Below are positions 1 to 64,000 of a DNA stretch of 64,000 nucleotides, piece after piece. A model generated the notes under the pieces. The model was not told where the DNA came from, ran no database searches, and saw only the letters and a list, made by a program, of their open reading frames with translations. Source of the stretch: Tessaracoccus sp. OS52 (lineage in GTDB: Bacteria; Actinomycetota; Actinomycetes; Propionibacteriales; Propionibacteriaceae); contig NZ_JAJEWM010000001.1 in assembly GCF_020687685.1 (NCBI RefSeq), positions 310,001 to 374,000 of the forward strand, given 5' to 3'. How positions within the stretch are numbered: position 1 is the first letter of the stretch; each line of letters opens with the position of its first letter. Both the position numbers and the translations under genes were made by a program.

Positions 1-207
1 CTGCCCGCCGACGACGAGGACGCCTACGTCCTGCACGCCGGGACCGCGCTCCACGAGGGTCACCTGGTGGCCGCCGGGGGGCGGGTGCTGGGCGTCGTCG
101 GACGCGGGTCGGACCTGGAGGCCGCCCGCGAACGCGCCTACGCCAAGCTGGCCGGGGTGGACTTCGCCGACGGCTTCCACCGCACCGACATCGGGGTTCC
201 CCACTGA
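1..207 (+). CDS. purD: Phosphoribosylamine-glycine ligase, C-terminal fragment
   Basis: Only the last 68 codons are in the window, open at the left edge and ending in TGA. The reading frame resembles the C-domain of GAR synthetase: an AYVLHAGT segment, a GGRVLGVVGRG turn and a closing helix rich in Ala and Arg. The enzyme joins 5-phosphoribosylamine to glycine using ATP in the cytosolic purine pathway. Its presence fits the other pur genes downstream (purB from 17072), from which it is now separated by about 17 kb. The ATP-grasp active site lies outside the window, so the call rests on the C-domain and on context. Confidence 0.8.
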   Translation: MPADDEDAYVLHAGTALHEGHLVAAGGRVLGVVGRGSDLEAARERAYAKLAGVDFADGFHRTDIGVPH

Positions 208-240
208 GCGCCACCCCCGTCCTTGTGCCATGATCTGGCC

Positions 241-627
241 ATGGCCAAACCTGCTGCCGACGACCGGTGTCCCTGTGGCGGTGAAACCTACGGCACCTGT
301 TGCCAGCCGCTGATCGAACAGACGGCCAAGGCCTGGACCGCCGAGGCCCTGATGCGCTCCCGTTTCACCGCCAACGCCATCGGCGAGACCGACCACCTGT
401 GGCGCACCTGGCACCCGAGGACCCGGCCCAAGCGCGTGCTGCCGTCGGGGAACCAGTGGCTGACCCTTGAGATCCGTGACGTCGTCGACGGGCAGCCGGG
501 TGACTCGACAGGCATCGTGGAGTTCGTCGCGACGTACCGGGACAACTGGCGCACGAAGGTCATGCACGAGCGGTCGACGTTCGAGTACCGAGCCAACCGG
601 TGGCTGTACGTGGAGGCGATCTCCTAG
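241..627 (+). CDS. YchJ-like (UPF0225) SEC-C/NTF2-fold protein
   Basis: This 128-residue cytosolic protein starts with a Cys-rich metal-binding segment, CPCGG followed by TCC at about residues 11-22, which matches the SEC-C-type zinc motif of YchJ proteins. The rest resembles the NTF2-like YchJ middle domain (ALMRSRF, WHPRTRP, FVATYRD, HERSTFE). An upstream ATG at 223 would add six residues, but the ATG at 241 directly precedes the usual family N-terminus. The function of the family is not established. It is convergent with the last gene of the large minus-strand operon, with only 10 bp between the stop codons and no obvious hairpin there. Confidence 0.8.
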   Translation: MAKPAADDRCPCGGETYGTCCQPLIEQTAKAWTAEALMRSRFTANAIGETDHLWRTWHPRTRPKRVLPSGNQWLTLEIRDVVDGQPGDSTGIVEFVATYRDNWRTKVMHERSTFEYRANRWLYVEAIS

Positions 628-637
628 CCCTCGCGGC

Positions 638-2503
638 TCAGGTCTGGGGCGGGATGTCGACCAGCTTGTCGAAGGCCAGCCCGCTGGAGCCCTCGCCCCG
701 GCCGGTGCGCTTGCGGACGCCCAGCCAGGTGAACGTGCGTCCGGCGGTCCAGCGGGTGCGCTGGAAGCTGAGCGTGACGTGGGTGCCCGAGCGCGGCACC
801 TCCTCCTCGTGGAGCAGGTAGCCGACGGCGGGTGTCTCCTCCAGCCCCACCCGCAGCAACGACGTGCGGGGGCGGACGGGATCGGGAGAGGGATCGTCGT
901 CGCCGACCATGATCCGCAGCATCGCCGCGCGCTGCAACTGCACCTCCCGGTTGTCGCCGTCGACGTGGGTTGGGATCATCGGGATCCAGTTCTCCGGGAC
1001 CGACGTCATGACCTGGTACCGGATCCTGGCGCCCTCAGCCGGCGCTGGCGGCTCCGGCGGGTGCCCGAGCCGGGCCTCCAGCGCACGCTCGAAGAACCCG
1101 CGGGTCTGCGCGGCCGCCTCGTGTCCACTGGCCTTCTCACCCGACGGCAGGGCGATGCCGCGCTCGACGCCCCAGACCATGTTCGCCATCTCGTCGCGGG
1201 CCAGCAGCACGTCCTCCAGTGGCCTGCCCTCGAGCACCTGCCGAGCGGCCGGGGGGACGACGAGACTGAGGTCCGCGGGCACGTGCGCCTCGCCCTGGGT
1301 CGACAGCAGGAACATCGCCCACCGCTGCCAGTCCTCGTCGTCGCCAGAGCCCGCCGCCCGAACCCAGGTCTTCTCGCCGAAGACGTTGGTGACCGCGACG
1401 CCCCGGACCTCTGCGATGCTCCCGGCCGGGAGCGTGAACGGGACCACGTACCAGTCGTTGGCGAAGGTGAGGCCGAACTCCACCAGCAGCAGCTTGGCGA
1501 GGTCGGTGGTGTCGGGCCGGACGTCGCCGAAGTTGGTGCGGGTGTCCTCGAAGCGCCACCAGCGCGAGTTGGGCATGCCGTTGAACGTGACCTGCGTCGG
1601 CAGCATGGCCAGCGTGTGCGGCTCGGGCGGCGTGGCGGCAGGGTCCAGCTCCCCGAGCGGCTCGCCGGAGGGGTCGACGTCGAAGTTGTACCAGTCGAGA
1701 TGCCCGTGGAAGTACTCCTCGGCCAGCAGGACCTTCTCGCCGGTCTCGGTGGGCGCGGCGACGCCGAACTGGTACTCCAGACGGTTCGGCAGCCACGCCG
1801 TCGCCCCTGCCGGTTGCAGGAACAGCCCGTCGAACCACTCGACGAACCGGGCCGCGACGGGGTCGACCAGGGCCGCCATCGCCGACAGCGACGCGATGTT
1901 GTCGGTCGCCGCACCCCCGCCGACCAGGTGCGCGTAGAACTTTGCGCCGTCCATCAGCCGACCGCTTGCGGCGGCGAAGTTCGACCACGCCTCGGGGTGG
2001 GCCAGGGTCGGCGCGTCGGCCGGGTTCGTGGGGTCGGGAGCGTGCACCCGGTACTCCCCGATGTACTCGCCCCGCGCCGCCGCCGGGACGCCCGCGACGG
2101 TGCCCAGCATCTTCAACCACTGCCTGCCCATCAGCAACCGCACGTCGAGCGCGATCTCATGCCCAGCCTGGCTGAACCCGATCGGCAGGCGCTCCACCTC
2201 CGCCTCCAGCGGCACGGTCTCGTCGAAGGGTTCGACGGCGCCCTCGGCAGGCCGGTACTTGTGCAGCTTCGTCGTGGTCAGGTGGGCCTTGACGTCGATC
2301 GGCGAGCCCGCGTCGTCGCCGTTGAACTCGCCCAGTTGCCATTGCTTGGTCAGCATCCACAGCGGGTCCCGGACCTCGGCCCGCAGGGCACGGTCGAACT
2401 TCTCGGTGCGGGGCACGCCCTCGAGGCGGTTCCAGACGGTGATGCCCGGCTTCGTCTTCCCGGCGAGCACCTTGGAGATGTCAGCGGTGATGTCGAACGC
2501 CAT
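638..2503 (-). CDS. Uncharacterised 621-aa protein, last gene of the six-gene operon
   Basis: I cannot assign a function. The protein has no signal peptide and no membrane segment. Its most distinctive part is near the N-terminus: WMLTKQWQLGEF at residues 49-60, followed by an Asp/Gly-rich NGDDAGSP turn. Near the C-terminus lies NWIPMIPTHVDG followed by REVQLQRAAML, and the chain ends in a strand-rich segment. From memory only, proteins with such WxLxxQWQxGEF and NWIP...QLQRAAM motifs occur as hypothetical genes in other bacteria next to similar large genes. The ATG lies one base downstream of the stop of the 1647-aa gene, so translation is very likely coupled. Codon use looks like that of the neighbours. 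Confidence 0.85.
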   Translation of the reverse strand: MAFDITADISKVLAGKTKPGITVWNRLEGVPRTEKFDRALRAEVRDPLWMLTKQWQLGEFNGDDAGSPIDVKAHLTTTKLHKYRPAEGAVEPFDETVPLEAEVERLPIGFSQAGHEIALDVRLLMGRQWLKMLGTVAGVPAAARGEYIGEYRVHAPDPTNPADAPTLAHPEAWSNFAAASGRLMDGAKFYAHLVGGGAATDNIASLSAMAALVDPVAARFVEWFDGLFLQPAGATAWLPNRLEYQFGVAAPTETGEKVLLAEEYFHGHLDWYNFDVDPSGEPLGELDPAATPPEPHTLAMLPTQVTFNGMPNSRWWRFEDTRTNFGDVRPDTTDLAKLLLVEFGLTFANDWYVVPFTLPAGSIAEVRGVAVTNVFGEKTWVRAAGSGDDEDWQRWAMFLLSTQGEAHVPADLSLVVPPAARQVLEGRPLEDVLLARDEMANMVWGVERGIALPSGEKASGHEAAAQTRGFFERALEARLGHPPEPPAPAEGARIRYQVMTSVPENWIPMIPTHVDGDNREVQLQRAAMLRIMVGDDDPSPDPVRPRTSLLRVGLEETPAVGYLLHEEEVPRSGTHVTLSFQRTRWTAGRTFTWLGVRKRTGRGEGSSGLAFDKLVDIPPQT

Positions 2504-2504
2504 C

Positions 2505-5500
2505 TCAGCCCCCGATCCGGTCGACTTTGTTGTTGAGCGCCAGGTCCAGCGCGATCGTGAGCTGGTGGACCTGCGAGGCCAGCACCGTGGCCGGGAGGAA
2601 CGGTGCGTACGGCGTCGCGTCCAGTTGACGGGGTTCGACGGCCCTGAGCTTGGCCAGGTCGAGCGTCTCGTTGAGGGCGCCCACGACGTCGGCCCACTGC
2701 CAGGCGCCGCGGAACTCGGTCGGGGTCACCAGCAGCATCGACTGCGGCGCCTCGGAGTTGGGCCGGTCGTAGTGGAAGGCGATCCCGGTGTCCACGCTCT
2801 GGATGGGGATGGTCTCGGTCCACTCGTCGAGCAGCATTCCGCACTGGTCGGCGGTGGCGTCGAAGGCAACGGCGTGGTGGGCGGTGTAGAGCAGGCGGTC
2901 GGTGTCCAGCACCTTGTCCGCTGGGAAATCGAGGCCGAGCCAGTGGTCGTCGGCGCGGAAGGGGAGCTGGATGGCCACCAGCTCGGGCTCTGACCGGCCG
3001 AGGGCCCCGGAGAACATGACGGTCTGCTCCCAGGCGAACAGCTTGTCCCGCACCCGGGCCAGCCCGTAGAGCCAGTCGTCGACGGGGAAGTCGCTGGTGA
3101 GGTGGCGGAAGAGGTGTCCTGAGGCGGAGTCACCCTCCGCCTTGGTGAGCTCAGCGGCTTGCGTGGCGGGCAGCGCGAACACCGGGAAGACGCGAAAATC
3201 CTCACCGAGCAGCTGCCTGGCTGCCAGTTCCAGCGCCGCCAGCCGGGCCGGGGGATCGGTGGTGGCGTCGTGGGCGTCGAAGCTTTCCTGTGCGGCGGCG
3301 AGCCTCGCGTCCACGTCGGCGATCACCTGCAGCAGTACCCGGCCGGTGTCCTCGCTGAAGCGGGTGAGCTCCGCATCGTGCTCGGTCAGGGAGTACTCGA
3401 CGGCGTCGAAGCCGGACACCGGCAGCAGCGCCTCGACGTCGGCGCGCAGCCCGGACACGGTGCGTCGCGTGGTGTCGCCCACGGCAGCGAACTGGTCCCG
3501 CTTGGCCTCGAACGCGGCGAGCTTCGCGGTCAGGATCCCCTGGTAGGTCGCGACGTCGGGAAGCGGGGTGGTGACGGTAGTGGAGATGGCCCGTTCGGCT
3601 TGCGCCAGCAGGGAGAGCTTCTCCTCGTCGGTCGGGGCGAGCGTGGCGGCGGTGCGCTTCTCGACGAACTCGGCCTGCTTGACGTCCCACCGCGACACGA
3701 GTGTGTCGGCCTGCTCCAGGAGAGCGTTGAACGTCCTGCGCTGGAAGTCGTAGGCGAAGGCCCACCCGGCCTGCGGGATGCCGAACCTGCTCGCGCGGGC
3801 GAGGAGCTCCGCCACGTCGTCGACGAGGTCGTCGACGCTCCCGGCGGTCCCGCCCGCGAGCGCGTCGGCTTCGGTCTGCAGGTCGGTGCGCAGCGTCGTC
3901 AGCGCGGCGTGGACCCTGTCCAGGCGCCCCTTGTCGACGGCGGCCGAGGTGTCCTGCTCCGGCGAGCTGTCGTTCATGAGCGACAGGTCCGTGGGTCGCA
4001 GCGGCCTCGACAGCGTCGCCAGCCGTCGGAGGTTTCGCACCAGCGGCAGCAACTCGAAGACACTGTGGTCGGCGCCGCCGGCGTCGAGGTAGGCGATGGT
4101 GACCGGGCGGTCCGGACGAGGGTCCGCGGCGGCGCGGACCCGTCGGGTCACCAGGTCGTCCAGGCCGAAGGTGGCCGAGCCCGCGTCGTCGCGCAGGAGC
4201 AGCAGCAGGTCCGCCGGCTGGAGGCCCAACTGGTCCAGCGTGACGTCGATCGGCTCGGCCGTACCGGTGGCCGCCGAGGTGTAGGTGGCGACGCACCCAA
4301 CCGTCGCCAGGGGCGGCAGCACCTGGGTGAGCCAGGCGTTGAGTCCGGGCTCCGCAGTGGCCCGCGGCGTCATCGGAAGGCCGCCGGTGGGGGAGACGTC
4401 CGGGTCGGCCTCCGGATCCAGGTGGAGGGCCACGCGGTGGGTGAGGCCGGTGCCGCTCAGCGGGGTGCGCACGATGTCGGGCTCCGGTGGGAAGTTCCCG
4501 CGGGCGTAGGCGTCGTAGGTGGAGGCGACCCGGTCGTAGTTGCCGAGCACGGCTTGGTAGACGCCCTCGGACAGGGCCAGGTCCGCGACGGCGTCGTGCG
4601 CCTCCCGCAGCCTGTCGGCCTCCGCGTTGATGGCGGCGGCCTCCGTGGGCGAGGCGGGCTGCAGGCCGGTCTTCCCGAACGGGTAGGTCAGCTTCCCGCT
4701 GGCGGCCATGTGCTCCGCCAGCGCCAGCCCGTCGATGACGTTGCGCGCCTCGATGTTGGTGATCGGCTCAGCCGGGTCCGACTTGGTGGAGGCGAGCTTG
4801 TCCGCCCTGAGCGGGAAGGCCTTGCGCAGGTCGAGGATGAACTTGTCCACCTCTGCGAGGGCGTGCCGGTCATGCAGCCCCCGCTCGAACTGGTAGCCCA
4901 GCAGGCTGGACAGGCTCTGCCCGGCGCGGATGCCCTCGATGAGGGCGAGGGCTGAGCGCACCCGCTCCGAAGTGAGGTTGACCGCGAGCGCCTGCCGGTT
5001 GTCTTCGCCGGCATTGGAGATGAAGCCGTTGCGAAGCACCGCGGCGGCCGTGGCGTGGTTCAGGGACGGGGCGTGGACGTAACCCTGGTTGGTGCTGTCG
5101 GTCATGAGGGGGGAACGGTCCTTGAAGACCTCGGCGAGGTCGTCGGGGACGTCGGCGGGGGCGAGGGCCTTGTGCTCCGGGCGGAGGTCCTCCAGCCAGG
5201 CATAGCCACCGAGGTGGAGGCCCTGGCGGACCTCGTCCTCGGCGCCGTCGCGCAGGTTGCGCATCATCGTCAGCTGCAGGTTCACCAGCCCCTGCAGCCA
5301 CGCGTCGAGGCGGTAGGAGGCCAGGTCCAGGTGGTCGGCGGTCACCCGCTCGAGGACGGCGGTGGGCTGGTCCTTGAGCCGGTCCAGGGCGGTGAGCTGG
5401 TCCGCCAGGGGGAAGTCCAGTGAGAAGCTCCGCAGCTGGAGCCCGATGTAGCTGTGCACCGGGAGGCTGGCGTTGCCCGTCACCTCCACCGCGCTGCCGT

Positions 5501-7448
5501 ACAGGGGGCCGTACCGGCTCTCACTGGCCAGGGCGTTGTCGCGGACGTGGAGGAAGGGGTCGTCGGCGCGGGCCAGCCGGACCTGCTGGGCGTCGAAGAG
5601 CCCCGCACCCTCGTAGAGCCGGATCCCGGCGTCGGAGTAGCCGAGCTGCAGCGCGTGCCTCAGCATCAGGTAGAGCAGCGCGGTGGGACGTTTCCCGTCG
5701 ACGAACCCCTGCTGCCGGTAGAGCGCGTCCAGCGAAGTGTTGGCGGCGTCGGCGAGCCATTCGAGGTAGTTGCGGCCGTCGTCGGTCCAGGCGCGGACCG
5801 GGTTGGTCTCGGAGAGCGGGGAGTCGTCGACGACGCCGCCGGAGAGCAGGTTGTGCCTCCCGGAGAAGGCCAGGTCGAGGATCTTGGGGTTGCCGTCGCC
5901 GTCGTAGCCGAGGTCACTGAGTCGCTGGCGTGCCGCCACCCGCTCCGCGGCTACGAGGAAGGCGTTGATCCGGCCGCCGAAGCCCAGCAGGTTCAGCCGG
6001 TTGTACAGGGTCTGGAGGGACTCGGCGTAGCGCTGATCCCACTCCACGGACCCGGGGTGGAGACCCAGGACGTCGAGCAGCAGCTGGTGGGGGTCCCCCG
6101 CTCCGCCGACGTGGGAGAGGTCGTCGACGAGGTCCTCGAAGTCCTCCCGCATGCCGAGCAGGACCCCGTGCAGGCCGGACAGGAAGTTGTTGCCGCGGTG
6201 GTTATCACGACGCACGTCGCCCTCGAACCAGCGCATCCTTGAGTACGCGGTGGCCGGCAGGATCCCGTAGGGCTGCTGCCCGATCCTGATGGCCGGACAC
6301 GCGCCGCCCCCGACGACGTAGCGGGTGAGGAACTCCCTGGTGGCGGAGATCGTGGCGTCATCGAAGACCGGTGCCATCATGGTCTCCATCCAGTACCCGA
6401 ACGTGCCCGGCCACAGTGCGGTGTGCATCGCGCGGGCGGCCAGCTGGTCCTGGGAGCCGGCACCGTGGACGTGCTGCAGCAGGGCGGGGTCGATGCCGAG
6501 GAGTTCGGCAAGCCACTGCCCGTCGCGCTTGTCCAGCCAGCCTCCTGCCGCGGTGAACAGCGGTGTGGCCAGGTCGTCGAAGCTCTGGTCCGGGTCGTCG
6601 AGGCGGTCGAACCCGGTGCCCACGTCCTCGGTGTTGTTCGTCGGTGTCCCCTGCGGCAACACCTCGATGCCGGTGCGCCGGTGGGTGTGGTGCAGCAGCA
6701 GCGTCTCCAGTTCGTCCTTGACGGACTCCTCGGAGCCCATCCGGATGCCGACGACATGCACCCGCCGGAAGCCGCGCGCGGCTTGCGTGGAGCTCAGCGG
6801 GATGCGCATTGCCATCCCCACCTCCACGGCCCGCTCGAAGTCGGTCAGCCAGGTCAGTTCCTCGGGCACCACGAGGTTGCCCTGGGCGTCGTGGGTCAGC
6901 TGTTCGGCTTCTGGCGCGTTGGGATCAGGGCCGAGGAGCAGCGGCTGCACAACTTCCGAGCCGACGCGCACGAGCGGCTCGGTGGTGGCGTCGCCCTCGT
7001 AGCCGAGGAAGACGAACCGTTGCGGCAGGACCAGCGCGCGCGGGGCGCTTGACCAGGCGGTCTCCCTGGTCTGGACCTGCGGAAAGGTCAGCTCGGCGGC
7101 GCCGTCGTCGACGGGCCGGTGGGCCTGGACCAGCCACCGTGAACGGCCGGAGCCGTGGGCCTTGACGAGGGCCGCCCAGGCGCCGCGTTGCTGGTCGACG
7201 TCGTCGCCGGCCGCAGCCATCGATTGCCAGTACGCCTCGGTGTTGGCCACCTCGGTCCCGGTCAGTGCAGGGTCGAAGGTGTCGATCCAGCAGTCGTCGG
7301 GGAAGATCCGCAGCCACAACTCATCGGCCCCGCCGGCCACCTGCATGAACCGCGTCTCGAGCCGCAGCGGCATCAACAGGATGGGCAGGGTGTCTTCGAG
7401 GTGCCCCAGCGAGAGGCTGCGGTCCAGTACCTGTGCGAACTCGGACAT
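2505..7448 (-). CDS. Uncharacterised 1647-aa giant protein of the operon
   Basis: This is the largest gene in the window; its function is unknown. There is no signal peptide and no clear transmembrane helix, so it is probably cytosolic. Recognisable landmarks are an N-terminal LPILLMPLRLETRF block at residues 21-34, IRIGQQPYGILP at about 387-398, a long mixed middle, and a helical, charged and probably coiled-coil stretch at about 1230-1350 (repeated Glu, Lys, Ala and Gln heptads). The C-terminal few hundred residues are enriched in FRADDHWLGLDFP-type strands. No ATPase P-loop, nuclease motif or protease triad was seen. It starts four bases after the stop of the 1092-aa gene and ends one base before the ATG of the 621-aa gene. 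Confidence 0.85.
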   Translation of the reverse strand: MSEFAQVLDRSLSLGHLEDTLPILLMPLRLETRFMQVAGGADELWLRIFPDDCWIDTFDPALTGTEVANTEAYWQSMAAAGDDVDQQRGAWAALVKAHGSGRSRWLVQAHRPVDDGAAELTFPQVQTRETAWSSAPRALVLPQRFVFLGYEGDATTEPLVRVGSEVVQPLLLGPDPNAPEAEQLTHDAQGNLVVPEELTWLTDFERAVEVGMAMRIPLSSTQAARGFRRVHVVGIRMGSEESVKDELETLLLHHTHRRTGIEVLPQGTPTNNTEDVGTGFDRLDDPDQSFDDLATPLFTAAGGWLDKRDGQWLAELLGIDPALLQHVHGAGSQDQLAARAMHTALWPGTFGYWMETMMAPVFDDATISATREFLTRYVVGGGACPAIRIGQQPYGILPATAYSRMRWFEGDVRRDNHRGNNFLSGLHGVLLGMREDFEDLVDDLSHVGGAGDPHQLLLDVLGLHPGSVEWDQRYAESLQTLYNRLNLLGFGGRINAFLVAAERVAARQRLSDLGYDGDGNPKILDLAFSGRHNLLSGGVVDDSPLSETNPVRAWTDDGRNYLEWLADAANTSLDALYRQQGFVDGKRPTALLYLMLRHALQLGYSDAGIRLYEGAGLFDAQQVRLARADDPFLHVRDNALASESRYGPLYGSAVEVTGNASLPVHSYIGLQLRSFSLDFPLADQLTALDRLKDQPTAVLERVTADHLDLASYRLDAWLQGLVNLQLTMMRNLRDGAEDEVRQGLHLGGYAWLEDLRPEHKALAPADVPDDLAEVFKDRSPLMTDSTNQGYVHAPSLNHATAAAVLRNGFISNAGEDNRQALAVNLTSERVRSALALIEGIRAGQSLSSLLGYQFERGLHDRHALAEVDKFILDLRKAFPLRADKLASTKSDPAEPITNIEARNVIDGLALAEHMAASGKLTYPFGKTGLQPASPTEAAAINAEADRLREAHDAVADLALSEGVYQAVLGNYDRVASTYDAYARGNFPPEPDIVRTPLSGTGLTHRVALHLDPEADPDVSPTGGLPMTPRATAEPGLNAWLTQVLPPLATVGCVATYTSAATGTAEPIDVTLDQLGLQPADLLLLLRDDAGSATFGLDDLVTRRVRAAADPRPDRPVTIAYLDAGGADHSVFELLPLVRNLRRLATLSRPLRPTDLSLMNDSSPEQDTSAAVDKGRLDRVHAALTTLRTDLQTEADALAGGTAGSVDDLVDDVAELLARASRFGIPQAGWAFAYDFQRRTFNALLEQADTLVSRWDVKQAEFVEKRTAATLAPTDEEKLSLLAQAERAISTTVTTPLPDVATYQGILTAKLAAFEAKRDQFAAVGDTTRRTVSGLRADVEALLPVSGFDAVEYSLTEHDAELTRFSEDTGRVLLQVIADVDARLAAAQESFDAHDATTDPPARLAALELAARQLLGEDFRVFPVFALPATQAAELTKAEGDSASGHLFRHLTSDFPVDDWLYGLARVRDKLFAWEQTVMFSGALGRSEPELVAIQLPFRADDHWLGLDFPADKVLDTDRLLYTAHHAVAFDATADQCGMLLDEWTETIPIQSVDTGIAFHYDRPNSEAPQSMLLVTPTEFRGAWQWADVVGALNETLDLAKLRAVEPRQLDATPYAPFLPATVLASQVHQLTIALDLALNNKVDRIGG

Positions 7449-7451
7449 TGC

Positions 7452-10400
7452 CTACTCCGGGAGGATCTCGTGGGCGTGGACGGCCACCAGGACCGGTGAC
7501 TGGAACGTGACGTAGGCCAGCAGCGCCGAGTTCAGCGAGTCCCGGCGCCACTCGATGTGGCGGTCGTCGAGGTACTGCGGGTACTTCTCGTCGGAGCTGC
7601 CCGGCGATGCGACGGTGAGCTGGGCGGGCGCCGCGGCCAGGTCTATGTGGGCGCCAGCGGGGGCGGGCTGGACCAGCGGCCAGGACAGGTCGTTCCACAC
7701 GTTCAGGGTGGCCGCCTCGTCGGTGTCGAGCCCGAAGCTGGGCTCCCCCGGGCGTTCCTTGATGACGAAGAACCAGCCCGGGTCGTCGCCGGGGTTCTCG
7801 CCGGATTGCCCCTTGGCCTCGGCCGCGGTGAGGTCGAAGCCGAAGAAGTAGATGTCGGGGTCCACCTTGGCCTCGTAGAGCGGGGTCAGCAGCTTCGACG
7901 TCGGGGGCTTCTCCTCCTCCGCGGCGGTGAGTTCCACCAGGCGGCGCTCGACGGTGTTGTCGATGGCCCCGCCGTCGGTGAGCTGCCACCGGGCGCGGTG
8001 GGCGTAGACGACGGCGTTGGGGTAGCGCTTCAGGAGTTCGCCGCGGATCACCAGCACCAGTTCGTTCTCGTCCGGCCCGCCGGGCGGCTCGCGGTGGTCG
8101 TGCTCGCCGAGCTTTGACGCCTTCGGCCATTCGTGCAGCGGCGGGATGTCTCGCAGCTTCTCCTTGAGTGCCTCGTCGTCCAGGTTCTCGGTGTTGAAGA
8201 AGCTGCGCACGTCCCAGAACTGGCGGAAGGTGGAGCCGCGTTGGTCGGTCGGGTACTCGCGCCACAGCAGCTCGCGGGCGAACTCGTGGTTGAGCCCCAC
8301 CATGTAGGCCTCGATGAAGGGCTGGTTGGTCTCCAGGAGCGTGATCGTGTTGGGCTGGATCAGGTTGATGTTGGGCAGGAACAACTCCGAGGAGCGGTCC
8401 TTCAGCGGCTCGTACATGGGCGTGTCGATCACCGGGTAGGCCATCGGCTCGACGAACGTCTCGCGCGGCGGCGCCACCAGGTCGTCCTTGATGCGTTGTG
8501 GCAGCACGATTCCTGCCAGCACCCGGCGCGGGATGGTGGTGGTGGGGCGGACGGCCTCGATGGCGGTGGTGGCGATCCGGCCCAGATCCACGCGTCCCCG
8601 CGCCGGCGGGCGGCCGACGGTACGGCTGTCGCGGATGCCGCCCAGGGTTTCCGAGAGCGCCTCCTTGAACCGGGCTGCCTCGAGGCTGTCGGTGGAACCG
8701 CGGACGGGACGGAAGGGTTCGCCGACGTCCTTGACCTCGAAGTTGGGCACAGGTGGCAGGTCCTCGACGTCGTCGGCGCTGATCCCGGTGAGGTCCATCA
8801 GGTCCGCTCCGCGCGTGTCCAGACCCCAGCCGGACAAGAGACGGAACACCACGATGCCCGCGACGACGAGCGCGGCCGCCACCAGCAGGCCGAGGATTCG
8901 GGGGAGCAGGATGAAGGCGACCAGCGCGAGCATGAGGGCGATCAGCAGGATCACCCACGCGAGCTGGGGGAACCGTCGCAGCAGGTCCAGCACCCAGTCG
9001 GGGGCGCCGGAGGGCTCCGCGAGCTCCGCGGCCTCCTCGGCGGTGAAGACGCCGGGGGGTGCGGTCTTGGGTGGGGCCGCGCTCACGTCGCCGTCGTTCA
9101 CTCGGTCGAGCAGGTCGTCGGGGCGATGGAGGGCGTCGAATGGCAGGGACGTCATGAGCCTGCCTCGGGGCCGGATGACGCGGCGCAGCGCGGCCGAGGT
9201 GAGCGTCGGCTGCACCAGGCTCCCGGCCAGCCGGTGGTGGAGCGTCACGCCGTCGGTCAGGATCCGCTTGTTCAGGGGCGCGAGCAGCAGCAGACCGCGT
9301 TGCCGGCTGAGGCCGACGGTGGGACGCAGGCTCGCGTCGTACCAGACCTCGGTGGTGAGCAGGCCGAACTGGCCGAACCGGATCCGGCGAGAAGCCTCCA
9401 GGACGTCGCCGATCTGCTCCCAGGCGGCGTCCATCAGCTTCTCCTGCTGGTCCTGGATGACGCCGGTGCCGATCCCTGCGGCGGCGCGGTACCGGGGGTC
9501 CAGGTTGAGGCGGTGGATCCAGTTGTCATCGGGAGCGATGGGGGAGCCGTCGTGCTCGGTGAGCACCCGCCTGGCCATGGCGTGCCAGGTGCCGTACAGC
9601 GGCGGGGTGATGATGGGGTCGGGTTCGCCCTCACGCTGGTAGTCGTCGGGAAGGTTGAGCAGGTGCGCGAGGTCCGTCTGGAGTGGGCGCGGGAACGGCT
9701 CGTCCCACCTCTCGAACACGTCGGGCGGGGTGGGTGGAACCGTCGAGGGTGGCTTCAGCGCGCCCCCGAGCTTGAGGATGCCGCCCAGATCCGGGTTGTC
9801 CACGCCCCTGACACCGGAGCCGGGTACCTGTACGTCCATCTCGCGAGACCCGACGCGCGGGTCCACCACGCGTGGCACCAGCAGCCGCACGAGCGTCTCG
9901 AAGTCGCCCGAGGTGGCGGTGCGGAAGAACCAGCGGTGGTAGTAGGGGAAGGACTGGCCCTGGGGCCGGGTGGCGGGGTCCCATGCGGACATCGTCGCCA
10001 CCACGTCGCCGAGTTCAAGGCCGAGACCCGCTCGGCGGCCGGTCTCGAACGTCGGGATCAGGAACGCGTGGTAGGCGGTGTTCTCCTTGAGTTTGCGGGG
10101 GCACAGCAGCCGTGAATAGGCGAGGTCGGGGTTCTCGGCGAGGGTCGCGCTGAACTTCCCGATGACCGCGCCCATGTCGGTGGAGGTGAACTCGTCGTCG
10201 CTGGCGGCCAGGCTCCGGTTCACGTGCACGTGCGCCCAGGCCCACAACTCGTCGGCCTTGGGGAAGACGGAGAGGTCGGCTACGTCGATGTAGGGCAGTG
10301 GCTTGTCTGTCATGTTCTGGCCCGGCACGAACTCGTCCTCCGCCAGCACCACGAGCGCTATCCATGGCCGCAGCCGCCCCTTGGCGACGTCGGGGGCCGC

Positions 10401-10730
10401 GGGCGTGTAGCGCCAGGGAAAGTCCTCGTCGTAGAACTCCAGGAAGGGCAGGTAGTTCGGCTCGAAGTTGGTGATCCAGTCCAGCGGCTCCGAGCGCACC
10501 ACCGCCGCCCTGTCGATCCCGACGATGTCGCCCGGCCCCACCAACGGCACCTGGTGGTTGAAGGGAGGGGCGGCCAGCTCACCGCCGTCGGCCTTCTTGC
10601 CCTTGGCGGTCAGCTGGACGTCGATGGCGGCCCGGACCTTGACTCCGGCCGAATGGTCCGGCGCCGAGATCTGGTTGGCCAGTCCCTGCCGCAGCCAGGG
10701 CAGGAAGGAATAGGTGCCAAGCGTGCTCAT
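7452..10730 (-). CDS. Uncharacterised 1092-aa protein with a central membrane hairpin
   Basis: The function is unknown. The N-terminus reads MSTLGTYSFLPWLRQGLANQI. The first ~580 residues are soluble-looking and contain LRPWIALVVLAEDEF and a Trp-rich WAWAHVHVN block. Two adjacent hydrophobic helices follow at about residues 589-612 and 616-636, separated by a Pro-Arg turn; they look like a re-entrant or two-pass anchor that places both flanking parts on the same side. The ~450-residue C-terminal part includes LPNINLIQPNTITLLETNQPFIEAYMVGLNHE-type sequence (partly quoted: NTITLLETNQPFIEAYM) and a WREYPTDQRG segment. Its ATG overlaps the stop of the preceding gene (ATGA). It is the only operon member with a clear membrane segment. 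Confidence 0.85.
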   Translation of the reverse strand: MSTLGTYSFLPWLRQGLANQISAPDHSAGVKVRAAIDVQLTAKGKKADGGELAAPPFNHQVPLVGPGDIVGIDRAAVVRSEPLDWITNFEPNYLPFLEFYDEDFPWRYTPAAPDVAKGRLRPWIALVVLAEDEFVPGQNMTDKPLPYIDVADLSVFPKADELWAWAHVHVNRSLAASDDEFTSTDMGAVIGKFSATLAENPDLAYSRLLCPRKLKENTAYHAFLIPTFETGRRAGLGLELGDVVATMSAWDPATRPQGQSFPYYHRWFFRTATSGDFETLVRLLVPRVVDPRVGSREMDVQVPGSGVRGVDNPDLGGILKLGGALKPPSTVPPTPPDVFERWDEPFPRPLQTDLAHLLNLPDDYQREGEPDPIITPPLYGTWHAMARRVLTEHDGSPIAPDDNWIHRLNLDPRYRAAAGIGTGVIQDQQEKLMDAAWEQIGDVLEASRRIRFGQFGLLTTEVWYDASLRPTVGLSRQRGLLLLAPLNKRILTDGVTLHHRLAGSLVQPTLTSAALRRVIRPRGRLMTSLPFDALHRPDDLLDRVNDGDVSAAPPKTAPPGVFTAEEAAELAEPSGAPDWVLDLLRRFPQLAWVILLIALMLALVAFILLPRILGLLVAAALVVAGIVVFRLLSGWGLDTRGADLMDLTGISADDVEDLPPVPNFEVKDVGEPFRPVRGSTDSLEAARFKEALSETLGGIRDSRTVGRPPARGRVDLGRIATTAIEAVRPTTTIPRRVLAGIVLPQRIKDDLVAPPRETFVEPMAYPVIDTPMYEPLKDRSSELFLPNINLIQPNTITLLETNQPFIEAYMVGLNHEFARELLWREYPTDQRGSTFRQFWDVRSFFNTENLDDEALKEKLRDIPPLHEWPKASKLGEHDHREPPGGPDENELVLVIRGELLKRYPNAVVYAHRARWQLTDGGAIDNTVERRLVELTAAEEEKPPTSKLLTPLYEAKVDPDIYFFGFDLTAAEAKGQSGENPGDDPGWFFVIKERPGEPSFGLDTDEAATLNVWNDLSWPLVQPAPAGAHIDLAAAPAQLTVASPGSSDEKYPQYLDDRHIEWRRDSLNSALLAYVTFQSPVLVAVHAHEILPE

Positions 10731-13700
10731 GAGACCGCCTCGAATCCCGGGATGACGTGCAGGCTCTCAGCCAGCGACGGGTCCGCCTTGACCTGCGCGG
10801 TGAGGAAGTCCTGGGCGCTGGCCTGGCTCTGGAACACCGCCGTGGAACTGAACGCCTTGTTGTCCGACGACGTCGCCACGACGAACTGTTCGGCGTGGAC
10901 CTCCACCTTGTCCTCGAACGGCACGGTCTTCTTCCGCATCGCCTGCGACATGGGATTGCGCGTCACGGCGGCGCCGCCCAGGAAGAACTGGAAGAGCGTC
11001 CCTGCGAAACCGCTGAACCTGCGCGCGAAGCGCTTGTAATTGTTGTCCAGGATGATCTCCTCGTAGCGGACCACGCGCTTTGCCATCATGCTGGAGCGCA
11101 CGTCGGCCCCGGACGCCGACAGGTCCAGGCCGGAGTGCTCCGGTGTGAACGCCGGCTGGGACAGCTTCTCCGCGTCGCTGAAGTTGCGGAACTGGGCCGG
11201 GGCGAACTGCTCCGTGGCGTCTGCCACCTTCGCGAGGCCGCCACCGGTGACCTGGACCTCCAGTCGGTTCACGTCGGAGGGCTTCTGGGCCCCGACCTTG
11301 TCCAGCACCAGGTCGAGCGGCAGCGCCCGCTGGGAGATGCGCAACACGCCCACGGGGTGGAGGATCCCGGCGGCCTCCTCCTGGGGCATCGAACGGATGG
11401 CCACCATCAGCTTCGACGAGGTCGGCAGGATCGCCCGCCAGTTGTCCGTCTTGCGGATCTCGGTGTCCAGCACCGGAAGCACCTGCACCGGGTCGAGCAC
11501 CGTGTCCTTCGCGTCCCCCCAGGTGTGTTCGAACTCGACGTCGATGTCGAAGAACAGCAGCGAGATCGACCCGTGCCCCTTGACATGCCACGGGGTGGGG
11601 CCCTCGAGTTCGCCGCGGATGCTCACCGACAGCAGCCCAACGCCGAAGGCCCTCACGGAGAACGAGGCTGAGATCTCGACGATGAACCAGAACGGCGAGA
11701 ACTGGAACAGGGCGTCGATGGCCAGGAAGCCCTGGGCGTTGAAGTCGCTGGAGCCGAAGAACGCGTCCACCCGGGCGCCGAACTGCACGGTGTTGGAGGT
11801 CACGGCGAAGTAGCCCTGGATGGAGACCCGTGCGACGGGGGTGTTTATGAGGTCCACGCAGACCCGGCGCGGGCTGGGGAACGGCAGCGGCGGCGGGGAG
11901 AACCGGGGGTGGAAGCCGCCGACGCTGAGCACGAAGTTGGCGTCCTGCCCCCACGCCACCAGCAGCCCCATCTCGCCCTCGATGGTGAGGAACGCCACCC
12001 GGGACTCATACAGGGCGGCGAAGAACCACAGCCGTTGCTTGTCGAACTCGATGGCGCCGATGAAGTTGACCTGCAGCACGATGACCGCGACGTCGTCGGC
12101 GGGGATGGCCACCTTGATGATGCCGACGATCGCGATGTTGCCCGGGATCTCGATGATGACCCCGAGCGACAGGCTCGCGAGCGTCGGGGTGCCCCACCCG
12201 AGCTTGACCATGGGGCCGACGAGGAACGTGCCCTCGCGGGGCGGGAAGAACGCCCGCAGGTCGCTGATGATCTTCGGCGCGTTCGCGACGATGTCGCTGG
12301 GGAACATCACCGACTCGATGGCCCCGGAGCGGATGCCCTCTGCCAGTGCCTGGAGGTTCATGGTGCGGTTCAGGCCCACCAGGCCGCCCACCGCGAGGAG
12401 GGTGAACCCGAATCCGAGCTGGATGCCGGTGCCGAAACCCACCGACATGATGATCAGCAGCGAGAACCCCGAGCTGCCGTCCGGCATCCGGGTGGTGATG
12501 ATCCCGATCGCCTGGATGCTGACGGTCTCGAACAGCGAGAGCTCGACGGCCCCCGCGTACTCCCCACGCTCGGGGTCGATGAACAGGTAGCCACCGCCCT
12601 TGACCGCGCCGACGTCGAGCGACAGCCCGACGCCCTTCGGCGGCAGGAAGCGGAGCGCGAAGTCCAGCGGGCCGACGTTGCCGGAGCGGTCCGGCGGGAT
12701 GGTCAGGTCCGCGCCGATCCCGATCTGCTCCACCACCGCCTTGAGCGGCCCCAGGTCCGTGCGGAGGTTGGTGGTCAGCCCGATCGGGAAGCTGTCGTCG
12801 GCGATCCCGACGGTCAGCGTCAGCGCGCTGATCTCCACCGGGCCCAGCTGGATGTGCAGCGGCAACTGGATGTCGAGCGTCGCCGACCCCGCGAAGAAGA
12901 GGCCCTGCGCGGAGGAGAAGCCGACGCCGAGGTCGAACTGCGAGTCCAGTCCGAACCCGGACAGGATTGTGCCGAGGAAGCCGTCGGCGCCCGCGAGGGA
13001 GACGACCAGCCGACCACCCTGCACCTCGCCACCGAGTTTCCAGGTGCCCTCACCGCGGCCGTTGGTGGTGTCGTGGGCGAACCCGACCTTGCCCGTGGCG
13101 ATGAACTTGCGGATCTCCAGGCGGCTGCCGCCCGGCTCGCCGAGCACCACGTAGGGAGTGCCGGCCGCGCTGCCACCCGTCCACGTCACGGCGAGGTCGC
13201 CCTCGACTCTTCCGGGTGTGGCCGGGACCAGCGAGACGCCGTCGTCGGCGGTGATGATGGCCTCCACCCCGGGGACGATCGGGGTGTTCAGCTCGACGGC
13301 CAAGGACCAGTCGTCCTGGGTGATGGGGGCGGGGTTCACCTCCAGCGGGTGCGCGATCCTGATGCGCAGACCGGTCGGGGCGTCGAGTTTGGGGGAGAGC
13401 TCGAAGGCCAGCACGTCCAGCACGGGAACCGGGCCGCTGGTGTCCAGCACCGCGGGGACGCCCGCCCCGGCGAGGAGCCGGTTCAGCGTCGCGAGCAGCG
13501 TGTCCCCGGTGAAGCCGGGATCGCCCCACTGGTAGAGCGCGCGTAGGTGCTGGGACGGGTCGGTGAGGAAGTCGGACAGGGCAGCGAAGTCGACGCTGCG
13601 TCGCACGAAGGCGGGATGGGTGACGTCGACGGCGGGCACGTCCACCCGTTCGACGAAACCGATGAAGTCCAGCGCAGCCGCTGCACCGGGGATCTCCTCG

Positions 13701-14128
13701 AGGTTGCGCACCAGCAGGTAGTCGACGAGGCGGCCGGGGAGCTGGTCGGCGAACTGGTTGAGCTCCGCCGTCGGGACCCCGGTGCCGCTGAGCCCCTTGA
13801 TGGCCGCCGCGATGTCGGCGATCCCGTCGACGGTGGCCGCGACGCCGGTGGCGAGCTGCAGCGCCTTCGCGATGATCTGGCCGGTGTCCTCGGCCGCGAC
13901 GGCGTCGGCCAGGTCCGCGATGACCGGCGGCAGGTCGGTGATGCGCTGGACGGTCGCCTGCCCGGCGGCCGACAGCGCACCGTCGGCATCGACGCTGGCC
14001 GGCAGGTTGAGCCCGAGCTCGGCGAGCAGGACCCGCAGGTCGCCGCCGGTGAGGCGGTCCTCCAACGGCTCGACCAGGCGGGCCAGGGCCTCGCCCAGTG
14101 CCGCCAGCGTTCCTTCGTCCTCGGCCAT
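10727..14128 (-). CDS. 1133-aa beta-rich protein, possibly DUF6603-like
   Basis: The first ~230 residues are Ala/Leu-rich helices. After that the protein is dominated by many short strands of alternating hydrophobic and polar residues with frequent Gly, for example GGGYLFIDPERGEYAG and SLLIIMSVGFGTGIQLGFGF around 530-580, then GVIIEIPGNIAIVGIIKV and repeated FDxxxxF strands to about 880. This looks like a long amphipathic beta sheet, barrel or groove rather than a set of transmembrane helices. From memory the middle part resembles DUF6603, a large family of unknown function; I could not test this. It has no signal peptide. It begins four bases after the stop of the second protease and overlaps the next ATG by four bases. 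Confidence 0.8.
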   Translation of the reverse strand: MAEDEGTLAALGEALARLVEPLEDRLTGGDLRVLLAELGLNLPASVDADGALSAAGQATVQRITDLPPVIADLADAVAAEDTGQIIAKALQLATGVAATVDGIADIAAAIKGLSGTGVPTAELNQFADQLPGRLVDYLLVRNLEEIPGAAAALDFIGFVERVDVPAVDVTHPAFVRRSVDFAALSDFLTDPSQHLRALYQWGDPGFTGDTLLATLNRLLAGAGVPAVLDTSGPVPVLDVLAFELSPKLDAPTGLRIRIAHPLEVNPAPITQDDWSLAVELNTPIVPGVEAIITADDGVSLVPATPGRVEGDLAVTWTGGSAAGTPYVVLGEPGGSRLEIRKFIATGKVGFAHDTTNGRGEGTWKLGGEVQGGRLVVSLAGADGFLGTILSGFGLDSQFDLGVGFSSAQGLFFAGSATLDIQLPLHIQLGPVEISALTLTVGIADDSFPIGLTTNLRTDLGPLKAVVEQIGIGADLTIPPDRSGNVGPLDFALRFLPPKGVGLSLDVGAVKGGGYLFIDPERGEYAGAVELSLFETVSIQAIGIITTRMPDGSSGFSLLIIMSVGFGTGIQLGFGFTLLAVGGLVGLNRTMNLQALAEGIRSGAIESVMFPSDIVANAPKIISDLRAFFPPREGTFLVGPMVKLGWGTPTLASLSLGVIIEIPGNIAIVGIIKVAIPADDVAVIVLQVNFIGAIEFDKQRLWFFAALYESRVAFLTIEGEMGLLVAWGQDANFVLSVGGFHPRFSPPPLPFPSPRRVCVDLINTPVARVSIQGYFAVTSNTVQFGARVDAFFGSSDFNAQGFLAIDALFQFSPFWFIVEISASFSVRAFGVGLLSVSIRGELEGPTPWHVKGHGSISLLFFDIDVEFEHTWGDAKDTVLDPVQVLPVLDTEIRKTDNWRAILPTSSKLMVAIRSMPQEEAAGILHPVGVLRISQRALPLDLVLDKVGAQKPSDVNRLEVQVTGGGLAKVADATEQFAPAQFRNFSDAEKLSQPAFTPEHSGLDLSASGADVRSSMMAKRVVRYEEIILDNNYKRFARRFSGFAGTLFQFFLGGAAVTRNPMSQAMRKKTVPFEDKVEVHAEQFVVATSSDNKAFSSTAVFQSQASAQDFLTAQVKADPSLAESLHVIPGFEAVS

Positions 14129-14132
14129 GGCA

Positions 14133-15512
14133 CTATCCGGCGGGTTGCCGGGCCCCCTCCCACATCTCGATCATCGCTGCGACGGTCTCCGCGCCCGCGA
14201 GCGCTGGCCCGATCACCGGCACGAGCCGGTCGAGGTCGGCCACCAGTTCCTCGCTGCCGGTGGCGCGCAGGGCGACGGCGAGCTGGGCGACGGTGGTCTT
14301 CCGGTCCACCCCGTTCATGCGGTCGGGCAGCAGGTAGCCGGGGTCGGCTGCGCTGCGGAACAGGGCTGCCAGGAAGGCAGGTCCCTGGCTGCGGTGCCAC
14401 GCGATGGTGAAGCGGCGGTTGCGCTCGACCAGGTCCAGGCACTCGTCGCGGTGCCGGTCCACGATCCGCAGCAGGTCGCGCCCGGCGTCGCCGGCGCGAA
14501 GGCGCTCGACCAGCGCCGAGTACGGGGCAGCCACGGGTGCGGGGCGGTCCGAGTCGATCCAGTCGAGCACCGTGTAGTCCTCCTCGCCGGTGGGGATGAC
14601 CTCGATCTTCATCGCGAGCATCACCTCGTCGATGGGCGAGCCGAACCCCTCCAGGCCGTTCCCGGAGTGGTGCAGCGCGCAGACGTTGCCGGTCGCCAGG
14701 CTGACGTAGACCGAGCCGGAGTCGCCCTTGTTGCTCATCCTCGTGAACGGGGCGATCGGGTGGACCTCCACCCGCCCCGGGTCCACCTCCGTGATCATCC
14801 CGCGGGTGAGGCCGGTCCGGGCGCCCACCTTCCACACCTCGTCGAGCACCACCGGCGCCTGGGACCCCTCGATCCTGCCGGCCAGTTCCAGGGTCCCGTC
14901 CGGCTTGGTGATGCGCCGGATCTTCGGGGCGAAGGCGACGCCGGAGTCGAGCTCGGCGGTGGCGCAGTCGAGGTCCTCGTCCCAGTCGAGCACCTCCGCG
15001 ATCTTCCCGCAGGCGCAGCAGCAGGACTCCCGCCAGCGTGGGTGGCCCACGCCGTCGCCGACGTTGCCGCCGGGGTCGATCAGCACGTGCCAGTTGCTGA
15101 GCAGCACCACCGAGTCGCGGTCGGTGTGCCGGCAGAACATGCCCAGGGTCCCGGTGCCGCCCGCCACCTCCGCGCCGATCCGGGACCCACCGACCTTCGG
15201 GGAGTACTCGGTGCGGTCGTCCTCGTCGTTGAAGCCGACCTCCTTGACCGGAAGCCGCTTCACCACGACGTCGGTGGCCACGCCCAGGACCATCGGCGGC
15301 ACGACGTCGGCCGGTGGCAGTTCAGCCAGCGGGATCTTCTCCTCCACGTGGACCCGGAAGACGAACTCCTCCTCGATCCCACCGGCCCGCTCACGGGCGC
15401 CGACGGCGACCCGCACGACCCCCGGATACTGCATCAACTGCTCCCGGGCCTGGGGCAGCAAAGCGTTCAGGCGTTCGGTCTCCGCCTGCTTCTGCTCGTA
15501 GCTCATGGTCAT
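14133..15512 (-). CDS. Intracellular trypsin-like serine protease, paralogue B
   Basis: This 459-residue protease of chymotrypsin fold has a full catalytic triad by motif: His142 in LLSNWHVL, Asp182 in LDCATAEL and Ser265 in KGDSGS. Residues 1-90 form a small N-terminal domain (PGVVRVAVG, PPMVLGVATDV) seen in bacterial trypsin-like proteases of this kind. A Cys cluster CCCAC (164-168) with Cys127 may bind metal or form disulfides. Residues ~330-459 are a helical domain containing FTIAWHRSQGP that is shared with paralogue A. There is no signal peptide, so it is probably cytosolic. The ATG at 15512 overlaps the stop of paralogue A. Substrate and trigger are unknown. Confidence 0.85.
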   Translation of the reverse strand: MTMSYEQKQAETERLNALLPQAREQLMQYPGVVRVAVGARERAGGIEEEFVFRVHVEEKIPLAELPPADVVPPMVLGVATDVVVKRLPVKEVGFNDEDDRTEYSPKVGGSRIGAEVAGGTGTLGMFCRHTDRDSVVLLSNWHVLIDPGGNVGDGVGHPRWRESCCCACGKIAEVLDWDEDLDCATAELDSGVAFAPKIRRITKPDGTLELAGRIEGSQAPVVLDEVWKVGARTGLTRGMITEVDPGRVEVHPIAPFTRMSNKGDSGSVYVSLATGNVCALHHSGNGLEGFGSPIDEVMLAMKIEVIPTGEEDYTVLDWIDSDRPAPVAAPYSALVERLRAGDAGRDLLRIVDRHRDECLDLVERNRRFTIAWHRSQGPAFLAALFRSAADPGYLLPDRMNGVDRKTTVAQLAVALRATGSEELVADLDRLVPVIGPALAGAETVAAMIEMWEGARQPAG

Positions 15513-16888
15513 GGCACTGCCACCCGCGCCTCGAGCAGACTGACCATCTCATCCACGGTCCGGGCGTGCGCGAGCACGTCGAACAGCCGGGGTCCGTGGG
15601 CGGCGAGATCCTCCCGGAGGGCGTCGCTGCCCTCCGCGGCCAGGGCTTCGCGGATCCGTTCCAGCGCCTCGGTCCGGACCACTCCCTCGATCTCCGCGGG
15701 GATCTCGTAGATCGGGTCTCGGGCGCTCCTGCCGAACGCCGCCAGCCAGGTGGGTCCGCGGTTGCGGTGCCACGCGACGGTGAAGCCGCGGCGCCGCTCC
15801 ACCAGCCGGAGCGCCTCGGCGACGTTGCGGTCCACGACCTCCAGCAGCTCCCGGCCGGCCGGCTCCGCGCGGAGCCGGCCAACGAGGCTCTCGAAGGGTG
15901 ACGCGGCCGGCAGCGGGAACAGGTCCTCGTCGTCCTCGTCCCAGGACTCGGTGTAGGTGGTGGAGGGATCGCTGGGGATGACCGTGATCCCGAGGGTGGT
16001 CTGCACCGTGAGGATGTTCTTCATCACGCCGATGGTCCCGAGTTCGTCCTCGATGGCGTAGAGCAGGCCGACGACGTTGCCCGTGGCCTTCTCCACCACC
16101 ACCGAACCCGAGTCGCCGTAGAAGGCGAACTTCGCGAACGCCGGGTCCACGTCGATCGTCAGGGCCGGCACGACGGTGCTGATCGTGCCCCGGGTCAGGC
16201 CCGTCCGGTAGCCCACCTTCCAGACCACCATGCCCAGCACCGGTGCCGAGGTGCCGGCGATGCTGCCCTCCTCCTCCACGGTCCCGTCGCCGCGCTTGAT
16301 GCGCCGGATCTTGGGGAAGAACGGGACCGTCACCGAAGCGATGGCGCAGTCCTGGGCCTGGTCGGCGGCCAGGACCTTGCCCATCTCGTTGCAGGTGCAG
16401 CAGCAGCTCTTGCGGTGTTCGGGCTGGCCCACCCCGGAACCGATCTGGGCGCTCGGGGCGAGCAGGACGTGGTGGTTGCTGAGCAGCACGACCGAGTCGT
16501 CGCTGGTGCGCTTGCAGAAGCAGCCGAGCGTGCCCCAGCCCCCGGACCCCTCCGCGTTGATCGCGATCCCGCCGACCTTCGTGCCGTAGTTGCGGTCGTG
16601 CTCATCGTCGCCGAACCCCAGCAACAGCTTGGGGGTGCGGACCACCTGCACGTCGGTGGCGAAGCCGAGCACCTCGGGTGGGACGCGTTCGGAGGGGGCC
16701 AGGTCCTCGTCGGGCAACTTCTGGGTGACGTAGGCGATGTAGACGGGCTCCTCGACGAGTGAGCCGCGGCGGCGTCGCAGGCCGATGCCGACGTCGCGGA
16801 CTCCCGGGACCTGCATCAGTTCCCGGCGTGCGTCGTCGTATCCGGCGACGAGTTGGGCCTGTAGTTCGGCCCAGTCAGTCGTGGGCAA
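15509..16888 (-). CDS. Intracellular trypsin-like serine protease, paralogue A, first gene of the operon
   Basis: The architecture is the same as paralogue B: an N-terminal domain (VPGVRDVGIG, PPEVLGFATDV), a protease core with His140 (LLSNHHVL), Asp180 (QDCAIASV) and Ser260 (YGDSGS), the Cys cluster CCCTC (162-166) plus Cys123/Cys125, and a ~130-residue helical C-terminal domain with FTVAWHRNRGP. I chose the TTG at 16888 because a strong GGGAGG Shine-Dalgarno lies six bases upstream (16895-16900). This start also gives exactly 459 residues, the same length as paralogue B. The open frame continues to 17002, but the extra part is Arg/Pro-rich and has no ribosome site. It is divergent from purB, with 183 bp between the starts. 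Confidence 0.83.
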   Translation of the reverse strand: MPTTDWAELQAQLVAGYDDARRELMQVPGVRDVGIGLRRRRGSLVEEPVYIAYVTQKLPDEDLAPSERVPPEVLGFATDVQVVRTPKLLLGFGDDEHDRNYGTKVGGIAINAEGSGGWGTLGCFCKRTSDDSVVLLSNHHVLLAPSAQIGSGVGQPEHRKSCCCTCNEMGKVLAADQAQDCAIASVTVPFFPKIRRIKRGDGTVEEEGSIAGTSAPVLGMVVWKVGYRTGLTRGTISTVVPALTIDVDPAFAKFAFYGDSGSVVVEKATGNVVGLLYAIEDELGTIGVMKNILTVQTTLGITVIPSDPSTTYTESWDEDDEDLFPLPAASPFESLVGRLRAEPAGRELLEVVDRNVAEALRLVERRRGFTVAWHRNRGPTWLAAFGRSARDPIYEIPAEIEGVVRTEALERIREALAAEGSDALREDLAAHGPRLFDVLAHARTVDEMVSLLEARVAVP

Positions 16889-17059
16889 AGCGGACCTCCC
16901 GCCGCTCAAGAACCCAACCAGGTGTGCCTCGCACCGCTGCGGGGCACGGGCGACGGGCCTGGCAAACCGGGGACGTCGCGTATGAACAGGTGCGAGCAAC
17001 AAGTGTCACTCCCGGGCCGGTTCACTTTCCACTGATTCGGGTGGAGAATCGCCACGCAA

Positions 17060-17065
17060 TAGGCT
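17060..17065 (+). promoter_or_regulatory. -10 element of a leaderless purB promoter
   Basis: TAGGCT fits the TANNNT consensus and ends six bases before the ATG at 17072, which puts +1 on the A of the start codon. No Shine-Dalgarno sequence is visible before purB, which agrees with leaderless translation. This element sits in the 183-bp divergent region shared with the protease operon. Confidence 0.5.
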
Positions 17066-17071
17066 GTGCCC

Positions 17072-18502
17072 ATGAGCCTGCCGAACGTCCTCGCCAACCG
17101 TTATGCCTCCGCGCCGATGCGCGCCGTCTGGGCCCCCGAGGCGAAGGTGGTGGCGGAGCGCAAGCTGTGGCTGGAGGTGCTGCGTGCCCAGCGTGACCTC
17201 GGCGTGGACTTCGGGGGTGCCGACGCCGACGAGGTGATCGCCGCCTACGAGGCGGTCGTCGACGACGTCGACCTCGCGTCCATGGCGGAGCGGGAGCGCG
17301 TCACCCGGCACGACGTCAAGGCGCGGATCGAGGAGTTCAACGCGCTGGCAGGCCACGAGCACGTCCACAAGGGCATGACCTCCCGCGACCTCACCGAGAA
17401 CATCGAGCAGTACCAGGTGCTCGCCTCGCTCCGGCTCATCCGGACCCGCGTCATCGCCGCGCTGGCGCAGCTCGGCCGCCTGGCCGCCCAGTACTCTGAC
17501 CAGCCGCTGACCGGCAGGTCCCACAACGTCGCCGCCCAGATCACGACGCTGGGGAAGCGGTTCGCGACGGTGGCCGACGAGCTCCTGGTGGCGCTGCGCC
17601 GGATCGAGGAGCTGATTGCCCGCTACCCGGCGCGGGGGATCAAGGGCCCGGTGGGAACCGCGCAGGACATGCTCGACCTCCTGGGCGGCGACTCGGGCAA
17701 GCTCGCCGAGCTCGAAGGCCGCGTCGCGTCGGCGCTGGGGTTCAGGGCGGTGCTCACCTCCACCGGGCAGGTCTACCCCCGCTCCCTTGACTACGACGTC
17801 GTCACCGCGCTCGCGCAGACCGCGGCCGCGCCGTCGAACCTTGCCACCACCATCAGGCTCATGGCCGGGCTCGAACTGGTGACCGAGGGCTTCAAGGAGG
17901 GTCAGGTGGGGTCCTCTGCGATGCCCCACAAGATGAACACGCGCTCCTGCGAGCGCGTCAACGGGCTGGCCGTGGTGGTTCGCGGCTACGTGGCGATGGT
18001 CGGGGAACTGGCCGGAGACCAGTGGAACGAGGGCGACGTGTCCTGCTCGGTGGTCCGCAGGGTGGCGCTGCCGGACGCGTTCTTCGCCCTCGACGGGCTC
18101 TTCGAGACCTTCCTCACCGTGCTGGCCGACTTCGGCGCCTTCCCGGCGGTCATCGACGCCGAGCTGGAGCGCTACCTGCCGTTCCTGACCACCACCAAGG
18201 TCCTGATGGCAGCCGTCCGCAAGGGCGTCGGCCGGGAGGCGGCCCACGAGGCCATCAAGGAGCACGCCGTCGCCGTCGCGCTGGGAATGCGCCAGGGCCA
18301 GGCCGCCAACGACCTCCTGGACCGGCTGGCCGCCGACCCGCGGCTGGGACTCTCGCGCGACGAGCTGGGCTCCCTCGTCGGCAGCCCGCTCGAACTCGCG
18401 GGAACCGCGCAGGACCAGGTGCGGCGGATCGTCGCGCAGATCGACGGACTCGTCGCCGCCAATCCCGACGACGCCGCCTACGTTCCCGGGGCGGTGCTGT
18501 GA
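17072..18502 (+). CDS. purB: Adenylosuccinate lyase
   Basis: This 476-residue cytosolic enzyme of the fumarase/aspartase superfamily cleaves SAICAR to AICAR and adenylosuccinate to AMP, each with release of fumarate. The family signature SSAMPHKMN and the TSRDLTEN and GRSHNVAAQ regions that build the active site are all present. The ATG at 17072 was preferred to a GTG two codons earlier because a TAGGCT -10 box would place the transcript start on it. Its stop codon overlaps the purC ATG (TGATG), so the two are translationally coupled. Length is normal and nothing is missing. Confidence 0.95.
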   Translation: MSLPNVLANRYASAPMRAVWAPEAKVVAERKLWLEVLRAQRDLGVDFGGADADEVIAAYEAVVDDVDLASMAERERVTRHDVKARIEEFNALAGHEHVHKGMTSRDLTENIEQYQVLASLRLIRTRVIAALAQLGRLAAQYSDQPLTGRSHNVAAQITTLGKRFATVADELLVALRRIEELIARYPARGIKGPVGTAQDMLDLLGGDSGKLAELEGRVASALGFRAVLTSTGQVYPRSLDYDVVTALAQTAAAPSNLATTIRLMAGLELVTEGFKEGQVGSSAMPHKMNTRSCERVNGLAVVVRGYVAMVGELAGDQWNEGDVSCSVVRRVALPDAFFALDGLFETFLTVLADFGAFPAVIDAELERYLPFLTTTKVLMAAVRKGVGREAAHEAIKEHAVAVALGMRQGQAANDLLDRLAADPRLGLSRDELGSLVGSPLELAGTAQDQVRRIVAQIDGLVAANPDDAAYVPGAVL

Positions 18503-19380
18503 TGGCCCAGTACGACAGCCTCGGCCTGCCGCTGCGCCACGCGGGCAAGGTCCGCGAGCTCTACGACCTCACCCTCGACGGCGTCCCCCGCGTCCTGATG
18601 GTGGCCACCGACAACATCTCCGCCTTCGACCACGTGCTGTCCACGCGGATCCCGGACAAGGGCGCCATCCTGACCCAGCTGTCGCTGTGGTGGTTCGCCC
18701 AGCTGGCTGACATCGTCGACAACCACGTGGTGAGCACCGACGTCCCCGAGCTGGTGCGGGGGAGGGGCACCGTCGTCGAGTTGCTGGACATGGTCGAGGT
18801 CGAATGCGTGGCCCGCGGCTACCTGACCGGCAGCGGCTGGGCCGAGTACCAGGACTCCCGGACGGTGTGCGGGGTCCGGCTGCCCGAGGGGTTGCGCGAC
18901 GGGGACAGGCTTCCCGAGCCGATCTTCACCCCGGCCATCAAGGCCCCGCTCGGCGCCCACGACGAGAACGTGGACTTCGAGACCATCGTGCGGCTGCACG
19001 GCAGGGACCTGGCCGAGCAACTGCGGGACCTGACGCTGCGGATCTATTCGCGGGCGGCAGGGATCGCGGCGGAGCGGGGCATCATCCTGGCCGACACGAA
19101 GTTCGAGTTCGGACGCCGGGCCGACGGCACGCTCGTGCTGGCCGACGAGGTGCTGACGCCCGACTCGTCGCGCTTCTGGGACGCCGCGCTGTGGCAGCCG
19201 GGGGTCTCGCTCCCGAGCTTCGACAAGCAGTACGTGCGTGACTGGCTCGCCCACGAATCCGGCTGGGACAAGGCCTCCGACACCCCGCCCCCCGCTCTCC
19301 CCGACGAGGTCGTGGCCGCGACTCGGGAGCGCTACCTGGAGGCCTACCGCCGCCTGACCGGCACCGAGTTCCCCGGCTGA
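18502..19380 (+). CDS. purC: SAICAR synthetase
   Basis: This 292-residue phosphoribosylaminoimidazole-succinocarboxamide synthase joins CAIR and aspartate using ATP, the step just before PurB. The start region GKVRELYDL is the phosphate-binding part of the family. VATDNISAFDHV, ECVARGYLTGSGW and ILADTKFEFG are typical SAICAR synthetase motifs. The ATG overlaps the purB stop codon. The gene is followed at once by a palindromic repeat (19397-19458), which may act as its terminator. The following purS has its own -10 box, so purC probably ends the purB-purC transcript or partly reads through. Confidence 0.95.
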   Translation: MAQYDSLGLPLRHAGKVRELYDLTLDGVPRVLMVATDNISAFDHVLSTRIPDKGAILTQLSLWWFAQLADIVDNHVVSTDVPELVRGRGTVVELLDMVEVECVARGYLTGSGWAEYQDSRTVCGVRLPEGLRDGDRLPEPIFTPAIKAPLGAHDENVDFETIVRLHGRDLAEQLRDLTLRIYSRAAGIAAERGIILADTKFEFGRRADGTLVLADEVLTPDSSRFWDAALWQPGVSLPSFDKQYVRDWLAHESGWDKASDTPPPALPDEVVAATRERYLEAYRRLTGTEFPG

Positions 19381-19396
19381 TCACGAGGCCGGGAAA

Positions 19397-19458
19397 ATCG
19401 GACAGAAACTCCGTTTTCTCCGCACTGCTGTGCAAAGAAAACGGAGTTTCTGTCCGAT
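19397..19458. repeat. 62-bp palindromic repeat, copy 1
   Basis: Two perfectly complementary 23-base arms surround a 16-base centre that itself contains GCAC/GTGC complementarity. The arm core is ACTCCGTTTTC and its complement. A second copy with the same arm sequence lies at 28016-28071, and similarity runs on for about 14 bases (ATCCTCC...) past the right arm. It starts 16 bases after the purC stop, so on the RNA it would form a very strong hairpin and could terminate transcription. It has no clear U-tract and no coding capacity. Confidence 0.85.
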
Positions 19459-19550
19459 CCTCCTCCCTCGCCTGAGTGTCCCCACCCGGCGGCACTGGAA
19501 CCCGACGTCCGCAGGCGGCTTGGGGCGAGAACCCCCAGCCGCTGGTCCAG

Positions 19551-19556
19551 TATCCT
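19551..19556 (+). promoter_or_regulatory. -10 element of a leaderless purS promoter
   Basis: TATCCT ends seven bases before the ATG at 19564. There is no ribosome site in the gap, which suggests a leaderless purS-purQ transcript separate from purB-purC. Confidence 0.45.
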
Positions 19557-19563
19557 TTGCCCC

Positions 19564-19803
19564 ATGAGTCGCGTGATCGTCAATGTGATGCCCAAGCCCG
19601 AGATCCTGGATCCCCAGGGCAAAGCAGTGACGGGCGCGCTCACGCGTCTGGGCTTCGACGGCCTGAGCGTCCGTCAGGGCAAGCGGTTCGAGATCGAGGT
19701 GGACGGCGACGTCACGCCCGAGGTGCTGGCCGACATAGAGCAGGCAGCCGAGCGGCTGCTCGCCAACACGGTGATCGAGTCCTTCGAAGTGGTGACCGAC
19801 TGA
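19564..19803 (+). CDS. purS: Phosphoribosylformylglycinamidine synthase subunit PurS
   Basis: This 79-residue protein is the small structural subunit of the three-part FGAM synthase (PurS-PurQ-PurL). In this complex PurQ supplies ammonia from glutamine and PurL uses it to turn FGAR into FGAM. The sequence has the usual ferredoxin-like pattern: an initial [16 protein letters not shown] strand-turn, [15 protein letters not shown], and a C-terminal [10 protein letters not shown] strand. Its TGA overlaps the purQ ATG. The third subunit gene, purL, is unusually far away at 29231. Confidence 0.95.
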
Positions 19804-20477
19804 TGCCCCGCATCGGGGTGGTCACTTTCCCCGGCTCCCTGGACGACCACGACGCGCTGCGCGCCGTCGAACTCTGTGGCGCAGAGGCCGTCCCGCTGTG
19901 GCACGGCTCGGACTCCGTCGACGGCGTGGACGCAATCATCCTGCCCGGCGGCTTCTCCTACGGTGACTACCTGCGTTGCGGTGCGATCGCCCGCTTCAGC
20001 CCGATCATGGACACCGTCATCGACGCCGCGAACAAGGGCATGCCGGTGCTCGGCATCTGCAACGGTTTCCAGTTGCTGTGCGAGGCGCATCTCCTCGACG
20101 GCGCCATGATCCGCAACGTGGATCAGCACTTCATCTGCAGGGACCAGCGGCTGCGCGTCGAGACCATCGACACCGTCTGGACCAACGACTTCACCAAGGG
20201 CGAGGAGATCACCATCGTCCTCAAGAACGGCGAGGGCAACTTCCAGGCGGCTCCGGAAACACTCCGTCGGCTGGAGGACAACGACCAGGTGGTGTTCCGA
20301 TACGTGGACAACCCCAATGGTTCGGCCTCCGACATCGCGGGCATCACCAACGCCCGCGGGAACGTCGTGGGCCTGATGCCGCACCCCGAGCACAATGTCG
20401 AGGAGCTGACCAGCCCTTCGCTGGACGGCCGGAAGTTCTTCAGCTCCGTGCTGAACTTCCTGTCCGTGCGCGCCTGA
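19803..20477 (+). CDS. purQ: Phosphoribosylformylglycinamidine synthase subunit PurQ
   Basis: This 224-residue class I glutamine amidotransferase supplies ammonia to PurL. The nucleophile is Cys86 in GICNGFQLL, and the His/Glu of the triad are in PHPEHN near residues 195-198. The N-terminal [10 protein letters not shown] and the [12 protein letters not shown] loop are typical of PurQ. It is coupled to purS by a TGATG overlap. Its stop codon directly abuts the stop of the convergent minus-strand gene, with no bases between them. Confidence 0.95.
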
Positions 20478-21221
20478 TCAGCCGGCGAGCCACCGCACCG
20501 CGTTGTCGAACAGCCTGGCGTAGCCCGGCCAGTCCATGAACTCCTGGGGCGCCCAGTGCGGTGAGATGTCGGAGGCGAACGCCAGCGTGCGGCCCTCACC
20601 CACGTTGCGAACCGCAAGCAGGGGGTGGGCCTCGACGGTGGCCAGCACCGTCGCATCCGGGCGGGCGGTGAGTTTCTGGTATCCCAGCAGCGCCGGCCAG
20701 TCCTGGTCCAGCCCCGCCACCACCGGATGCTCGGTGCCGGTCAGCGCACCCTCGACGCCCTCGGGCGCCTCCACCCTGTCGTCGTAGGGGAGGATCTCAA
20801 CGGGCAGCACCTCCTCGATCGCGGTGCCGTGGTAGTTGGCCTTGGCCTGGAACCCCTGGAAGCTGAGGTAGCCGCCGGCCATCATCAGCCCGCCACCCTG
20901 CTGGACCCACTCGCGAAGCAACTTCGCGCGGTTCGGGGCCCGGCGGCCCTCCTCGAACACCTGCGGCGGCAGCAGCAGGGTGTTGGAGCCGACGTCGGAG
21001 AGGATGACCACGTCCCAGGCGGACAGTTCCTCGAGCGTGAGCGGGAAGTCGGCGGCGACGTCGTGGGAGCGCAGGTGCGTCACCTCATGACCGGCCTCCC
21101 CGAGTACTCGGAGCAACTCCGCGCACCCGATGTGGACCTGCGTGTGGGGGAAGGCGTCATAGCCCTTGTGGTCGATGACCGCGCTGACCCAGGACTCGCC
21201 TGCGAGAAGAACCTTGACCAT
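20478..21221 (-). CDS. Glutamine amidotransferase-like protein (ThuA/DUF1355-type)
   Basis: This 247-residue soluble protein of flavodoxin-like class I amidotransferase fold has VKVLLAGESWVS at the N-terminus, WDVVILSDVGSNTLLLPP in the middle and a GGGLMMAGGYLSFQG turn where a true amidotransferase would have its nucleophile elbow. I see no Cys at that place, so ammonia-transfer activity is doubtful. Similar proteins are annotated as putative glutamine amidotransferases of unknown role. A TAGGGT -10 box six bases before the ATG suggests a leaderless mRNA. Its 3' end abuts purQ, but it is on the other strand and is probably unrelated to purine synthesis. Confidence 0.75.
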   Translation of the reverse strand: MVKVLLAGESWVSAVIDHKGYDAFPHTQVHIGCAELLRVLGEAGHEVTHLRSHDVAADFPLTLEELSAWDVVILSDVGSNTLLLPPQVFEEGRRAPNRAKLLREWVQQGGGLMMAGGYLSFQGFQAKANYHGTAIEEVLPVEILPYDDRVEAPEGVEGALTGTEHPVVAGLDQDWPALLGYQKLTARPDATVLATVEAHPLLAVRNVGEGRTLAFASDISPHWAPQEFMDWPGYARLFDNAVRWLAG

Positions 21222-21227
21222 GCCGTC

Positions 21228-21233
21228 ACCCTA
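21228..21233 (-). promoter_or_regulatory. -10 element, leaderless amidotransferase-like gene
   Basis: On the minus strand TAGGGT ends six bases before the ATG at 21221, putting +1 on the start codon. No Shine-Dalgarno sequence is present. Confidence 0.45.
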
Positions 21234-21275
21234 GCCAATCGGTGACGCCGGCGCGCGCGTGGTTGGATTGGTGCC

Positions 21276-23744
21276 ATGTCTGCGAACCTCACCCGTGAAG
21301 AGACTGCCTTCCGCGCCGCCGCGATCCGGCTGAGCGCCCAGCAGGTCACCGTGGACCTGCGTGACTGCCAGGACCTGCAGCAACCCACCTACCCGGTGCG
21401 CTCCGCCATCCGGCTGACGACGTCGCAGCCCGAGACCTGGGTGGACTACATCGGCGAGTCCGTCACCGCGGTCCTGGTGGACGGGCAGGTCCGTCCCGTG
21501 GAGTTCGACGGCGCCCGCGTCCTGCTCCGCGACCTGCCGGTCGGGGCGGAGTGCGAGGTGGTCGTGGAGGGGGCCTCGTTGTACTCGCGCACCGGCGAGG
21601 GTTTGCACCGCTTCCAGGATCCCGCGGACGGCGCGGTCTACCTCTACACGCAGTACGAACCGGCCGACGCCCGGCGCGTCTACCCCTGCTTCGAGCAGCC
21701 GGACCTCAAGGCCCGCTACTCGTTCTCGATCATCGGCCCCGAGGGCTGGGAGCTCGTGAGCAATCAGCCGGAGACCGCGCGAGTGGACGCGGGGGCGGGG
21801 ATGGTGTGCGTCGACTTCGCCGAGACCCCGCCGCTGTCGTCGTACCTGACCTGCATCTGCGCCGGCCCCTACCACCGGGTGGGCGGCGAGTGGTCGTCGC
21901 CCGACGGGCGGATCGACGTCGCGCTGGGGCTCCTTTGCCGGCGGTCGCTGGCCAAGTACCTGGACGCGGAGGAACTCCTGCGCATCACCCGGGCAGGCCT
22001 GGGCTACCTGCACGAGGCGTTCGGCGACTACGTGTGGGGCAAGTACGACCAGGTCTTCGTCCCGGAGTACAACCTCGGCGCCATGGAGAACCCGGGGCTG
22101 GTCACGTTCACCGAGCACTACCTGTTCCGCTCCAAGGCGACGCCGGCGCAGTACCAGGGCCGCGCCAACACCATCCTCCACGAGATGAGCCACATGTGGT
22201 TCGGTGACCTGGTGACGCCGCGCTGGTGGAGCGACCTGTGGCTCAAGGAGTCCTTCGCGGAGTTCATGGGTGCGTTCCTCTCCGGGGAGGCGGCCGGCTT
22301 CGACGACGCCTGGCTCAACTTCACCGGCGTCCGGAAGGCCCAGGCCTACATCGCGGACTCGCTGCCGACGACCCACCCCGTCGTGGCCGACATCCCAGAC
22401 CTGGAGGCGGCGAAGAACAACTTCGACCGCATCACCTACTCCAAGGGCGCGGCCGCGCTCACCCAACTGGTGCACTATGTCGGGCTCGAGAACTTCTTCG
22501 CGGGCTGCCGCCGCTACTTCTCGCGGCACGAGTACGCGTCTGCCACCCTGGCCGACTTCCTGGACGCGCTGGCCGAGACCTCCGGTCGCGACCTCGAATC
22601 GTGGGCGCGCGCCTGGCTGCTGACCAGCGGGCACGACACCCTCGCCGTTGCGCCGACTCCGGCGTCGCTGGCCGGGGCGAGCCGGCCGCACGCCACCACC
22701 GTCGGCCTCTACGACCTCGTGGACGGGAGGCTGGCGCTGCGGGACCGGCTCGACGTCGTGCTCGAGCACCCCGTGACCCCGCTGGGAGAGCTGGGTGCGC
22801 AGCCGGCCGCGATCATCCCGAACGACACCGACCAGACCTTCGCCCGCATCGCCTTCGACGACGACACCCGGGCCGTGCTGTTGCAGCGCGTCGCAGACCT
22901 GGAGCCGCTCACCCGCGCGGTGGTCTGGGCCGCGCTGTGGTCCGACGTCCGCGATGTGGCTCTCCCGGTGGCCGACTACGTGGCAGCGGTGGTGGCGCAC
23001 GCCCCGTCGGAGGACCGGACCGGGACGCTCACGGCGTTGTTGGCGCACGTCGGCGAGGCCATCGAGCGCTACGTGCCCGAGACCCGTCGGATCGCGGCCG
23101 CCGCATCCTGGCGCGACGCCTGCCACCAGGCCGCCCGGGGGGCCGAGCCCGCGTCGTCGGAGCAACTGCAGTGGACCAAGGCCTACCTGAGGGTAGCCGC
23201 CGTCGCCCACGAGGACGTGGACTGGGTCACCGAGGGCGAACTGGAGGGCCTGGAGGTCTCCGACGACCTGCGCTGGCTCGCCTGGCAGACGCGCGCCGCG
23301 CAGGGCCGCGCGTCGGACGAGGAGTTGAACGCCGCCCTTGCGGCGGACCGCACGGCCGCCGGTGTGAACGCACACCTGCAGGCCTGGTACTCGCGTCCGG
23401 ACCCGGCTCTCAGGGCGGAGGCATGGCGTCGGGCCCACGTCGTCGGGGGCGAGACGAACGATCACGTCGACGCACTTCTGGCCGGGGTGTTCGCGCCCGG
23501 GGCGCCGAAACTCACGGCGCCGTTTGCGCAGCCCTATTTCGACGGCCTGCTCGACGTCTGGGCCGAGCACCCGATCGGAATCGCGATCAGGCTGGTGGAG
23601 GACGGGTATCCGCGAGGCGTCGAGCACAAGCCCCTCTCCGAGGCCTGGCTCGACGCCCACCCGGATGCCCCCGCGGCGCTGCGCCGGCTCGTCGTCGAGA
23701 AGGACGCCGAGCTGGCGGTCGCCGCGAGGGTCCAGCGGGGTTAG
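21276..23744 (+). CDS. pepN: Aminopeptidase N (M1 family zinc metallopeptidase)
   Basis: This 822-residue protein removes N-terminal residues from peptides in the cytosol. The M1 exopeptidase motif GAMENPG is at about residues 269-275. The zinc site HEMSHMWFGDLV (about 303 on) is followed about 20 residues later by the third ligand in KESFAEF. The length and the C-terminal helical ERAP1-like domain match actinobacterial PepN. The stop codon overlaps the stop of the convergent subtilase gene by three bases. A Shine-Dalgarno sequence is not evident. Confidence 0.93.
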   Translation: MSANLTREETAFRAAAIRLSAQQVTVDLRDCQDLQQPTYPVRSAIRLTTSQPETWVDYIGESVTAVLVDGQVRPVEFDGARVLLRDLPVGAECEVVVEGASLYSRTGEGLHRFQDPADGAVYLYTQYEPADARRVYPCFEQPDLKARYSFSIIGPEGWELVSNQPETARVDAGAGMVCVDFAETPPLSSYLTCICAGPYHRVGGEWSSPDGRIDVALGLLCRRSLAKYLDAEELLRITRAGLGYLHEAFGDYVWGKYDQVFVPEYNLGAMENPGLVTFTEHYLFRSKATPAQYQGRANTILHEMSHMWFGDLVTPRWWSDLWLKESFAEFMGAFLSGEAAGFDDAWLNFTGVRKAQAYIADSLPTTHPVVADIPDLEAAKNNFDRITYSKGAAALTQLVHYVGLENFFAGCRRYFSRHEYASATLADFLDALAETSGRDLESWARAWLLTSGHDTLAVAPTPASLAGASRPHATTVGLYDLVDGRLALRDRLDVVLEHPVTPLGELGAQPAAIIPNDTDQTFARIAFDDDTRAVLLQRVADLEPLTRAVVWAALWSDVRDVALPVADYVAAVVAHAPSEDRTGTLTALLAHVGEAIERYVPETRRIAAAASWRDACHQAARGAEPASSEQLQWTKAYLRVAAVAHEDVDWVTEGELEGLEVSDDLRWLAWQTRAAQGRASDEELNAALAADRTAAGVNAHLQAWYSRPDPALRAEAWRRAHVVGGETNDHVDALLAGVFAPGAPKLTAPFAQPYFDGLLDVWAEHPIGIAIRLVEDGYPRGVEHKPLSEAWLDAHPDAPAALRRLVVEKDAELAVAARVQRG

Positions 23745-26425
23745 TTCCTGCCCTTCTTTGCTCCGGGGCCGTTGCCGGCCGAGGTGTCTGCGCCCTCACC
23801 GTAGGCAATGGTGAACGCGGGGCTGTTCCAGATCTCCCAGTGGTCCGGGTTGCTCGGATCGCCGAGAGCCTTCAGCACGCGGACCTCCAGGACGTAGTCG
23901 CCGTCGCTGACGCGGCGGTACTTGTCGTTGCCGTTGTTGCCCTGGTAGGTGCCGTCCCACGGGATCGTCGCCACTCCCGCGAGCCGACCTTCGTCGATGA
24001 ACGTGGCGTAGTTGATGAAGTTGGAGTGCACCTTGGCGCCCTTGGTCCCGTCGGCGTTGGCCCTGTAGATGTCGAAGTAGATCGCGTTGGTGGGGTAGTC
24101 CAGGGTGAAGTAGATGATGGGGTAGTCCCCGTCCACCATGGAGTACTCGTGGAACGGCTCAGCGACGTCCAATCCCTCGGGAGACAGGTAGGTGAGCAGG
24201 GCGTCGAAGGCCGTGAGCGCCTGGTAGTCACCTGACATCCCTGCGAACGGGATGGTCAGTTCATCGGTCGCGGAGGTGAGGGTCAACCAGCCGCCGTAGA
24301 TGATGCCGTCGGCGCCGAAGTCCTCGGCGATGGTGACGTCGACGGTGGCGCTGCCGCCCGCGGGGACGGTGATGGTGTCCGCGGAGAACGACACGTCGGC
24401 CTCGGCCAGCAGGAACCTCGGAGCGTAGGTGGCGCCGCCGGTGGCGATGCCGTGGCGGACCCCCAGGTCATAGGTCACCGCGGTGTCGGAGTCGTTGCTG
24501 ACGCTGACGGTGGTGGTGATGGGGCCTGCTTCGCCCTCCCCGAGCGAGATCTTCGACGGGGAAGCCGAGGTCACCGACAGGACCGCCTGCGGGATGTCGA
24601 TCAGACCGCCGCCCTGGCGGTGTACCGGCTCGTAGTAGCCCGCGTCCTTGACCACGCTCCAGTCGAGCTGGTCAGCGGTGTTGGTGAGCGCCCGTCGGAC
24701 GTCGTAGGGGTCCAGGCCCGGGTCGGCCTCCAGCAGGAGAGCCGCGGCGCCGGCGACGTGCGGTGCCGCCATCGACGTGCCGCCGGTCGAGAACGCGCCA
24801 CCCTTTTCCAGGGGGTAGGTGGAGTAGATGCTGCCGCCGGGAGCGGAGACGTCGGGCTTCAGCGTCAGGTCCGCGGCCAGGCCGTAGGAGCTGAAGTCGG
24901 ACTGGTAGCCGCCGGTGGGGTTGTCGAACCGCTTTGGTGCCTCGGAGAATGTGATCTCCGTGGGAGCCTCGGCACGCAGGGCGTTGCCGTCGGTCTGCTG
25001 GACAGCGACGACGGGGATGGTCACGGGCGAGCCGGCCACCGTCGGGTTGATGATGCCGGGGATGTTGTTGGCGATGATCAGCGCGTCGTAGCCTGCGGCC
25101 TGCGCGGTCAGCGCCTTCTCCGCGAAGCTGCACGAGCCGCGGCTGACCAGAAGGGCCTGGCCATCGGCGGCGGCGGGCGCGACGGTGCCCGTGCAGCCGA
25201 GCACGGGGTTGGCCGCGATCAGCTGGAAGGTGGAGCCGCCCACCGGGGCGGGTGCGCCCTCTGCCTGGGAGAACGGAGCTTCCGTGCCCGCCGTCGTGGT
25301 GACGTAGTTGGCCATGTGGCGGGTGTTGTCCACCGAGCCGACCGAGATGACGTCGTGGGCCACCGACGGCGCGCCGCCGGAGAAGGTGCCCGAGGTGCCG
25401 GAGTTGCCCTGGGAGATGGTGACGACGACACCGGCCTGCACGAGTGCGTTCGCGGCCTGCGCCGTCGGGTAGGACGGCCAGGTCGCAAAGGCGGCGCCGA
25501 GGCTCATGTTCACGACGTCCATGCCGTCGGCCCAGGCGCGCTCCATGGCGGCGTTGATGATGTCGGAGTCGCTGCTCCCGTCGCAACCGAACACTCGGTA
25601 GGCGCCGAACTCCACGCCCGGCGCGACGCCGGTGATCTCGCCGTCGGCGCCGACGATGCCCGCGACGTGGGTACCGTGGCCGCCGCAGTCGTCGGGCCAG
25701 GCGTCGGGCTTGGGAGCGGCGATGGCGGGATCGTCGCTGCCGGAGTCATAGGCGTCGCCGACGAAGTCGTAGCCCCACTTGACGCGGCCGTTGGGGAAGT
25801 CGGCGGTCTGGTCATTGGTGCCGGCTCCGCCGAACGCGGGGTGGTTGTAGTCGATACCGGAGTCGATGATGCCGACCTTGACGCCCTTGCCGGTGAGACC
25901 CAGCTCGTTCTGGGCCACGTCGGCGCCGGTCATCTGATTGGCGTACTCCATCTCAGGGGTAGTCGCCTCGGTAACGGGGAGGTCGAACTTGAGGACCGGG
26001 TAGACAGCGGCGACGCCGCGCACCGTGCTCAGCTTCGCGGCGTCCTGGTCGCTGACCGAAACAGACATGCCGTTCCAGAGAGCGGTGAAGCTCCGGGAGA
26101 CCGACAGCTTGAGGCCCGCGTTCTTGGCTGCCAGCACTACAGCATCCTGGGCAGCCTTGGCCGAAGACTTCGAACCGCCCTTGGCTTCGGCGGCTCCCTT
26201 CACCTCGACGAACCACCTGTCCGTCACGCGGGGCTGGCCCTCGTACTGCGAGAGCAGGTCCTCGATGGATTGCTGGGGGACTGCGACACCGAAGTCGGCA
26301 GCGCTGCCGAGGTCCTCGACGTCGTTGGGATCTGCTGTGGCTGTGACGGCACTCGCGGCACAAAGGGCTGCTGCCAGTGCCCCGACCCCGAGCGCCCGCA
26401 GGCGGGCAGTGGGACGTTTGGTCAT
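23741..26425 (-). CDS. Secreted subtilisin-like serine protease (S8) with PA domain
   Basis: This 894-residue secreted endopeptidase begins with a Sec signal peptide (basic MTKRPTARLR, Ala/Leu core, cleavage near residue 31). An inhibitor-I9-type propeptide follows at about 65-150. The S8 domain has Asp188 (GIIDSGIDYNHP), His250 (CGGHGTHVAGI) and the Ser of GGTSMAAPHVAG near residue 550. A protease-associated domain is inserted at about 370-490. The last ~300 residues are Fn3-like beta domains as in cell-envelope subtilases. There is no LPxTG signal, so it is probably released. The start is supported by GAGGAG eight bases upstream. Its 3' end overlaps pepN; both act on proteins but are convergently transcribed. 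Confidence 0.92.
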   Translation of the reverse strand: MTKRPTARLRALGVGALAAALCAASAVTATADPNDVEDLGSAADFGVAVPQQSIEDLLSQYEGQPRVTDRWFVEVKGAAEAKGGSKSSAKAAQDAVVLAAKNAGLKLSVSRSFTALWNGMSVSVSDQDAAKLSTVRGVAAVYPVLKFDLPVTEATTPEMEYANQMTGADVAQNELGLTGKGVKVGIIDSGIDYNHPAFGGAGTNDQTADFPNGRVKWGYDFVGDAYDSGSDDPAIAAPKPDAWPDDCGGHGTHVAGIVGADGEITGVAPGVEFGAYRVFGCDGSSDSDIINAAMERAWADGMDVVNMSLGAAFATWPSYPTAQAANALVQAGVVVTISQGNSGTSGTFSGGAPSVAHDVISVGSVDNTRHMANYVTTTAGTEAPFSQAEGAPAPVGGSTFQLIAANPVLGCTGTVAPAAADGQALLVSRGSCSFAEKALTAQAAGYDALIIANNIPGIINPTVAGSPVTIPVVAVQQTDGNALRAEAPTEITFSEAPKRFDNPTGGYQSDFSSYGLAADLTLKPDVSAPGGSIYSTYPLEKGGAFSTGGTSMAAPHVAGAAALLLEADPGLDPYDVRRALTNTADQLDWSVVKDAGYYEPVHRQGGGLIDIPQAVLSVTSASPSKISLGEGEAGPITTTVSVSNDSDTAVTYDLGVRHGIATGGATYAPRFLLAEADVSFSADTITVPAGGSATVDVTIAEDFGADGIIYGGWLTLTSATDELTIPFAGMSGDYQALTAFDALLTYLSPEGLDVAEPFHEYSMVDGDYPIIYFTLDYPTNAIYFDIYRANADGTKGAKVHSNFINYATFIDEGRLAGVATIPWDGTYQGNNGNDKYRRVSDGDYVLEVRVLKALGDPSNPDHWEIWNSPAFTIAYGEGADTSAGNGPGAKKGRN

Positions 26426-26547
26426 GGGTCGAACTCCTCAGAGGAATGGGTACGGAGCGGACGATGCTCCTCTAGCGGCAAATCTTCCATCAGATTTGTC
26501 GCAGTTGTGTGATTTTCGGCTAATGCGCGGAGAAATTCACGTCTCGA

Positions 26548-26553
26548 TATGGT
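26548..26553 (+). promoter_or_regulatory. -10 element, leaderless DUF1206 gene
   Basis: TATGGT ends six bases before the ATG at 26560 and fits TANNNT. No ribosome site is seen between them. Confidence 0.45.
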
Positions 26554-26559
26554 TACGCC

Positions 26560-27369
26560 ATGGAAACCCCGGACGTCGACGACGCCAAGCAGGCTGCCCG
26601 GAAGATCGACCGGTCACCGGCCTACAAGGCGACGGTCAGGGGTGGTCTGGTGGTCTACGGAGTCGTCCACCTGCTGATCGCGTTCCTGACCGTCCAGCTG
26701 GCCATCGGGGCCTCCGACGAGGAGGCCTCCCAGGCCGGCGCGATGCGCGCGCTGGCGAACACCCCGCTCGGCCCGGTGCTGCTGTGGGCAGTGGCCGTCG
26801 GATTCTTCGCGCTCACCCTGTGGCAGCTGCTCAGTGCCTTCATCGGGCATCACGAATACTCCGGCGCCAAGCTGACGCGCAAGCGGTTGGGCTCGGGAGG
26901 CAAGGCGGTCGTCTACGCAGCCCTTGGGATCGCGGCGGCGAACGTCGCCAACGGCACCGATTCCGAGGGGGACACGGCCTCGGCGGTGGGCGGCTCCCTG
27001 ATGGCGCTGCCCTTCGGTCAGGTCCTGGTGGCCCTGGTGGGGCTGGGTGTGGCGGCGGTCGGCGCCTACCTCGCGAGCAAGGCGTTCACCGGCAAGTGGA
27101 GTGAGGACCTGCACGGCAGCCTCAGCGGCAGGTGGAAGTGGTTGCCGCGCCTCGGCTACGTCGCGAAGGGGGTCTCCTTCCTGTTGGTCGGCCAGCTCTT
27201 CGTGTTCGCGGCGTGGACCTACGATCCCGAAACTGCGGGCGGCCTCGACGCCGCGCTGCAGTCGCTGCGCTCCGCACCATTCGGACCGTGGATGCTGGCC
27301 GCCGTGGCCTTGGGGTTCGCCTGCTTCGGGTTCTACTGCTTCCTCTGGGCACGGCGGGCAAAGGTCTGA
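26560..27369 (+). CDS. DUF1206 family membrane protein
   Basis: This 269-residue integral membrane protein has six predicted helices arranged as three similar two-helix units; each unit starts with a Gly-containing YGVVHLLIAF, VVYAALGIAA or VSFLLVGQLF helix. Such a threefold repeat is characteristic of DUF1206, a family common in actinobacteria whose function is unknown. The N-terminal ~25 residues are charged and cytosolic. It is a single-gene unit with a leaderless-type promoter. The next 28 bases lead directly into a broken Fic gene. Confidence 0.85.
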   Translation: METPDVDDAKQAARKIDRSPAYKATVRGGLVVYGVVHLLIAFLTVQLAIGASDEEASQAGAMRALANTPLGPVLLWAVAVGFFALTLWQLLSAFIGHHEYSGAKLTRKRLGSGGKAVVYAALGIAAANVANGTDSEGDTASAVGGSLMALPFGQVLVALVGLGVAAVGAYLASKAFTGKWSEDLHGSLSGRWKWLPRLGYVAKGVSFLLVGQLFVFAAWTYDPETAGGLDAALQSLRSAPFGPWMLAAVALGFACFGFYCFLWARRAKV

Positions 27370-27397
27370 CGCTCCGCGCGGGTGCGCGACACCCTGA

Positions 27398-27853
27398 GTT
27401 CGTTACACCACGCTGACGGTCCCGGTCTCTGCCGGGCTGCTGACCGACACGGCGGCCTACTTCCACGCGCTGACGGACTACCGCGAGGGGTACGTCGAGA
27501 CGATCATCCGACAGTTCATCAACGCTTCATTCCGTGCGATCGGCAACGGCCGGACTCTGGTCGAAGACCTGGAACAGGTCTACGAAGGGTGGAGCGAGAG
27601 CCTTGCCTCCAGGCGTGGCTCGGCGGCACGACGCCTGCTCCCGCATCTGCTCAACCAGCCTGCGGTCAACATCGCCTATGTCGAGACTGCCACCGGCGTC
27701 GCCCTGTCTGCGGCGCAACGCGCCGTCGAGCAACTCGAGGAGGCGGGCATCCTGAAACGAGCGGGCGGCGGGCAGCGCAACCGGGCGTGGATCGCCCAAG
27801 ATGTCATTGACGCGCTCGACGCCTTCGCCGAACGCGTCGGCCGTCGGGCGTAG
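27398..27853 (+). pseudogene. C-terminal remnant of a Fic-family protein
   Basis: An uninterrupted frame of 151 codons without a suitable start codon encodes the end of a Fic (AMP-transferase fold) protein: TVPVSAGLLTDTAAYFHALT, YREGYVETIIRQF and NGRTLVEDLEQVYEGW, then a winged-helix-like tail with ATGVALSAAQRAVEQLEEAG and GQRNRAW. The catalytic HxFxDGNGR loop and everything before it are missing, and an in-frame stop lies at 27395. It is therefore a 5'-truncated pseudogene. The upstream neighbour is the intact DUF1206 gene and the palindromic repeat lies 163 bases downstream, so deletion or rearrangement here is likely. Confidence 0.8.
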
Positions 27854-28015
27854 GCACCCATAGCCCCGGGGACTGACCACTGAGGTCACGCGCTCGACGC
27901 TCCTTTGCGACCATCCAGAGGTACTGTCGACGTCCCGGATCGAGAATTCCACGAGGCCGAAGCGTCGGCCTGGCTGTCGCCATAGAGCTCGACCTTGGCC
28001 ACCCCATGGATAGAA

Positions 28016-28071
28016 GGACAGAAACTCCGTTTTCCTTGCACTCGAGTGCAAAGAAAACGGAGTTTCTGTCC
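28016..28071. repeat. 56-bp palindromic repeat, copy 2
   Basis: Two perfect 19-base arms identical to the inner arms of copy 1 flank a nearly perfect palindromic centre, TTGCACTCGAGTGCAA, so the whole element is symmetric apart from one mismatched pair. It ends nine bases before the stop codon of the minus-strand gene at 28081, again a 3'-end position as for copy 1. The bases between the Fic remnant and this repeat (27854-28015) show nothing else I can recognise. Confidence 0.85.
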
Positions 28072-28080
28072 AATCCTCCC

Positions 28081-28965
28081 TCACCTCTTCCTGATGTTCC
28101 GCGGCTTCGCTTGGTGACGCTTCCAGATCACACGTCGGATGAGGTCGGTCGCCTCCTCTGGATTGTCCCTGATCTGGCGCGGGGTCAGCACGTAGCAGCG
28201 CCAACCTCCTGCAGCGAGGGCGTTGGCCTTGACCGCGTCGCGCTCCATCGCCTCCTTGGAACTGTGGAACTCGAAGCTGTTGATCTCGAATGCGATCCTG
28301 GCGTCCTCCAGTGCGATGTCCAGCACCCACTCCTTGCCAGCCAGGGTCACACGCAGGTTCCCCACCCAGCCCGTGATTCCGTGGTCCCGGAGGAGGCGGT
28401 GCGCCTCCAACTCCGCCACCGACCACGGGTTGCGGCTCAGCGCTTCTGCAACCTTCTGTGCGGGCCGTGGCCGCCCAGGAGCCCACTGCCCAGCCAGCGC
28501 GGTGAGTGAGGCCACCGAGACCAGGCCGAGGCGCAGGGCCGTGGTCGCGGTCTGGAAGTCGCCATCCAGCCCGGCGGTGAGCGCGGTGGCCGAGGGGTTG
28601 GTGATGCGGAAGTCCCCGGTCCACTCGAGGTGCTCAGCTGGAATCTGGTGCCGCCGGAACCGAAGCAGGCCACGGTCTTCGACGCGTCGGGAGGTGTAGA
28701 CGACCACGTCCGACACGTCAGTGGTGGCGTCGAAGGAAAGGGCGGCCGCCGCTCTACCTGCGATGGCAGCATTCGGGTCCCACAGGTTGACCGCCCGGAT
28801 CCAGGCGCCGCCGTCACCCTCCAGACCCGGATCCATGACGATCCCCGGAAGTGCCTTCACCAAGGAGCCCTTCCTCACCGCCTGGCTCCAGCCGGTGCGC
28901 AGGGACTTGTAGCTGGATATCGCCACGACGCCACCGTGGAAGTCGACTATCTCTTTGATGCTCAT
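28081..28965 (-). CDS. AbiEi-type winged-helix / DUF559 endonuclease-like protein
   Basis: This 294-residue protein has an N-terminal segment ([40 protein letters not shown]) that looks like the winged-helix domain of AbiEi-type antitoxin/regulators. Its C-terminal ~100 residues resemble DUF559, a Vsr-like PD-(D/E)xK fold: [27 protein letters not shown], then a Arg/Asp-rich helix and [12 protein letters not shown]. The usual E-x-D of the site reads E-I-N here, so nuclease activity is uncertain. I use the ATG at 28965; the longer frame to 29100 is Cys/Arg-rich and unlike the family. No toxin partner is adjacent. Many actinobacteria carry such solitary genes. Confidence 0.75.
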
Positions 28966-29217
28966 TGGACAATCCACTCCCATGTTGGGTGCAAAGTCCC
29001 GACGCGGACATCGGTCCGGCAACACATCGCCGATGCGTGCAAACACCCAGCAGGCCGCAGACAACACTTCCGTCCTGGGGGACAACATTCCTCGCCGCAA
29101 GCTCGGTGGCCCGGAACGGAGCTTCGCGGACCCCGACGGACACCCGGGTGCGGAGACCTGGGCGCGTGCTGGGACTCAGGGGGTGGTCGGCGATGCGCGA
29201 CCACTGGCGTGGGAGGG

Positions 29218-29223
29218 TAGATT
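29218..29223 (+). promoter_or_regulatory. -10 element, leaderless purL promoter
   Basis: TAGATT ends seven bases before the GTG at 29231, the expected N-terminus of PurL. This supports the GTG start and shows that purL is transcribed separately from purS-purQ. The rest of the 265-bp gap 28966-29230 shows nothing else recognisable. Confidence 0.5.
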
Positions 29224-29230
29224 GTCGCCC

Positions 29231-31489
29231 GTGGCAGACACTGTTTCAGACGCGATCAACACTCCGGACCTCGAGCAGCCCTACGCTGCGCTGGGCGTGA
29301 AGGACGAGGAGTACGCGCGCATCCGCGAGATCCTCGGCCGCAGGCCGACGAGTGCCGAACTGGCCATGTACTCGGTGATGTGGTCTGAGCACTGCTCCTA
29401 CAAGTCCTCCAAGGTGCACCTGCGCCGCTTCGGTGAACTCAGCCAGGAGACGCCTCGCGGACCGCTGCTGGCTGGCATCGGCGAGAACGCCGGGGTCGTC
29501 GACGTCGGCCAGGGCTACGCCGTCACGTTCAAGGCGGAGAGCCACAACCACCCGTCGTTCGTGGAGCCGTACCAGGGCGCGGCCACCGGCGTCGGCGGCA
29601 TCGTGCGCGACATCCTCGCCATGGGCGCCCGCCCCGTCGGAGTGATGGACTCGCTCCGGTTCGGCCCGCTTGGGGAGGCGGACACCCACCGGGTGCTACC
29701 CGGCGTCGTCGCCGGCGTCGGCGGTTACGGCAACTGCCTTGGCCTGCCGAACATCGGCGGCGAGGTCCAGTTCCACGACTCCTACCTGGGCAACCCGCTG
29801 GTCAACGCCCTGTGTGTCGGAGTCCTTCGGCACGAGGATCTGCACCTCGCCCGCGCCACCGGCGTCGGCAACAAGGTCATCCTGTTCGGTGCGGCGACGG
29901 GCGGCGACGGCATCGGCGGCGCCTCCATCCTGGCGTCGGAGACCTTCGACGAGACCGGTCCGGCGAAGCGCCCCAGCGTCCAGGTGGGCGACCCCTTCAT
30001 GGAGAAGCTCCTTATCGAGTGCACCCTGGAACTCTTCCAGGCCGGCGTCATCAACGGCATCCAGGACTTCGGCGCGGCCGGGATCTCCTGCGCCACCTCG
30101 GAACTCGCCTCCGCCGGCGACGGCGGCATGGCGGTCGACCTGGACCTGGTGCCCCTGCGGGACTCCTCCCTCGCTCCCGAGGAGATCCTGATGAGCGAAT
30201 CCCAGGAACGCATGATGGCGGTTGTGGAGCCGGGCAACGTCGAGCGCTTCATGGAGATCTGCCGCAAGTGGGACGTGCTGGCCACTGTCGTCGGCGAGGT
30301 GATCGAGGGCGACCGGCTCATCATCACCTGGCGCGGCGAGGTCATCGTCGACGTCGACCCCAAGACCGTCGCGCACGAGGGACCCGTCTACAACCGCCCC
30401 TACCACCGTCCCGAGTGGCTCGACGGCGTCAACGCCAACCGCGCCGAGGACCTCCCGCGGGACAACTCGGTCGATGGCCTCCGGGCCGCCGTCCTCGAGG
30501 TGGCATCCCACCCCAACATCGCCGACAAGTCCTGGGTGACCGACCAGTACGACCGCTACGTGCGCGGCAACTCGGTGCTGGCCCAGCCGGACAACTCCGG
30601 CATGCTCCGGATCGACGAGGAGACCGGCCTGGGCATCGCGCTCGCGCTGGACGCGAACTCCCGGTTCACGTTCCTCAACCCCTACCTGGGTGCGCAGCAG
30701 TCGCTCGCCGAGGCCTACCGCAACGTCGCCGTCACCGGCGCGGAGCCGGTCGCCGTCACCGACTGCCTCAACTTCGGCTCCCCCGAGGACCCGGAGGTGA
30801 TGTGGACCTTCGTGGAGGCCATCGGAGGCTTGGTGGATGCCTGCAAGGAACTCGGCATCCCGGTCACCGGCGGCAACGTCAGCCTCTACAACCAGACCGC
30901 CAGCACCCCCATCCTGCCCACTCCGACCATCGGCGTCATGGGTGTCATCGACGACGTCGCCAACCGCGTCCGCTCAGGCTTCACCCACGCCGGCGACGGC
31001 ATTCTCCTGCTGGGTGCCACGCGTGAGGAACTGTCCGGTTCCATCTGGGCCGACGCCATCCACGACGGTCACCTCGGCGGCACGCCGCCGCAGGTGGTGC
31101 TGGCCGATGAACAGAACCTCGCCAGGGTGATGCGGGCTGCCGCAGCCGAGCAGCTGCTGTCCTCCGCCCACGACCTCTCCGAGGGGGGCCTGGCTGTCGC
31201 CCTGGTGGAGTCGGCGCTGCGCAACTCCATGGGGTTCGCGGTCACGCTGCCCGACGGCGACCCGACCGTCGCGCTCTTCTCGGAGTCCGGCGCCCGCGCC
31301 GTCGTCTCGCTGCCCGGCAGCAGCCTGGCGCGTTTCGAGGCACTGTGCGCCGAGCACGGCGTCCCGGTCACGCGTCTGGGTGAGGTGACCGGCGAGGCGG
31401 AGTGCGAGTTCGTCGGCGCCTTCAGCATCCCGCTCGACGAGGTGCGCGCGGCCTGGCGGGCCCCCATCCGAGAGGCCATGAGAGCCTGA
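29231..31489 (+). CDS. purL: Phosphoribosylformylglycinamidine synthase subunit PurL
   Basis: This 752-residue small-type PurL is the ATP-dependent synthetase subunit of the PurSQL complex. Typical segments are [12 protein letters not shown] near the N-terminus (active-site His), [33 protein letters not shown], and in the second half [12 protein letters not shown] and [12 protein letters not shown]. The glutaminase domain is absent, as expected with a separate PurQ. The frame is open further upstream, but the added residues are not PurL-like. The length with the GTG at 29231 is normal and a TAGATT -10 box precedes it. It is followed by a 220-bp gap with the promoter of the oxidase gene. Confidence 0.95.
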
Positions 31490-31587
31490 ACTGATCAGCC
31501 GCGCCGCGCGGTGTCGCGGAAGCGCCCTTCGACGGTCGGCGCGGTGGGCGCGGTTCGCGATCTTGGCGTAACCGCATCAAGTGAGCC

Positions 31588-31615
31588 TTGACAGGCACTC
31601 CTCACCAACTAGACT
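31588..31615 (+). promoter_or_regulatory. Sigma-70-type promoter of the multicopper oxidase gene
   Basis: A perfect -35 hexamer TTGACA (31588-31593) and TAGACT (31610-31615) are separated by 16 bases. The predicted start near 31622 gives an 89-nt leader to the ATG at 31711, which has a GGGGGAG ribosome site. Confidence 0.55.
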
Positions 31616-31710
31616 CCCAAGCAACCGGGGTCAACGATGACCATAGGTGAAGTTTGTGTGGGTCCGTTGCAGACCCCGGCACGTTTCCAGCGCGTGGCGG
31701 GGGAGCCATC

Positions 31711-33867
31711 ATGACGAAACAGACCCGAGGCAGCAGCACGAGTGCCGCGAGAACCGCACCTCTGGGCGGTCGGCAGGTGACCAGGAGGAATGTCCTGCGA
31801 GCGGCGGGCGGTGGCTTCGGGCTGTGGTTCGTCGGCACGGTCGGGGGCCGGGCCGTCGCCATCGAGGCCGAGCGAGTACTGCCCCAGGATGCGGCCTCAC
31901 CGACTCTTGAGCCGTCGGGCATACCCAAGTACCTGACGGCGCTGCTGGTCCCGCCGGTCATGCCCCGCGCCGGAACCGTGCGGATCCGCGGCGGCAAGAA
32001 CGCCGACCACTACGAGATCTCCGTGCGGCAGTTCCAGCAGCAGATCCTGCCCTCACCCCTGCCCGCCACGACTGTATGGGGATACGGCGCCCTCGCCCGC
32101 GACTGGGAGCGGGGGCTGCTCATCCACAACGCCCCGAGCCTCACGATCGAGGCCGATTGGCAGCGCCCGGTCCGGGTGACCTGGACCAACGACCTCGTCG
32201 ATGACGAAGGGCGCTTCCTGCAGCACCTGCTACCGGTGGACCCGACGCTGCACTGGGCCAATCCGTCCGGCGGTGAGGCCGGCAGGGACTCCAGGCCGGC
32301 GTTCGAGTCCACCCCCGGCCGGTACACCGGGCCCGTTCCGATGGTCACGCACGTCCATGGCGCCGTGGGCGTCGGGGACGAGTCCGACGGGTACGCCGAG
32401 GCCTGGTACCTGCCCGACGCCGTCGACATCCCCGACGGCTATGCCACAGAGGGGACCTGGTACGACTTCTTCGCGTCGAAGGCGAACGCCAGGTTCGGGG
32501 CCGCTTGGGGTCCGGGGTCAGCCACGTGCCAGTACCCGAACGACCAGCGAGCCGCCACCCTCTGGTACCACGACCACACCTTGGGCATGACACGCAACAA
32601 CGTCTACGCCGGGCCCGCGGGCTTCTACCTCATCCGCGGCGGCCCCGACGGCGACGACGCGGTGCTCGACACCCGCACAGGTGCCCGGGCGGTCCTGCCC
32701 GGACCGGCTCCTAAGGCGAATGACGCCTTTCCTTCCAACAAGACCTACTACGAGATCCCACTCGCCATCCAGGACCGCTCCTTCGGTGCCGACGGCTCCC
32801 TGTTCTACCCGGACAGCCGCGAATTCTTCGACGGCATCAGCGGACCGTTCGTGCCGGAGACCGACGTCTCACCCATCTGGAACCCCGAGTTCTTCGGCAA
32901 CGCCATGATGGTCAACGGAGCCACCTGGCCCTTCCACACCGTGGAGCAACGCCGGTACCGCTTCCGGCTCCTCAATGGCTGCAACTCGAGGTTCCTCATT
33001 CTGGACTTCCGCGACATCCCCGGTGTCGAGGTCTGGCAGATCGGCAGCGACGGCGGGTTCCTCGCCGCTCCCGTTGACGTCACCACCGCGGGCAACACCC
33101 TGCTCCTCGGACCGGCAGAACGGGCCGACGTCGTGGTCGACTTCACGGGCGTGCCGGTGGGGGAGTGGGTACTGGGCAACATCGGTCCTGACGAGCCCTT
33201 CGGCGGCGGTGTTCCAGGCGTGGACTTCGAGGTCGCGAACCCGGGCGGGACCGGGCAGGTCATGCAGTTCCGCGTGATTCCGGCCGCCGCCGCTGACCCG
33301 ACGACGCCGCCCGCCTTCCTCGCGCTGCCCGCGCTCGCGCCCCTGCCCGCGCCGACCCGCACCCGTCCGCTCCTGCTGGCCGAGATGATGTCCATGCACT
33401 TCGACGACGCCCCCGCGGCTGCGATGCTCGGCACCATCGATCCGACCACCAGGGAGGGGACTCCGCTCGAGTGGTTGCACGCGGTCACCGAGAACCCGCA
33501 ACCTGGCGACGTCGAGGTCTGGGAGTTCCACAACACGACGGCCGACGCGCACCCGATGCACGTCCACGAGGTGGCCTTCCAGCTGGTCGACAGGCAGAAG
33601 CTGATGGTCACCGACGATGACGACGGACCGCACCCCGTCGTCGTGGACGCCGGGTCCCAGCCCATGGCGCCGGAGCCGGGTGAACTCGGCTGGAAGGACA
33701 CGGTGATTGCCTACCCGGGCGAGGTCACCCGCGTGCGGATGAGGTTCACCTCGGCCGGGCAGTACGTCTGGCACTGCCACATCGTCGAACATGAGGACAA
33801 CGAGATGATGCGCCCCTACCGGATCGGGCCGGTCCAACCGGGCCAGCCGGAGCCGCCGTCCCACTGA
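31711..33867 (+). CDS. Tat-exported multicopper oxidase (CotA/bilirubin-oxidase-like)
   Basis: This 718-residue oxidase has a twin-arginine signal (TRRNVLRAAGG at about residues 25-35) followed by a hydrophobic stretch, so it is exported folded. All four copper motifs are present: HVHG, WYHDHTLG, HPMHVH and the C-terminal HCHIVEHEDNEMM, which includes the type-1 Cys, two His and the axial Met. The wide spacing and the acidic inserts resemble CotA and phenoxazinone-synthase-type laccases, which oxidise phenols, bilirubin or metals while reducing oxygen to water. The substrate cannot be told. The ATG at 31711 has a good ribosome site; an upstream ATG at 31654 does not. No copper chaperone or pump gene is nearby. 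Confidence 0.9.
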   Translation: MTKQTRGSSTSAARTAPLGGRQVTRRNVLRAAGGGFGLWFVGTVGGRAVAIEAERVLPQDAASPTLEPSGIPKYLTALLVPPVMPRAGTVRIRGGKNADHYEISVRQFQQQILPSPLPATTVWGYGALARDWERGLLIHNAPSLTIEADWQRPVRVTWTNDLVDDEGRFLQHLLPVDPTLHWANPSGGEAGRDSRPAFESTPGRYTGPVPMVTHVHGAVGVGDESDGYAEAWYLPDAVDIPDGYATEGTWYDFFASKANARFGAAWGPGSATCQYPNDQRAATLWYHDHTLGMTRNNVYAGPAGFYLIRGGPDGDDAVLDTRTGARAVLPGPAPKANDAFPSNKTYYEIPLAIQDRSFGADGSLFYPDSREFFDGISGPFVPETDVSPIWNPEFFGNAMMVNGATWPFHTVEQRRYRFRLLNGCNSRFLILDFRDIPGVEVWQIGSDGGFLAAPVDVTTAGNTLLLGPAERADVVVDFTGVPVGEWVLGNIGPDEPFGGGVPGVDFEVANPGGTGQVMQFRVIPAAAADPTTPPAFLALPALAPLPAPTRTRPLLLAEMMSMHFDDAPAAAMLGTIDPTTREGTPLEWLHAVTENPQPGDVEVWEFHNTTADAHPMHVHEVAFQLVDRQKLMVTDDDDGPHPVVVDAGSQPMAPEPGELGWKDTVIAYPGEVTRVRMRFTSAGQYVWHCHIVEHEDNEMMRPYRIGPVQPGQPEPPSH

Positions 33868-33873
33868 GTCGGT

Positions 33874-35136
33874 TCAGCCGACCTTGCCCAGCCAGGCGGC
33901 CGGGCCGCCCAGCACGGGACGGAAGGCAGCCATGGCCGCGCCCAGCGCGGCCGGGGCCTCACCCTCGACAGGGATGATCCGCGGAGGAGACAACTCGTGG
34001 GCCAGCACCCGGCTCTGGAGCTGCTGCTCAAGGGCGGGCACCACCCAGCGCGCCAGCCGTCCCAGGTGTCCGCCGATCACGACGACCGGAAGGTCGAGGA
34101 GGTTCAGCGCTGCAGAGACGCCGATGCCCAGCGCGTCCCCGGCCCGCCGGAGTGCTTCGAGCGCGGCTGGTTCCTCGGCCTCGGCGGCGGCCAGCAATTC
34201 TTCGATCGAGGAGACCCCGGCATGGTCACGAATCGCCTTCGCCCCGGCGAAGGCCTCCACGCAGCCCTGGGCGCCGCAGCCGCAGACCGATCCTTCGGGA
34301 TCCGCGCACACGTGGCCCAGTTCCCCGGCCCAGCCATGGCGGCCGGCGACCACACCGGTGCCGATAACCGCCGAGGAACCGATACCCGTCTCTCCCGAGA
34401 TGTAGAGGAAGTCGCCCATGGTCGAGGGCCGTCCGGGTGCCTCCATCGCAACGGTCTCGGCTGCGAAGTCCGCCTCGTTGCCGACGAGGAGCAAGACGTC
34501 GTCGGGCAACGAGAGGAAGCCGCGCAGGATCTCCCCGACGCCCACGTCGACCCATCCGAGGTTGGGTGCCCGGAGCAGGACGCCGCGGCTGGAGTCGACC
34601 AGCCCGGGGACGGCGAGCGCGGCCCCGACGAGTCTGCCGTCCGCGGCGCGTTCCAGAGCGGACCTGGCCAGGTCTGCGAGCTCGTCCAGGACCTCGATGG
34701 GGCTGGAGTGGGAGTAGTCACCCTCTCTGGAACCGCTGGCAAGGACGGTGCCGTCCAGGTCCATCACGAACACGGCCATGTGTGAGACGTTGAGTTCCAG
34801 GCCCAGCGCGTGCATTGTCCCGCCATTGGCCACCAGGGGCAGCGCAGGTCTGCCGGCGCGTCCGGTGCCGAGCGCTTCCAGTTCCTGGAGCATCCCGCTG
34901 CCGAGCAGTTCGTCGACGAGCCGGGAGACCGTCGAGCGGGTGAGGCCGGTCAGGGCGGCGACGTCGGCGCGCGAGGGTGGCTCGGCGCACGCCAGGACCT
35001 GCCTGAAGACCAAGGACAGGTTGCGCTCCCGCAGGTCTGACTGGCGAGCGCCGGGCTGCTGGGAGCGCAGGGAGGACGTCGGCCGGGAGCGGCGCCTCAG
35101 CGTCGCAGCCGGGGCCGCCGGTTCAACTTCTGACAT
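33874..35136 (-). CDS. ROK-family transcriptional repressor (XylR-type)
   Basis: This 420-residue protein joins an N-terminal winged-helix DNA-binding domain (PPSRADVAALTGLTRSTVSR at about 63-82) to a ROK sugar-binding/kinase-like domain. The zinc site GHVCADPEGSVCGCGAQGCVE is complete (His and three Cys, shown in part). It is divergent from xylose isomerase with 66 bp between the start codons and an inverted repeat over the xylA promoter. It is therefore most likely the xylose-responsive repressor of xylA and of itself. The ATG at 35136 is chosen because a TAGAGT -10 box lies seven bases before it; an alternative ATG at 35163 would overlap the operator. No kinase activity is implied. Confidence 0.88.
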   Translation of the reverse strand: MSEVEPAAPAATLRRRSRPTSSLRSQQPGARQSDLRERNLSLVFRQVLACAEPPSRADVAALTGLTRSTVSRLVDELLGSGMLQELEALGTGRAGRPALPLVANGGTMHALGLELNVSHMAVFVMDLDGTVLASGSREGDYSHSSPIEVLDELADLARSALERAADGRLVGAALAVPGLVDSSRGVLLRAPNLGWVDVGVGEILRGFLSLPDDVLLLVGNEADFAAETVAMEAPGRPSTMGDFLYISGETGIGSSAVIGTGVVAGRHGWAGELGHVCADPEGSVCGCGAQGCVEAFAGAKAIRDHAGVSSIEELLAAAEAEEPAALEALRRAGDALGIGVSAALNLLDLPVVVIGGHLGRLARWVVPALEQQLQSRVLAHELSPPRIIPVEGEAPAALGAAMAAFRPVLGGPAAWLGKVG

Positions 35137-35140
35137 GGGC

Positions 35141-35169
35141 TTGACTCTACCGTGCCCCGCCATTAAGTT
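35141..35169 (+). promoter_or_regulatory. xylA promoter
   Basis: TTGACT (35141-35146) and TAAGTT (35164-35169) are separated by 17 bases. The predicted start is near 35176, with a GAGGAG ribosome site before the ATG at 35203. Confidence 0.5.
35144..35149 (-). promoter_or_regulatory. -10 element, leaderless ROK regulator gene
   Basis: On the minus strand TAGAGT lies seven bases before the ATG at 35136. It overlaps the -35 box of the divergent xylA promoter, so the two promoters probably compete. Confidence 0.4.
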
Positions 35170-35181
35170 GTTCGAGACAAC
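35167..35181. promoter_or_regulatory. Probable ROK/XylR operator
   Basis: The inverted repeat GTTGT-N5-ACAAC overlaps the end of the xylA -10 box and the predicted transcription start. A repressor bound here would block xylA, and it lies about 30 bp from the start codon of the ROK gene, so it could also affect that promoter. Confidence 0.5.
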
Positions 35182-35202
35182 AAAACTCGCTGAGGAGTGA
35201 CA

Positions 35203-36381
35203 ATGGCACCTGTGCCTTCCAAGACTGACAAGTTCTCATTCGGCCTCTGGACGGTGGGCTGGACGGGCACCGACCCGTTCGGTACCGACACCCGCCCGAA
35301 GCTGGACCCGTGGGAGTACTCGGACAAGCTGGCCGAGCTGGGAGCGTGGGGCATCACGTTCCACGACGACGACGTCGTGGCCTACGACGCCCCCGAGGAC
35401 GAGCGGCGCGCCACCTTCGCCAAGCTCAAGGACGCCGCCGACAAGGCCGGACTCGTCATCGAGATGGTGACCACGAACACCTTCAGCCACCCGGTCTTCA
35501 AGGACGGCGGCCTCACCTCCAACGACCGCGCCGTGCGCCGCTACGGCTTGCGCAAGGTGCTCCGCAACGTCGACCTGGCCGCGGAGCTGGGGGCCAGCAC
35601 CTTCGTGATGTGGGGCGGCCGGGAGGGTGCCGAGTACGACTCATCCAAGGACCTCCACGCGGCACACGCCCGCTACGCCGAGGGGCTGGACACCGTCGCC
35701 GGGTACATCAAGTCCCAGGGCTACGACCTGCGCATCGGGCTGGAACCCAAGCCCAACGAGCCGCGCGGTGACATCTTCCTGCCGACCATCGGACACGCGC
35801 TGGGCCTGATCGCCCAACTGGAGAACGGCGACATCGTCGGCCTCAACCCCGAGGTCGGGCACGAGCAGATGGCCAACCTCAACTACACCCATGGGCTCGC
35901 GCTCGCGCTGTTCTGCAACAAGCTCTTCCACATCGACCTGAACGGCCAGCGGGGCCTGAAGTACGACCAGGACCTGGCCTTCGGCCACGGCGACCTGATG
36001 AGCGCCTTCTTCACCGTCGACCTCCTGGTCAACGGCTTCCCCGCCTCTCCCGACGCCCCCCGCTACGAGGGCCCGATCCACTTCGACTACAAAACCAGCC
36101 GCACCGAGGGCATGCAGGGGGTGTGGGACTCTGCCCGCGCCAACATGGTCGGCTACCTGATGCTCGCGGAGAAGGCCCGCTCCTTCCGGCAGGATCCGGC
36201 CGTCCAGGCCCTCATGAGGGAGGCGAGCATCTTCGAGCTCGCGGAGCCCACGCTGGGGGCTGGTGAGTCCGTGGCCGACTTCCTGGCGGCCGAGGAGGAG
36301 TTCGACGCCGACGCCAAGGGCGCCCGCGAGTACCACTTCGTCCAGCTCCAGCAACTGGCCCTGGAGCACCTGATCGGCTGA
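35203..36381 (+). CDS. xylA: Xylose isomerase
   Basis: This 392-residue TIM-barrel enzyme interconverts xylose and xylulose (and often glucose and fructose) with two divalent metals. Active-site parts are visible: the [12 protein letters not shown] His/Asp segment, [12 protein letters not shown], the metal ligand in [11 protein letters not shown] and [10 protein letters not shown], and a Trp/Phe-lined pocket. The length is typical of the actinobacterial (class I) type. The ATG at 35203 has GAGGAG upstream. A xylulokinase gene is not next to it, so the second step must be encoded elsewhere. Confidence 0.95.
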
Positions 36382-36417
36382 TCCGGGCAAGCCCGGGCGG
36401 CCGGGGAGGGGCTGGCC

Positions 36418-36423
36418 TAGGGT
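36418..36423 (+). promoter_or_regulatory. -10 element before the MFS gene
   Basis: TAGGGT ends ten bases before the ATG at 36434, so the leader would be only about four bases. No ribosome site is apparent (GAGGG lies too close). Confidence 0.35.
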
Positions 36424-36433
36424 TGAGGGCGAC

Positions 36434-37711
36434 ATGTCCAAGACCTTCGCCTCCCTGGCCGTCCCCAACTACCGCTGGTTCGCGGCCGGGGCGCTGGTGT
36501 CCAACGTCGGGACGTGGATGGGCAGGACCGCCCAGGACTGGCTGGTGCTCACCGAGCTGACCGACGGGTCCGCGTCGGCGCTGGGCATCATCACCGGCCT
36601 GCAGTTCCTGCCGCTGCCGTTCCTGGCGCCGTATGCGGGGCTGATCGCGGACCGGGTGAGCAAGAAGCGCCTGCTCATCGTCACCCAGGTGCTGATGGCC
36701 GTCACCGGCCTGACGCTCTGGCTCCTCGTCGCCACCGACGTCGCCGTGCTGTGGCACGCCTACCTACTGGCGTTCCTGCAGGGTGTCGTCGTCTCCTTCG
36801 ACAATCCGGCCCGGCAGGCCTTCGTGAACGAACTCGTGGGCCCCGGGCTGGTGGCCAACGCCGTCGGGCTGAACTCCGCGTCGTTCAACGCCGCCAGACT
36901 GCTTGGTCCAGCAGTGGCTGGTCTGGTCATCGGCGGGTGGGGGGTGGCACCGGCGCTGCTGGTGAACTCGCTGAGCTTCGTCGGCGTGCTGATGGGACTG
37001 CTGATGATCCGCGACGACCAGCTGCTCCTCAACCCGAAGTCGAAGAACCGCGGCACGGTGCGGGAAGGGGTGGCCTACGTCCGCTCCAGACCGGACCTGT
37101 TGCTGATCTTCGTGATCGTCTTCATGCTCGGTACCTTCGGCATGAACTTCCAGATCACCATCGCACTCATGGCCACGCAGGTCTACGACAAGGGTGCAGA
37201 GGAGTACGGACTCCTGGGTTCCCTGATGGCGGTGGGCACGCTGGCGGGGGCGCTCCTGTCGGCCCGGCGCGGGCGGCCCAGACTGCGGATACTGCTCGGC
37301 GCGCTGGGGCTGTTCTCCCTGTTCTGCCTGCTGGCCGGCCTGGCGCCCAGCTACACGCTGTTCGGCCTGGCGCTGATCCCCTGCGGACTGTTCGCACTCA
37401 CCGTGATGACGACGGCGAACTCCACGGTCCAGCTCTCCACGGCACCGGAGTTCCGCGGCCGGGTCATGGCGCTCTACATGGCCATCTTCATGGGCGGCAC
37501 CCCGCTGGGCGCGCCGGTCGTCGGCTGGGTGGGCGACGTGCTCGGGCCACGCTGGACCCTGCTGGTGGGCGCGCTCGCCTGCGGTCTCACCTTCCTGGGC
37601 GTCGGCCTGTTCCTGGTGACCTACCGCGGCCTGCGGGCACGGCTCCGCCTGCGCTGGCCGCTGCGCCTCGACGTCTACAAGGCGGGCGAGGACCCGGAAC
37701 CCGGCCGGTAG
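36434..37711 (+). CDS. MFS transporter (MFS_3 / exporter-type)
   Basis: This 425-residue polytopic membrane protein has about 12 hydrophobic helices. The N-terminus NYRWFAAGALVSNVGTWM and the loop GLIADRVSKKRLLI (the conserved MFS loop 2-3) resemble the MFS_3 group, which includes enterobactin-exporter-like and multidrug proteins. The charged loop near residues 195-215 separates the two six-helix halves. It follows xylA by 52 bp but has its own -10 box, and the family is mostly made of exporters, so a role in xylose uptake is not supported. The substrate is unknown. Confidence 0.88.
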   Translation: MSKTFASLAVPNYRWFAAGALVSNVGTWMGRTAQDWLVLTELTDGSASALGIITGLQFLPLPFLAPYAGLIADRVSKKRLLIVTQVLMAVTGLTLWLLVATDVAVLWHAYLLAFLQGVVVSFDNPARQAFVNELVGPGLVANAVGLNSASFNAARLLGPAVAGLVIGGWGVAPALLVNSLSFVGVLMGLLMIRDDQLLLNPKSKNRGTVREGVAYVRSRPDLLLIFVIVFMLGTFGMNFQITIALMATQVYDKGAEEYGLLGSLMAVGTLAGALLSARRGRPRLRILLGALGLFSLFCLLAGLAPSYTLFGLALIPCGLFALTVMTTANSTVQLSTAPEFRGRVMALYMAIFMGGTPLGAPVVGWVGDVLGPRWTLLVGALACGLTFLGVGLFLVTYRGLRARLRLRWPLRLDVYKAGEDPEPGR

Positions 37712-37718
37712 CCGAAGC

Positions 37719-39326
37719 TCAGCGCAGCCAGACCGTGGTATTGACGGGCAGGGCGTTGCCCTCCAGGGCACCGCTGGCCAGCAGCACCTCGCCCTCGGGG
37801 AGATCCACCGTCGGGGCAGAGACGTTGGTCGCCACCAGCAGGTCGCCGTTGCGGAACGCGACGACGCCCTCGCCTAGGTCTTCCCACTCGAGCTCGCCCG
37901 TGCCCAGGGCCAGTTCCTTGCGCAGTCGCAGTGCGTCGCGGTACATGGTCCACACGGACCCATCGACCCCCTGCTGCTGGTCTACGGCGAGTTGCCGGTA
38001 GCTGTCTGGCTGGGGCAGCCAGGTCTGGCCGGTGGGCGAGAACCCGAGGCCGGGGGCGTCGGCCTCCCACGGAATGGGGACGCGGCAGCCGTCGCGGCCG
38101 ACCTCGGTGTGGTTCGAACGGAACCAGGTCGGGTCCTGACGGAGGTCGTCGGGCAGCGTGGTGTGGTCCGGCAGGCCCAGTTCCTCGCCTTGGTAGAGGT
38201 ACGCCGAGCCTGGCAGCGCCAGCATCATCAGCGTGGCCGCCGTGGCGCGGGCCAGGCCCAGCTCGTTGTCCGGCTGGGGATCGGAGGCTCCGATGCCGTA
38301 GCGGTTCGAGGTGTCGTCCCGTCCGAGTCTGCTGCGGTGCCGCAGGACGTCGTGGTTGCTCAGCACCCACGTCGTCGGGGCACCGACGGTGGCCACCTTG
38401 GCGAGGGACGAGGTGATCACCTGCTGGTAGGCGGCGGCATCCCACGCGCACTCCAGGAACTCGAAGTTGAACGCCTGGTTCATCTCGTCGGGGCGGACGT
38501 AGTTCGCGATCCGGTCCGTGTGCACCCAGGCCTCGGCCACGAGGATGCGGTCTGCGTCGTAGGAGTCCAGCACCCGGCGCCACGAGCGGTAGATCTCGTG
38601 CACGCCGTCCTGGTCCCACATCGGCCCGGCCTGCAGGCCGAGCAGTTCGGGATTACGGGTCTCGTCAGGGAGGCCGTCGGCCTTCACCAGGCCGTGGGCG
38701 ACGTCCACGCGGAAGCCGTCGACGTCGGCGTCCAGCCAGTAGCGCAGGATGGCCTCGAACTCCTCCCGGACGCGGGGGCTGTTCCAGTTCAGGTCCGGCT
38801 GGCTCCCGTCGAACAGGTGCAGGTACCACTGTTCCGGAGTCCCGTCCGGCCGCGTGAGGCGCGTCCAGCCCGGCCCACCGAAGACGCTGCGCCAGTTGTT
38901 GGGAGCCTCTTCGCCGTCCACCCCGCGGCCGTCGCGGAAGATGTAGAGGTCCCGCTCAGCGGAGCCGGGTCCGGCTGCCACGGCGGCCTGGAACCACTCG
39001 TGTTCGTCGGAGGTGTGGTTGGGGACCAGGTCGAAGATGACCCGCAGTCCCAGTTCGTGGGCCCGCGCCACCAAGCGGTGGGCGTCCTCGGTCTTCCCGA
39101 ACAGCGGGTCGACGGTGCGGTAGTCGGCGACGTCGTAGCCGCCGTCGGCCATGGGGGAGAGGTAGAAGGGCGACAACCACACGGCATCCACCCCGAGGTC
39201 CACGAGGTAGGGCAGCCGCTCGATGATGCCCGGCAGGTCGCCGTAGCCGTCGCCGTCGCCGTCGGCGAAGGAGCGGGGGTAGACCTGGTAGATGACGGCG
39301 TCGCGCCACCACTGGTGCTGGTTCAT
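37719..39326 (-). CDS. GH13 alpha-glucosidase (oligo-1,6-glucosidase/maltase type)
   Basis: This 535-residue cytosolic glycoside hydrolase family 13 enzyme has the usual regions: VIYQVYPRSF at the start, DLVPNHTSDEHEWF (region I), the nucleophile in GFRVDVAHGL (region II), the acid/base in VAEAWVH (region III) and LSNHDV (region IV). It should release glucose from imported maltose or isomaltose-type oligosaccharides. Its ATG overlaps the stop of the LacI gene by four bases, so regulator and enzyme form one operon, divergent from malE-malF-malG. This fits import followed by hydrolysis inside the cell. Confidence 0.93.
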   Translation of the reverse strand: MNQHQWWRDAVIYQVYPRSFADGDGDGYGDLPGIIERLPYLVDLGVDAVWLSPFYLSPMADGGYDVADYRTVDPLFGKTEDAHRLVARAHELGLRVIFDLVPNHTSDEHEWFQAAVAAGPGSAERDLYIFRDGRGVDGEEAPNNWRSVFGGPGWTRLTRPDGTPEQWYLHLFDGSQPDLNWNSPRVREEFEAILRYWLDADVDGFRVDVAHGLVKADGLPDETRNPELLGLQAGPMWDQDGVHEIYRSWRRVLDSYDADRILVAEAWVHTDRIANYVRPDEMNQAFNFEFLECAWDAAAYQQVITSSLAKVATVGAPTTWVLSNHDVLRHRSRLGRDDTSNRYGIGASDPQPDNELGLARATAATLMMLALPGSAYLYQGEELGLPDHTTLPDDLRQDPTWFRSNHTEVGRDGCRVPIPWEADAPGLGFSPTGQTWLPQPDSYRQLAVDQQQGVDGSVWTMYRDALRLRKELALGTGELEWEDLGEGVVAFRNGDLLVATNVSAPTVDLPEGEVLLASGALEGNALPVNTTVWLR

Positions 39327-40318
39327 TGAAGGGGTCCCGTCGAGTTGCGGATGATCAGGTCGGGGTGGAACAGCAGTTCGGAACGGTCAAGAGTAGCCCC
39401 CGCCAGACCATCCAGCAGGGCGCCGACGGCGGCCTCGCACATGGCGCGGACGGGCTGGCGGATCGTCGTGAGGGCCGGTGCGGTGAAGGCCATGAGCGGG
39501 CTGTCGTCGAACCCGACCACCGAGAGGTCGTCGGGAATCGAAAGGCCCCGGGAAGTGGCCTCGCGAATGGCGCCCAGCGCCATGATGTCGGAGCCGCACA
39601 CCAGCGCGGTGTGGCCGGAGTCGATGAGCCGGCCCGCCGCGAGCTGCCCACCCTCGGCGGTGAAGATGGTGCTGGCGATGTCGGCGCGCGTGAAGCCGAG
39701 CGCCAGGAACGCGTCGACCTTCCGCCTGGCGGGCAGGTAGCGCTCCGAGCCCATCGCGAGCCCGATCCGCTCGTGCCCCAGGGACCGCAGGTGGGTCACG
39801 GAGGCGGAGACGGCCTCGGCGTCGGAGCAGGAGAAGAACGCACCCCGCAGGTCCGGCGCGTAGCCGTTGATGAAGACCGCTGGGATCCCGGACTCGATCA
39901 GCCGCCGGTAGTGCTCGTTGGAGCCCAGGCTGTCAGCAGGCGTCCCGGAGACCGAGATCACACCTGTGACGTTGAGGTTCTGCAGGGTCTCGAGGTGCTG
40001 CATCTCGCCCGTGCCGGAGGTCCCCGCAGGGCACACCACGTTCGGCTGGCCGGCGGCGAACAGCAGGATGTCCAACTCCTCGACGAACGCCGGGAAGGCC
40101 GGGTTGGAGAGTTCGGGTACGACGATGGCGACGACGCTGCCGCGCTTGCCCGCCCCTGACTCCCGCTCGTAGCCGAGCTGGCTCATGGCGTCAAGGACCG
40201 TGCGCCTGGTGTCCTCCTTCACGCCGGGCTTGCCGCTGAGGACGCGGGAGACGGTCGCGGTGGAAACCCCGGCCAGATGGGCCAGGTCGGCCATCCTCGT
40301 CCGCTTCGTTGGGGCCAT
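39323..40318 (-). CDS. LacI-family repressor (MalR-like)
   Basis: This 331-residue regulator has an N-terminal LacI helix-turn-helix (MADLAHLAGVSTATVSRVLSG) and a periplasmic-binding-protein-like effector domain. The ATG at 40318 is preceded by AGAGGAA, whereas the longer frame to 40363 would start inside the operator region. The gene is divergent from malE with tandem AACGTT-centred operators between them, and it is co-transcribed with an alpha-glucosidase. This points to a maltose/maltodextrin-responsive repressor of both units. The effector cannot be read from the sequence. Confidence 0.9.
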   Translation of the reverse strand: MAPTKRTRMADLAHLAGVSTATVSRVLSGKPGVKEDTRRTVLDAMSQLGYERESGAGKRGSVVAIVVPELSNPAFPAFVEELDILLFAAGQPNVVCPAGTSGTGEMQHLETLQNLNVTGVISVSGTPADSLGSNEHYRRLIESGIPAVFINGYAPDLRGAFFSCSDAEAVSASVTHLRSLGHERIGLAMGSERYLPARRKVDAFLALGFTRADIASTIFTAEGGQLAAGRLIDSGHTALVCGSDIMALGAIREATSRGLSIPDDLSVVGFDDSPLMAFTAPALTTIRQPVRAMCEAAVGALLDGLAGATLDRSELLFHPDLIIRNSTGPLQ

Positions 40319-40359
40319 CTGGGTTCCTCTTTCGACCTGATCGACGGTGACTTGTGCCC

Positions 40360-40390
40360 GCAAACGTTACCAGCCCGGCAAACGTTACCA
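40360..40390. promoter_or_regulatory. Tandem LacI-type operators upstream of malE
   Basis: The 13-base sequence GCAAACGTTACCA occurs twice in direct repeat (40360-40372 and 40378-40390), 18 bp apart. The AACGTT centre with flanking GCA is the kind of site bound by LacI-family sugar repressors. A perfect palindrome GCAAATTTGC (40422-40431) lies downstream near possible -10 sequence (TATGGT, 40432-40437) and may be a third, weaker site. I could not fix the malE promoter with confidence. Confidence 0.6.
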
Positions 40391-40488
40391 AACTGTGAGG
40401 CCGCACTTGCTGAAAGTTGCTGCAAATTTGCTATGGTCATCCCGACTGGCAATCGGCGCCAGTTCTCAAGGACGAGGAGATACCTGAC

Positions 40489-41766
40489 ATGCGCAAGAGC
40501 TTCCTTGCCGTGGCGGCAGCAGGACTGGCGATGACTCTCGCAGCCTGCGGCAGCGGCACCACCCCCACCAGCACCAGCTCAACCCAGACGAGCGAGTCGG
40601 CCAGCGAGGCTGCGACCACCGCGGAGGCCACCGAGACCACCGCTGAGTCCAGCGCCCCGGCCGCCTCCGGCAGCATCACCATCTGGGCCGACGAGGTCCG
40701 GGTCAACAGCTTCACGGAGGTGGCCAAGAGCTTCACCGACGAGACCGGCATCGCAGTCGAGATGGTGCAGAAGCCCACCCAGGACATCAAGACTGAGTTC
40801 GTCACCCAGGCGCCCACCGGCGAAGGGCCGGACCTCATCGTCGGCGCGCACGACTGGACCGGTGACCTTGTCAACAACGGCGTCATCGCCCCCGTCGAGC
40901 TCGGCGACGCCGTCGGCAACTTCCCGGAGCCCGCAGTGCAGGGCTTCACCTACGACGGCCAGCTCTACGGCGTGCCCTACGCCAGCGAGAACATCGGCCT
41001 GGTCCGCAACAACGCCCTCGCCACCGAGACGCCCGAGACGTTCGACGAACTGGTCGCGCAGGGCAAGGAGCTCGGAGCCGAGTTCCCCGTCGTGATCCAG
41101 CAGGGCGAGGGCGGTGACGCGTTCCACCTGTACCCCCTGCAGACCTCGTTCGGCGCGCCCGTGTTCGTCAGCGAGAACGGCGAGTACACCACCGAACTCG
41201 GGATGGCCGGCCCTGAGGGCCTGGCGTTCGCCGATTACCTGAAGAATCTGGCCGACGAGGGCGTGCTCAGCACCGCCGTGGGCGGAGACCAGGCCAAGCA
41301 GAGCTTCCTGGACGGCAAGACCCCCTACATCGTGACCGGCCCGTGGTACGTCGCCGACTTCGTCGCCGCCGACATGGACGTGACCGTCCTGCCGGTGCCG
41401 TCGGCCGGTGGCCAGCCGTCGGCCCCCTTCCTCGGTTTCCAGGGCGTCTACCTGTCGGCCCACTCCGAGAACGCGCTGCTCGCCAACCAGTTCCTGACCT
41501 TCCTCGCAGGCGCCGAGGCGCAGACCCAGCTCTACGAACTCGACGGCCGCTTCCCGGCCAACACCGAGTCGGCGGCCGCTGTGGACGACGAGATCCTCGC
41601 CGGGTTCGGTGAGGCCGGCAAGCTCGGGCAGCCCATGCCCGCCATCCCCGAGATGGGTGCCGTGTGGACCTACTGGGGCGCTGCCCAGGTGAGCATCATC
41701 ACCGGGGCCGCGGATCCCGCCACCGCCTGGAACGAGATGATCGCCAACATCCAGGGCGAGATCTGA
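40489..41766 (+). CDS. malE: Maltose/maltodextrin ABC transporter substrate-binding lipoprotein
   Basis: This 425-residue lipoprotein has a short basic start, a hydrophobic core and the lipobox LAAC, with lipidated Cys20. A Ser/Thr/Ala/Glu linker of about 40 residues follows, then the two-lobed binding protein domain (GSITIWADEVR, ETGIAVEMVQKP, GPDLIVGAHDWTGDLV, YGVPYASENIGLVRN). This matches the MalE group closely. It sits on the outer face of the membrane and delivers sugar to MalF/MalG. The ATG has GACGAGGAGA upstream. A stable hairpin after its stop codon probably raises its level relative to the permease genes. Confidence 0.9.
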   Translation: MRKSFLAVAAAGLAMTLAACGSGTTPTSTSSTQTSESASEAATTAEATETTAESSAPAASGSITIWADEVRVNSFTEVAKSFTDETGIAVEMVQKPTQDIKTEFVTQAPTGEGPDLIVGAHDWTGDLVNNGVIAPVELGDAVGNFPEPAVQGFTYDGQLYGVPYASENIGLVRNNALATETPETFDELVAQGKELGAEFPVVIQQGEGGDAFHLYPLQTSFGAPVFVSENGEYTTELGMAGPEGLAFADYLKNLADEGVLSTAVGGDQAKQSFLDGKTPYIVTGPWYVADFVAADMDVTVLPVPSAGGQPSAPFLGFQGVYLSAHSENALLANQFLTFLAGAEAQTQLYELDGRFPANTESAAAVDDEILAGFGEAGKLGQPMPAIPEMGAVWTYWGAAQVSIITGAADPATAWNEMIANIQGEI

Positions 41767-41787
41767 TCCAGCCATCGCAGCCGTGAT

Positions 41788-41821
41788 GGGCGCGTGGGTC
41801 CCCGTTGGAACCCACGCGCCC
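41788..41821 (+). terminator. Intercistronic hairpin between malE and malF
   Basis: A perfect 12-bp stem (GGGCGCGTGGGT with its complement) with a 10-base loop lies 21 bases after the malE stop and before the malF start. There is no T-run, so it is more likely a partial terminator or an mRNA-stabilising structure that allows more MalE than MalF/MalG. Confidence 0.6.
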
Positions 41822-41847
41822 GTCCGAATCGGAAGGGACCACGCGTC

Positions 41848-43419
41848 GTGACGCAATCCGGAAAGGCTCAAGACGGCCCGAGGCTCTCCCATGCCCGTGA
41901 CCTGTCACGCCCCGGCTTCTGGGTGAAGCTCGTGCTCATGGCCGTGGTGAACGCGCTGGGCCTCTACGGCATCCTGGCCTCCTGGGCGCAGCAGGAGTGG
42001 GGAGTCATGACGTTCCTCGTCATCACTCTCGCCATCGCCGACTACGTCTACTTCTCCAAGCGGGCCATCCCCGCCAAGTACCTGATGCCCGGCCTGGTGT
42101 TCCTTGCCGTCTACCAGCTGTATGTGATGGGCCACACGGCCTACGTCGCCTTCACCAACTACGGCGACGGGCACAACGACTCCAAGGGTCCGGCCATCAC
42201 CCAGATCCTCAAGACGGCCGACCGCCGCGTCGAGGGCACGCAGACCTTTCCCGTCACGGTGCTGGAGAAGGACGGCGAGCTGGCCTTCGGCATCGTCCGC
42301 GACGGTGTGCCCCTGGTGGGCGACGCGGAGGACCCGCTCACGGAGGCGCCGGACGCGGTGGTCCAGGCTGACAAGGTCCTGGAGGTGCCCGGCTACACCA
42401 CGCTGGTGCTGGCCGACATCCTGGACCGGCAGTCAGAGGTGCTGGAACTGCGCGTCAGCCTGTCCGACAACCCCGACGACGGCTGGCTGCGCACCGACAA
42501 CGCGACGATGGCCTTCGTCGCCAAGTCCAGCCTTGTCTACGACGAGGCCGCCGACACGTTCACCACTGCTGAAGGCAAGGTCTACACCGCGGACCCGGAG
42601 CGGGGCCTGTTCGTCGCCGACGACGGCACGTCCCTCACGCCGGGCTGGCGGGTGCTGGTGGGGACGGAGAACTTCACGAAGGTCTTCACCGACTCCCGCC
42701 TCAGCGGCCCGTTCGTGCAGATCCTGGCCTGGACGTTCGCGTTCGCGATCCTGTCGGTGGCAACCACCTTCGCGCTCGGCCTGGCCCTGGCCGTGATCTA
42801 CAACGACCCCAGGATCAGGGGGCGACGGTTGTACCGCTCCCTGTTCATCCTGCCCTACGCGTTCCCGGGCTTCCTGGCGGCGCTGGTGTGGAAGGGAATG
42901 CTGAACGAACGCTTCGGCATCATCAATGAGTGGCTGGGCCAGGACATCAACTGGCTGGGCGACGGCAACCTCGCCAAGCTGTCCATCCTCGGGGTGAATC
43001 TCTGGCTGGGCTTCCCCTACATGTTCCTCGTGTGCACCGGCGCGCTGCAGTCCATCCCCGGCGAACTCACCGAGTCGGCCGTCATGGATGGCGCCGGGCC
43101 GTGGCGGCGGTTCCGCTCGATCACCCTGCCGCTGCTGTTCGTCTCCACCGCGCCGCTGCTGATCTCCAGCTTCGCGTTCAACTTCAACAACTTCTCGCTC
43201 ATCTACATGCTCACCGGGGGAGGACCGAACTTACCTGGGGCGCCCGTGGTCATCGGTGAGAGCGACATCCTGATCTCGATGGTCTACTCCATCGCCTTCG
43301 AGTCCGGTCAGAAGCAGTACGGCCTCGCCTCTGCGCTGTCCATACTCATCTTCTTCGTGGTCGGCCTCGTCTCCTGGCTCGGCTTCCGTCAGACCCGCAA
43401 GCTCGAGGAGATCATGTGA
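41848..43419 (+). CDS. malF: Maltose-type ABC transporter permease MalF
   Basis: This 523-residue inner permease has three N-terminal helices (about 24-45, 52-70, 78-97), then a large extracytoplasmic loop of about 180 residues (about 105-285) comparable in place to the P2 loop of enterobacterial MalF, then five or more helices. The EAA loop that contacts the ATPase reads ESAVMDGAGPWRRFRSITLP. The GTG at 41848 follows a GGAAGGGA ribosome site; the longer frame back to 41794 crosses the hairpin and is rejected. The stop overlaps the malG ATG. No malK gene is in the window, so a shared MsiK-type ATPase elsewhere is likely. Confidence 0.9.
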   Translation: MTQSGKAQDGPRLSHARDLSRPGFWVKLVLMAVVNALGLYGILASWAQQEWGVMTFLVITLAIADYVYFSKRAIPAKYLMPGLVFLAVYQLYVMGHTAYVAFTNYGDGHNDSKGPAITQILKTADRRVEGTQTFPVTVLEKDGELAFGIVRDGVPLVGDAEDPLTEAPDAVVQADKVLEVPGYTTLVLADILDRQSEVLELRVSLSDNPDDGWLRTDNATMAFVAKSSLVYDEAADTFTTAEGKVYTADPERGLFVADDGTSLTPGWRVLVGTENFTKVFTDSRLSGPFVQILAWTFAFAILSVATTFALGLALAVIYNDPRIRGRRLYRSLFILPYAFPGFLAALVWKGMLNERFGIINEWLGQDINWLGDGNLAKLSILGVNLWLGFPYMFLVCTGALQSIPGELTESAVMDGAGPWRRFRSITLPLLFVSTAPLLISSFAFNFNNFSLIYMLTGGGPNLPGAPVVIGESDILISMVYSIAFESGQKQYGLASALSILIFFVVGLVSWLGFRQTRKLEEIM

Positions 43420-44285
43420 TGGCCAACAAGACCGGACTCCGCGGCGCCCGCTGGTGGAAGGAGGTCGGCTGGAAGCACGTCTTCGCCGTCGTGTTCATCC
43501 TCTACTGCGTCTTCCCGCTGCTCTACGTGCTGTCCACCTCCCTCAATCCGGGGGCGACGCTGACCGGGTCCGCAGAGCTCTTCCGCGAGTTCTCGCTCGC
43601 CAACTTCGAGGACCTCTTCGGCAGCCTCTTCCCGCGCTGGCTGTTGCAGTCGTTCATCGTCAGCACCGCGACGTCGGTGGGCACCGTCGTCATGGGAGCA
43701 GCCGCGGCCTACGCGTTCAGCAGGTTCCGGTTCAAGGGCCGGCGGGGCGGGCTGACCTTCCTGCTGATCGTCCAGATGTTCCCGCAGATGCTCGCGTTCG
43801 TGGCCATCTTCCTGCTGCTGCTCACCCTCGGGGAGATCTTCCCGGTGCTCGGTGTCGGCTCGCGTCTGGCCCTGATCGCCGTCTACCTGGGCGGGGCACT
43901 CGGTGCCAACACGTTCCTCATGTACGGCTTCTTCAACACGATCCCCCGGGAACTGGACGAGGCCGCCAAGATCGACGGCGCCACGCACGCCCAGATCTTC
44001 TGGGGCATCATCATGCGGCTGGTCACCCCCATCCTCGCTGTGGTGGGACTGCTTTCGTTCGTCGCCAGCTACGGCGAGTTCATCCTCGCCAAGATCGTCC
44101 TCACCCACCCCGACGACTACACCCTCGCCGTCGGTCTCTACTTCTGGGCATCGGACGAGCGCAACGCTCCGTGGTCGCTGTTCGCTGCGGCCGCCGTGAT
44201 TGCCGCCGTCCCCATCATCGTGCTGTTCATGTACCTGCAGAAGTACATCGTCGGCGGCCTCACCGCGGGCTCTGTCAAGGGCTAG
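43419..44285 (+). CDS. malG: Maltose-type ABC transporter permease MalG
   Basis: This 288-residue permease has six helices and an EAA motif DEAAKIDGATHAQIFWGI that couples to the ATPase. The N-terminus is cytosolic and basic (WWKEVGWKHVF). The TGATG overlap with malF gives coupled synthesis of the two membrane subunits. With MalE it would take up maltose or maltodextrins, which the GH13 enzyme and possibly glycogen phosphorylase (48711-51200) can then process. The transporter operon ends here; the next gene has its own -10 box. Confidence 0.92.
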   Translation: MANKTGLRGARWWKEVGWKHVFAVVFILYCVFPLLYVLSTSLNPGATLTGSAELFREFSLANFEDLFGSLFPRWLLQSFIVSTATSVGTVVMGAAAAYAFSRFRFKGRRGGLTFLLIVQMFPQMLAFVAIFLLLLTLGEIFPVLGVGSRLALIAVYLGGALGANTFLMYGFFNTIPRELDEAAKIDGATHAQIFWGIIMRLVTPILAVVGLLSFVASYGEFILAKIVLTHPDDYTLAVGLYFWASDERNAPWSLFAAAAVIAAVPIIVLFMYLQKYIVGGLTAGSVKG

Positions 44286-44294
44286 CCCGGACGG

Positions 44295-44300
44295 TACCGT
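44295..44300 (+). promoter_or_regulatory. -10 element, leaderless M20 dipeptidase gene
   Basis: TACCGT ends six bases before the ATG at 44307, which puts +1 on the start codon. It lies ten bases after the malG stop and has no ribosome site. Confidence 0.45.
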
Positions 44301-44306
44301 TGGGCC

Positions 44307-45644
44307 ATGACAAACCTCGCCTGGGACGTCGAGGGTGTGCTGCCCTCCGTCATAGCAGACCTGCACGAGCTGATCACGATTCCGTCGGTGTCCTCACAGC
44401 CGGAACACGACGCCGATGTCCTGGCCTGTGCTCACCGGATCGAGGGTTTGCTGAAGGGCGCGGCCTGCCCCGAGGTGCGGCTGCTCGAGGCTGGCGGCAA
44501 GCCGGCGGTCTACGGGCACTACCCTGCGCCCGAGGGCATGCCGACGGTCCTGCTCTATGCGCACTACGACGTGCAGCCCACGGGCGAACATGAGCTGTGG
44601 ACTTCGCCGGCGTTCACGCCCGACGAGCGCGACGGACGCCTGTACGCCCGGGGGGCCGCCGATGACAAGGGCGGCATCGCCGTCCACCTCGCCACGCTGC
44701 GTGCCTTCGACGGCTCCCCGCCCGTCGGCGTGAAGCTCTTCATCGAGGGCGAGGAGGAGATTGGTTCTCCCTCCATGCCCGCGCTGCTGGACAGGTACGC
44801 CGACGAGCTGTCCGCTGACGTGTTCGTGATCGCCGACTCGGTGAACTGGGCCGTCGGCCAGCCGAGCCTCACCACGTCGCTGCGGGGCCTGGTGGACGCC
44901 GTGGTCACGGTCTCCACGCTCGAGCAGGGCCTGCACTCCGGGCAGTTCGGCGGAGTCGTGCCCGACGCCCTCACCGCCCTGGTCCGCCTCCTCGCCACCC
45001 TGCACGACGATAGAGGCGACGTCGCCATCGCGGGGCTGGACTCCTACCCGGGACCGGACCTCGACTACCCCGAGGACCGCCTCCGCGCGGAGACCGGGGT
45101 CCTCGACGGCGTGCAGCAGACCGGGACCGGCAGCGTCGTGCAGCGCATGTGGTACAAACCGGCAGCCTCCGTGCTGGCCATCGACACCACCCGCATCTCC
45201 GAGGCCTCCAACACCCTGATCCCGACGGCGTCGGCCAAGGTGAGTGTCCGGCTCGCCCCGGGCCAGGACCCAGTGGCCGCGCAGGAGGCGCTCGAGCGGC
45301 ACCTGCTGGAACACGCACCGTGGGGCGCCCGCGTCGAGGTCAGCGACGGCCAGCTGGGCGGACCGAGCACGATCAGCCTCGACGGCCCCTACGCCGAGGC
45401 CGCCCGGCAGGCGTTCGTTGAGTCCTTCGGGATGGCGCCGGTCGAGATCGGGTGCGGCGGGAGCATTCCCATCGTCGCGGAGTTCGCGAACCGGAACCCC
45501 GACGGCATCGTCCTGGTCACGGCGGTGACGGACCCCGACTCCCGGATGCACGGCATCGACGAGTCCCTGGACCTGGGTGACCTGGCGAAGGCGGCCACCG
45601 CCGAGGCCCTGCTGCTGGTCAACCTCGCGGCGGTCGCACGGTAA
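44307..45644 (+). CDS. M20-family dipeptidase
   Basis: This 445-residue zinc peptidase of the M20 family (PepV/CNDP-like dipeptidases) has the metal ligands in LYAHYDVQP (His) and RGAADDKGG (bridging Asp), the catalytic Glu in EGEEEIGSPS and later ligands near IADSVNW and GIDESL. A dimerisation lid domain occupies the middle (about 180-310). It should hydrolyse dipeptides in the cytosol. It sits between malG and purF without an obvious functional link to either. The stop is nine bases before the purF GTG. Confidence 0.88.
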   Translation: MTNLAWDVEGVLPSVIADLHELITIPSVSSQPEHDADVLACAHRIEGLLKGAACPEVRLLEAGGKPAVYGHYPAPEGMPTVLLYAHYDVQPTGEHELWTSPAFTPDERDGRLYARGAADDKGGIAVHLATLRAFDGSPPVGVKLFIEGEEEIGSPSMPALLDRYADELSADVFVIADSVNWAVGQPSLTTSLRGLVDAVVTVSTLEQGLHSGQFGGVVPDALTALVRLLATLHDDRGDVAIAGLDSYPGPDLDYPEDRLRAETGVLDGVQQTGTGSVVQRMWYKPAASVLAIDTTRISEASNTLIPTASAKVSVRLAPGQDPVAAQEALERHLLEHAPWGARVEVSDGQLGGPSTISLDGPYAEAARQAFVESFGMAPVEIGCGGSIPIVAEFANRNPDGIVLVTAVTDPDSRMHGIDESLDLGDLAKAATAEALLLVNLAAVAR

Positions 45645-45647
45645 GCT
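45642..45647 (+). promoter_or_regulatory. -10 element, leaderless purF promoter
   Basis: TAAGCT overlaps the stop codon of the dipeptidase gene and ends six bases before the GTG at 45654, so +1 falls on the start codon. This supports the GTG start of purF. Confidence 0.5.
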
Positions 45648-45653
45648 GTCGGG

Positions 45654-47117
45654 GTGCCACGAGCTGACGGACGCCTGAGCCTCGAAATCGACCCCATTGA
45701 GCGGAAGCCGCAGGATGAGTGCGGCGTCTTCGGGGTCTGGGCTCCCGGCGAGCACGTCGCGGAACTGACCTACTACGGCCTGTTCGCGCTGCAACACCGG
45801 GGGCAGGAGTCCGCCGGGATGGCCGTGTCCAACGGCCAGCGAATCATGGTGTTCAAGGACATGGGGCTGGTCTCCCAGGTGTTCAACGAGACCACCTTGA
45901 CGGCGCTGCGCGGGCACCTCTGCGTCGGCCACACGCGCTATTCCACGACGGGTGCCTCCGTCTGGCAGAACGCCCAGCCCACGTTCCGGCACGGCCCCCG
46001 GGGCGGCCTGGCCCTGGCGCACAACGGCAACCTGACCAACACCCTCGAACTCGAGGAGTGGCTGCGGGAACTTGACTCCGGTGAGAAGGTCCCGGAGAAG
46101 AAGACCATGGACTCCACCAACGACACCTCGCTGGTGACCGCGCTGATGGTGTCCTTCGGAGACGAACCCGTGGAGCAGGTGGCCATGAAGGTGCTGCCGC
46201 GGCTGCGCGGCGCGTTCTGCCTCACCTTCATGAACGAGAACACACTGTTCGCCGCCCGTGACCCGCAAGGCATCCGCCCGCTGGTGCTCGGCCGGCTGGA
46301 GCACGGCTGGGTGGTGGCCTCGGAGACCGCCGCGCTGGACATCGTCGGCGCCAGCTTCATCCGGGAGGTCGAACCCGGCGAGTTCATCGCCATCGACGAG
46401 GCCGGGCTGCGCTCCCAGCGGTTCGCGGAGGCCAGGCCCAAGGGCTGCCTGTTCGAGTACGTCTACCTCGCCAGGCCGGACACCACCATCGCCGGCCGTG
46501 GCGTCCACACCACCCGCGTGGAGATCGGCCGCGAGCTCGCCCGGGAGCACCCCGTCGACGCGGACCTCGTGATCCCGGTCCCGGAGTCGGGAACCCCGTC
46601 GGCCATCGGCTACGCGGAGGAGTCTGGCATCCCCTACGGGCAGGGCCTGGTAAAGAACGCCTACGTCGGCCGGACCTTCATCCAGCCCAGCCAGACCATC
46701 AGGCAGCTGGGAATCCGGCTGAAGCTCAACCCGCTGCGGGAGATCATCGCGGGCAAGCGGCTCGTGGTGGTCGACGACTCGATCGTGCGCGGCAACACCC
46801 AGCGGGCGCTGGTGCGGATGCTGCGGGAGGCCGGTGCGGCGGAGGTCCACGTCCGGATCTCGTCCCCGCCGGTGGAGTGGCCATGCTTCTACGGCATCGA
46901 CTTCTCCACCCGCGCGGAGCTCATCGCGCCGGGTCTGACCGTCGAGGAGATCTGCCGCTCCATCTCGGCCGACAGTCTCGGCTACATCTCCCTCGAGGGG
47001 CTCACCCGCGCCACCACCATCGCGCCGGAGCGGCTGTGCCGGGCCTGCTTCGATGGCGTCTACCCAGTCCCCATCCCACCCGAGCAGGCAGAACTGCTGA
47101 AGCTGGAGGAGAAGTGA
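45654..47117 (+). CDS. purF: Amidophosphoribosyltransferase
   Basis: This 487-residue enzyme makes phosphoribosylamine from PRPP and glutamine, the committed step of purine synthesis. A propeptide of 22 residues precedes the catalytic Cys23 (DECGVFG). The PRPP-binding motif VVVDDSIVRGNT is near residue 370. The C-terminal Cys residues in EWPCFYGID and LCRACFDG fit the [4Fe-4S]-containing Bacillus-type enzyme, which is oxygen-sensitive and made as a precursor. The start is GTG with a leaderless -10 box. The stop overlaps the purM GTG. Confidence 0.96.
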   Translation: MPRADGRLSLEIDPIERKPQDECGVFGVWAPGEHVAELTYYGLFALQHRGQESAGMAVSNGQRIMVFKDMGLVSQVFNETTLTALRGHLCVGHTRYSTTGASVWQNAQPTFRHGPRGGLALAHNGNLTNTLELEEWLRELDSGEKVPEKKTMDSTNDTSLVTALMVSFGDEPVEQVAMKVLPRLRGAFCLTFMNENTLFAARDPQGIRPLVLGRLEHGWVVASETAALDIVGASFIREVEPGEFIAIDEAGLRSQRFAEARPKGCLFEYVYLARPDTTIAGRGVHTTRVEIGRELAREHPVDADLVIPVPESGTPSAIGYAEESGIPYGQGLVKNAYVGRTFIQPSQTIRQLGIRLKLNPLREIIAGKRLVVVDDSIVRGNTQRALVRMLREAGAAEVHVRISSPPVEWPCFYGIDFSTRAELIAPGLTVEEICRSISADSLGYISLEGLTRATTIAPERLCRACFDGVYPVPIPPEQAELLKLEEK

Positions 47118-48154
47118 AACCAAGCGCCTACGCCGCCGCCGGCGTCGACATCGAGGCCGGGGACCGCGCCGTCGAGCTGATGAAGGCCTCGGTTGCCCGC
47201 AGCCGCCGCCCCGAGGTGCTCGGGGGCCTGGGAGGCTTCGCCGGCTTCTTCGACGCAGCCGCGCTGAAGGACTTCCGCCACCCGGTACTGGCCACCTCGA
47301 CCGACGGTGTCGGCACCAAGGTGGCCATCGCGCAGGCGATGGACAAGCACGACACCATCGGCTTCGACCTGGTGGGCATGCTCGTGGACGACCTGGTGGT
47401 CGTCGGCGCCGAGCCGTTGTTCGTCACCGACTACATCGCCACCGGAAAGGTGGTGCCGGAACGGATCGCCGCCATCGTCGGGGGCATCGCCGACGCCTGC
47501 GTCGCGGCCGGTTGCTCCCTCGTCGGTGGCGAGACCGCGGAGCACCCCGGACTCCTGGGAGCCGACGAGTACGACATCGCCGGCGCCACCACCGGCGTCG
47601 TGGAGAAGGACGAGATCCTTGGCGCCCACCGGATCGTCGCTGGCGACGTGGTCCTGGGCATGGCCTCCTCGGGGCTGCACTCCAACGGCTACTCCCTGGT
47701 GCGCCACGTACTGCTGGAGCGGGCCGGCTGGTCGCTCGATCGGCACGTTGACGAACTCGGAAGGACACTTGGGGAGGAACTGCTGGAACCCACGCGGCTC
47801 TACGCCCTGGACGTGCTGGACCTGATCAAGCGGGTCGAGGTCCACGCCTTCAGTCACGTCACCGGCGGCGGCCTCGTGAACAACCTGGCCCGGGTGATCC
47901 CCGACGGGGCCCGCGCAGTCCTGCGCCGCGACTCCTGGACGCCCGGTCCCATCTTCCAGTTGGTGCAGCAGGTGGGCCAGCTGAGCCAGGCCGACGTCGA
48001 CGCCACCCTCAACATGGGTGTGGGCATGGTGGCGGTCCTGCCTGCCGACGGCGTGGACGCTGCGATCGCCGCCTTGGCGGAGCGGGGCGTGGAGAGCTGG
48101 GTCCTTGGTGACGTGCAGGCCCACGACGGCGCCGGCGCGGCCGAACTGATCTGA
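47114..48154 (+). CDS. purM: Phosphoribosylformylglycinamidine cyclo-ligase (AIR synthetase)
   Basis: This 346-residue enzyme closes the imidazole ring: FGAM plus ATP gives AIR. Family motifs are YAAAGVDIEAGDRAVELMK, STDGVGTKVAIAQ, VGMLVDDLVVVGAEPLF, GGETAEHPGLL and VTGGGLVNNLARV. The GTG at 47114 overlaps the purF stop, and a GGAGGA ribosome site lies just before it. It is the last pur gene in the window; the genes for steps 3, 6, 9 and 10 other than those listed are elsewhere. Confidence 0.96.
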   Translation: MKPSAYAAAGVDIEAGDRAVELMKASVARSRRPEVLGGLGGFAGFFDAAALKDFRHPVLATSTDGVGTKVAIAQAMDKHDTIGFDLVGMLVDDLVVVGAEPLFVTDYIATGKVVPERIAAIVGGIADACVAAGCSLVGGETAEHPGLLGADEYDIAGATTGVVEKDEILGAHRIVAGDVVLGMASSGLHSNGYSLVRHVLLERAGWSLDRHVDELGRTLGEELLEPTRLYALDVLDLIKRVEVHAFSHVTGGGLVNNLARVIPDGARAVLRRDSWTPGPIFQLVQQVGQLSQADVDATLNMGVGMVAVLPADGVDAAIAALAERGVESWVLGDVQAHDGAGAAELI

Positions 48155-48155
48155 G

Positions 48156-48563
48156 TCAGGACCCGCGCAGCACCGCCAGGAGCGCCTCACCGTAGGCGTT
48201 CTCCGGGTCGTCCTCGGTGAAGGTCTGGTCGCCCCCGGCGACGTCGACGGTGACCTCGAACCCCCTCGTTCGGTCCAGCCTGACGAGGGACCTGAACGCC
48301 GCCCCGAGCGCCTGGCGGAGCTGGCCCTCGTTCGGCAGCCAGACCGTCTTCTCCTGGGCGACCGAATCGAGTGCCCATTCGGTGGTCCCGTTGAACGCGA
48401 AGACGGTGCCCGTCTCAAGCCGTCGTGGTTCGATGACCATGTCAGCGAGGTGGAACAGGTCGTCCACCATTTCGGGAGCGGTCACGACGAACCTGTCCCC
48501 GGCCGCTGGCTGCCACGCCAGGCCGGCCTCGCGCAATTCGAGCGCCAGCGCTAGATCAATCAC
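48156..48563 (-). CDS. Small conserved protein of the kind annotated as CpaE-like in actinobacteria
   Basis: This 135-residue cytosolic protein has no known function. From memory similar proteins (DLALALELREAGLAW, GDRFVV, GTTEWALDSV, WLPNEGQLRQAL) are widespread in actinobacteria and are sometimes labelled pilus assembly protein CpaE, although they lack an ATPase domain. I see no Walker motif. The start is set at the GTG 48563 because a TAGGGT -10 box lies seven bases upstream; the longer frame to 48608 has no ribosome site. Its stop is one base away from the purM stop, convergent. Confidence 0.7.
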   Translation of the reverse strand: MIDLALALELREAGLAWQPAAGDRFVVTAPEMVDDLFHLADMVIEPRRLETGTVFAFNGTTEWALDSVAQEKTVWLPNEGQLRQALGAAFRSLVRLDRTRGFEVTVDVAGGDQTFTEDDPENAYGEALLAVLRGS

Positions 48564-48570
48564 GATTTCC

Positions 48571-48576
48571 ACCCTA
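48571..48576 (-). promoter_or_regulatory. -10 element, leaderless small conserved gene
   Basis: On the minus strand TAGGGT ends seven bases before the GTG at 48563. Confidence 0.4.
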
Positions 48577-48662
48577 CGCGCCCGCAGAATATGTATCCGG
48601 GACACCAAATATGTTAGGGTCGTAATCGCTCAGCCGACTCGCCTCGAATGAGCCCACGAGCC

Positions 48663-48697
48663 CCGGCCCCGCACGTTCCCCCGACGCGCGGGGCCGG
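48663..48697 (-). terminator. Hairpin downstream of glycogen phosphorylase
   Basis: A perfect 10-bp GC-rich stem (CCGGCCCCGC with its complement, 15-base loop) lies 13 bases after the stop of the minus-strand phosphorylase gene. It lacks a T-run, as is common for actinobacterial terminators. Confidence 0.5.
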
Positions 48698-48710
48698 TTC
48701 GCGTCCAGCG

Positions 48711-51200
48711 TCAGCGCACCGGCTTCGCGTGCCAGATCCGGTCCAGGTAGTCGCGCATGGACCGGTCGGAGCTGAAGAAGCCCGTGCGCGCCACGTTCAG
48801 GATCGCGGAGCGGGTCCAGGCCTCATGATCCGCATACTTCGCCTCGACGGCGTCCTGCGCGTCGAGGTAGCTGGCGAAGTCGGCGAAGGCCATGAAGCGG
48901 TCCTCGTTCAGCAGGCTGCCTGTGACCGACTCGAACGCCGAGGTGTCGCCTCGTGAGAACGCTCCGGAGTTGATGAGGTCGATCGTCGCCCTCAGGTTCT
49001 CGTCGCCCTCGTAGTAGGAGCGGGGACGGTAGCCGTTGTCGCGCAGTGCCGCGGCGGTGGGCTCGTCCATCCCGAAGAGGAAGAAGTTCTCATCCCCGAC
49101 GAGCTCGCGGATCTCGACGTTGGCGCCGTCGTCGGTTCCGATGGTGAGGGCGCCGTTGAGGGCGAACTTCATGTTGCCCGTGCCGGAGGCCTCCATGCCC
49201 GCGAGGGAGATCTGCTCGGACAGGTCCGCGGCCGGGATCAGCGTCTGGGCAAGGGTCACGTTGTAGTTCGCCGGGAACGCGATCCGCAGGCGGCCCTCCA
49301 GCCTGTCGTCGGCGTTCACGGCCGCCGCAACTGCGTTGATCAGGTGGATGATGTCCTTCGCGAGCTTGTAGCCGGGCGCTGCCTTGGCCCCGAACACCAC
49401 CGTGCGCGGGACGAGGTCCTCGAGCTTCCGACGGCCCGAGAGCACCTGCTCGTAGAGCGAGACCACGTGCAGGAGCTTGAGGGTCTGGCGCTTGTACTCG
49501 TGGAGGCGCTTGACCATCACGTCGAGCATGTGGTCCGGCGGGAGGAAGATTCCGTCCCGCTTGGCCAGCACGTCCTGTAGGCGGGCCTTGTTGGCCGCCT
49601 TCACCTCGCGGAACGCCTCGCGGAACCCTGCGTCGTCGACGTGGGCCTCAAGGCCGCGGAACTGCTCCAGATCCGTGACCCAGCCATGGCCGATCCGGCT
49701 CGAGACGAGCTCGGAGAGCTTCGGGTTGGCCTGGCGCACGAACCTGCGGGGCGTGACCCCGTTGGTGACATTGGTGAACTTGTCAGGCCACAGCTCGGAG
49801 AAGTCCGGCAGCACCTTGTCGCGCAGCAGCTGGCTGTGCAGGGCCGCGACACCGTTTACCTTGGAACCGGCGACGGTGGCCAGGTGCGCCATGCGCACCG
49901 ACGGGGTGGGGTGCTGCGTCACGATCGACATGCGGCGAGCGCGCTCCTCGTCGCCGGGGAAGGCGGCGCGCACCTCGGCCATGAACTGCTCGTTGATCTG
50001 GTTGATGATCTGCAGGTGGCGGGGGAGGAGCCGGCCGAGCAGGTCGGTGGACCAGACCTCCAGGGCTTCGGGCAGCAGGGTGTGGCAGGTGTAGGCGAAG
50101 CAGGACTTCGTGACCTCCCAGGCCTCCTCCCACTCGAAGCCGCGCTCGTCGACGAGGATGCGCATCAGCTCGGGCACCGCGATCACCGGGTGGGTGTCGT
50201 TCAGCTGGAAGATGATGCGGTCAGCGAGGTTGTGCAGGTCGAACCCGGGCTCGAGCTCATGGTCGATGAAGTCACGCAGGGAGCAGGCGACGAAGAAGTA
50301 CTGCTGCTGGAGGCGCAACTCCTTGCCCTGCGGCGTCGAGTCCTCCGGGTAGAGCACCTTGGAGATGTTCTCTGCGAAGGTCTGGGCGCGGACGGCCTCG
50401 ACGTAGTCGCCGGCGTTGAAGGTCTGCAGGTCGAACTGCTGCTTTGCCCGGGCGCCCCACAGCCGCAGCGTGTTGACGCGATCCGTGTCGTAGCCGGGCA
50501 CCAGGTAGTTGTAGGGCAGGCCCATCACGTTCCACGCGGGGATCCACCGGGTGTGCTGGCGGCCGTGCTCGTCTGTCCACGTGTCCGTGTGTCCACCGAA
50601 GTTCACCTGGACGGCATGCTCGGGGTGGACGAACTCCCACGGGGACTCCAGGGCGAGCCAGGAATCCGCCTCCTCAACCTGCCGCCCCTCGACGAAGGTC
50701 TGGCGGAAGATGCCGTACTCGTAGCGGATGCCGTAGCCGATGCAGGGCACGTCCATGGTGGCGAGCGAGTCGATGAAGCAGGCCGCCAGGCGTCCCAGGC
50801 CACCGTTGCCAAGGCCCGGTTCGACCTCCTTGGCGCGCACCTCGTCGATGTCGATGCCGTGCTTGGACAGCGCCTCCTCAACGACCTCGACGAGATCCGT
50901 GGCCAGCAGGGCGTTGTCGAACTGGCGACCCAGGAGGTACTCGGCAGAAAGGTATCCCACGACCTTCGGCCTCACGCGGCGATCGAGTGCCTTGGTGGCC
51001 AGCCACTCGTCCATCAGGTAGTGGCGCACCGCGCTGGCGGCCGCCTGATAGCGGTCCTGGGCGCTCGCTTCAGTCAGGTCCACGCCCTGCCGGTTGTGCA
51101 GTTCGCGTATGAATTCGGTCACGAAGCCAGCCACGGTGTGGCGGGGATCGTCGACGATGGTGAGCGGTTTTGAACCGTTGCTGAAAGTTTCCTGCGACAT
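48711..51200 (-). CDS. glgP: Glycogen/maltodextrin phosphorylase
   Basis: This 829-residue GT35 enzyme removes glucose units from glycogen or maltodextrin as glucose-1-phosphate. The cofactor region EASGTGNMKFALNGALTIGT contains the Lys that binds pyridoxal phosphate. GNGGLGRLAACFIDS, GYGIRYEYGIF and TNGVTPRRF are typical family segments. The length matches bacterial GlgP/MalP. The ATG at 51200 has a TAGGCT -10 box seven bases upstream and no ribosome site, so it is probably leaderless. It may act together with the maltose importer 5 kb away, but it is a single-gene unit. Confidence 0.94.
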   Translation of the reverse strand: MSQETFSNGSKPLTIVDDPRHTVAGFVTEFIRELHNRQGVDLTEASAQDRYQAAASAVRHYLMDEWLATKALDRRVRPKVVGYLSAEYLLGRQFDNALLATDLVEVVEEALSKHGIDIDEVRAKEVEPGLGNGGLGRLAACFIDSLATMDVPCIGYGIRYEYGIFRQTFVEGRQVEEADSWLALESPWEFVHPEHAVQVNFGGHTDTWTDEHGRQHTRWIPAWNVMGLPYNYLVPGYDTDRVNTLRLWGARAKQQFDLQTFNAGDYVEAVRAQTFAENISKVLYPEDSTPQGKELRLQQQYFFVACSLRDFIDHELEPGFDLHNLADRIIFQLNDTHPVIAVPELMRILVDERGFEWEEAWEVTKSCFAYTCHTLLPEALEVWSTDLLGRLLPRHLQIINQINEQFMAEVRAAFPGDEERARRMSIVTQHPTPSVRMAHLATVAGSKVNGVAALHSQLLRDKVLPDFSELWPDKFTNVTNGVTPRRFVRQANPKLSELVSSRIGHGWVTDLEQFRGLEAHVDDAGFREAFREVKAANKARLQDVLAKRDGIFLPPDHMLDVMVKRLHEYKRQTLKLLHVVSLYEQVLSGRRKLEDLVPRTVVFGAKAAPGYKLAKDIIHLINAVAAAVNADDRLEGRLRIAFPANYNVTLAQTLIPAADLSEQISLAGMEASGTGNMKFALNGALTIGTDDGANVEIRELVGDENFFLFGMDEPTAAALRDNGYRPRSYYEGDENLRATIDLINSGAFSRGDTSAFESVTGSLLNEDRFMAFADFASYLDAQDAVEAKYADHEAWTRSAILNVARTGFFSSDRSMRDYLDRIWHAKPVR

Positions 51201-51207
51201 GGGTTTC

Positions 51208-51213
51208 AGCCTA
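51208..51213 (-). promoter_or_regulatory. -10 element, leaderless glgP promoter
   Basis: On the minus strand TAGGCT lies seven bases before the ATG at 51200. Confidence 0.45.
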
Positions 51214-51280
51214 GGACACCGGGGCAAGACACGCACAAGGGGCTCGGTACAACAATCTCTGAAACGGTGCCCGGCGTTGC

Positions 51281-51310
51281 TTGACGGTTCAACCTTCCTC
51301 GTGCTAGGAT
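51281..51310 (+). promoter_or_regulatory. Sigma-70-type promoter of the YceI gene
   Basis: TTGACG (51281-51286) and TAGGAT (51305-51310) are 18 bases apart and close to consensus. The predicted leader is about 47 nt, with GAGGAG before the ATG at 51364. This contrasts with the leaderless promoter of the divergent glgP. Confidence 0.6.
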
Positions 51311-51363
51311 GATTTCAGTTTCAACCACTTCCGCCGGACCGCCGGCAGCACCGAGGAGATCGC

Positions 51364-52062
51364 ATGACCGACACCCTGAACCAGCTCGCCAACACCCCGG
51401 CCCAGCTCACGGGCAGCTACACGCTGGATCCCAGCCACACCCAGATCGGGTTCGTCGCGCGTCACGCGATGATCACCAAGGTCCGTGGCACCTTCACCAA
51501 GTTCGAGGGCAGCGCGTCCTCGCAGCCGAACCTGGAGGGCGCGGCGCTGTCGCTCACCATCCAGGCTGCTTCCGTCGACACCCGCAACGCGGACCGTGAC
51601 GCCCACCTGCGCGGCGAGGACTTCTTCGACGTGGAGAAGTACCCGACCATCACCTTCACCTCCACCTTCATCTCGGCCGTCGATGCGGAGACCGTCCACG
51701 TCGAGGGTGAGCTCACCATCAAGGACGTCACCCGTCCCGTCGCGATCGACTTCGACTACGAGGGTGCCGCTGTGGACCCGTTCGGCAACGAGCGCGTCGG
51801 AATCTCCGGTGAGCTCGTCGTCAACCGCAAGGACTTCGGACTTGAGTGGAACGCAGCCCTCGAGACCGGCGGCGTGCTGGTCTCCGAGAAGGTCACCCTC
51901 TTCTTCGAGGTCTCGGCCATCAAGGACGTCGCCCAGGCCTCGGCCGACGACGCGGCCGCCATCGAGGCTCCCGTCGAGGAGCCCGCCGTGAAGCCGGCCC
52001 GCGCGGAGGCCGCGCCCGCCAAGGGTGGATTCGTCGGCTGGCTGAAGAAGGTCTTCAGCTGA
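51364..52062 (+). CDS. YceI-family lipocalin-like protein with a C-terminal amphipathic tail
   Basis: This 232-residue protein has a YceI domain at about residues 17-185 (SYTLDPSHTQIGFVARHAM, GEDFFDVEKYPTITF, FGLEWNAALETGGVLVSEKV). YceI proteins form a lipocalin-like barrel that binds isoprenoid or fatty-amide lipids. There is no signal peptide, so this member is cytosolic. A ~45-residue extension after the barrel is Ala/Glu/Pro-rich and ends in GFVGWLKKVFS, a short amphipathic helix that could attach the protein to the membrane. It has a strong promoter and its own terminator, so it is a well-expressed single gene. Confidence 0.88.
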   Translation: MTDTLNQLANTPAQLTGSYTLDPSHTQIGFVARHAMITKVRGTFTKFEGSASSQPNLEGAALSLTIQAASVDTRNADRDAHLRGEDFFDVEKYPTITFTSTFISAVDAETVHVEGELTIKDVTRPVAIDFDYEGAAVDPFGNERVGISGELVVNRKDFGLEWNAALETGGVLVSEKVTLFFEVSAIKDVAQASADDAAAIEAPVEEPAVKPARAEAAPAKGGFVGWLKKVFS

Positions 52063-52087
52063 TCGGCTGCTAGTCCCTGAATCACGA

Positions 52088-52118
52088 CGGCGCCGCACCC
52101 GGAATGGGTGCGGCGCCG
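52088..52118 (+). terminator. Terminator after the YceI gene
   Basis: A perfect 13-bp GC-rich stem with a five-base loop lies 25 bases after the YceI stop codon. A weak pyrimidine-rich tail (CTGTCTCTTC) follows. Confidence 0.65.
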
Positions 52119-52205
52119 CTGTCTCTTCGGCCGGCGGCGAGGGGCGGTGGCTTTCGAGGGGGGTGGGCAGTGATGGGTGTTGGCGGGTACGAAAGGATCG
52201 CTGGC

Positions 52206-53138
52206 ATGGTGGACATGCTCGGTTCAGTGATTCCCATCGTCGCGCTCGTCGGCCTTGGGATCGTCCTGCGACGCACGCGGGTGCTCGACGACTGCGCCGT
52301 CGACGGGCTGAAGCGTCTCGTGGTGAGCGCCATCCTGCCCGCCGTCCTGTTCACCGCCTTCCTGGGCATCGAGTTTCGCGGTGAGTACGTTGCGGTCGTT
52401 CTCCTGGTCCTGACTCTGTGTGTGTTCCTGCTGGGAGTCGGTCATCTGGTCCGCCGGCCGCTGGGAGGCTCCGGGGTCATCCCGTTCCTGTTCACCGGCT
52501 TCGAGTTCGGGATGGTGGGGCTGGCGCTGTTCACCGCGGCGTTCGGGGTCTCCGAACTCCCGGTTGCCGGCATGGTGGGCCTCGGCCACGAGTTCTTCAT
52601 CTGGTTCATCTTCGTGACGCTGCTGCGGCGCCGGATGGCGGGCAGGGTTTCCGTGGCCGCGACGATGCGGTCCTTCGCAACCTCGCCGGTGATCCTGGCG
52701 ATCGCGGCGGGGCTGGTACTGAATCTGCTGGGGGGTTCGCGCTGGCTCGAGGGGAACGTGATCGGGGCGGCGTTCCTGCAGCTGGTGGGCTATCTCGCCG
52801 CCATGATCGTTCCCGTGATCCTGATCGTGGTGGGCCACGGCACCCGGCTCACGCGGGCGGGCGTCCGGCAGGCCGCGCCCCTGGTGGCAGCGCGGTTCGC
52901 GTTGATGCTCGCCCTCGCGCTGCTGGTCAACCACTTGGTCATCCGGACCTGGCTGGGGCTGCCGCCGATCGTCGAGGCGGCCGTGTTCACCCTGCTCATC
53001 CTGCCCCCGCCGTTCATCGTGCCCATCTACCTCCCACGCGAACGCCGCGACGAGATCACCCTGGCCAACAATGTGTTGAGCCTGCACACGGTGATCAGCG
53101 TCGCGGCGTTCGTGGTCTACGTTGCCGTGACCGGCTGA
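52206..53138 (+). CDS. AEC-family transporter (auxin efflux carrier-like)
   Basis: This 310-residue membrane protein has about ten hydrophobic helices in two five-helix halves. Typical AEC features are the start MLGSVIPIVALVGLGIVLRR (partial), the helix with FTGFEFGMVGLALFTAAFG, and the C-terminal LLILPPPFIVPIYLPRE. Bacterial members export or import small organic acids or amino acids such as malate; the substrate here is not known. The ATG at 52206 has GAAAGGA eight bases upstream; the open frame extends to 52104 but starts inside the preceding terminator. Confidence 0.8.
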   Translation: MVDMLGSVIPIVALVGLGIVLRRTRVLDDCAVDGLKRLVVSAILPAVLFTAFLGIEFRGEYVAVVLLVLTLCVFLLGVGHLVRRPLGGSGVIPFLFTGFEFGMVGLALFTAAFGVSELPVAGMVGLGHEFFIWFIFVTLLRRRMAGRVSVAATMRSFATSPVILAIAAGLVLNLLGGSRWLEGNVIGAAFLQLVGYLAAMIVPVILIVVGHGTRLTRAGVRQAAPLVAARFALMLALALLVNHLVIRTWLGLPPIVEAAVFTLLILPPPFIVPIYLPRERRDEITLANNVLSLHTVISVAAFVVYVAVTG

Positions 53139-53151
53139 ACCAGTCTCCAGA

Positions 53152-55365
<2,214 letters not shown>

Positions 55366-55429
55366 GTGGTCTCCTATGATCTCGGCGCGTCGCAGGACAG
55401 CTTAGCGACCCGTGGCCCGGGCGTGTTCT

Positions 55430-55457
55430 TTGGATTGTCCGCGACCTCCGGTAGCCT
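55430..55457 (+). promoter_or_regulatory. Possible promoter of the DUF3073 gene
   Basis: TTGGAT (55430-55435) and TAGCCT (55452-55457) are spaced by 16 bases and lie about 70 bases before the ATG. The -35 match is moderate. Confidence 0.35.
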
Positions 55458-55526
55458 ATGCCCCACGAGTTATTGACAGATTCCGCGGCAAGGCCGCGAG
55501 GGACAAAGCGAGGGGGTCGACCCGAT

Positions 55527-55763
55527 ATGGGGCGCGGCCGTGCAAAGGCGAAGCAGACCAAGGTGGCTCGCGATCTGAAGTATCGCCCAGTGGACACCGA
55601 TTTTGCGTCACTGGAGCGTGAGCTCAGAGGTGAGGACTACACCCAGCCGGAACCGGAGGAGATCCCCGACGCATACGCGGATCTTGCCGAGGAGTACGGC
55701 CACGGTGGAACCTACCTTGATGACGACGCAGCAGAGGACGACGAAGCCGACACCCGAGGCTGA
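55527..55763 (+). CDS. DUF3073 family small protein
   Basis: This 78-residue protein starts with the characteristic basic MGRGRAKAKQTKVARDLKY block, followed by an acidic tail (EEIPDAYADLAEEY, DDDAAEDDEAD). DUF3073 is a small actinobacteria-specific family of unknown function; the basic head suggests nucleic acid or ribosome binding, which is inference. An open frame upstream to 55458 adds non-family residues. The hydrolase gene begins 14 bases after its stop. Confidence 0.88.
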   Translation: MGRGRAKAKQTKVARDLKYRPVDTDFASLERELRGEDYTQPEPEEIPDAYADLAEEYGHGGTYLDDDAAEDDEADTRG

Positions 55764-55777
55764 GCGTCGGCCAACCC

Positions 55778-56728
55778 GTGTGGTCACCCGACTCGGAGCT
55801 TGACTCCTTCGAGGTTCGCACCCTCGAACTGCCCGACCTTCCCACTTACAACGGTGAGCAGGAGGGGTCGTTGTGCGCCACCGTGATCCGGCGCAACCCC
55901 CCGGCGTCGCCGCAGGCGGTTCTCTACGTCCACGGCTGGAGCGACTACTTCTTCCAGCGGCATCTGGCCGACGAGATGGCCGCGCTCGGTTACGACTTCT
56001 ACGCCATAGACCTGCACCGTTACGGCAGGTCCCTGCGCCCGGGTCACCTCGCGGGGTTCACCACGGACCTCTCGGAGTACTTCGACGAGTTGAACCGGGC
56101 CGCGGAACTGGTGGCCGACGAGGGGCACGGGGAGATCGTCGTCATGGGCCATTCGACCGGCGGGCTGGTCGCATCGCTGTGGGCCGACGCCAACCCGGGC
56201 CGGGTCAAGGCGATCGTGCTGAACTCGCCGTGGCTCGAACTGCAGGGCTATCCCGCGCTTCGTCCGGCCATTGCCCCCATGCTCACGGCCGTCGGGCAGC
56301 TCAACCCTCTGGCGGCCTTCCCGGTGGCTGAACTGGGGTTCTACCGGCGTTCCATCCACGCGGGTCAGGACGGGGAGTGGACCTACAACGAGAACTTCAA
56401 GGGCGACAGGGCCTTCATGGTCCGAGTGGGCTGGCTGGCCGCGATCATGGCCGGCCAGGCCACCGTCGCGGCCGGCCTGTCCATCGACGTGCCGATCATG
56501 GTGGCGCTCTCGAAGCGCACCGTCATCCCGCGGAAGTGGGGCGAGGAACTCAAGAAGGCTGACATCGTCCTCGACGTCGAGCGGCTCGCCTCCCGCGCGG
56601 CGTTCCTCGGCAATCACGTCACGCTGGTGCGAATCGCCGACGGGCTGCACGACCTGACCCTGTCCGCCCCGCCCGTGCGGGAGGCGTTCTTCGACGTCCT
56701 GGCGAGGTGGCTGTCGGCCTACGGCTGA
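55778..56728 (+). CDS. Alpha/beta hydrolase (S33 serine aminopeptidase/lysophospholipase-like)
   Basis: This 316-residue alpha/beta hydrolase has an oxyanion loop YVHGWSDYFF (50-59), the nucleophile elbow GHSTGG with Ser126, and the catalytic His in DGLHDLT near residue 289. The organisation resembles monoglyceride-lipase or S33-type hydrolases. No signal peptide is present. The start is the GTG at 55778, the only reasonable initiator before the first conserved strand, but no good ribosome site is visible; it may be translated by re-initiation after the DUF3073 gene. The substrate is unknown. Confidence 0.83.
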   Translation: MWSPDSELDSFEVRTLELPDLPTYNGEQEGSLCATVIRRNPPASPQAVLYVHGWSDYFFQRHLADEMAALGYDFYAIDLHRYGRSLRPGHLAGFTTDLSEYFDELNRAAELVADEGHGEIVVMGHSTGGLVASLWADANPGRVKAIVLNSPWLELQGYPALRPAIAPMLTAVGQLNPLAAFPVAELGFYRRSIHAGQDGEWTYNENFKGDRAFMVRVGWLAAIMAGQATVAAGLSIDVPIMVALSKRTVIPRKWGEELKKADIVLDVERLASRAAFLGNHVTLVRIADGLHDLTLSAPPVREAFFDVLARWLSAYG

Positions 56729-56745
56729 TCTGGGAGGAATGAAGA

Positions 56746-56769
56746 AACCCCGCCCACGCGGGCGGGGTT
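56746..56769. terminator. Bidirectional terminator between the hydrolase gene and the tRNA cluster
   Basis: A 10-bp stem AACCCCGCCC with its complement and a four-base loop lies 17 bases after the hydrolase stop. On the minus strand the stem is followed by TTCTTCATTCC, so it can end the tRNA transcript as well. Confidence 0.65.
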
Positions 56770-56776
56770 CATTCCG

Positions 56777-56850
56777 TGGCCAGGGCCGGGATCGAACCGG
56801 CGACCTTTCACTTTTCAGGCGAACGCTGCTACCAGCTGAGCTACCTGGCC
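56777..56850 (-). tRNA. tRNA-Phe (GAA)
   Basis: A full cloverleaf can be drawn. The 7-bp acceptor stem GGCCAGG pairs with its complement, the D-arm is GCTCAGCTGGTAGCAGC, the anticodon loop is CTGAAAA (anticodon GAA), the T-loop is GTTCGATCC and the discriminator is A. CCA is not encoded. It is the last of three minus-strand tRNA genes. Confidence 0.95.
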
Positions 56851-56879
56851 AGGTGGCTTTGCGCTGCTGCGCTTACCAG

Positions 56880-56953
56880 CGACCCCGACGGGACTCGAAC
56901 CCGCGACCTCCGCCGTGACAGGGCGGCGCGCTAACCAACTGCGCTACGGGGCC
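56880..56953 (-). tRNA. tRNA-Asp (GTC)
   Basis: The cloverleaf has acceptor GGCCCCG, anticodon stem CCGCC/GGCGG, loop CTGTCAC (anticodon GTC), T-loop GTTCGAGTC and discriminator G, as expected for Asp. CCA is not encoded. Confidence 0.95.
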
Positions 56954-57075
56954 AATTTCTTGGCCTGCTGGCTGAGCCAGCCCGGCAACTATAGCGTCAG
57001 GATCTCACCGAAGGGAAATCGGTCTCGACGCTGGTCAGTCACCATTCAAAACCCTCTCAGACGAGAGGGCCTTGG

Positions 57076-57148
57076 CATCCCCAACGGGATTCGAACCCGT
57101 GCTGCCGCCGTGAAAGGGCGGAGTCCTAGGCCGCTAGACGATGGGGAC
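57076..57148 (-). tRNA. tRNA-Glu (TTC)
   Basis: The sequence is close to bacterial tRNA-Glu: acceptor GTCCCCA, D-arm with GTCTAG, anticodon loop CTTTCAC (anticodon TTC), T-loop GTTCGAATC and discriminator G. It is the first tRNA of the Glu-Asp-Phe cluster. Confidence 0.95.
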
Positions 57149-57196
57149 CGGACTGGTCAAGGATAGTCAGGAGACCGCAGGCCGCGCAAACAAAGA

Positions 57197-57222
57197 GGGA
57201 GCCCCGGTGGTCCGGGGCTCCC
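57197..57222 (-). terminator. Rho-independent terminator of the SH3-domain protein gene
   Basis: A perfect 11-bp stem (GGGAGCCCCGG with its complement, loop TGGT) lies 19 bases after the stop at 57242. On the minus strand it is followed by the T-rich tail TCTTTGTTTG. It separates this gene from the tRNA cluster. Confidence 0.75.
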
Positions 57223-57241
57223 TGGGCACGGCTACGGGGGG

Positions 57242-58624
57242 TCAGCCGTACGTATTGATGTGAACGTGGTCCTTGTGGTTGGCGGTGTCCCCACCACGGT
57301 TGGCCATGGCGCGCCAACCTTCCTTGTTGCGGGCCACGCTCCAGATCTTCTGGTCGAAGATGATGTAGTTGATGTTGTACTCCGCCGCATGGGCCTGGAA
57401 GTAGCGGGCGATTTCCCAGCCGAGGGCGCTGTTGGTGCGGTAGCTCGGGATCATCACGTCGACCGCGCGGCCACCAGGGTGGTCGGGTGTGACGTCGCGG
57501 CGCCAGCCGTACTGGGTCTTGATCGCCGACCAGTTGTCCCACACGTACCAGGCGATGCGCTGCACGTTGGCGTTGGTCTTCTCCAGGCCGCTGGAGTAGC
57601 CCTTGTTGATGTCTCCGCGGTCGGGGCTGCCGCCGCTGGGCGGGGGAGCGGGGGTCGTCGGGACGGTGGCCGAGAGGTAGTTGGCCGTCACCCAGCGGAG
57701 CGCCCCGTTGTGCAGGATCTCGGCGCGTCCGTCTGAGACCTTGCCCGTGACCGCCACCGCGGAGCCGCGCGGGATCTCACCCGTGAAGGCGGTGCCGGTG
57801 CTGGCGTGCCAGATGTTGAGGTTGGCCGTCGCGTACTGCGTGGTCGTCTCCGGGGCTTCGGGAGCGCTCGGGGCGGTCTCCGTCAGACGGGTCAGGTAGG
57901 AGTTGTTCACCCAGCGCGCCTGTCCCTGCCAGATCACCTGAGCCATGTTGTACTGGACGGTCCCGGTGAGTTCCAGGATGGTGCCGCGCGGGACATCGCC
58001 CAGCGACTGGAAACCACGTGTGGCGGTGGTCCGGATCATGAGTGCGGCCGTGGCGCGGGCCTTGACCTTTACGGGCGGCAGCGACTGCGTCGGCGCGGCC
58101 TCGGTTGCGGACAGGTAGCTCATGGACGCCCACAGTGTGCTCGAGTTGTACTGCACCTGGGCGTAGGAGCCGCTCACCTTGCCGGTGAGCACCAGCCGGG
58201 CGCCCTTGGTCGCGATCACGGAGACGGGGTCCTTCACGGTCGGGCCCACGCGGAGGTTCAGGTTGGCCGTGGTGTACACCGCGCCCTGGGAAGCCGACTC
58301 GGCCGGCGTCGGCGCGGGCTTGAGCGACACGGTCCCGCTGGTGAGGTAGGCGGAGGCGATGTAGGCGGTCTTGCCGTTCCAGGAGACCTCGGTCCAACCG
58401 TCCTTGCTGGTGCTGGCGGAGACCTGCTCACCCTTGTACAGGATTCCCACCCGGGCGCTGGAGACCGTCGGGGCCGAACGGACGTTCACGGCGGCCGTGG
58501 CCTTGAGCCTGGTGCCGGCAGCCTCGGCGCTCAGGCTGAGGGCGACGTTTGCCGTACCCTGCACGAGGGCGGCCATGGTGGCGGCGACGGCCAGGCCACG
58601 GAGCCCCTTCAATACCCGATTCAC
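57242..58624 (-). CDS. Secreted SH3-repeat protein with a DD-peptidase-like C-terminal domain
   Basis: This ~460-residue exported protein begins with a Sec signal peptide (VLKGLRGLAVAATMAALVQG, cleavage after an Ala-rich end). Four bacterial SH3 repeats of about 55 residues follow (LNLRVGPT, LMIRTTAT, LNIWHAST and the first VNVRSAPT). The C-terminal ~125 residues carry HPGGRAVDVMI and DHVHINTYG, the spaced His/Asp and HxH metal ligands of LAS-type (DD-peptidase) folds. It probably binds and may cut cell wall peptidoglycan. I set the start at the GTG 58624, preceded by GAAGGGA at nine bases; a GTG at 58651 gives nine more residues. Its leader (58625-58971) is long. Confidence 0.83.
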   Translation of the reverse strand: MNRVLKGLRGLAVAATMAALVQGTANVALSLSAEAAGTRLKATAAVNVRSAPTVSSARVGILYKGEQVSASTSKDGWTEVSWNGKTAYIASAYLTSGTVSLKPAPTPAESASQGAVYTTANLNLRVGPTVKDPVSVIATKGARLVLTGKVSGSYAQVQYNSSTLWASMSYLSATEAAPTQSLPPVKVKARATAALMIRTTATRGFQSLGDVPRGTILELTGTVQYNMAQVIWQGQARWVNNSYLTRLTETAPSAPEAPETTTQYATANLNIWHASTGTAFTGEIPRGSAVAVTGKVSDGRAEILHNGALRWVTANYLSATVPTTPAPPPSGGSPDRGDINKGYSSGLEKTNANVQRIAWYVWDNWSAIKTQYGWRRDVTPDHPGGRAVDVMIPSYRTNSALGWEIARYFQAHAAEYNINYIIFDQKIWSVARNKEGWRAMANRGGDTANHKDHVHINTYG

Positions 58625-58971
58625 GCTCTTGGATCCCTTCGGTGAAGTCACAGGCTGTCAGGCTCGTGCCGCTTCCCCGAGACCTGCGGCCTCCGGCACG
58701 TTCCCGTCCAGTGGCCCGGACATTAGGGATCGGTCGCCTCGACAGACAAGCGTTACTTGAGAGTTCGCCAAGCAAAATGAGGGCCGCGAGCGGCTGGTTC
58801 CTGAGGAATCCCAGCGGTGTAATTCTCCCGTTGTGATTTTGGGCAATCCGGGTTTGACTAGGGGCATAAGTGATCGCCAGGGAGGTTGGCGGCGCCGCCG
58901 GATCGATTGGCTGGATCTGAGATTGTTCAGAAATGGTCGGTTTTGACGCCGCCTCAAGTGGCACTTCAGGT
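58625..58971 (-). promoter_or_regulatory. Long untranslated leader of the SH3/DD-peptidase-like gene
   Basis: This 347-bp stretch has no gene on either strand that I can support. On the minus strand it contains CGGGGAA and GCCTGACAGCC near the 3' end and a hairpin with GTGCCG (58694-58699) pairing CGGCAC (58666-58671). Cell-wall hydrolase genes of actinobacteria often carry c-di-AMP (ydaO-type) riboswitches, and these fragments faintly recall its conserved parts. The match is not good enough for a riboswitch call. Confidence 0.3.
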
Positions 58972-59613
58972 TCAGGCTTTTCGTGGGTCGACCCAGGTCT
59001 CCTTGAGGTTGCTCGTCCACGCAGCGGCCCAGCCCAGCACTTCCGACGGCGTGTAGCCGGCCTTGAGGTCCGCCACCGTCAGCACCTCCCCGCCGACGAG
59101 GGCTCCCAGTTCGTAGAGGTCCTTCTCGGTGGCGGTCGCCGCCACCACATGCGAGCCCAGCGCCCGGCGGTTGGCCCCGAGCGTGGCCATCACCGCGTCG
59201 TCGAACCCGGTGGCGACGATGACCAGCGGCGCCTCCGCGGTGGCAGTGGCCAGCACGGCGAGGAGTTCCCTGACAGCCGTGACCTCGCCGTCGACCATCA
59301 GGATTCTCGCGTCGGCGAGTTCCGCCTGCTCGCCATGGGTGGCGAAGTCGGGGGAGGCATGGCCGAACCCCAGCCGGGTGCCGGCTGGTGCGCGGCTCTC
59401 CCTGGATCCGGCGCTCGGCGGCGGCAGGCGGTCGATCTCGCTCTGGGTCACGTACGCGGGCGCGTGGGTGTCGACCTCCGCCAGCCCGCGCTGCGGGGGC
59501 GCGTCCGCGTCGCCCTCAAGCTGGCGCCGTCGTCGCTGGTCCAACCAGACAGCCAGAACGAGCAGGGGGAGCCCGATCCCGAGAGCGATGATGAGTCCCA
59601 GCCAGTCAGCCAC
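58972..59613 (-). CDS. Membrane-anchored protein resembling the GroEL apical domain
   Basis: This 213-residue protein starts with one transmembrane helix (WLGLIIALGIGLPLLVLAVW) and a basic stop-transfer QRRRRQ, so the rest is probably cytosolic. After a ~45-residue linker, residues ~75-205 follow the apical (polypeptide-binding) domain of GroEL in order: SPDFATHGE, LADARILMVDGEVTAVRELL, PLVIVATGFDDAVMATLGAN, VVAATA, LYELGALVGGEVL. The equatorial ATPase domain is absent. The GTG at 59613 is the only start that keeps the helix; it is 42 bp from the divergent malic enzyme ATG. Function unknown; substrate binding at the membrane is inference. Confidence 0.72.
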   Translation of the reverse strand: MADWLGLIIALGIGLPLLVLAVWLDQRRRRQLEGDADAPPQRGLAEVDTHAPAYVTQSEIDRLPPPSAGSRESRAPAGTRLGFGHASPDFATHGEQAELADARILMVDGEVTAVRELLAVLATATAEAPLVIVATGFDDAVMATLGANRRALGSHVVAATATEKDLYELGALVGGEVLTVADLKAGYTPSEVLGWAAAWTSNLKETWVDPRKA

Positions 59614-59642
59614 CCCGCCAGCCTGCCACGCCCGGGTGGCGA

Positions 59643-59648
59643 TAGTGT
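59643..59648 (+). promoter_or_regulatory. -10 element, leaderless malic enzyme gene
   Basis: TAGTGT ends seven bases before the ATG at 59656. No ribosome site is visible. Confidence 0.4.
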
Positions 59649-59655
59649 GGCGCCC

Positions 59656-61368
59656 ATGGCAACGACGCCCTACAAGTTCACAACCGGGCCGGACGGCGAG
59701 ACCGTTCACATCAGGGCGCGTGGGCGAGCCGTACTGGCGCTGCCGATGATCAACAGGGGTACGGCGTTCACCCCGGAGACGCGTGAGGCGTTGGGCATCT
59801 CGGGACTCCTCCCACCCGGCGTCAGCACCATGAACGGCCAGCTGAGGAAGGTCTACGAGCAGTTCCACGACCAGCCGACCCCGCTGGCCAAGAACATGCT
59901 GTTGGAGGCACTCCATGACCGCAACGAGGTCCTGTACTACAAGCTGTTGACCGAGCACATCGAGGAGATGCTGCCGATCGTCTACACCCCCACCATCGGC
60001 GAGGCCATCCAGAAGTACAGCCAGTGGATGCAGCGCCCGCGTGGGGTCTTCCTGTCGATCGAGCATCCGGAGCAACTGGCAGGGGCGCTGGCCTCCTACG
60101 GGCATGATGCCGACGACGTCGACCTGGTGGTGGTCACCGACTCCGAAGGGATCCTCGGCATCGGGGACCAGGGCGTGGGTGGGGTGAGGATCGCCGTCGG
60201 GAAGCTGGCTGTGTACACCGCTGCCGCCGGAATTCACCCGCAGCGGGTCCTGCCCGTCGTGCTCGACGTCGGGACGGACAACCTCGCCCTGCTGAACGAG
60301 GAGACCTACCTGGGGGTGCGGCACGCACGGGTGCGCGGCGAGCGCTACGACGAGTTCGTTCGGCTCTTCATGGAAACCGTCACCGCGATGTACCCGCACG
60401 CCATGATCCACTTCGAGGACTTCGGAGCCGGCAACGCGCACCGCGTCCTGGAGACCTACCGCCACGACCACTGCGCCTTCAACGACGACATCCAAGGCAC
60501 TGCGGCGGTGGTGGTCGCGGCCATTCTGTCGGCGCTGGACGCCACGGGAACCACGCTGGCCGAGCAACGCATCGTCGTGCACGGCGCCGGCACGGCGGGC
60601 ATCGGGATCGCGGACCTGCTGCGGGACGTGATGGTGGCAGAGGGGCTTCCTGAGAAGGAGGCGAATCGGCGGTTCTGGGGCCTTGGATCCCGGGGCCTGC
60701 TGAGCGCTGACGACACCCGCATGCGCTCGTTCCAGAGGCCCTATGCCCGCCCGGCCGAAGAACTGGGTGGCTGGCAGGTGGCGACGCCCGGCCGGATCGC
60801 GCTGGCCGACGTCGTCAGGAACGTCCACCCCACGATCCTCATCGGAACCTCTGCGCAGCCGGGCGCCTTCACCGAGGCGATCGTCCGGGACATGGCGGCC
60901 CACACCGAACGGCCGGTCGTCCTCCCCCTGTCCAACCCGACGTCGCTGGCCGAAGCGACCCCGGCTGACCTGCTTGCCTGGACCGGCGGCCGGGCGATGA
61001 TCGCCACCGGCTCGCCCTTCGAGCCCGTCAGTTTCGACGGCGTCACCCACCAGATCGCGCAGGCCAACAACGCGCTGGTGTTTCCCGGGATAGGGCTCGC
61101 GGTGGCGGCCTGCCGCGCCACCCGCGTCTCCGACGCGATGATCGCGGCCTCCGCGCGCGCCGTCGCATCCCTGAGCCACGCGAAGCGGCTCGGCGCCTCG
61201 CTGCTCCCGGGCATCCAGGAGCTGCGGGCGGTCTCGGCGACGGTGGCGCTCGCGGTCGCGGCTGCCGCCGAGGAGGAGGGCCTGGCGGCCCGGCCACTGC
61301 AGGACCCCGTCCAGGATGTCTTTGCATCCATGTGGGTACCGAAGTATGCCGAGGTGGTGGCTGTCTGA
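59656..61368 (+). CDS. Malic enzyme (malate dehydrogenase, decarboxylating)
   Basis: This 570-residue malic enzyme of the large (SfcA/MaeA-like) type turns malate into pyruvate and CO2 while reducing NAD(P). YTPTIGEAIQKYSQ, VVTDSEGILGIGDQGVGG, FEDFGAGNAHRVLE and CAFNDDIQGTAAV form the substrate and metal site, and VVHGAGTAGIGIADLL is the Rossmann nucleotide loop. It belongs with isocitrate dehydrogenase to the central-carbon genes of the window. Cofactor preference cannot be decided from sequence. The stop is 50 bp before tRNA-Lys. Confidence 0.93.
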   Translation: MATTPYKFTTGPDGETVHIRARGRAVLALPMINRGTAFTPETREALGISGLLPPGVSTMNGQLRKVYEQFHDQPTPLAKNMLLEALHDRNEVLYYKLLTEHIEEMLPIVYTPTIGEAIQKYSQWMQRPRGVFLSIEHPEQLAGALASYGHDADDVDLVVVTDSEGILGIGDQGVGGVRIAVGKLAVYTAAAGIHPQRVLPVVLDVGTDNLALLNEETYLGVRHARVRGERYDEFVRLFMETVTAMYPHAMIHFEDFGAGNAHRVLETYRHDHCAFNDDIQGTAAVVVAAILSALDATGTTLAEQRIVVHGAGTAGIGIADLLRDVMVAEGLPEKEANRRFWGLGSRGLLSADDTRMRSFQRPYARPAEELGGWQVATPGRIALADVVRNVHPTILIGTSAQPGAFTEAIVRDMAAHTERPVVLPLSNPTSLAEATPADLLAWTGGRAMIATGSPFEPVSFDGVTHQIAQANNALVFPGIGLAVAACRATRVSDAMIAASARAVASLSHAKRLGASLLPGIQELRAVSATVALAVAAAAEEEGLAARPLQDPVQDVFASMWVPKYAEVVAV

Positions 61369-61418
61369 CACCCGCGCCCCGTGCTGGCCTGGGCTGCGCG
61401 AGGCACTAGACTGTCGGG

Positions 61419-61491
61419 GCGCCTATAGCTCAGTTGGTAGAGCAGGGGCCTTTTAAGCCTCGGGTCGCGGGTTCGAGCCCCGCTGGGCGCA
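61419..61491 (+). tRNA. tRNA-Lys (TTT)
   Basis: The cloverleaf has acceptor GCGCCTA with TGGGCGC, D-arm GCTCAGTTGGTAGAGC, anticodon loop CTTTTAA (anticodon TTT), T-loop GTTCGAGCC and discriminator A. CCA is not encoded. The 3' end is only eight bases from the stop codon of a convergent gene. Confidence 0.95.
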
Positions 61492-61499
61492 CGGACCCC

Positions 61500-62783
61500 T
61501 CATGATTGGTCGTGAACTTGGGGTCGCCGTCCCTCTGGTGCCCCCAGCCAATCCTTGGCTGCCACCACCAGCGCCGTCACTCCCATCGAGATGGTTGGTT
61601 CGGCCGCGGGGGCGTAGCTCGGGGAGTGGTTGGCGGGCACCGACCTCAGGGCGGGATCATCGAGTCCGCCGCTGGTGAAGAGGTTTGGGTCGGTTCCGCC
61701 CAGCAACCAGTAAGCCAGTGGCGCCCCAGCGCTGGTCGCCAGGATTCCGACATCCTCGCTACCGGCCCCGGCTCCCGGGTCGAGCACGCTGCGGTCCCCG
61801 AGCCACGCCCTGAACGATGCCAAGGTCCTTGCAAGGGCAGCCTGGTCGTTCACGGCTACCGGGAAACGCTCGATGGACTCCATGGTGGGCGGCCTGGGCG
61901 CCCCTGCTGCCGCCGCCACGCCCCTGACGATCCTCTCCACGATGCTCAGGACGTGCTCCCGAACGGCGGGATCGTAGGTCCGGATGTTCAGGAGGAGTTC
62001 CGCCTCTTCGGGGATGACATTGGCGGCCTCGCCCGAACGTACTGAACCCACGGTCAGGACGACGACGTCGGTCGCGGCCACCTCCCTGGAGACGACTGTC
62101 TGCAGGCGTAGAACGGCTTCGGCCTGCATGACCACCGGGTCGATCGAGTTCTGCGGCATTGATCCGTGCGCCCCTCTACCGATCAGCCGGACGCGGAGTG
62201 AGTCCGAGGCGGCGTAGGCCGGTCCGGGGTGAGCCGCGATGGTGCCCGCGGGCAGCGGTGCGACGTGTTGGCCAAGGACGACCTCGGGCTGGGGAAAGTG
62301 CTTGAACAACCCGTCATCGACCATGGCCTGCGCGCCCGAGCCCAGCTCCTCAGCAGGCTGGAAGATCGTGACCAGCGTGCCGGACCAGTTCGCGCGGTCG
62401 GCCACCAGAGCGGAGGCCGCGCCCAGCAGGCAGGTGGTGTGGACATCGTGGCCACACGCGTGGCTGACTGGCACTCTCCTCCCGTGGGCATCCGTCGCGA
62501 CGACGGTGCTCGCGTAGTCGAGTCCGGTCTCCTCCCGGATCGGGAGGCCATCCATGTCCGCGCGGAGCAGAACGGTGGGCCCACGGCCGTTGTTGAGGAC
62601 CCCCACAACGCCCGTCCCACCCACCCCTGTGGTCACGGCGAACCCGAGTCTGGTCAGGTGCTTCGCGGCGATGTCGGCGGTGCGATGCTCCTGAAAGCCG
62701 AGTTCGGGGTTCCGGTGCAGGTCGCGGTACAACTCCAACAGGGCGGCGTCCGGCGGGATGGTCAGCGGGGATGTGCTTGCCAT
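61500..62783 (-). CDS. M20 amidohydrolase (HipO/AmhX-like)
   Basis: This 427-residue M20D-type metallohydrolase (N-acyl amino acid or hippurate hydrolase group) has ELYRDLHRNPELGFQEHRTA at the N-terminus, LLRADMDGLPIREETGLDY, the metal-binding SHACGHDVHT, and the catalytic Glu in TIFQPAEELGSGA. These enzymes deacylate N-acyl amino acids. The ATG at 62783 is supported by AAGGAG six bases upstream; the open frame to 62972 is not family-like. No signal peptide is present. The exact substrate is not known. Confidence 0.9.
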   Translation of the reverse strand: MASTSPLTIPPDAALLELYRDLHRNPELGFQEHRTADIAAKHLTRLGFAVTTGVGGTGVVGVLNNGRGPTVLLRADMDGLPIREETGLDYASTVVATDAHGRRVPVSHACGHDVHTTCLLGAASALVADRANWSGTLVTIFQPAEELGSGAQAMVDDGLFKHFPQPEVVLGQHVAPLPAGTIAAHPGPAYAASDSLRVRLIGRGAHGSMPQNSIDPVVMQAEAVLRLQTVVSREVAATDVVVLTVGSVRSGEAANVIPEEAELLLNIRTYDPAVREHVLSIVERIVRGVAAAAGAPRPPTMESIERFPVAVNDQAALARTLASFRAWLGDRSVLDPGAGAGSEDVGILATSAGAPLAYWLLGGTDPNLFTSGGLDDPALRSVPANHSPSYAPAAEPTISMGVTALVVAAKDWLGAPEGRRPQVHDQS

Positions 62784-62902
62784 GAGCGTCTCCTTCGAGT
62801 GCGAGAGCCATCCCCCACAGCCTAACCCCGAGGGACTCCTGCGGCAGCCGCCCAGAAAACTCGTAGGGGATCGGCTGGCGCGCAGCGCCTGCGTTCGCCC
62901 AC

Positions 62903-64000
62903 TCAGACCTCGAGCCAGGACTTCTCCGCCGTCGGCTGCTGCGGGTGGTGCCGTTCGAATTCGCGCCACCACTGCGTCGCCCCCGGTGGAAGCACCGCAG
63001 CCGGGCAGGCCTCGACGGTGTCGCGCAACTCGGTCTTGGTGCTGGCCAGTCTGGCGCCGGTGCGGGCGTTGTCCTCGCCGTCCATGATCCGCTGCTCCAG
63101 CTTCAGTGCCTGCATCCGCAGCAGGACGATCCGAGACGTTCGTGCTTCCTGCTCTGCGCCCAGCCCGAGGGTCTCCTCCGCCGCCCGCATCCAGCCGTAG
63201 TCGCTGTTGATCCTGATGAGCCCGGGGTGCACGGTCATGGCGTCGTGGACGCTGATCGTGGGATTGATCACGATGGCGTCGGTGGAGTTTGCGTAGGCCA
63301 GCTCGTCGCGGCCGGCCTCGTCGATGAGGATCTCCATGGAGCGCATCACGATGCTGAACAGGTCTGCGTCTGCCATGGACTGCCTGGCCGGCACGCCGAC
63401 GGACTGGGAGCTGAGCACGTAGGTGCGCTGGGCACGCAGGTGTCCGATCGCGAGTTCGGCGGGCAGGGTGTCGCGCGTGCCGCCGTCGACGTAGGTCTGC
63501 GACCCAAGTTGAACTGGCCGGAAGACCCCGGGGATTGAGCAGGAGGCCAGCACGCCGGTTGCCAACCGGTACTGGGAATCGTCGATCACCACGTCATCCC
63601 TGTCGACGATGCGGCCGTCCTCCCGGAGGTAGTGCAGGTGCCCGGACTCCAGGGAAACCATCGCCACCCGCAACGTCATGCCGGAGGCAGCCACGCGGTT
63701 CTCGTCGAAAAGTTCCCTGTCGAGCAGCTTGGCCAACATCGGCCCGGGCCGGTACATCGAGCGGGTGGTCTCCATGCCGCGCCGGATCACGGCCAGCTCG
63801 GACCCCAGGCGCGGCAGCTCGCCCAGGCGCCCCATCAGCGTCGCCACGTCAGACAGCGACCATTCGGGACCGACTTCCTCGTCCGGGGTGAGTGCAGCCT
63901 CGAGCGGGTCCAGGGGTTCCGGTGCGCTGACGGGGCTGACGACGCTCTCGGGCCGCCGTCGGAACGGCAGCCGGTCAGCCAGCGTGCGCGTCGCGGCGGG
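62903..64000 (-). CDS. Patatin-like phospholipase, C-terminal part
   Basis: The frame stays open to the window edge, so the 5' part, including the GxSxG nucleophile, lies beyond 64000. The visible 365 residues include TLRVAMVSLESGHLHYLRE, LATGVLASCSIPGVFRPV and YVDGGTRDTLPAELAI, which carries the Asp-Gly of the patatin Ser-Asp dyad. A Met/Arg/Glu-rich helical C-terminus follows. Patatins act on lipid acyl esters. A GTG at 63847 opens an internal frame, but the sequence before it is continuous and Pro-rich, so the real start is farther upstream. 119 bp without features separates it from the M20 gene. Confidence 0.8.
   Translation of the reverse strand, partial: PAATRTLADRLPFRRRPESVVSPVSAPEPLDPLEAALTPDEEVGPEWSLSDVATLMGRLGELPRLGSELAVIRRGMETTRSMYRPGPMLAKLLDRELFDENRVAASGMTLRVAMVSLESGHLHYLREDGRIVDRDDVVIDDSQYRLATGVLASCSIPGVFRPVQLGSQTYVDGGTRDTLPAELAIGHLRAQRTYVLSSQSVGVPARQSMADADLFSIVMRSMEILIDEAGRDELAYANSTDAIVINPTISVHDAMTVHPGLIRINSDYGWMRAAEETLGLGAEQEARTSRIVLLRMQALKLEQRIMDGEDNARTGARLASTKTELRDTVEACPAAVLPPGATQWWREFERHHPQQPTAEKSWLEV

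Follow-up and report, generated by a model that had tools for sequence, protein, structure and literature searches.

An operon pairing exchangeable upstream enzymes with a conserved four-protein core: a probable modular enzyme carrier

The window analysed here is a stretch of 64,000 nucleotides from Tessaracoccus sp. OS52 (contig NZ_JAJEWM010000001.1, positions 310,001 to 374,000 of the forward strand). Within it, a unit on the minus strand runs from 16888 to 638 and encodes, in order, proteins A1, A2, B, C, D and E, of 459, 459, 1133, 1092, 1647 and 621 residues. A first-pass annotation, made from the letters alone, had described six genes on one strand whose junctions either overlap or leave gaps of at most four bases, forming a unit of about 5,400 codons; all six open reading frames are verified at its coordinates, and the codons number 5,411. 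The start codon of A1 is a TTG at 16888, preceded by a GGGAGG ribosome-binding site, and a scan for sigma-70 promoters in the interval between purB and A1 found none. The features are as follows, with the evidence for each in brackets.

15509..16888, minus strand: A1, trypsin-like serine protease and putative cargo, no signal peptide (TTG start, motifs, phrog_20754)
15530..15913, minus strand: putative tag domain of A1, C-terminal, about residues 326-453 (shared-region comparison of slot proteins)
14133..15512, minus strand: A2, trypsin-like serine protease and putative cargo, no signal peptide (motifs, phrog_20754)
14157..14537, minus strand: putative tag domain of A2, C-terminal, about residues 326-452 (shared-region comparison of slot proteins)
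12674..14128, minus strand: B-N, about residues 1-485 of the DUF6603 protein, putative adaptor module matched to the cargo (cargo co-exchange, tag co-divergence)
10727..12673, minus strand: B-C, constant part of the DUF6603 protein (PF20248 match, model, amphipathicity, fold search)
7452..10730, minus strand: C (YSFLPWLRQG), core protein (homologue alignment)
8820..8975, minus strand: 52-residue hydrophobic stretch within C, residues 586-637, hairpin-like (about half of all C homologues have it)
2505..7448, minus strand: D (PLRLETRF), largest core protein (homologue alignment)
638..2503, minus strand: E (WMLTKQWQLGEF), core protein (homologue alignment, model)
2300..2368, minus strand: most conserved motif of E, DPLWMLTKQWQLGEFNGDDAGSP, residues 46-68 (alignment, isolated model)

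The unit lies inside a cluster of purine genes. To its left are the 3' end of purD and a SEC-C/YchJ-like gene (1-627, plus strand), and to its right are purB (17066, plus strand) and then more purine genes, all of these named from their translations. The closest relative in the genus (G026) carries an empty site, where the SEC-C gene directly abuts a purB that is 92% identical; the operon (16.4 kb) is therefore a clean insertion between purine genes. DUF6603 is found in just 3 of 35 other genomes of the genus, and the cassettes there are divergent. A phage origin was considered and dropped because relatives of E are absent from viral contigs, the lone phage-labelled match being an unverified gut scaffold. 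The earlier remark that no phage structural gene accompanies the operon agrees with a PHROGs search, in which the six proteins match solely a "protease" family.

Searches of known families place only one of the giant proteins. B is a full member of DUF6603 (PF20248) over residues 424-986, scoring 433.9 bits against a cut-off of 27 (E-value 9.8e-130), and the family has no described function; no paper naming DUF6603 was found, in a searched record that is incomplete, with no preprints and few subscription journals. For C, D and E no match in Pfam, NCBIfam, PHROGs, PADLOC or PDB is convincing, and comparing these three proteins with one another and with the tag described below reveals no homology. 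Among 32 homologues of C and D, Pfam finds nothing, and in particular no family of the Tc, Rhs or YD-repeat kind. A sequence search of the PDB with deep profiles for B to E and for the tag reveals no relative, the profile matches of B and D being to generic helical bundles (those of D weak and confined to its second half). The suggestion that the operon is undescribed is thus borne out for family and literature searches, within that incomplete coverage, and so is its companion, that the giant proteins are no well-described phage, toxin or surface protein: none of the five collections matched such a family. On this incomplete literature record we rate the system as categorically new, belonging to no described class.

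The four-gene core is widespread and its order is constant. Genome contigs were scanned with C, giving 310 relatives. Among the best 80 of these 310 loci, 74 carry D after C and 70 then carry E, every absence falling at a contig end, and 77 carry B ahead of C. The three without B comprise a locus at a contig start, one with only 1.8 kb upstream, and one that truly lacks it over 5.1 kb (L037). An independent test starting from E finds 7 positives in 296 actinobacterial genomes, and, the genome of the window apart, B-C-D-E is complete in all four E-positive genomes whose contigs are long enough. The same order recurs in at least nine bacterial phyla (Bacteroidota, Actinomycetota, Pseudomonadota, Chloroflexota, Acidobacteriota, Planctomycetota, Myxococcota, Cyanobacteriota and Gemmatimonadota) and in haloarchaea, and it is also plasmid-borne in Streptomyces, Rhizobium, Gemmatirosa and two haloarchaea. 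Because dozens of loci, spread over many phyla, contain homologues of B-C-D-E in the same order, a chance run of open reading frames is ruled out. The median intergenic gaps are -1 (B-C), 8 (C-D) and 0 (D-E), and the four proteins co-diverge, their pairwise distances correlating at r = 0.90-0.95. A tree of E requires 19 changes of phylum; it places the core of the window beside that of Kribbella, the next two being alphaproteobacterial. No Sec or Tat signal is seen in B, C or E, and none of the core proteins resembles a known translocation machine. Sporadic additions are also seen: haloarchaeal E and D proteins carry lamin-tail and BGTF surface annotations, one Streptomyces C contains VCBS repeats, and kelch propellers are inserted in five actinomycetes.

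Upstream of this constant core is a slot for enzymes. The first two genes had been read as proteases, and the motifs agree: A1 has NHHVL at 138 and GDSGS at 258, and A2 has NWHVL at 140 and GDSGS at 263, the histidine motif preceding the nucleophile motif as it should. The trypsin-like assignment of A1 and A2 is motif-based, with phrog_20754 ("protease") matching A1 at 5.5e-24 and A2 at 2.8e-26; Pfam gives neither a trypsin match, only NAL1_N under the cut-off in A1, and other cargos of the trypsin-like family do match Pfam Trypsin or Nal1_C. Tagged proteases in tandem pairs or triples, as in the window, are common among the loci. Elsewhere the same slot holds trypsin-like proteases, subtilases, M64 and M14 peptidases, PhoD phosphatases, PLD, tyrosinases, galactose oxidase-like proteins, DUF4056 or unknown families, and its class changes at least 34 times on the E tree (70 rows). 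Subtilases, M64, M14, PLD, tyrosinases and galactose oxidases mostly act on external polymers, and yet nearly all slot proteins are without a signal peptide, a hydrophobic N-terminal stretch occurring in 1 of 75.

This variety bears on what the proteases do. They had been proposed to control the assembly by proteolysis, a role not supported by the finding of tyrosinase, galactose oxidase, PLD, PhoD and M14 in their place; because unrelated enzymes (oxidases, phosphatases, phospholipases) occupy the same slot in other genomes, A1 and A2 behave as interchangeable cargo rather than as controllers. The accompanying proposal of a stress or anti-phage defence system, with the proteases acting inside the cell, fares little better. 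The patchy distribution and mobile insertion of the operon would suit such a system, and some defence systems do have swappable effectors. We nevertheless regard it as very improbable, with many of the cargos being non-proteases, the locus sitting among purine genes, and the operon showing nothing recognisable as an NTPase, sensor or nuclease; PADLOC matches none of its families to the six proteins, an absence that is compatible with a novel defence system.

About half of the slots hold cargos bearing a shared C-terminal region. BLAST comparison between slot proteins shows that trypsin-like and subtilase cargos, whose catalytic folds are unrelated, have in common a region of about 125 residues with the motif VTxxWHRxxGP...GS..L, which we term the tag; it matches no known family or structure. 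The tag is closely confined to these loci. In its own genome a tag profile finds solely A1 and A2, and among 296 actinobacteria it finds only the genome of the window (0 of the 295 others). Among 60 relatives the tag occurs in three genomes, all of them DUF6603-positive, and in no DUF6603-negative genome. A further 20 whole genomes hold 31 tag copies, every one of them on the same strand as DUF6603 and within a few kb upstream of it. The remaining half of the slots, with untagged cargos, counts against a carrier that is loaded by tag docking, which does not cover them. A galactose oxidase-like cargo and an M14 cargo (L028, L066) share another region, a hint of other tags.

When the cargo changes, the N-terminal part of B (residues 1 to about 485, B-N) is exchanged along with it, and C, D, E and the remainder of B stay constant. 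Between loci with close cores and different cargos, residues 441-990 of B are 55-87% identical and residues 1-440 only about 20-35%. For example, L068 (trypsin-like) and L070 (PLD) are 71% identical over C, D and E and 75% over B 441-990, and 25% over B 1-440. The point at which identity switches falls at residues 406-500 of B, varying by pair (twelve pairs). The reverse arrangement is seen between L021 (Cyanobacteria) and L023 (Gemmatimonadota), which are 61% identical in cargo and 58-78% in B-N, against 49% in C, D and E. When core windows are scored for being more alike than expected between tag-sharing loci, all of the strong ones lie in B from 1 to about 440 (mean 0.078). The signal in windows of C, D and E is 0.000 (SD 0.008), and 0 of 2000 label permutations reach the B 1-440 value; the permutations are uncorrected for phylogeny, for which phylum labels and the constant regions of these loci act as controls. 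Phylum labels give no signal; labels for M64 and for untagged subtilases do give a B-N signal, and PhoD labels give no clear adaptor signal in the same test.

Tag and B-N also diverge together. Across 21 non-redundant loci the partial correlation of tag and B-N distances is 0.78 (bootstrap 0.64-0.85, 0 of 2000 permutations, likewise uncorrected for phylogeny), against 0.09 for tag and B-C and -0.05 to 0.17 for tag and C, D or E. Such co-divergence would be expected if the tag docks on B-N. Two pairs of trypsin-like, tagged loci (L068 with L079, L014 with L048) have similar cores and low B-N identity, and subtypes therefore exist. The joint exchange of cargo and B-N could in part be an effect of adjacency, and if linkage were the whole cause, a single recombination tract would span the cargo gene and the 5' half of B, and the proteins would make no contact; the cargo gene does adjoin the 5' part of B, and the conserved DUF6603 region offers a natural crossover site. 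Linkage, however, should fade with distance, and the signal stays flat over residues 1-440 and then drops sharply. The tag moreover follows B-N more closely than the catalytic domain does (partial correlation 0.74 against 0.41), doing so across unrelated catalytic domains, and L021 and L023, from different phyla, combine the same cargo and B-N with differing cores. We therefore hold linkage alone to be unlikely, and read B-N as the probable partner of the tag.

Predicted structures give some indication of what the core might do. The model of E is confident (pLDDT 82) except at its most conserved motif (residues 46-68), and its fold has no clear match among solved structures; because the motif is the most conserved part and yet of low confidence in the isolated model, it is a candidate contact site. 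The model of B is of moderate quality (pTM 0.51), with a helical N-terminus (1-230) followed by some 30 long beta strands; in B-C these are predicted as long amphipathic strands (about residues 486-870) and a small C-terminal region. The strands show one hydrophobic, almost uncharged face (amphipathicity z = 10.5 against shuffled sequences). In fold searches, where viral structures gave no helpful match, the nearest shapes are ApoB and large outer-membrane barrels and porins, at Z of about 14 and a poorly superposing rmsd of 11-18 A. Contact of B with lipid or membrane is plausible because of this amphipathicity with its uncharged hydrophobic face, and because of those nearest shapes. A membrane-anchored member had also been proposed, and C does have a hydrophobic stretch (586-637); with the stretch in just about half of the homologues, the anchor is not a constant part of the system. 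This same stretch, with the lamin-tail, BGTF, VCBS and kelch annotations of some core proteins, would fit a surface-attached complex displaying degradative enzymes on the envelope of the producer. We find that reading distinctly improbable, since the surface-type domains are sporadic, and B, C, E and nearly all cargos are without a Sec or Tat signal.

Comparison of sequences establishes the core order, the swappable slot, the confinement of the tag, the joint exchange, and the co-divergence of tag and adaptor, and from these the system is very probably a modular carrier with a cargo-matched adaptor. The carrier would be the DUF6603 half of B together with C, D and E, all constant. Its cargo would be at least one enzyme from the genes immediately preceding B (in the window, the two trypsin-like proteases), and tagged cargo would dock through its C-terminal domain of about 125 residues on the roughly 480 N-terminal residues of B. 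The cassette swapped in evolution would then consist of the cargo gene and the adaptor half of B, passed jointly between otherwise constant cores. We infer both the physical docking of the tag and the assembly of B to E into one particle; the "large assembly" of the first-pass annotation is plausible. Tagged enzymes, docking on B-N and a B-E carrier make up, as a whole, the explanation towards which we lean.

What such a carrier would be for is less certain. It may export the enzyme from the producing cell or bring it into a target, independently of Sec, with the amphipathic beta-sheet of B in contact with a membrane. Export or delivery is favoured as the purpose because of the cargo types, the missing signal peptides and the amphipathic B, and we give it nearly even weight. 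An intracellular scaffold or compartment, in which the core organises or stores enzymes through their C-terminal targeting domain and exports nothing, would account equally well for the joint exchange of cargo and adaptor; it also fits the want of signal peptides in cargos and core proteins, and the sharing of a targeting domain by unrelated enzymes. We think it somewhat unlikely, as the cargo types mostly act on polymers outside the cell, and as a shell made by repeating one small protein would look quite unlike this set of four different giant proteins, each in single copy (no shell family is matched). Returning to delivery, its fullest form, a new Sec-independent machine of bacteria and haloarchaea whose B contacts or crosses the membrane and whose enzyme-tag-adaptor cassette is reloaded in evolution, is a tentative proposal, possible and a little short of probable. 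If the carrier reading is right, the system would be a widespread enzyme carrier built of parts from no described functional family and having natural rules for cargo exchange; it would provide a first mechanistic frame for DUF6603, explain why several usually secreted classes of enzyme occur without signal peptides beside giant hypothetical proteins, and offer in the tag-adaptor pair a potential modular loading system.

Several known systems invite comparison, beginning with DUF6603 itself, of which B is a full member and which brings no described function with it. Encapsulin cargo enzymes carry a C-terminal targeting element; here an entire domain makes up the tag, and four giant subunits the core, with Pfam giving no HK97-type shell match in C, D or E and DUF6603 alone in B. 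Tc (ABC) toxin complexes are built of very large proteins and have an exchangeable enzyme; here no TcA, TcB, TcC, Rhs or YD-repeat family is matched (Pfam, NCBIfam), and the enzyme does not form part of a cocoon protein. In extracellular contractile injection systems a multi-gene protein machine carries cargo enzymes that lack signal peptides; the present operon differs from these and from phage tails in having no sheath, tube, baseplate, tape measure or AAA ATPase gene (Pfam, PHROGs). In arrangement there is an analogy to Rhs, CDI and T6SS VgrG/PAAR systems, which likewise combine constant machinery with a variable enzyme, a border at the module edge and an effector-matched adaptor. None of their families is matched here and no immunity gene is identified; the cargo has its own gene upstream and carries its tag at the C-terminus, and what varies is the 5' half of a core gene. 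By its sequence organisation, with an interchangeable effector, a constant core and a matched module exchanged along with the effector, the operon would nonetheless follow the mode of the polymorphic effector systems.

In the core of the cassette, the genes for the DUF6603 protein (B) and the further core proteins C, D and E follow one another in that order. D of the window operon (2505-7448) is about 190 residues shorter than its Kribbella antiqua counterpart (1837 aa), the deficit lying mainly near the N-terminus. Five actinomycete loci (L041, L066, L068, L076 and L079) carry a kelch beta-propeller gene inserted between B and C, and in the same five B is longer. Further DUF6603 copies beyond the main cassette are encoded by Streptomyces lateritius (G367) and Actinomadura craniellae (G378).

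The 5.1 kb upstream of C-D-E in a Chitinophagaceae MAG (L037, 1-5110) holds no B, representing either a B-less variant or a misassembly. An UNVERIFIED gut scaffold labeled "Bacteriophage sp." (L005, MT835531.1) encodes C-D-E plus a fragment of B, and is probably a bacterial contig under a phage label. Among plasmids, that of Streptomyces anthocyanicus (L002, 14103-21782) has a lone E, without B, C or D and with two IS5 transposases a few kb away, and looks like a decayed locus. A Rhizobium plasmid (L003, 12038-19926) has two genes for C and two for D, both being split; C is broken in its variable middle.

Some 7 kb away from the operon, the window has a separate gene on the minus strand (23741-26425) whose product is a subtilase carrying PA and Fn3-like domains. 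This gene shares 4 bases with a plus-strand ORF (21276-23744), at the end of the latter.

Two slot proteins, the enzymes encoded just upstream of B, share a region that follows their catalytic domains (residues 590-665 at L028, 441-516 at L066). One of these cargos is galactose oxidase-like and the other M14; the shared region is possibly a second kind of tag, the first being the C-terminal domain of trypsin-like and subtilase cargos. A weak to moderate resemblance to plant proteases of the NARROW LEAF 1 family (NAL1_N, Nal1_C) is seen in the two trypsin-like proteases of the window operon (A1 and A2) and in the L082 slot protein.
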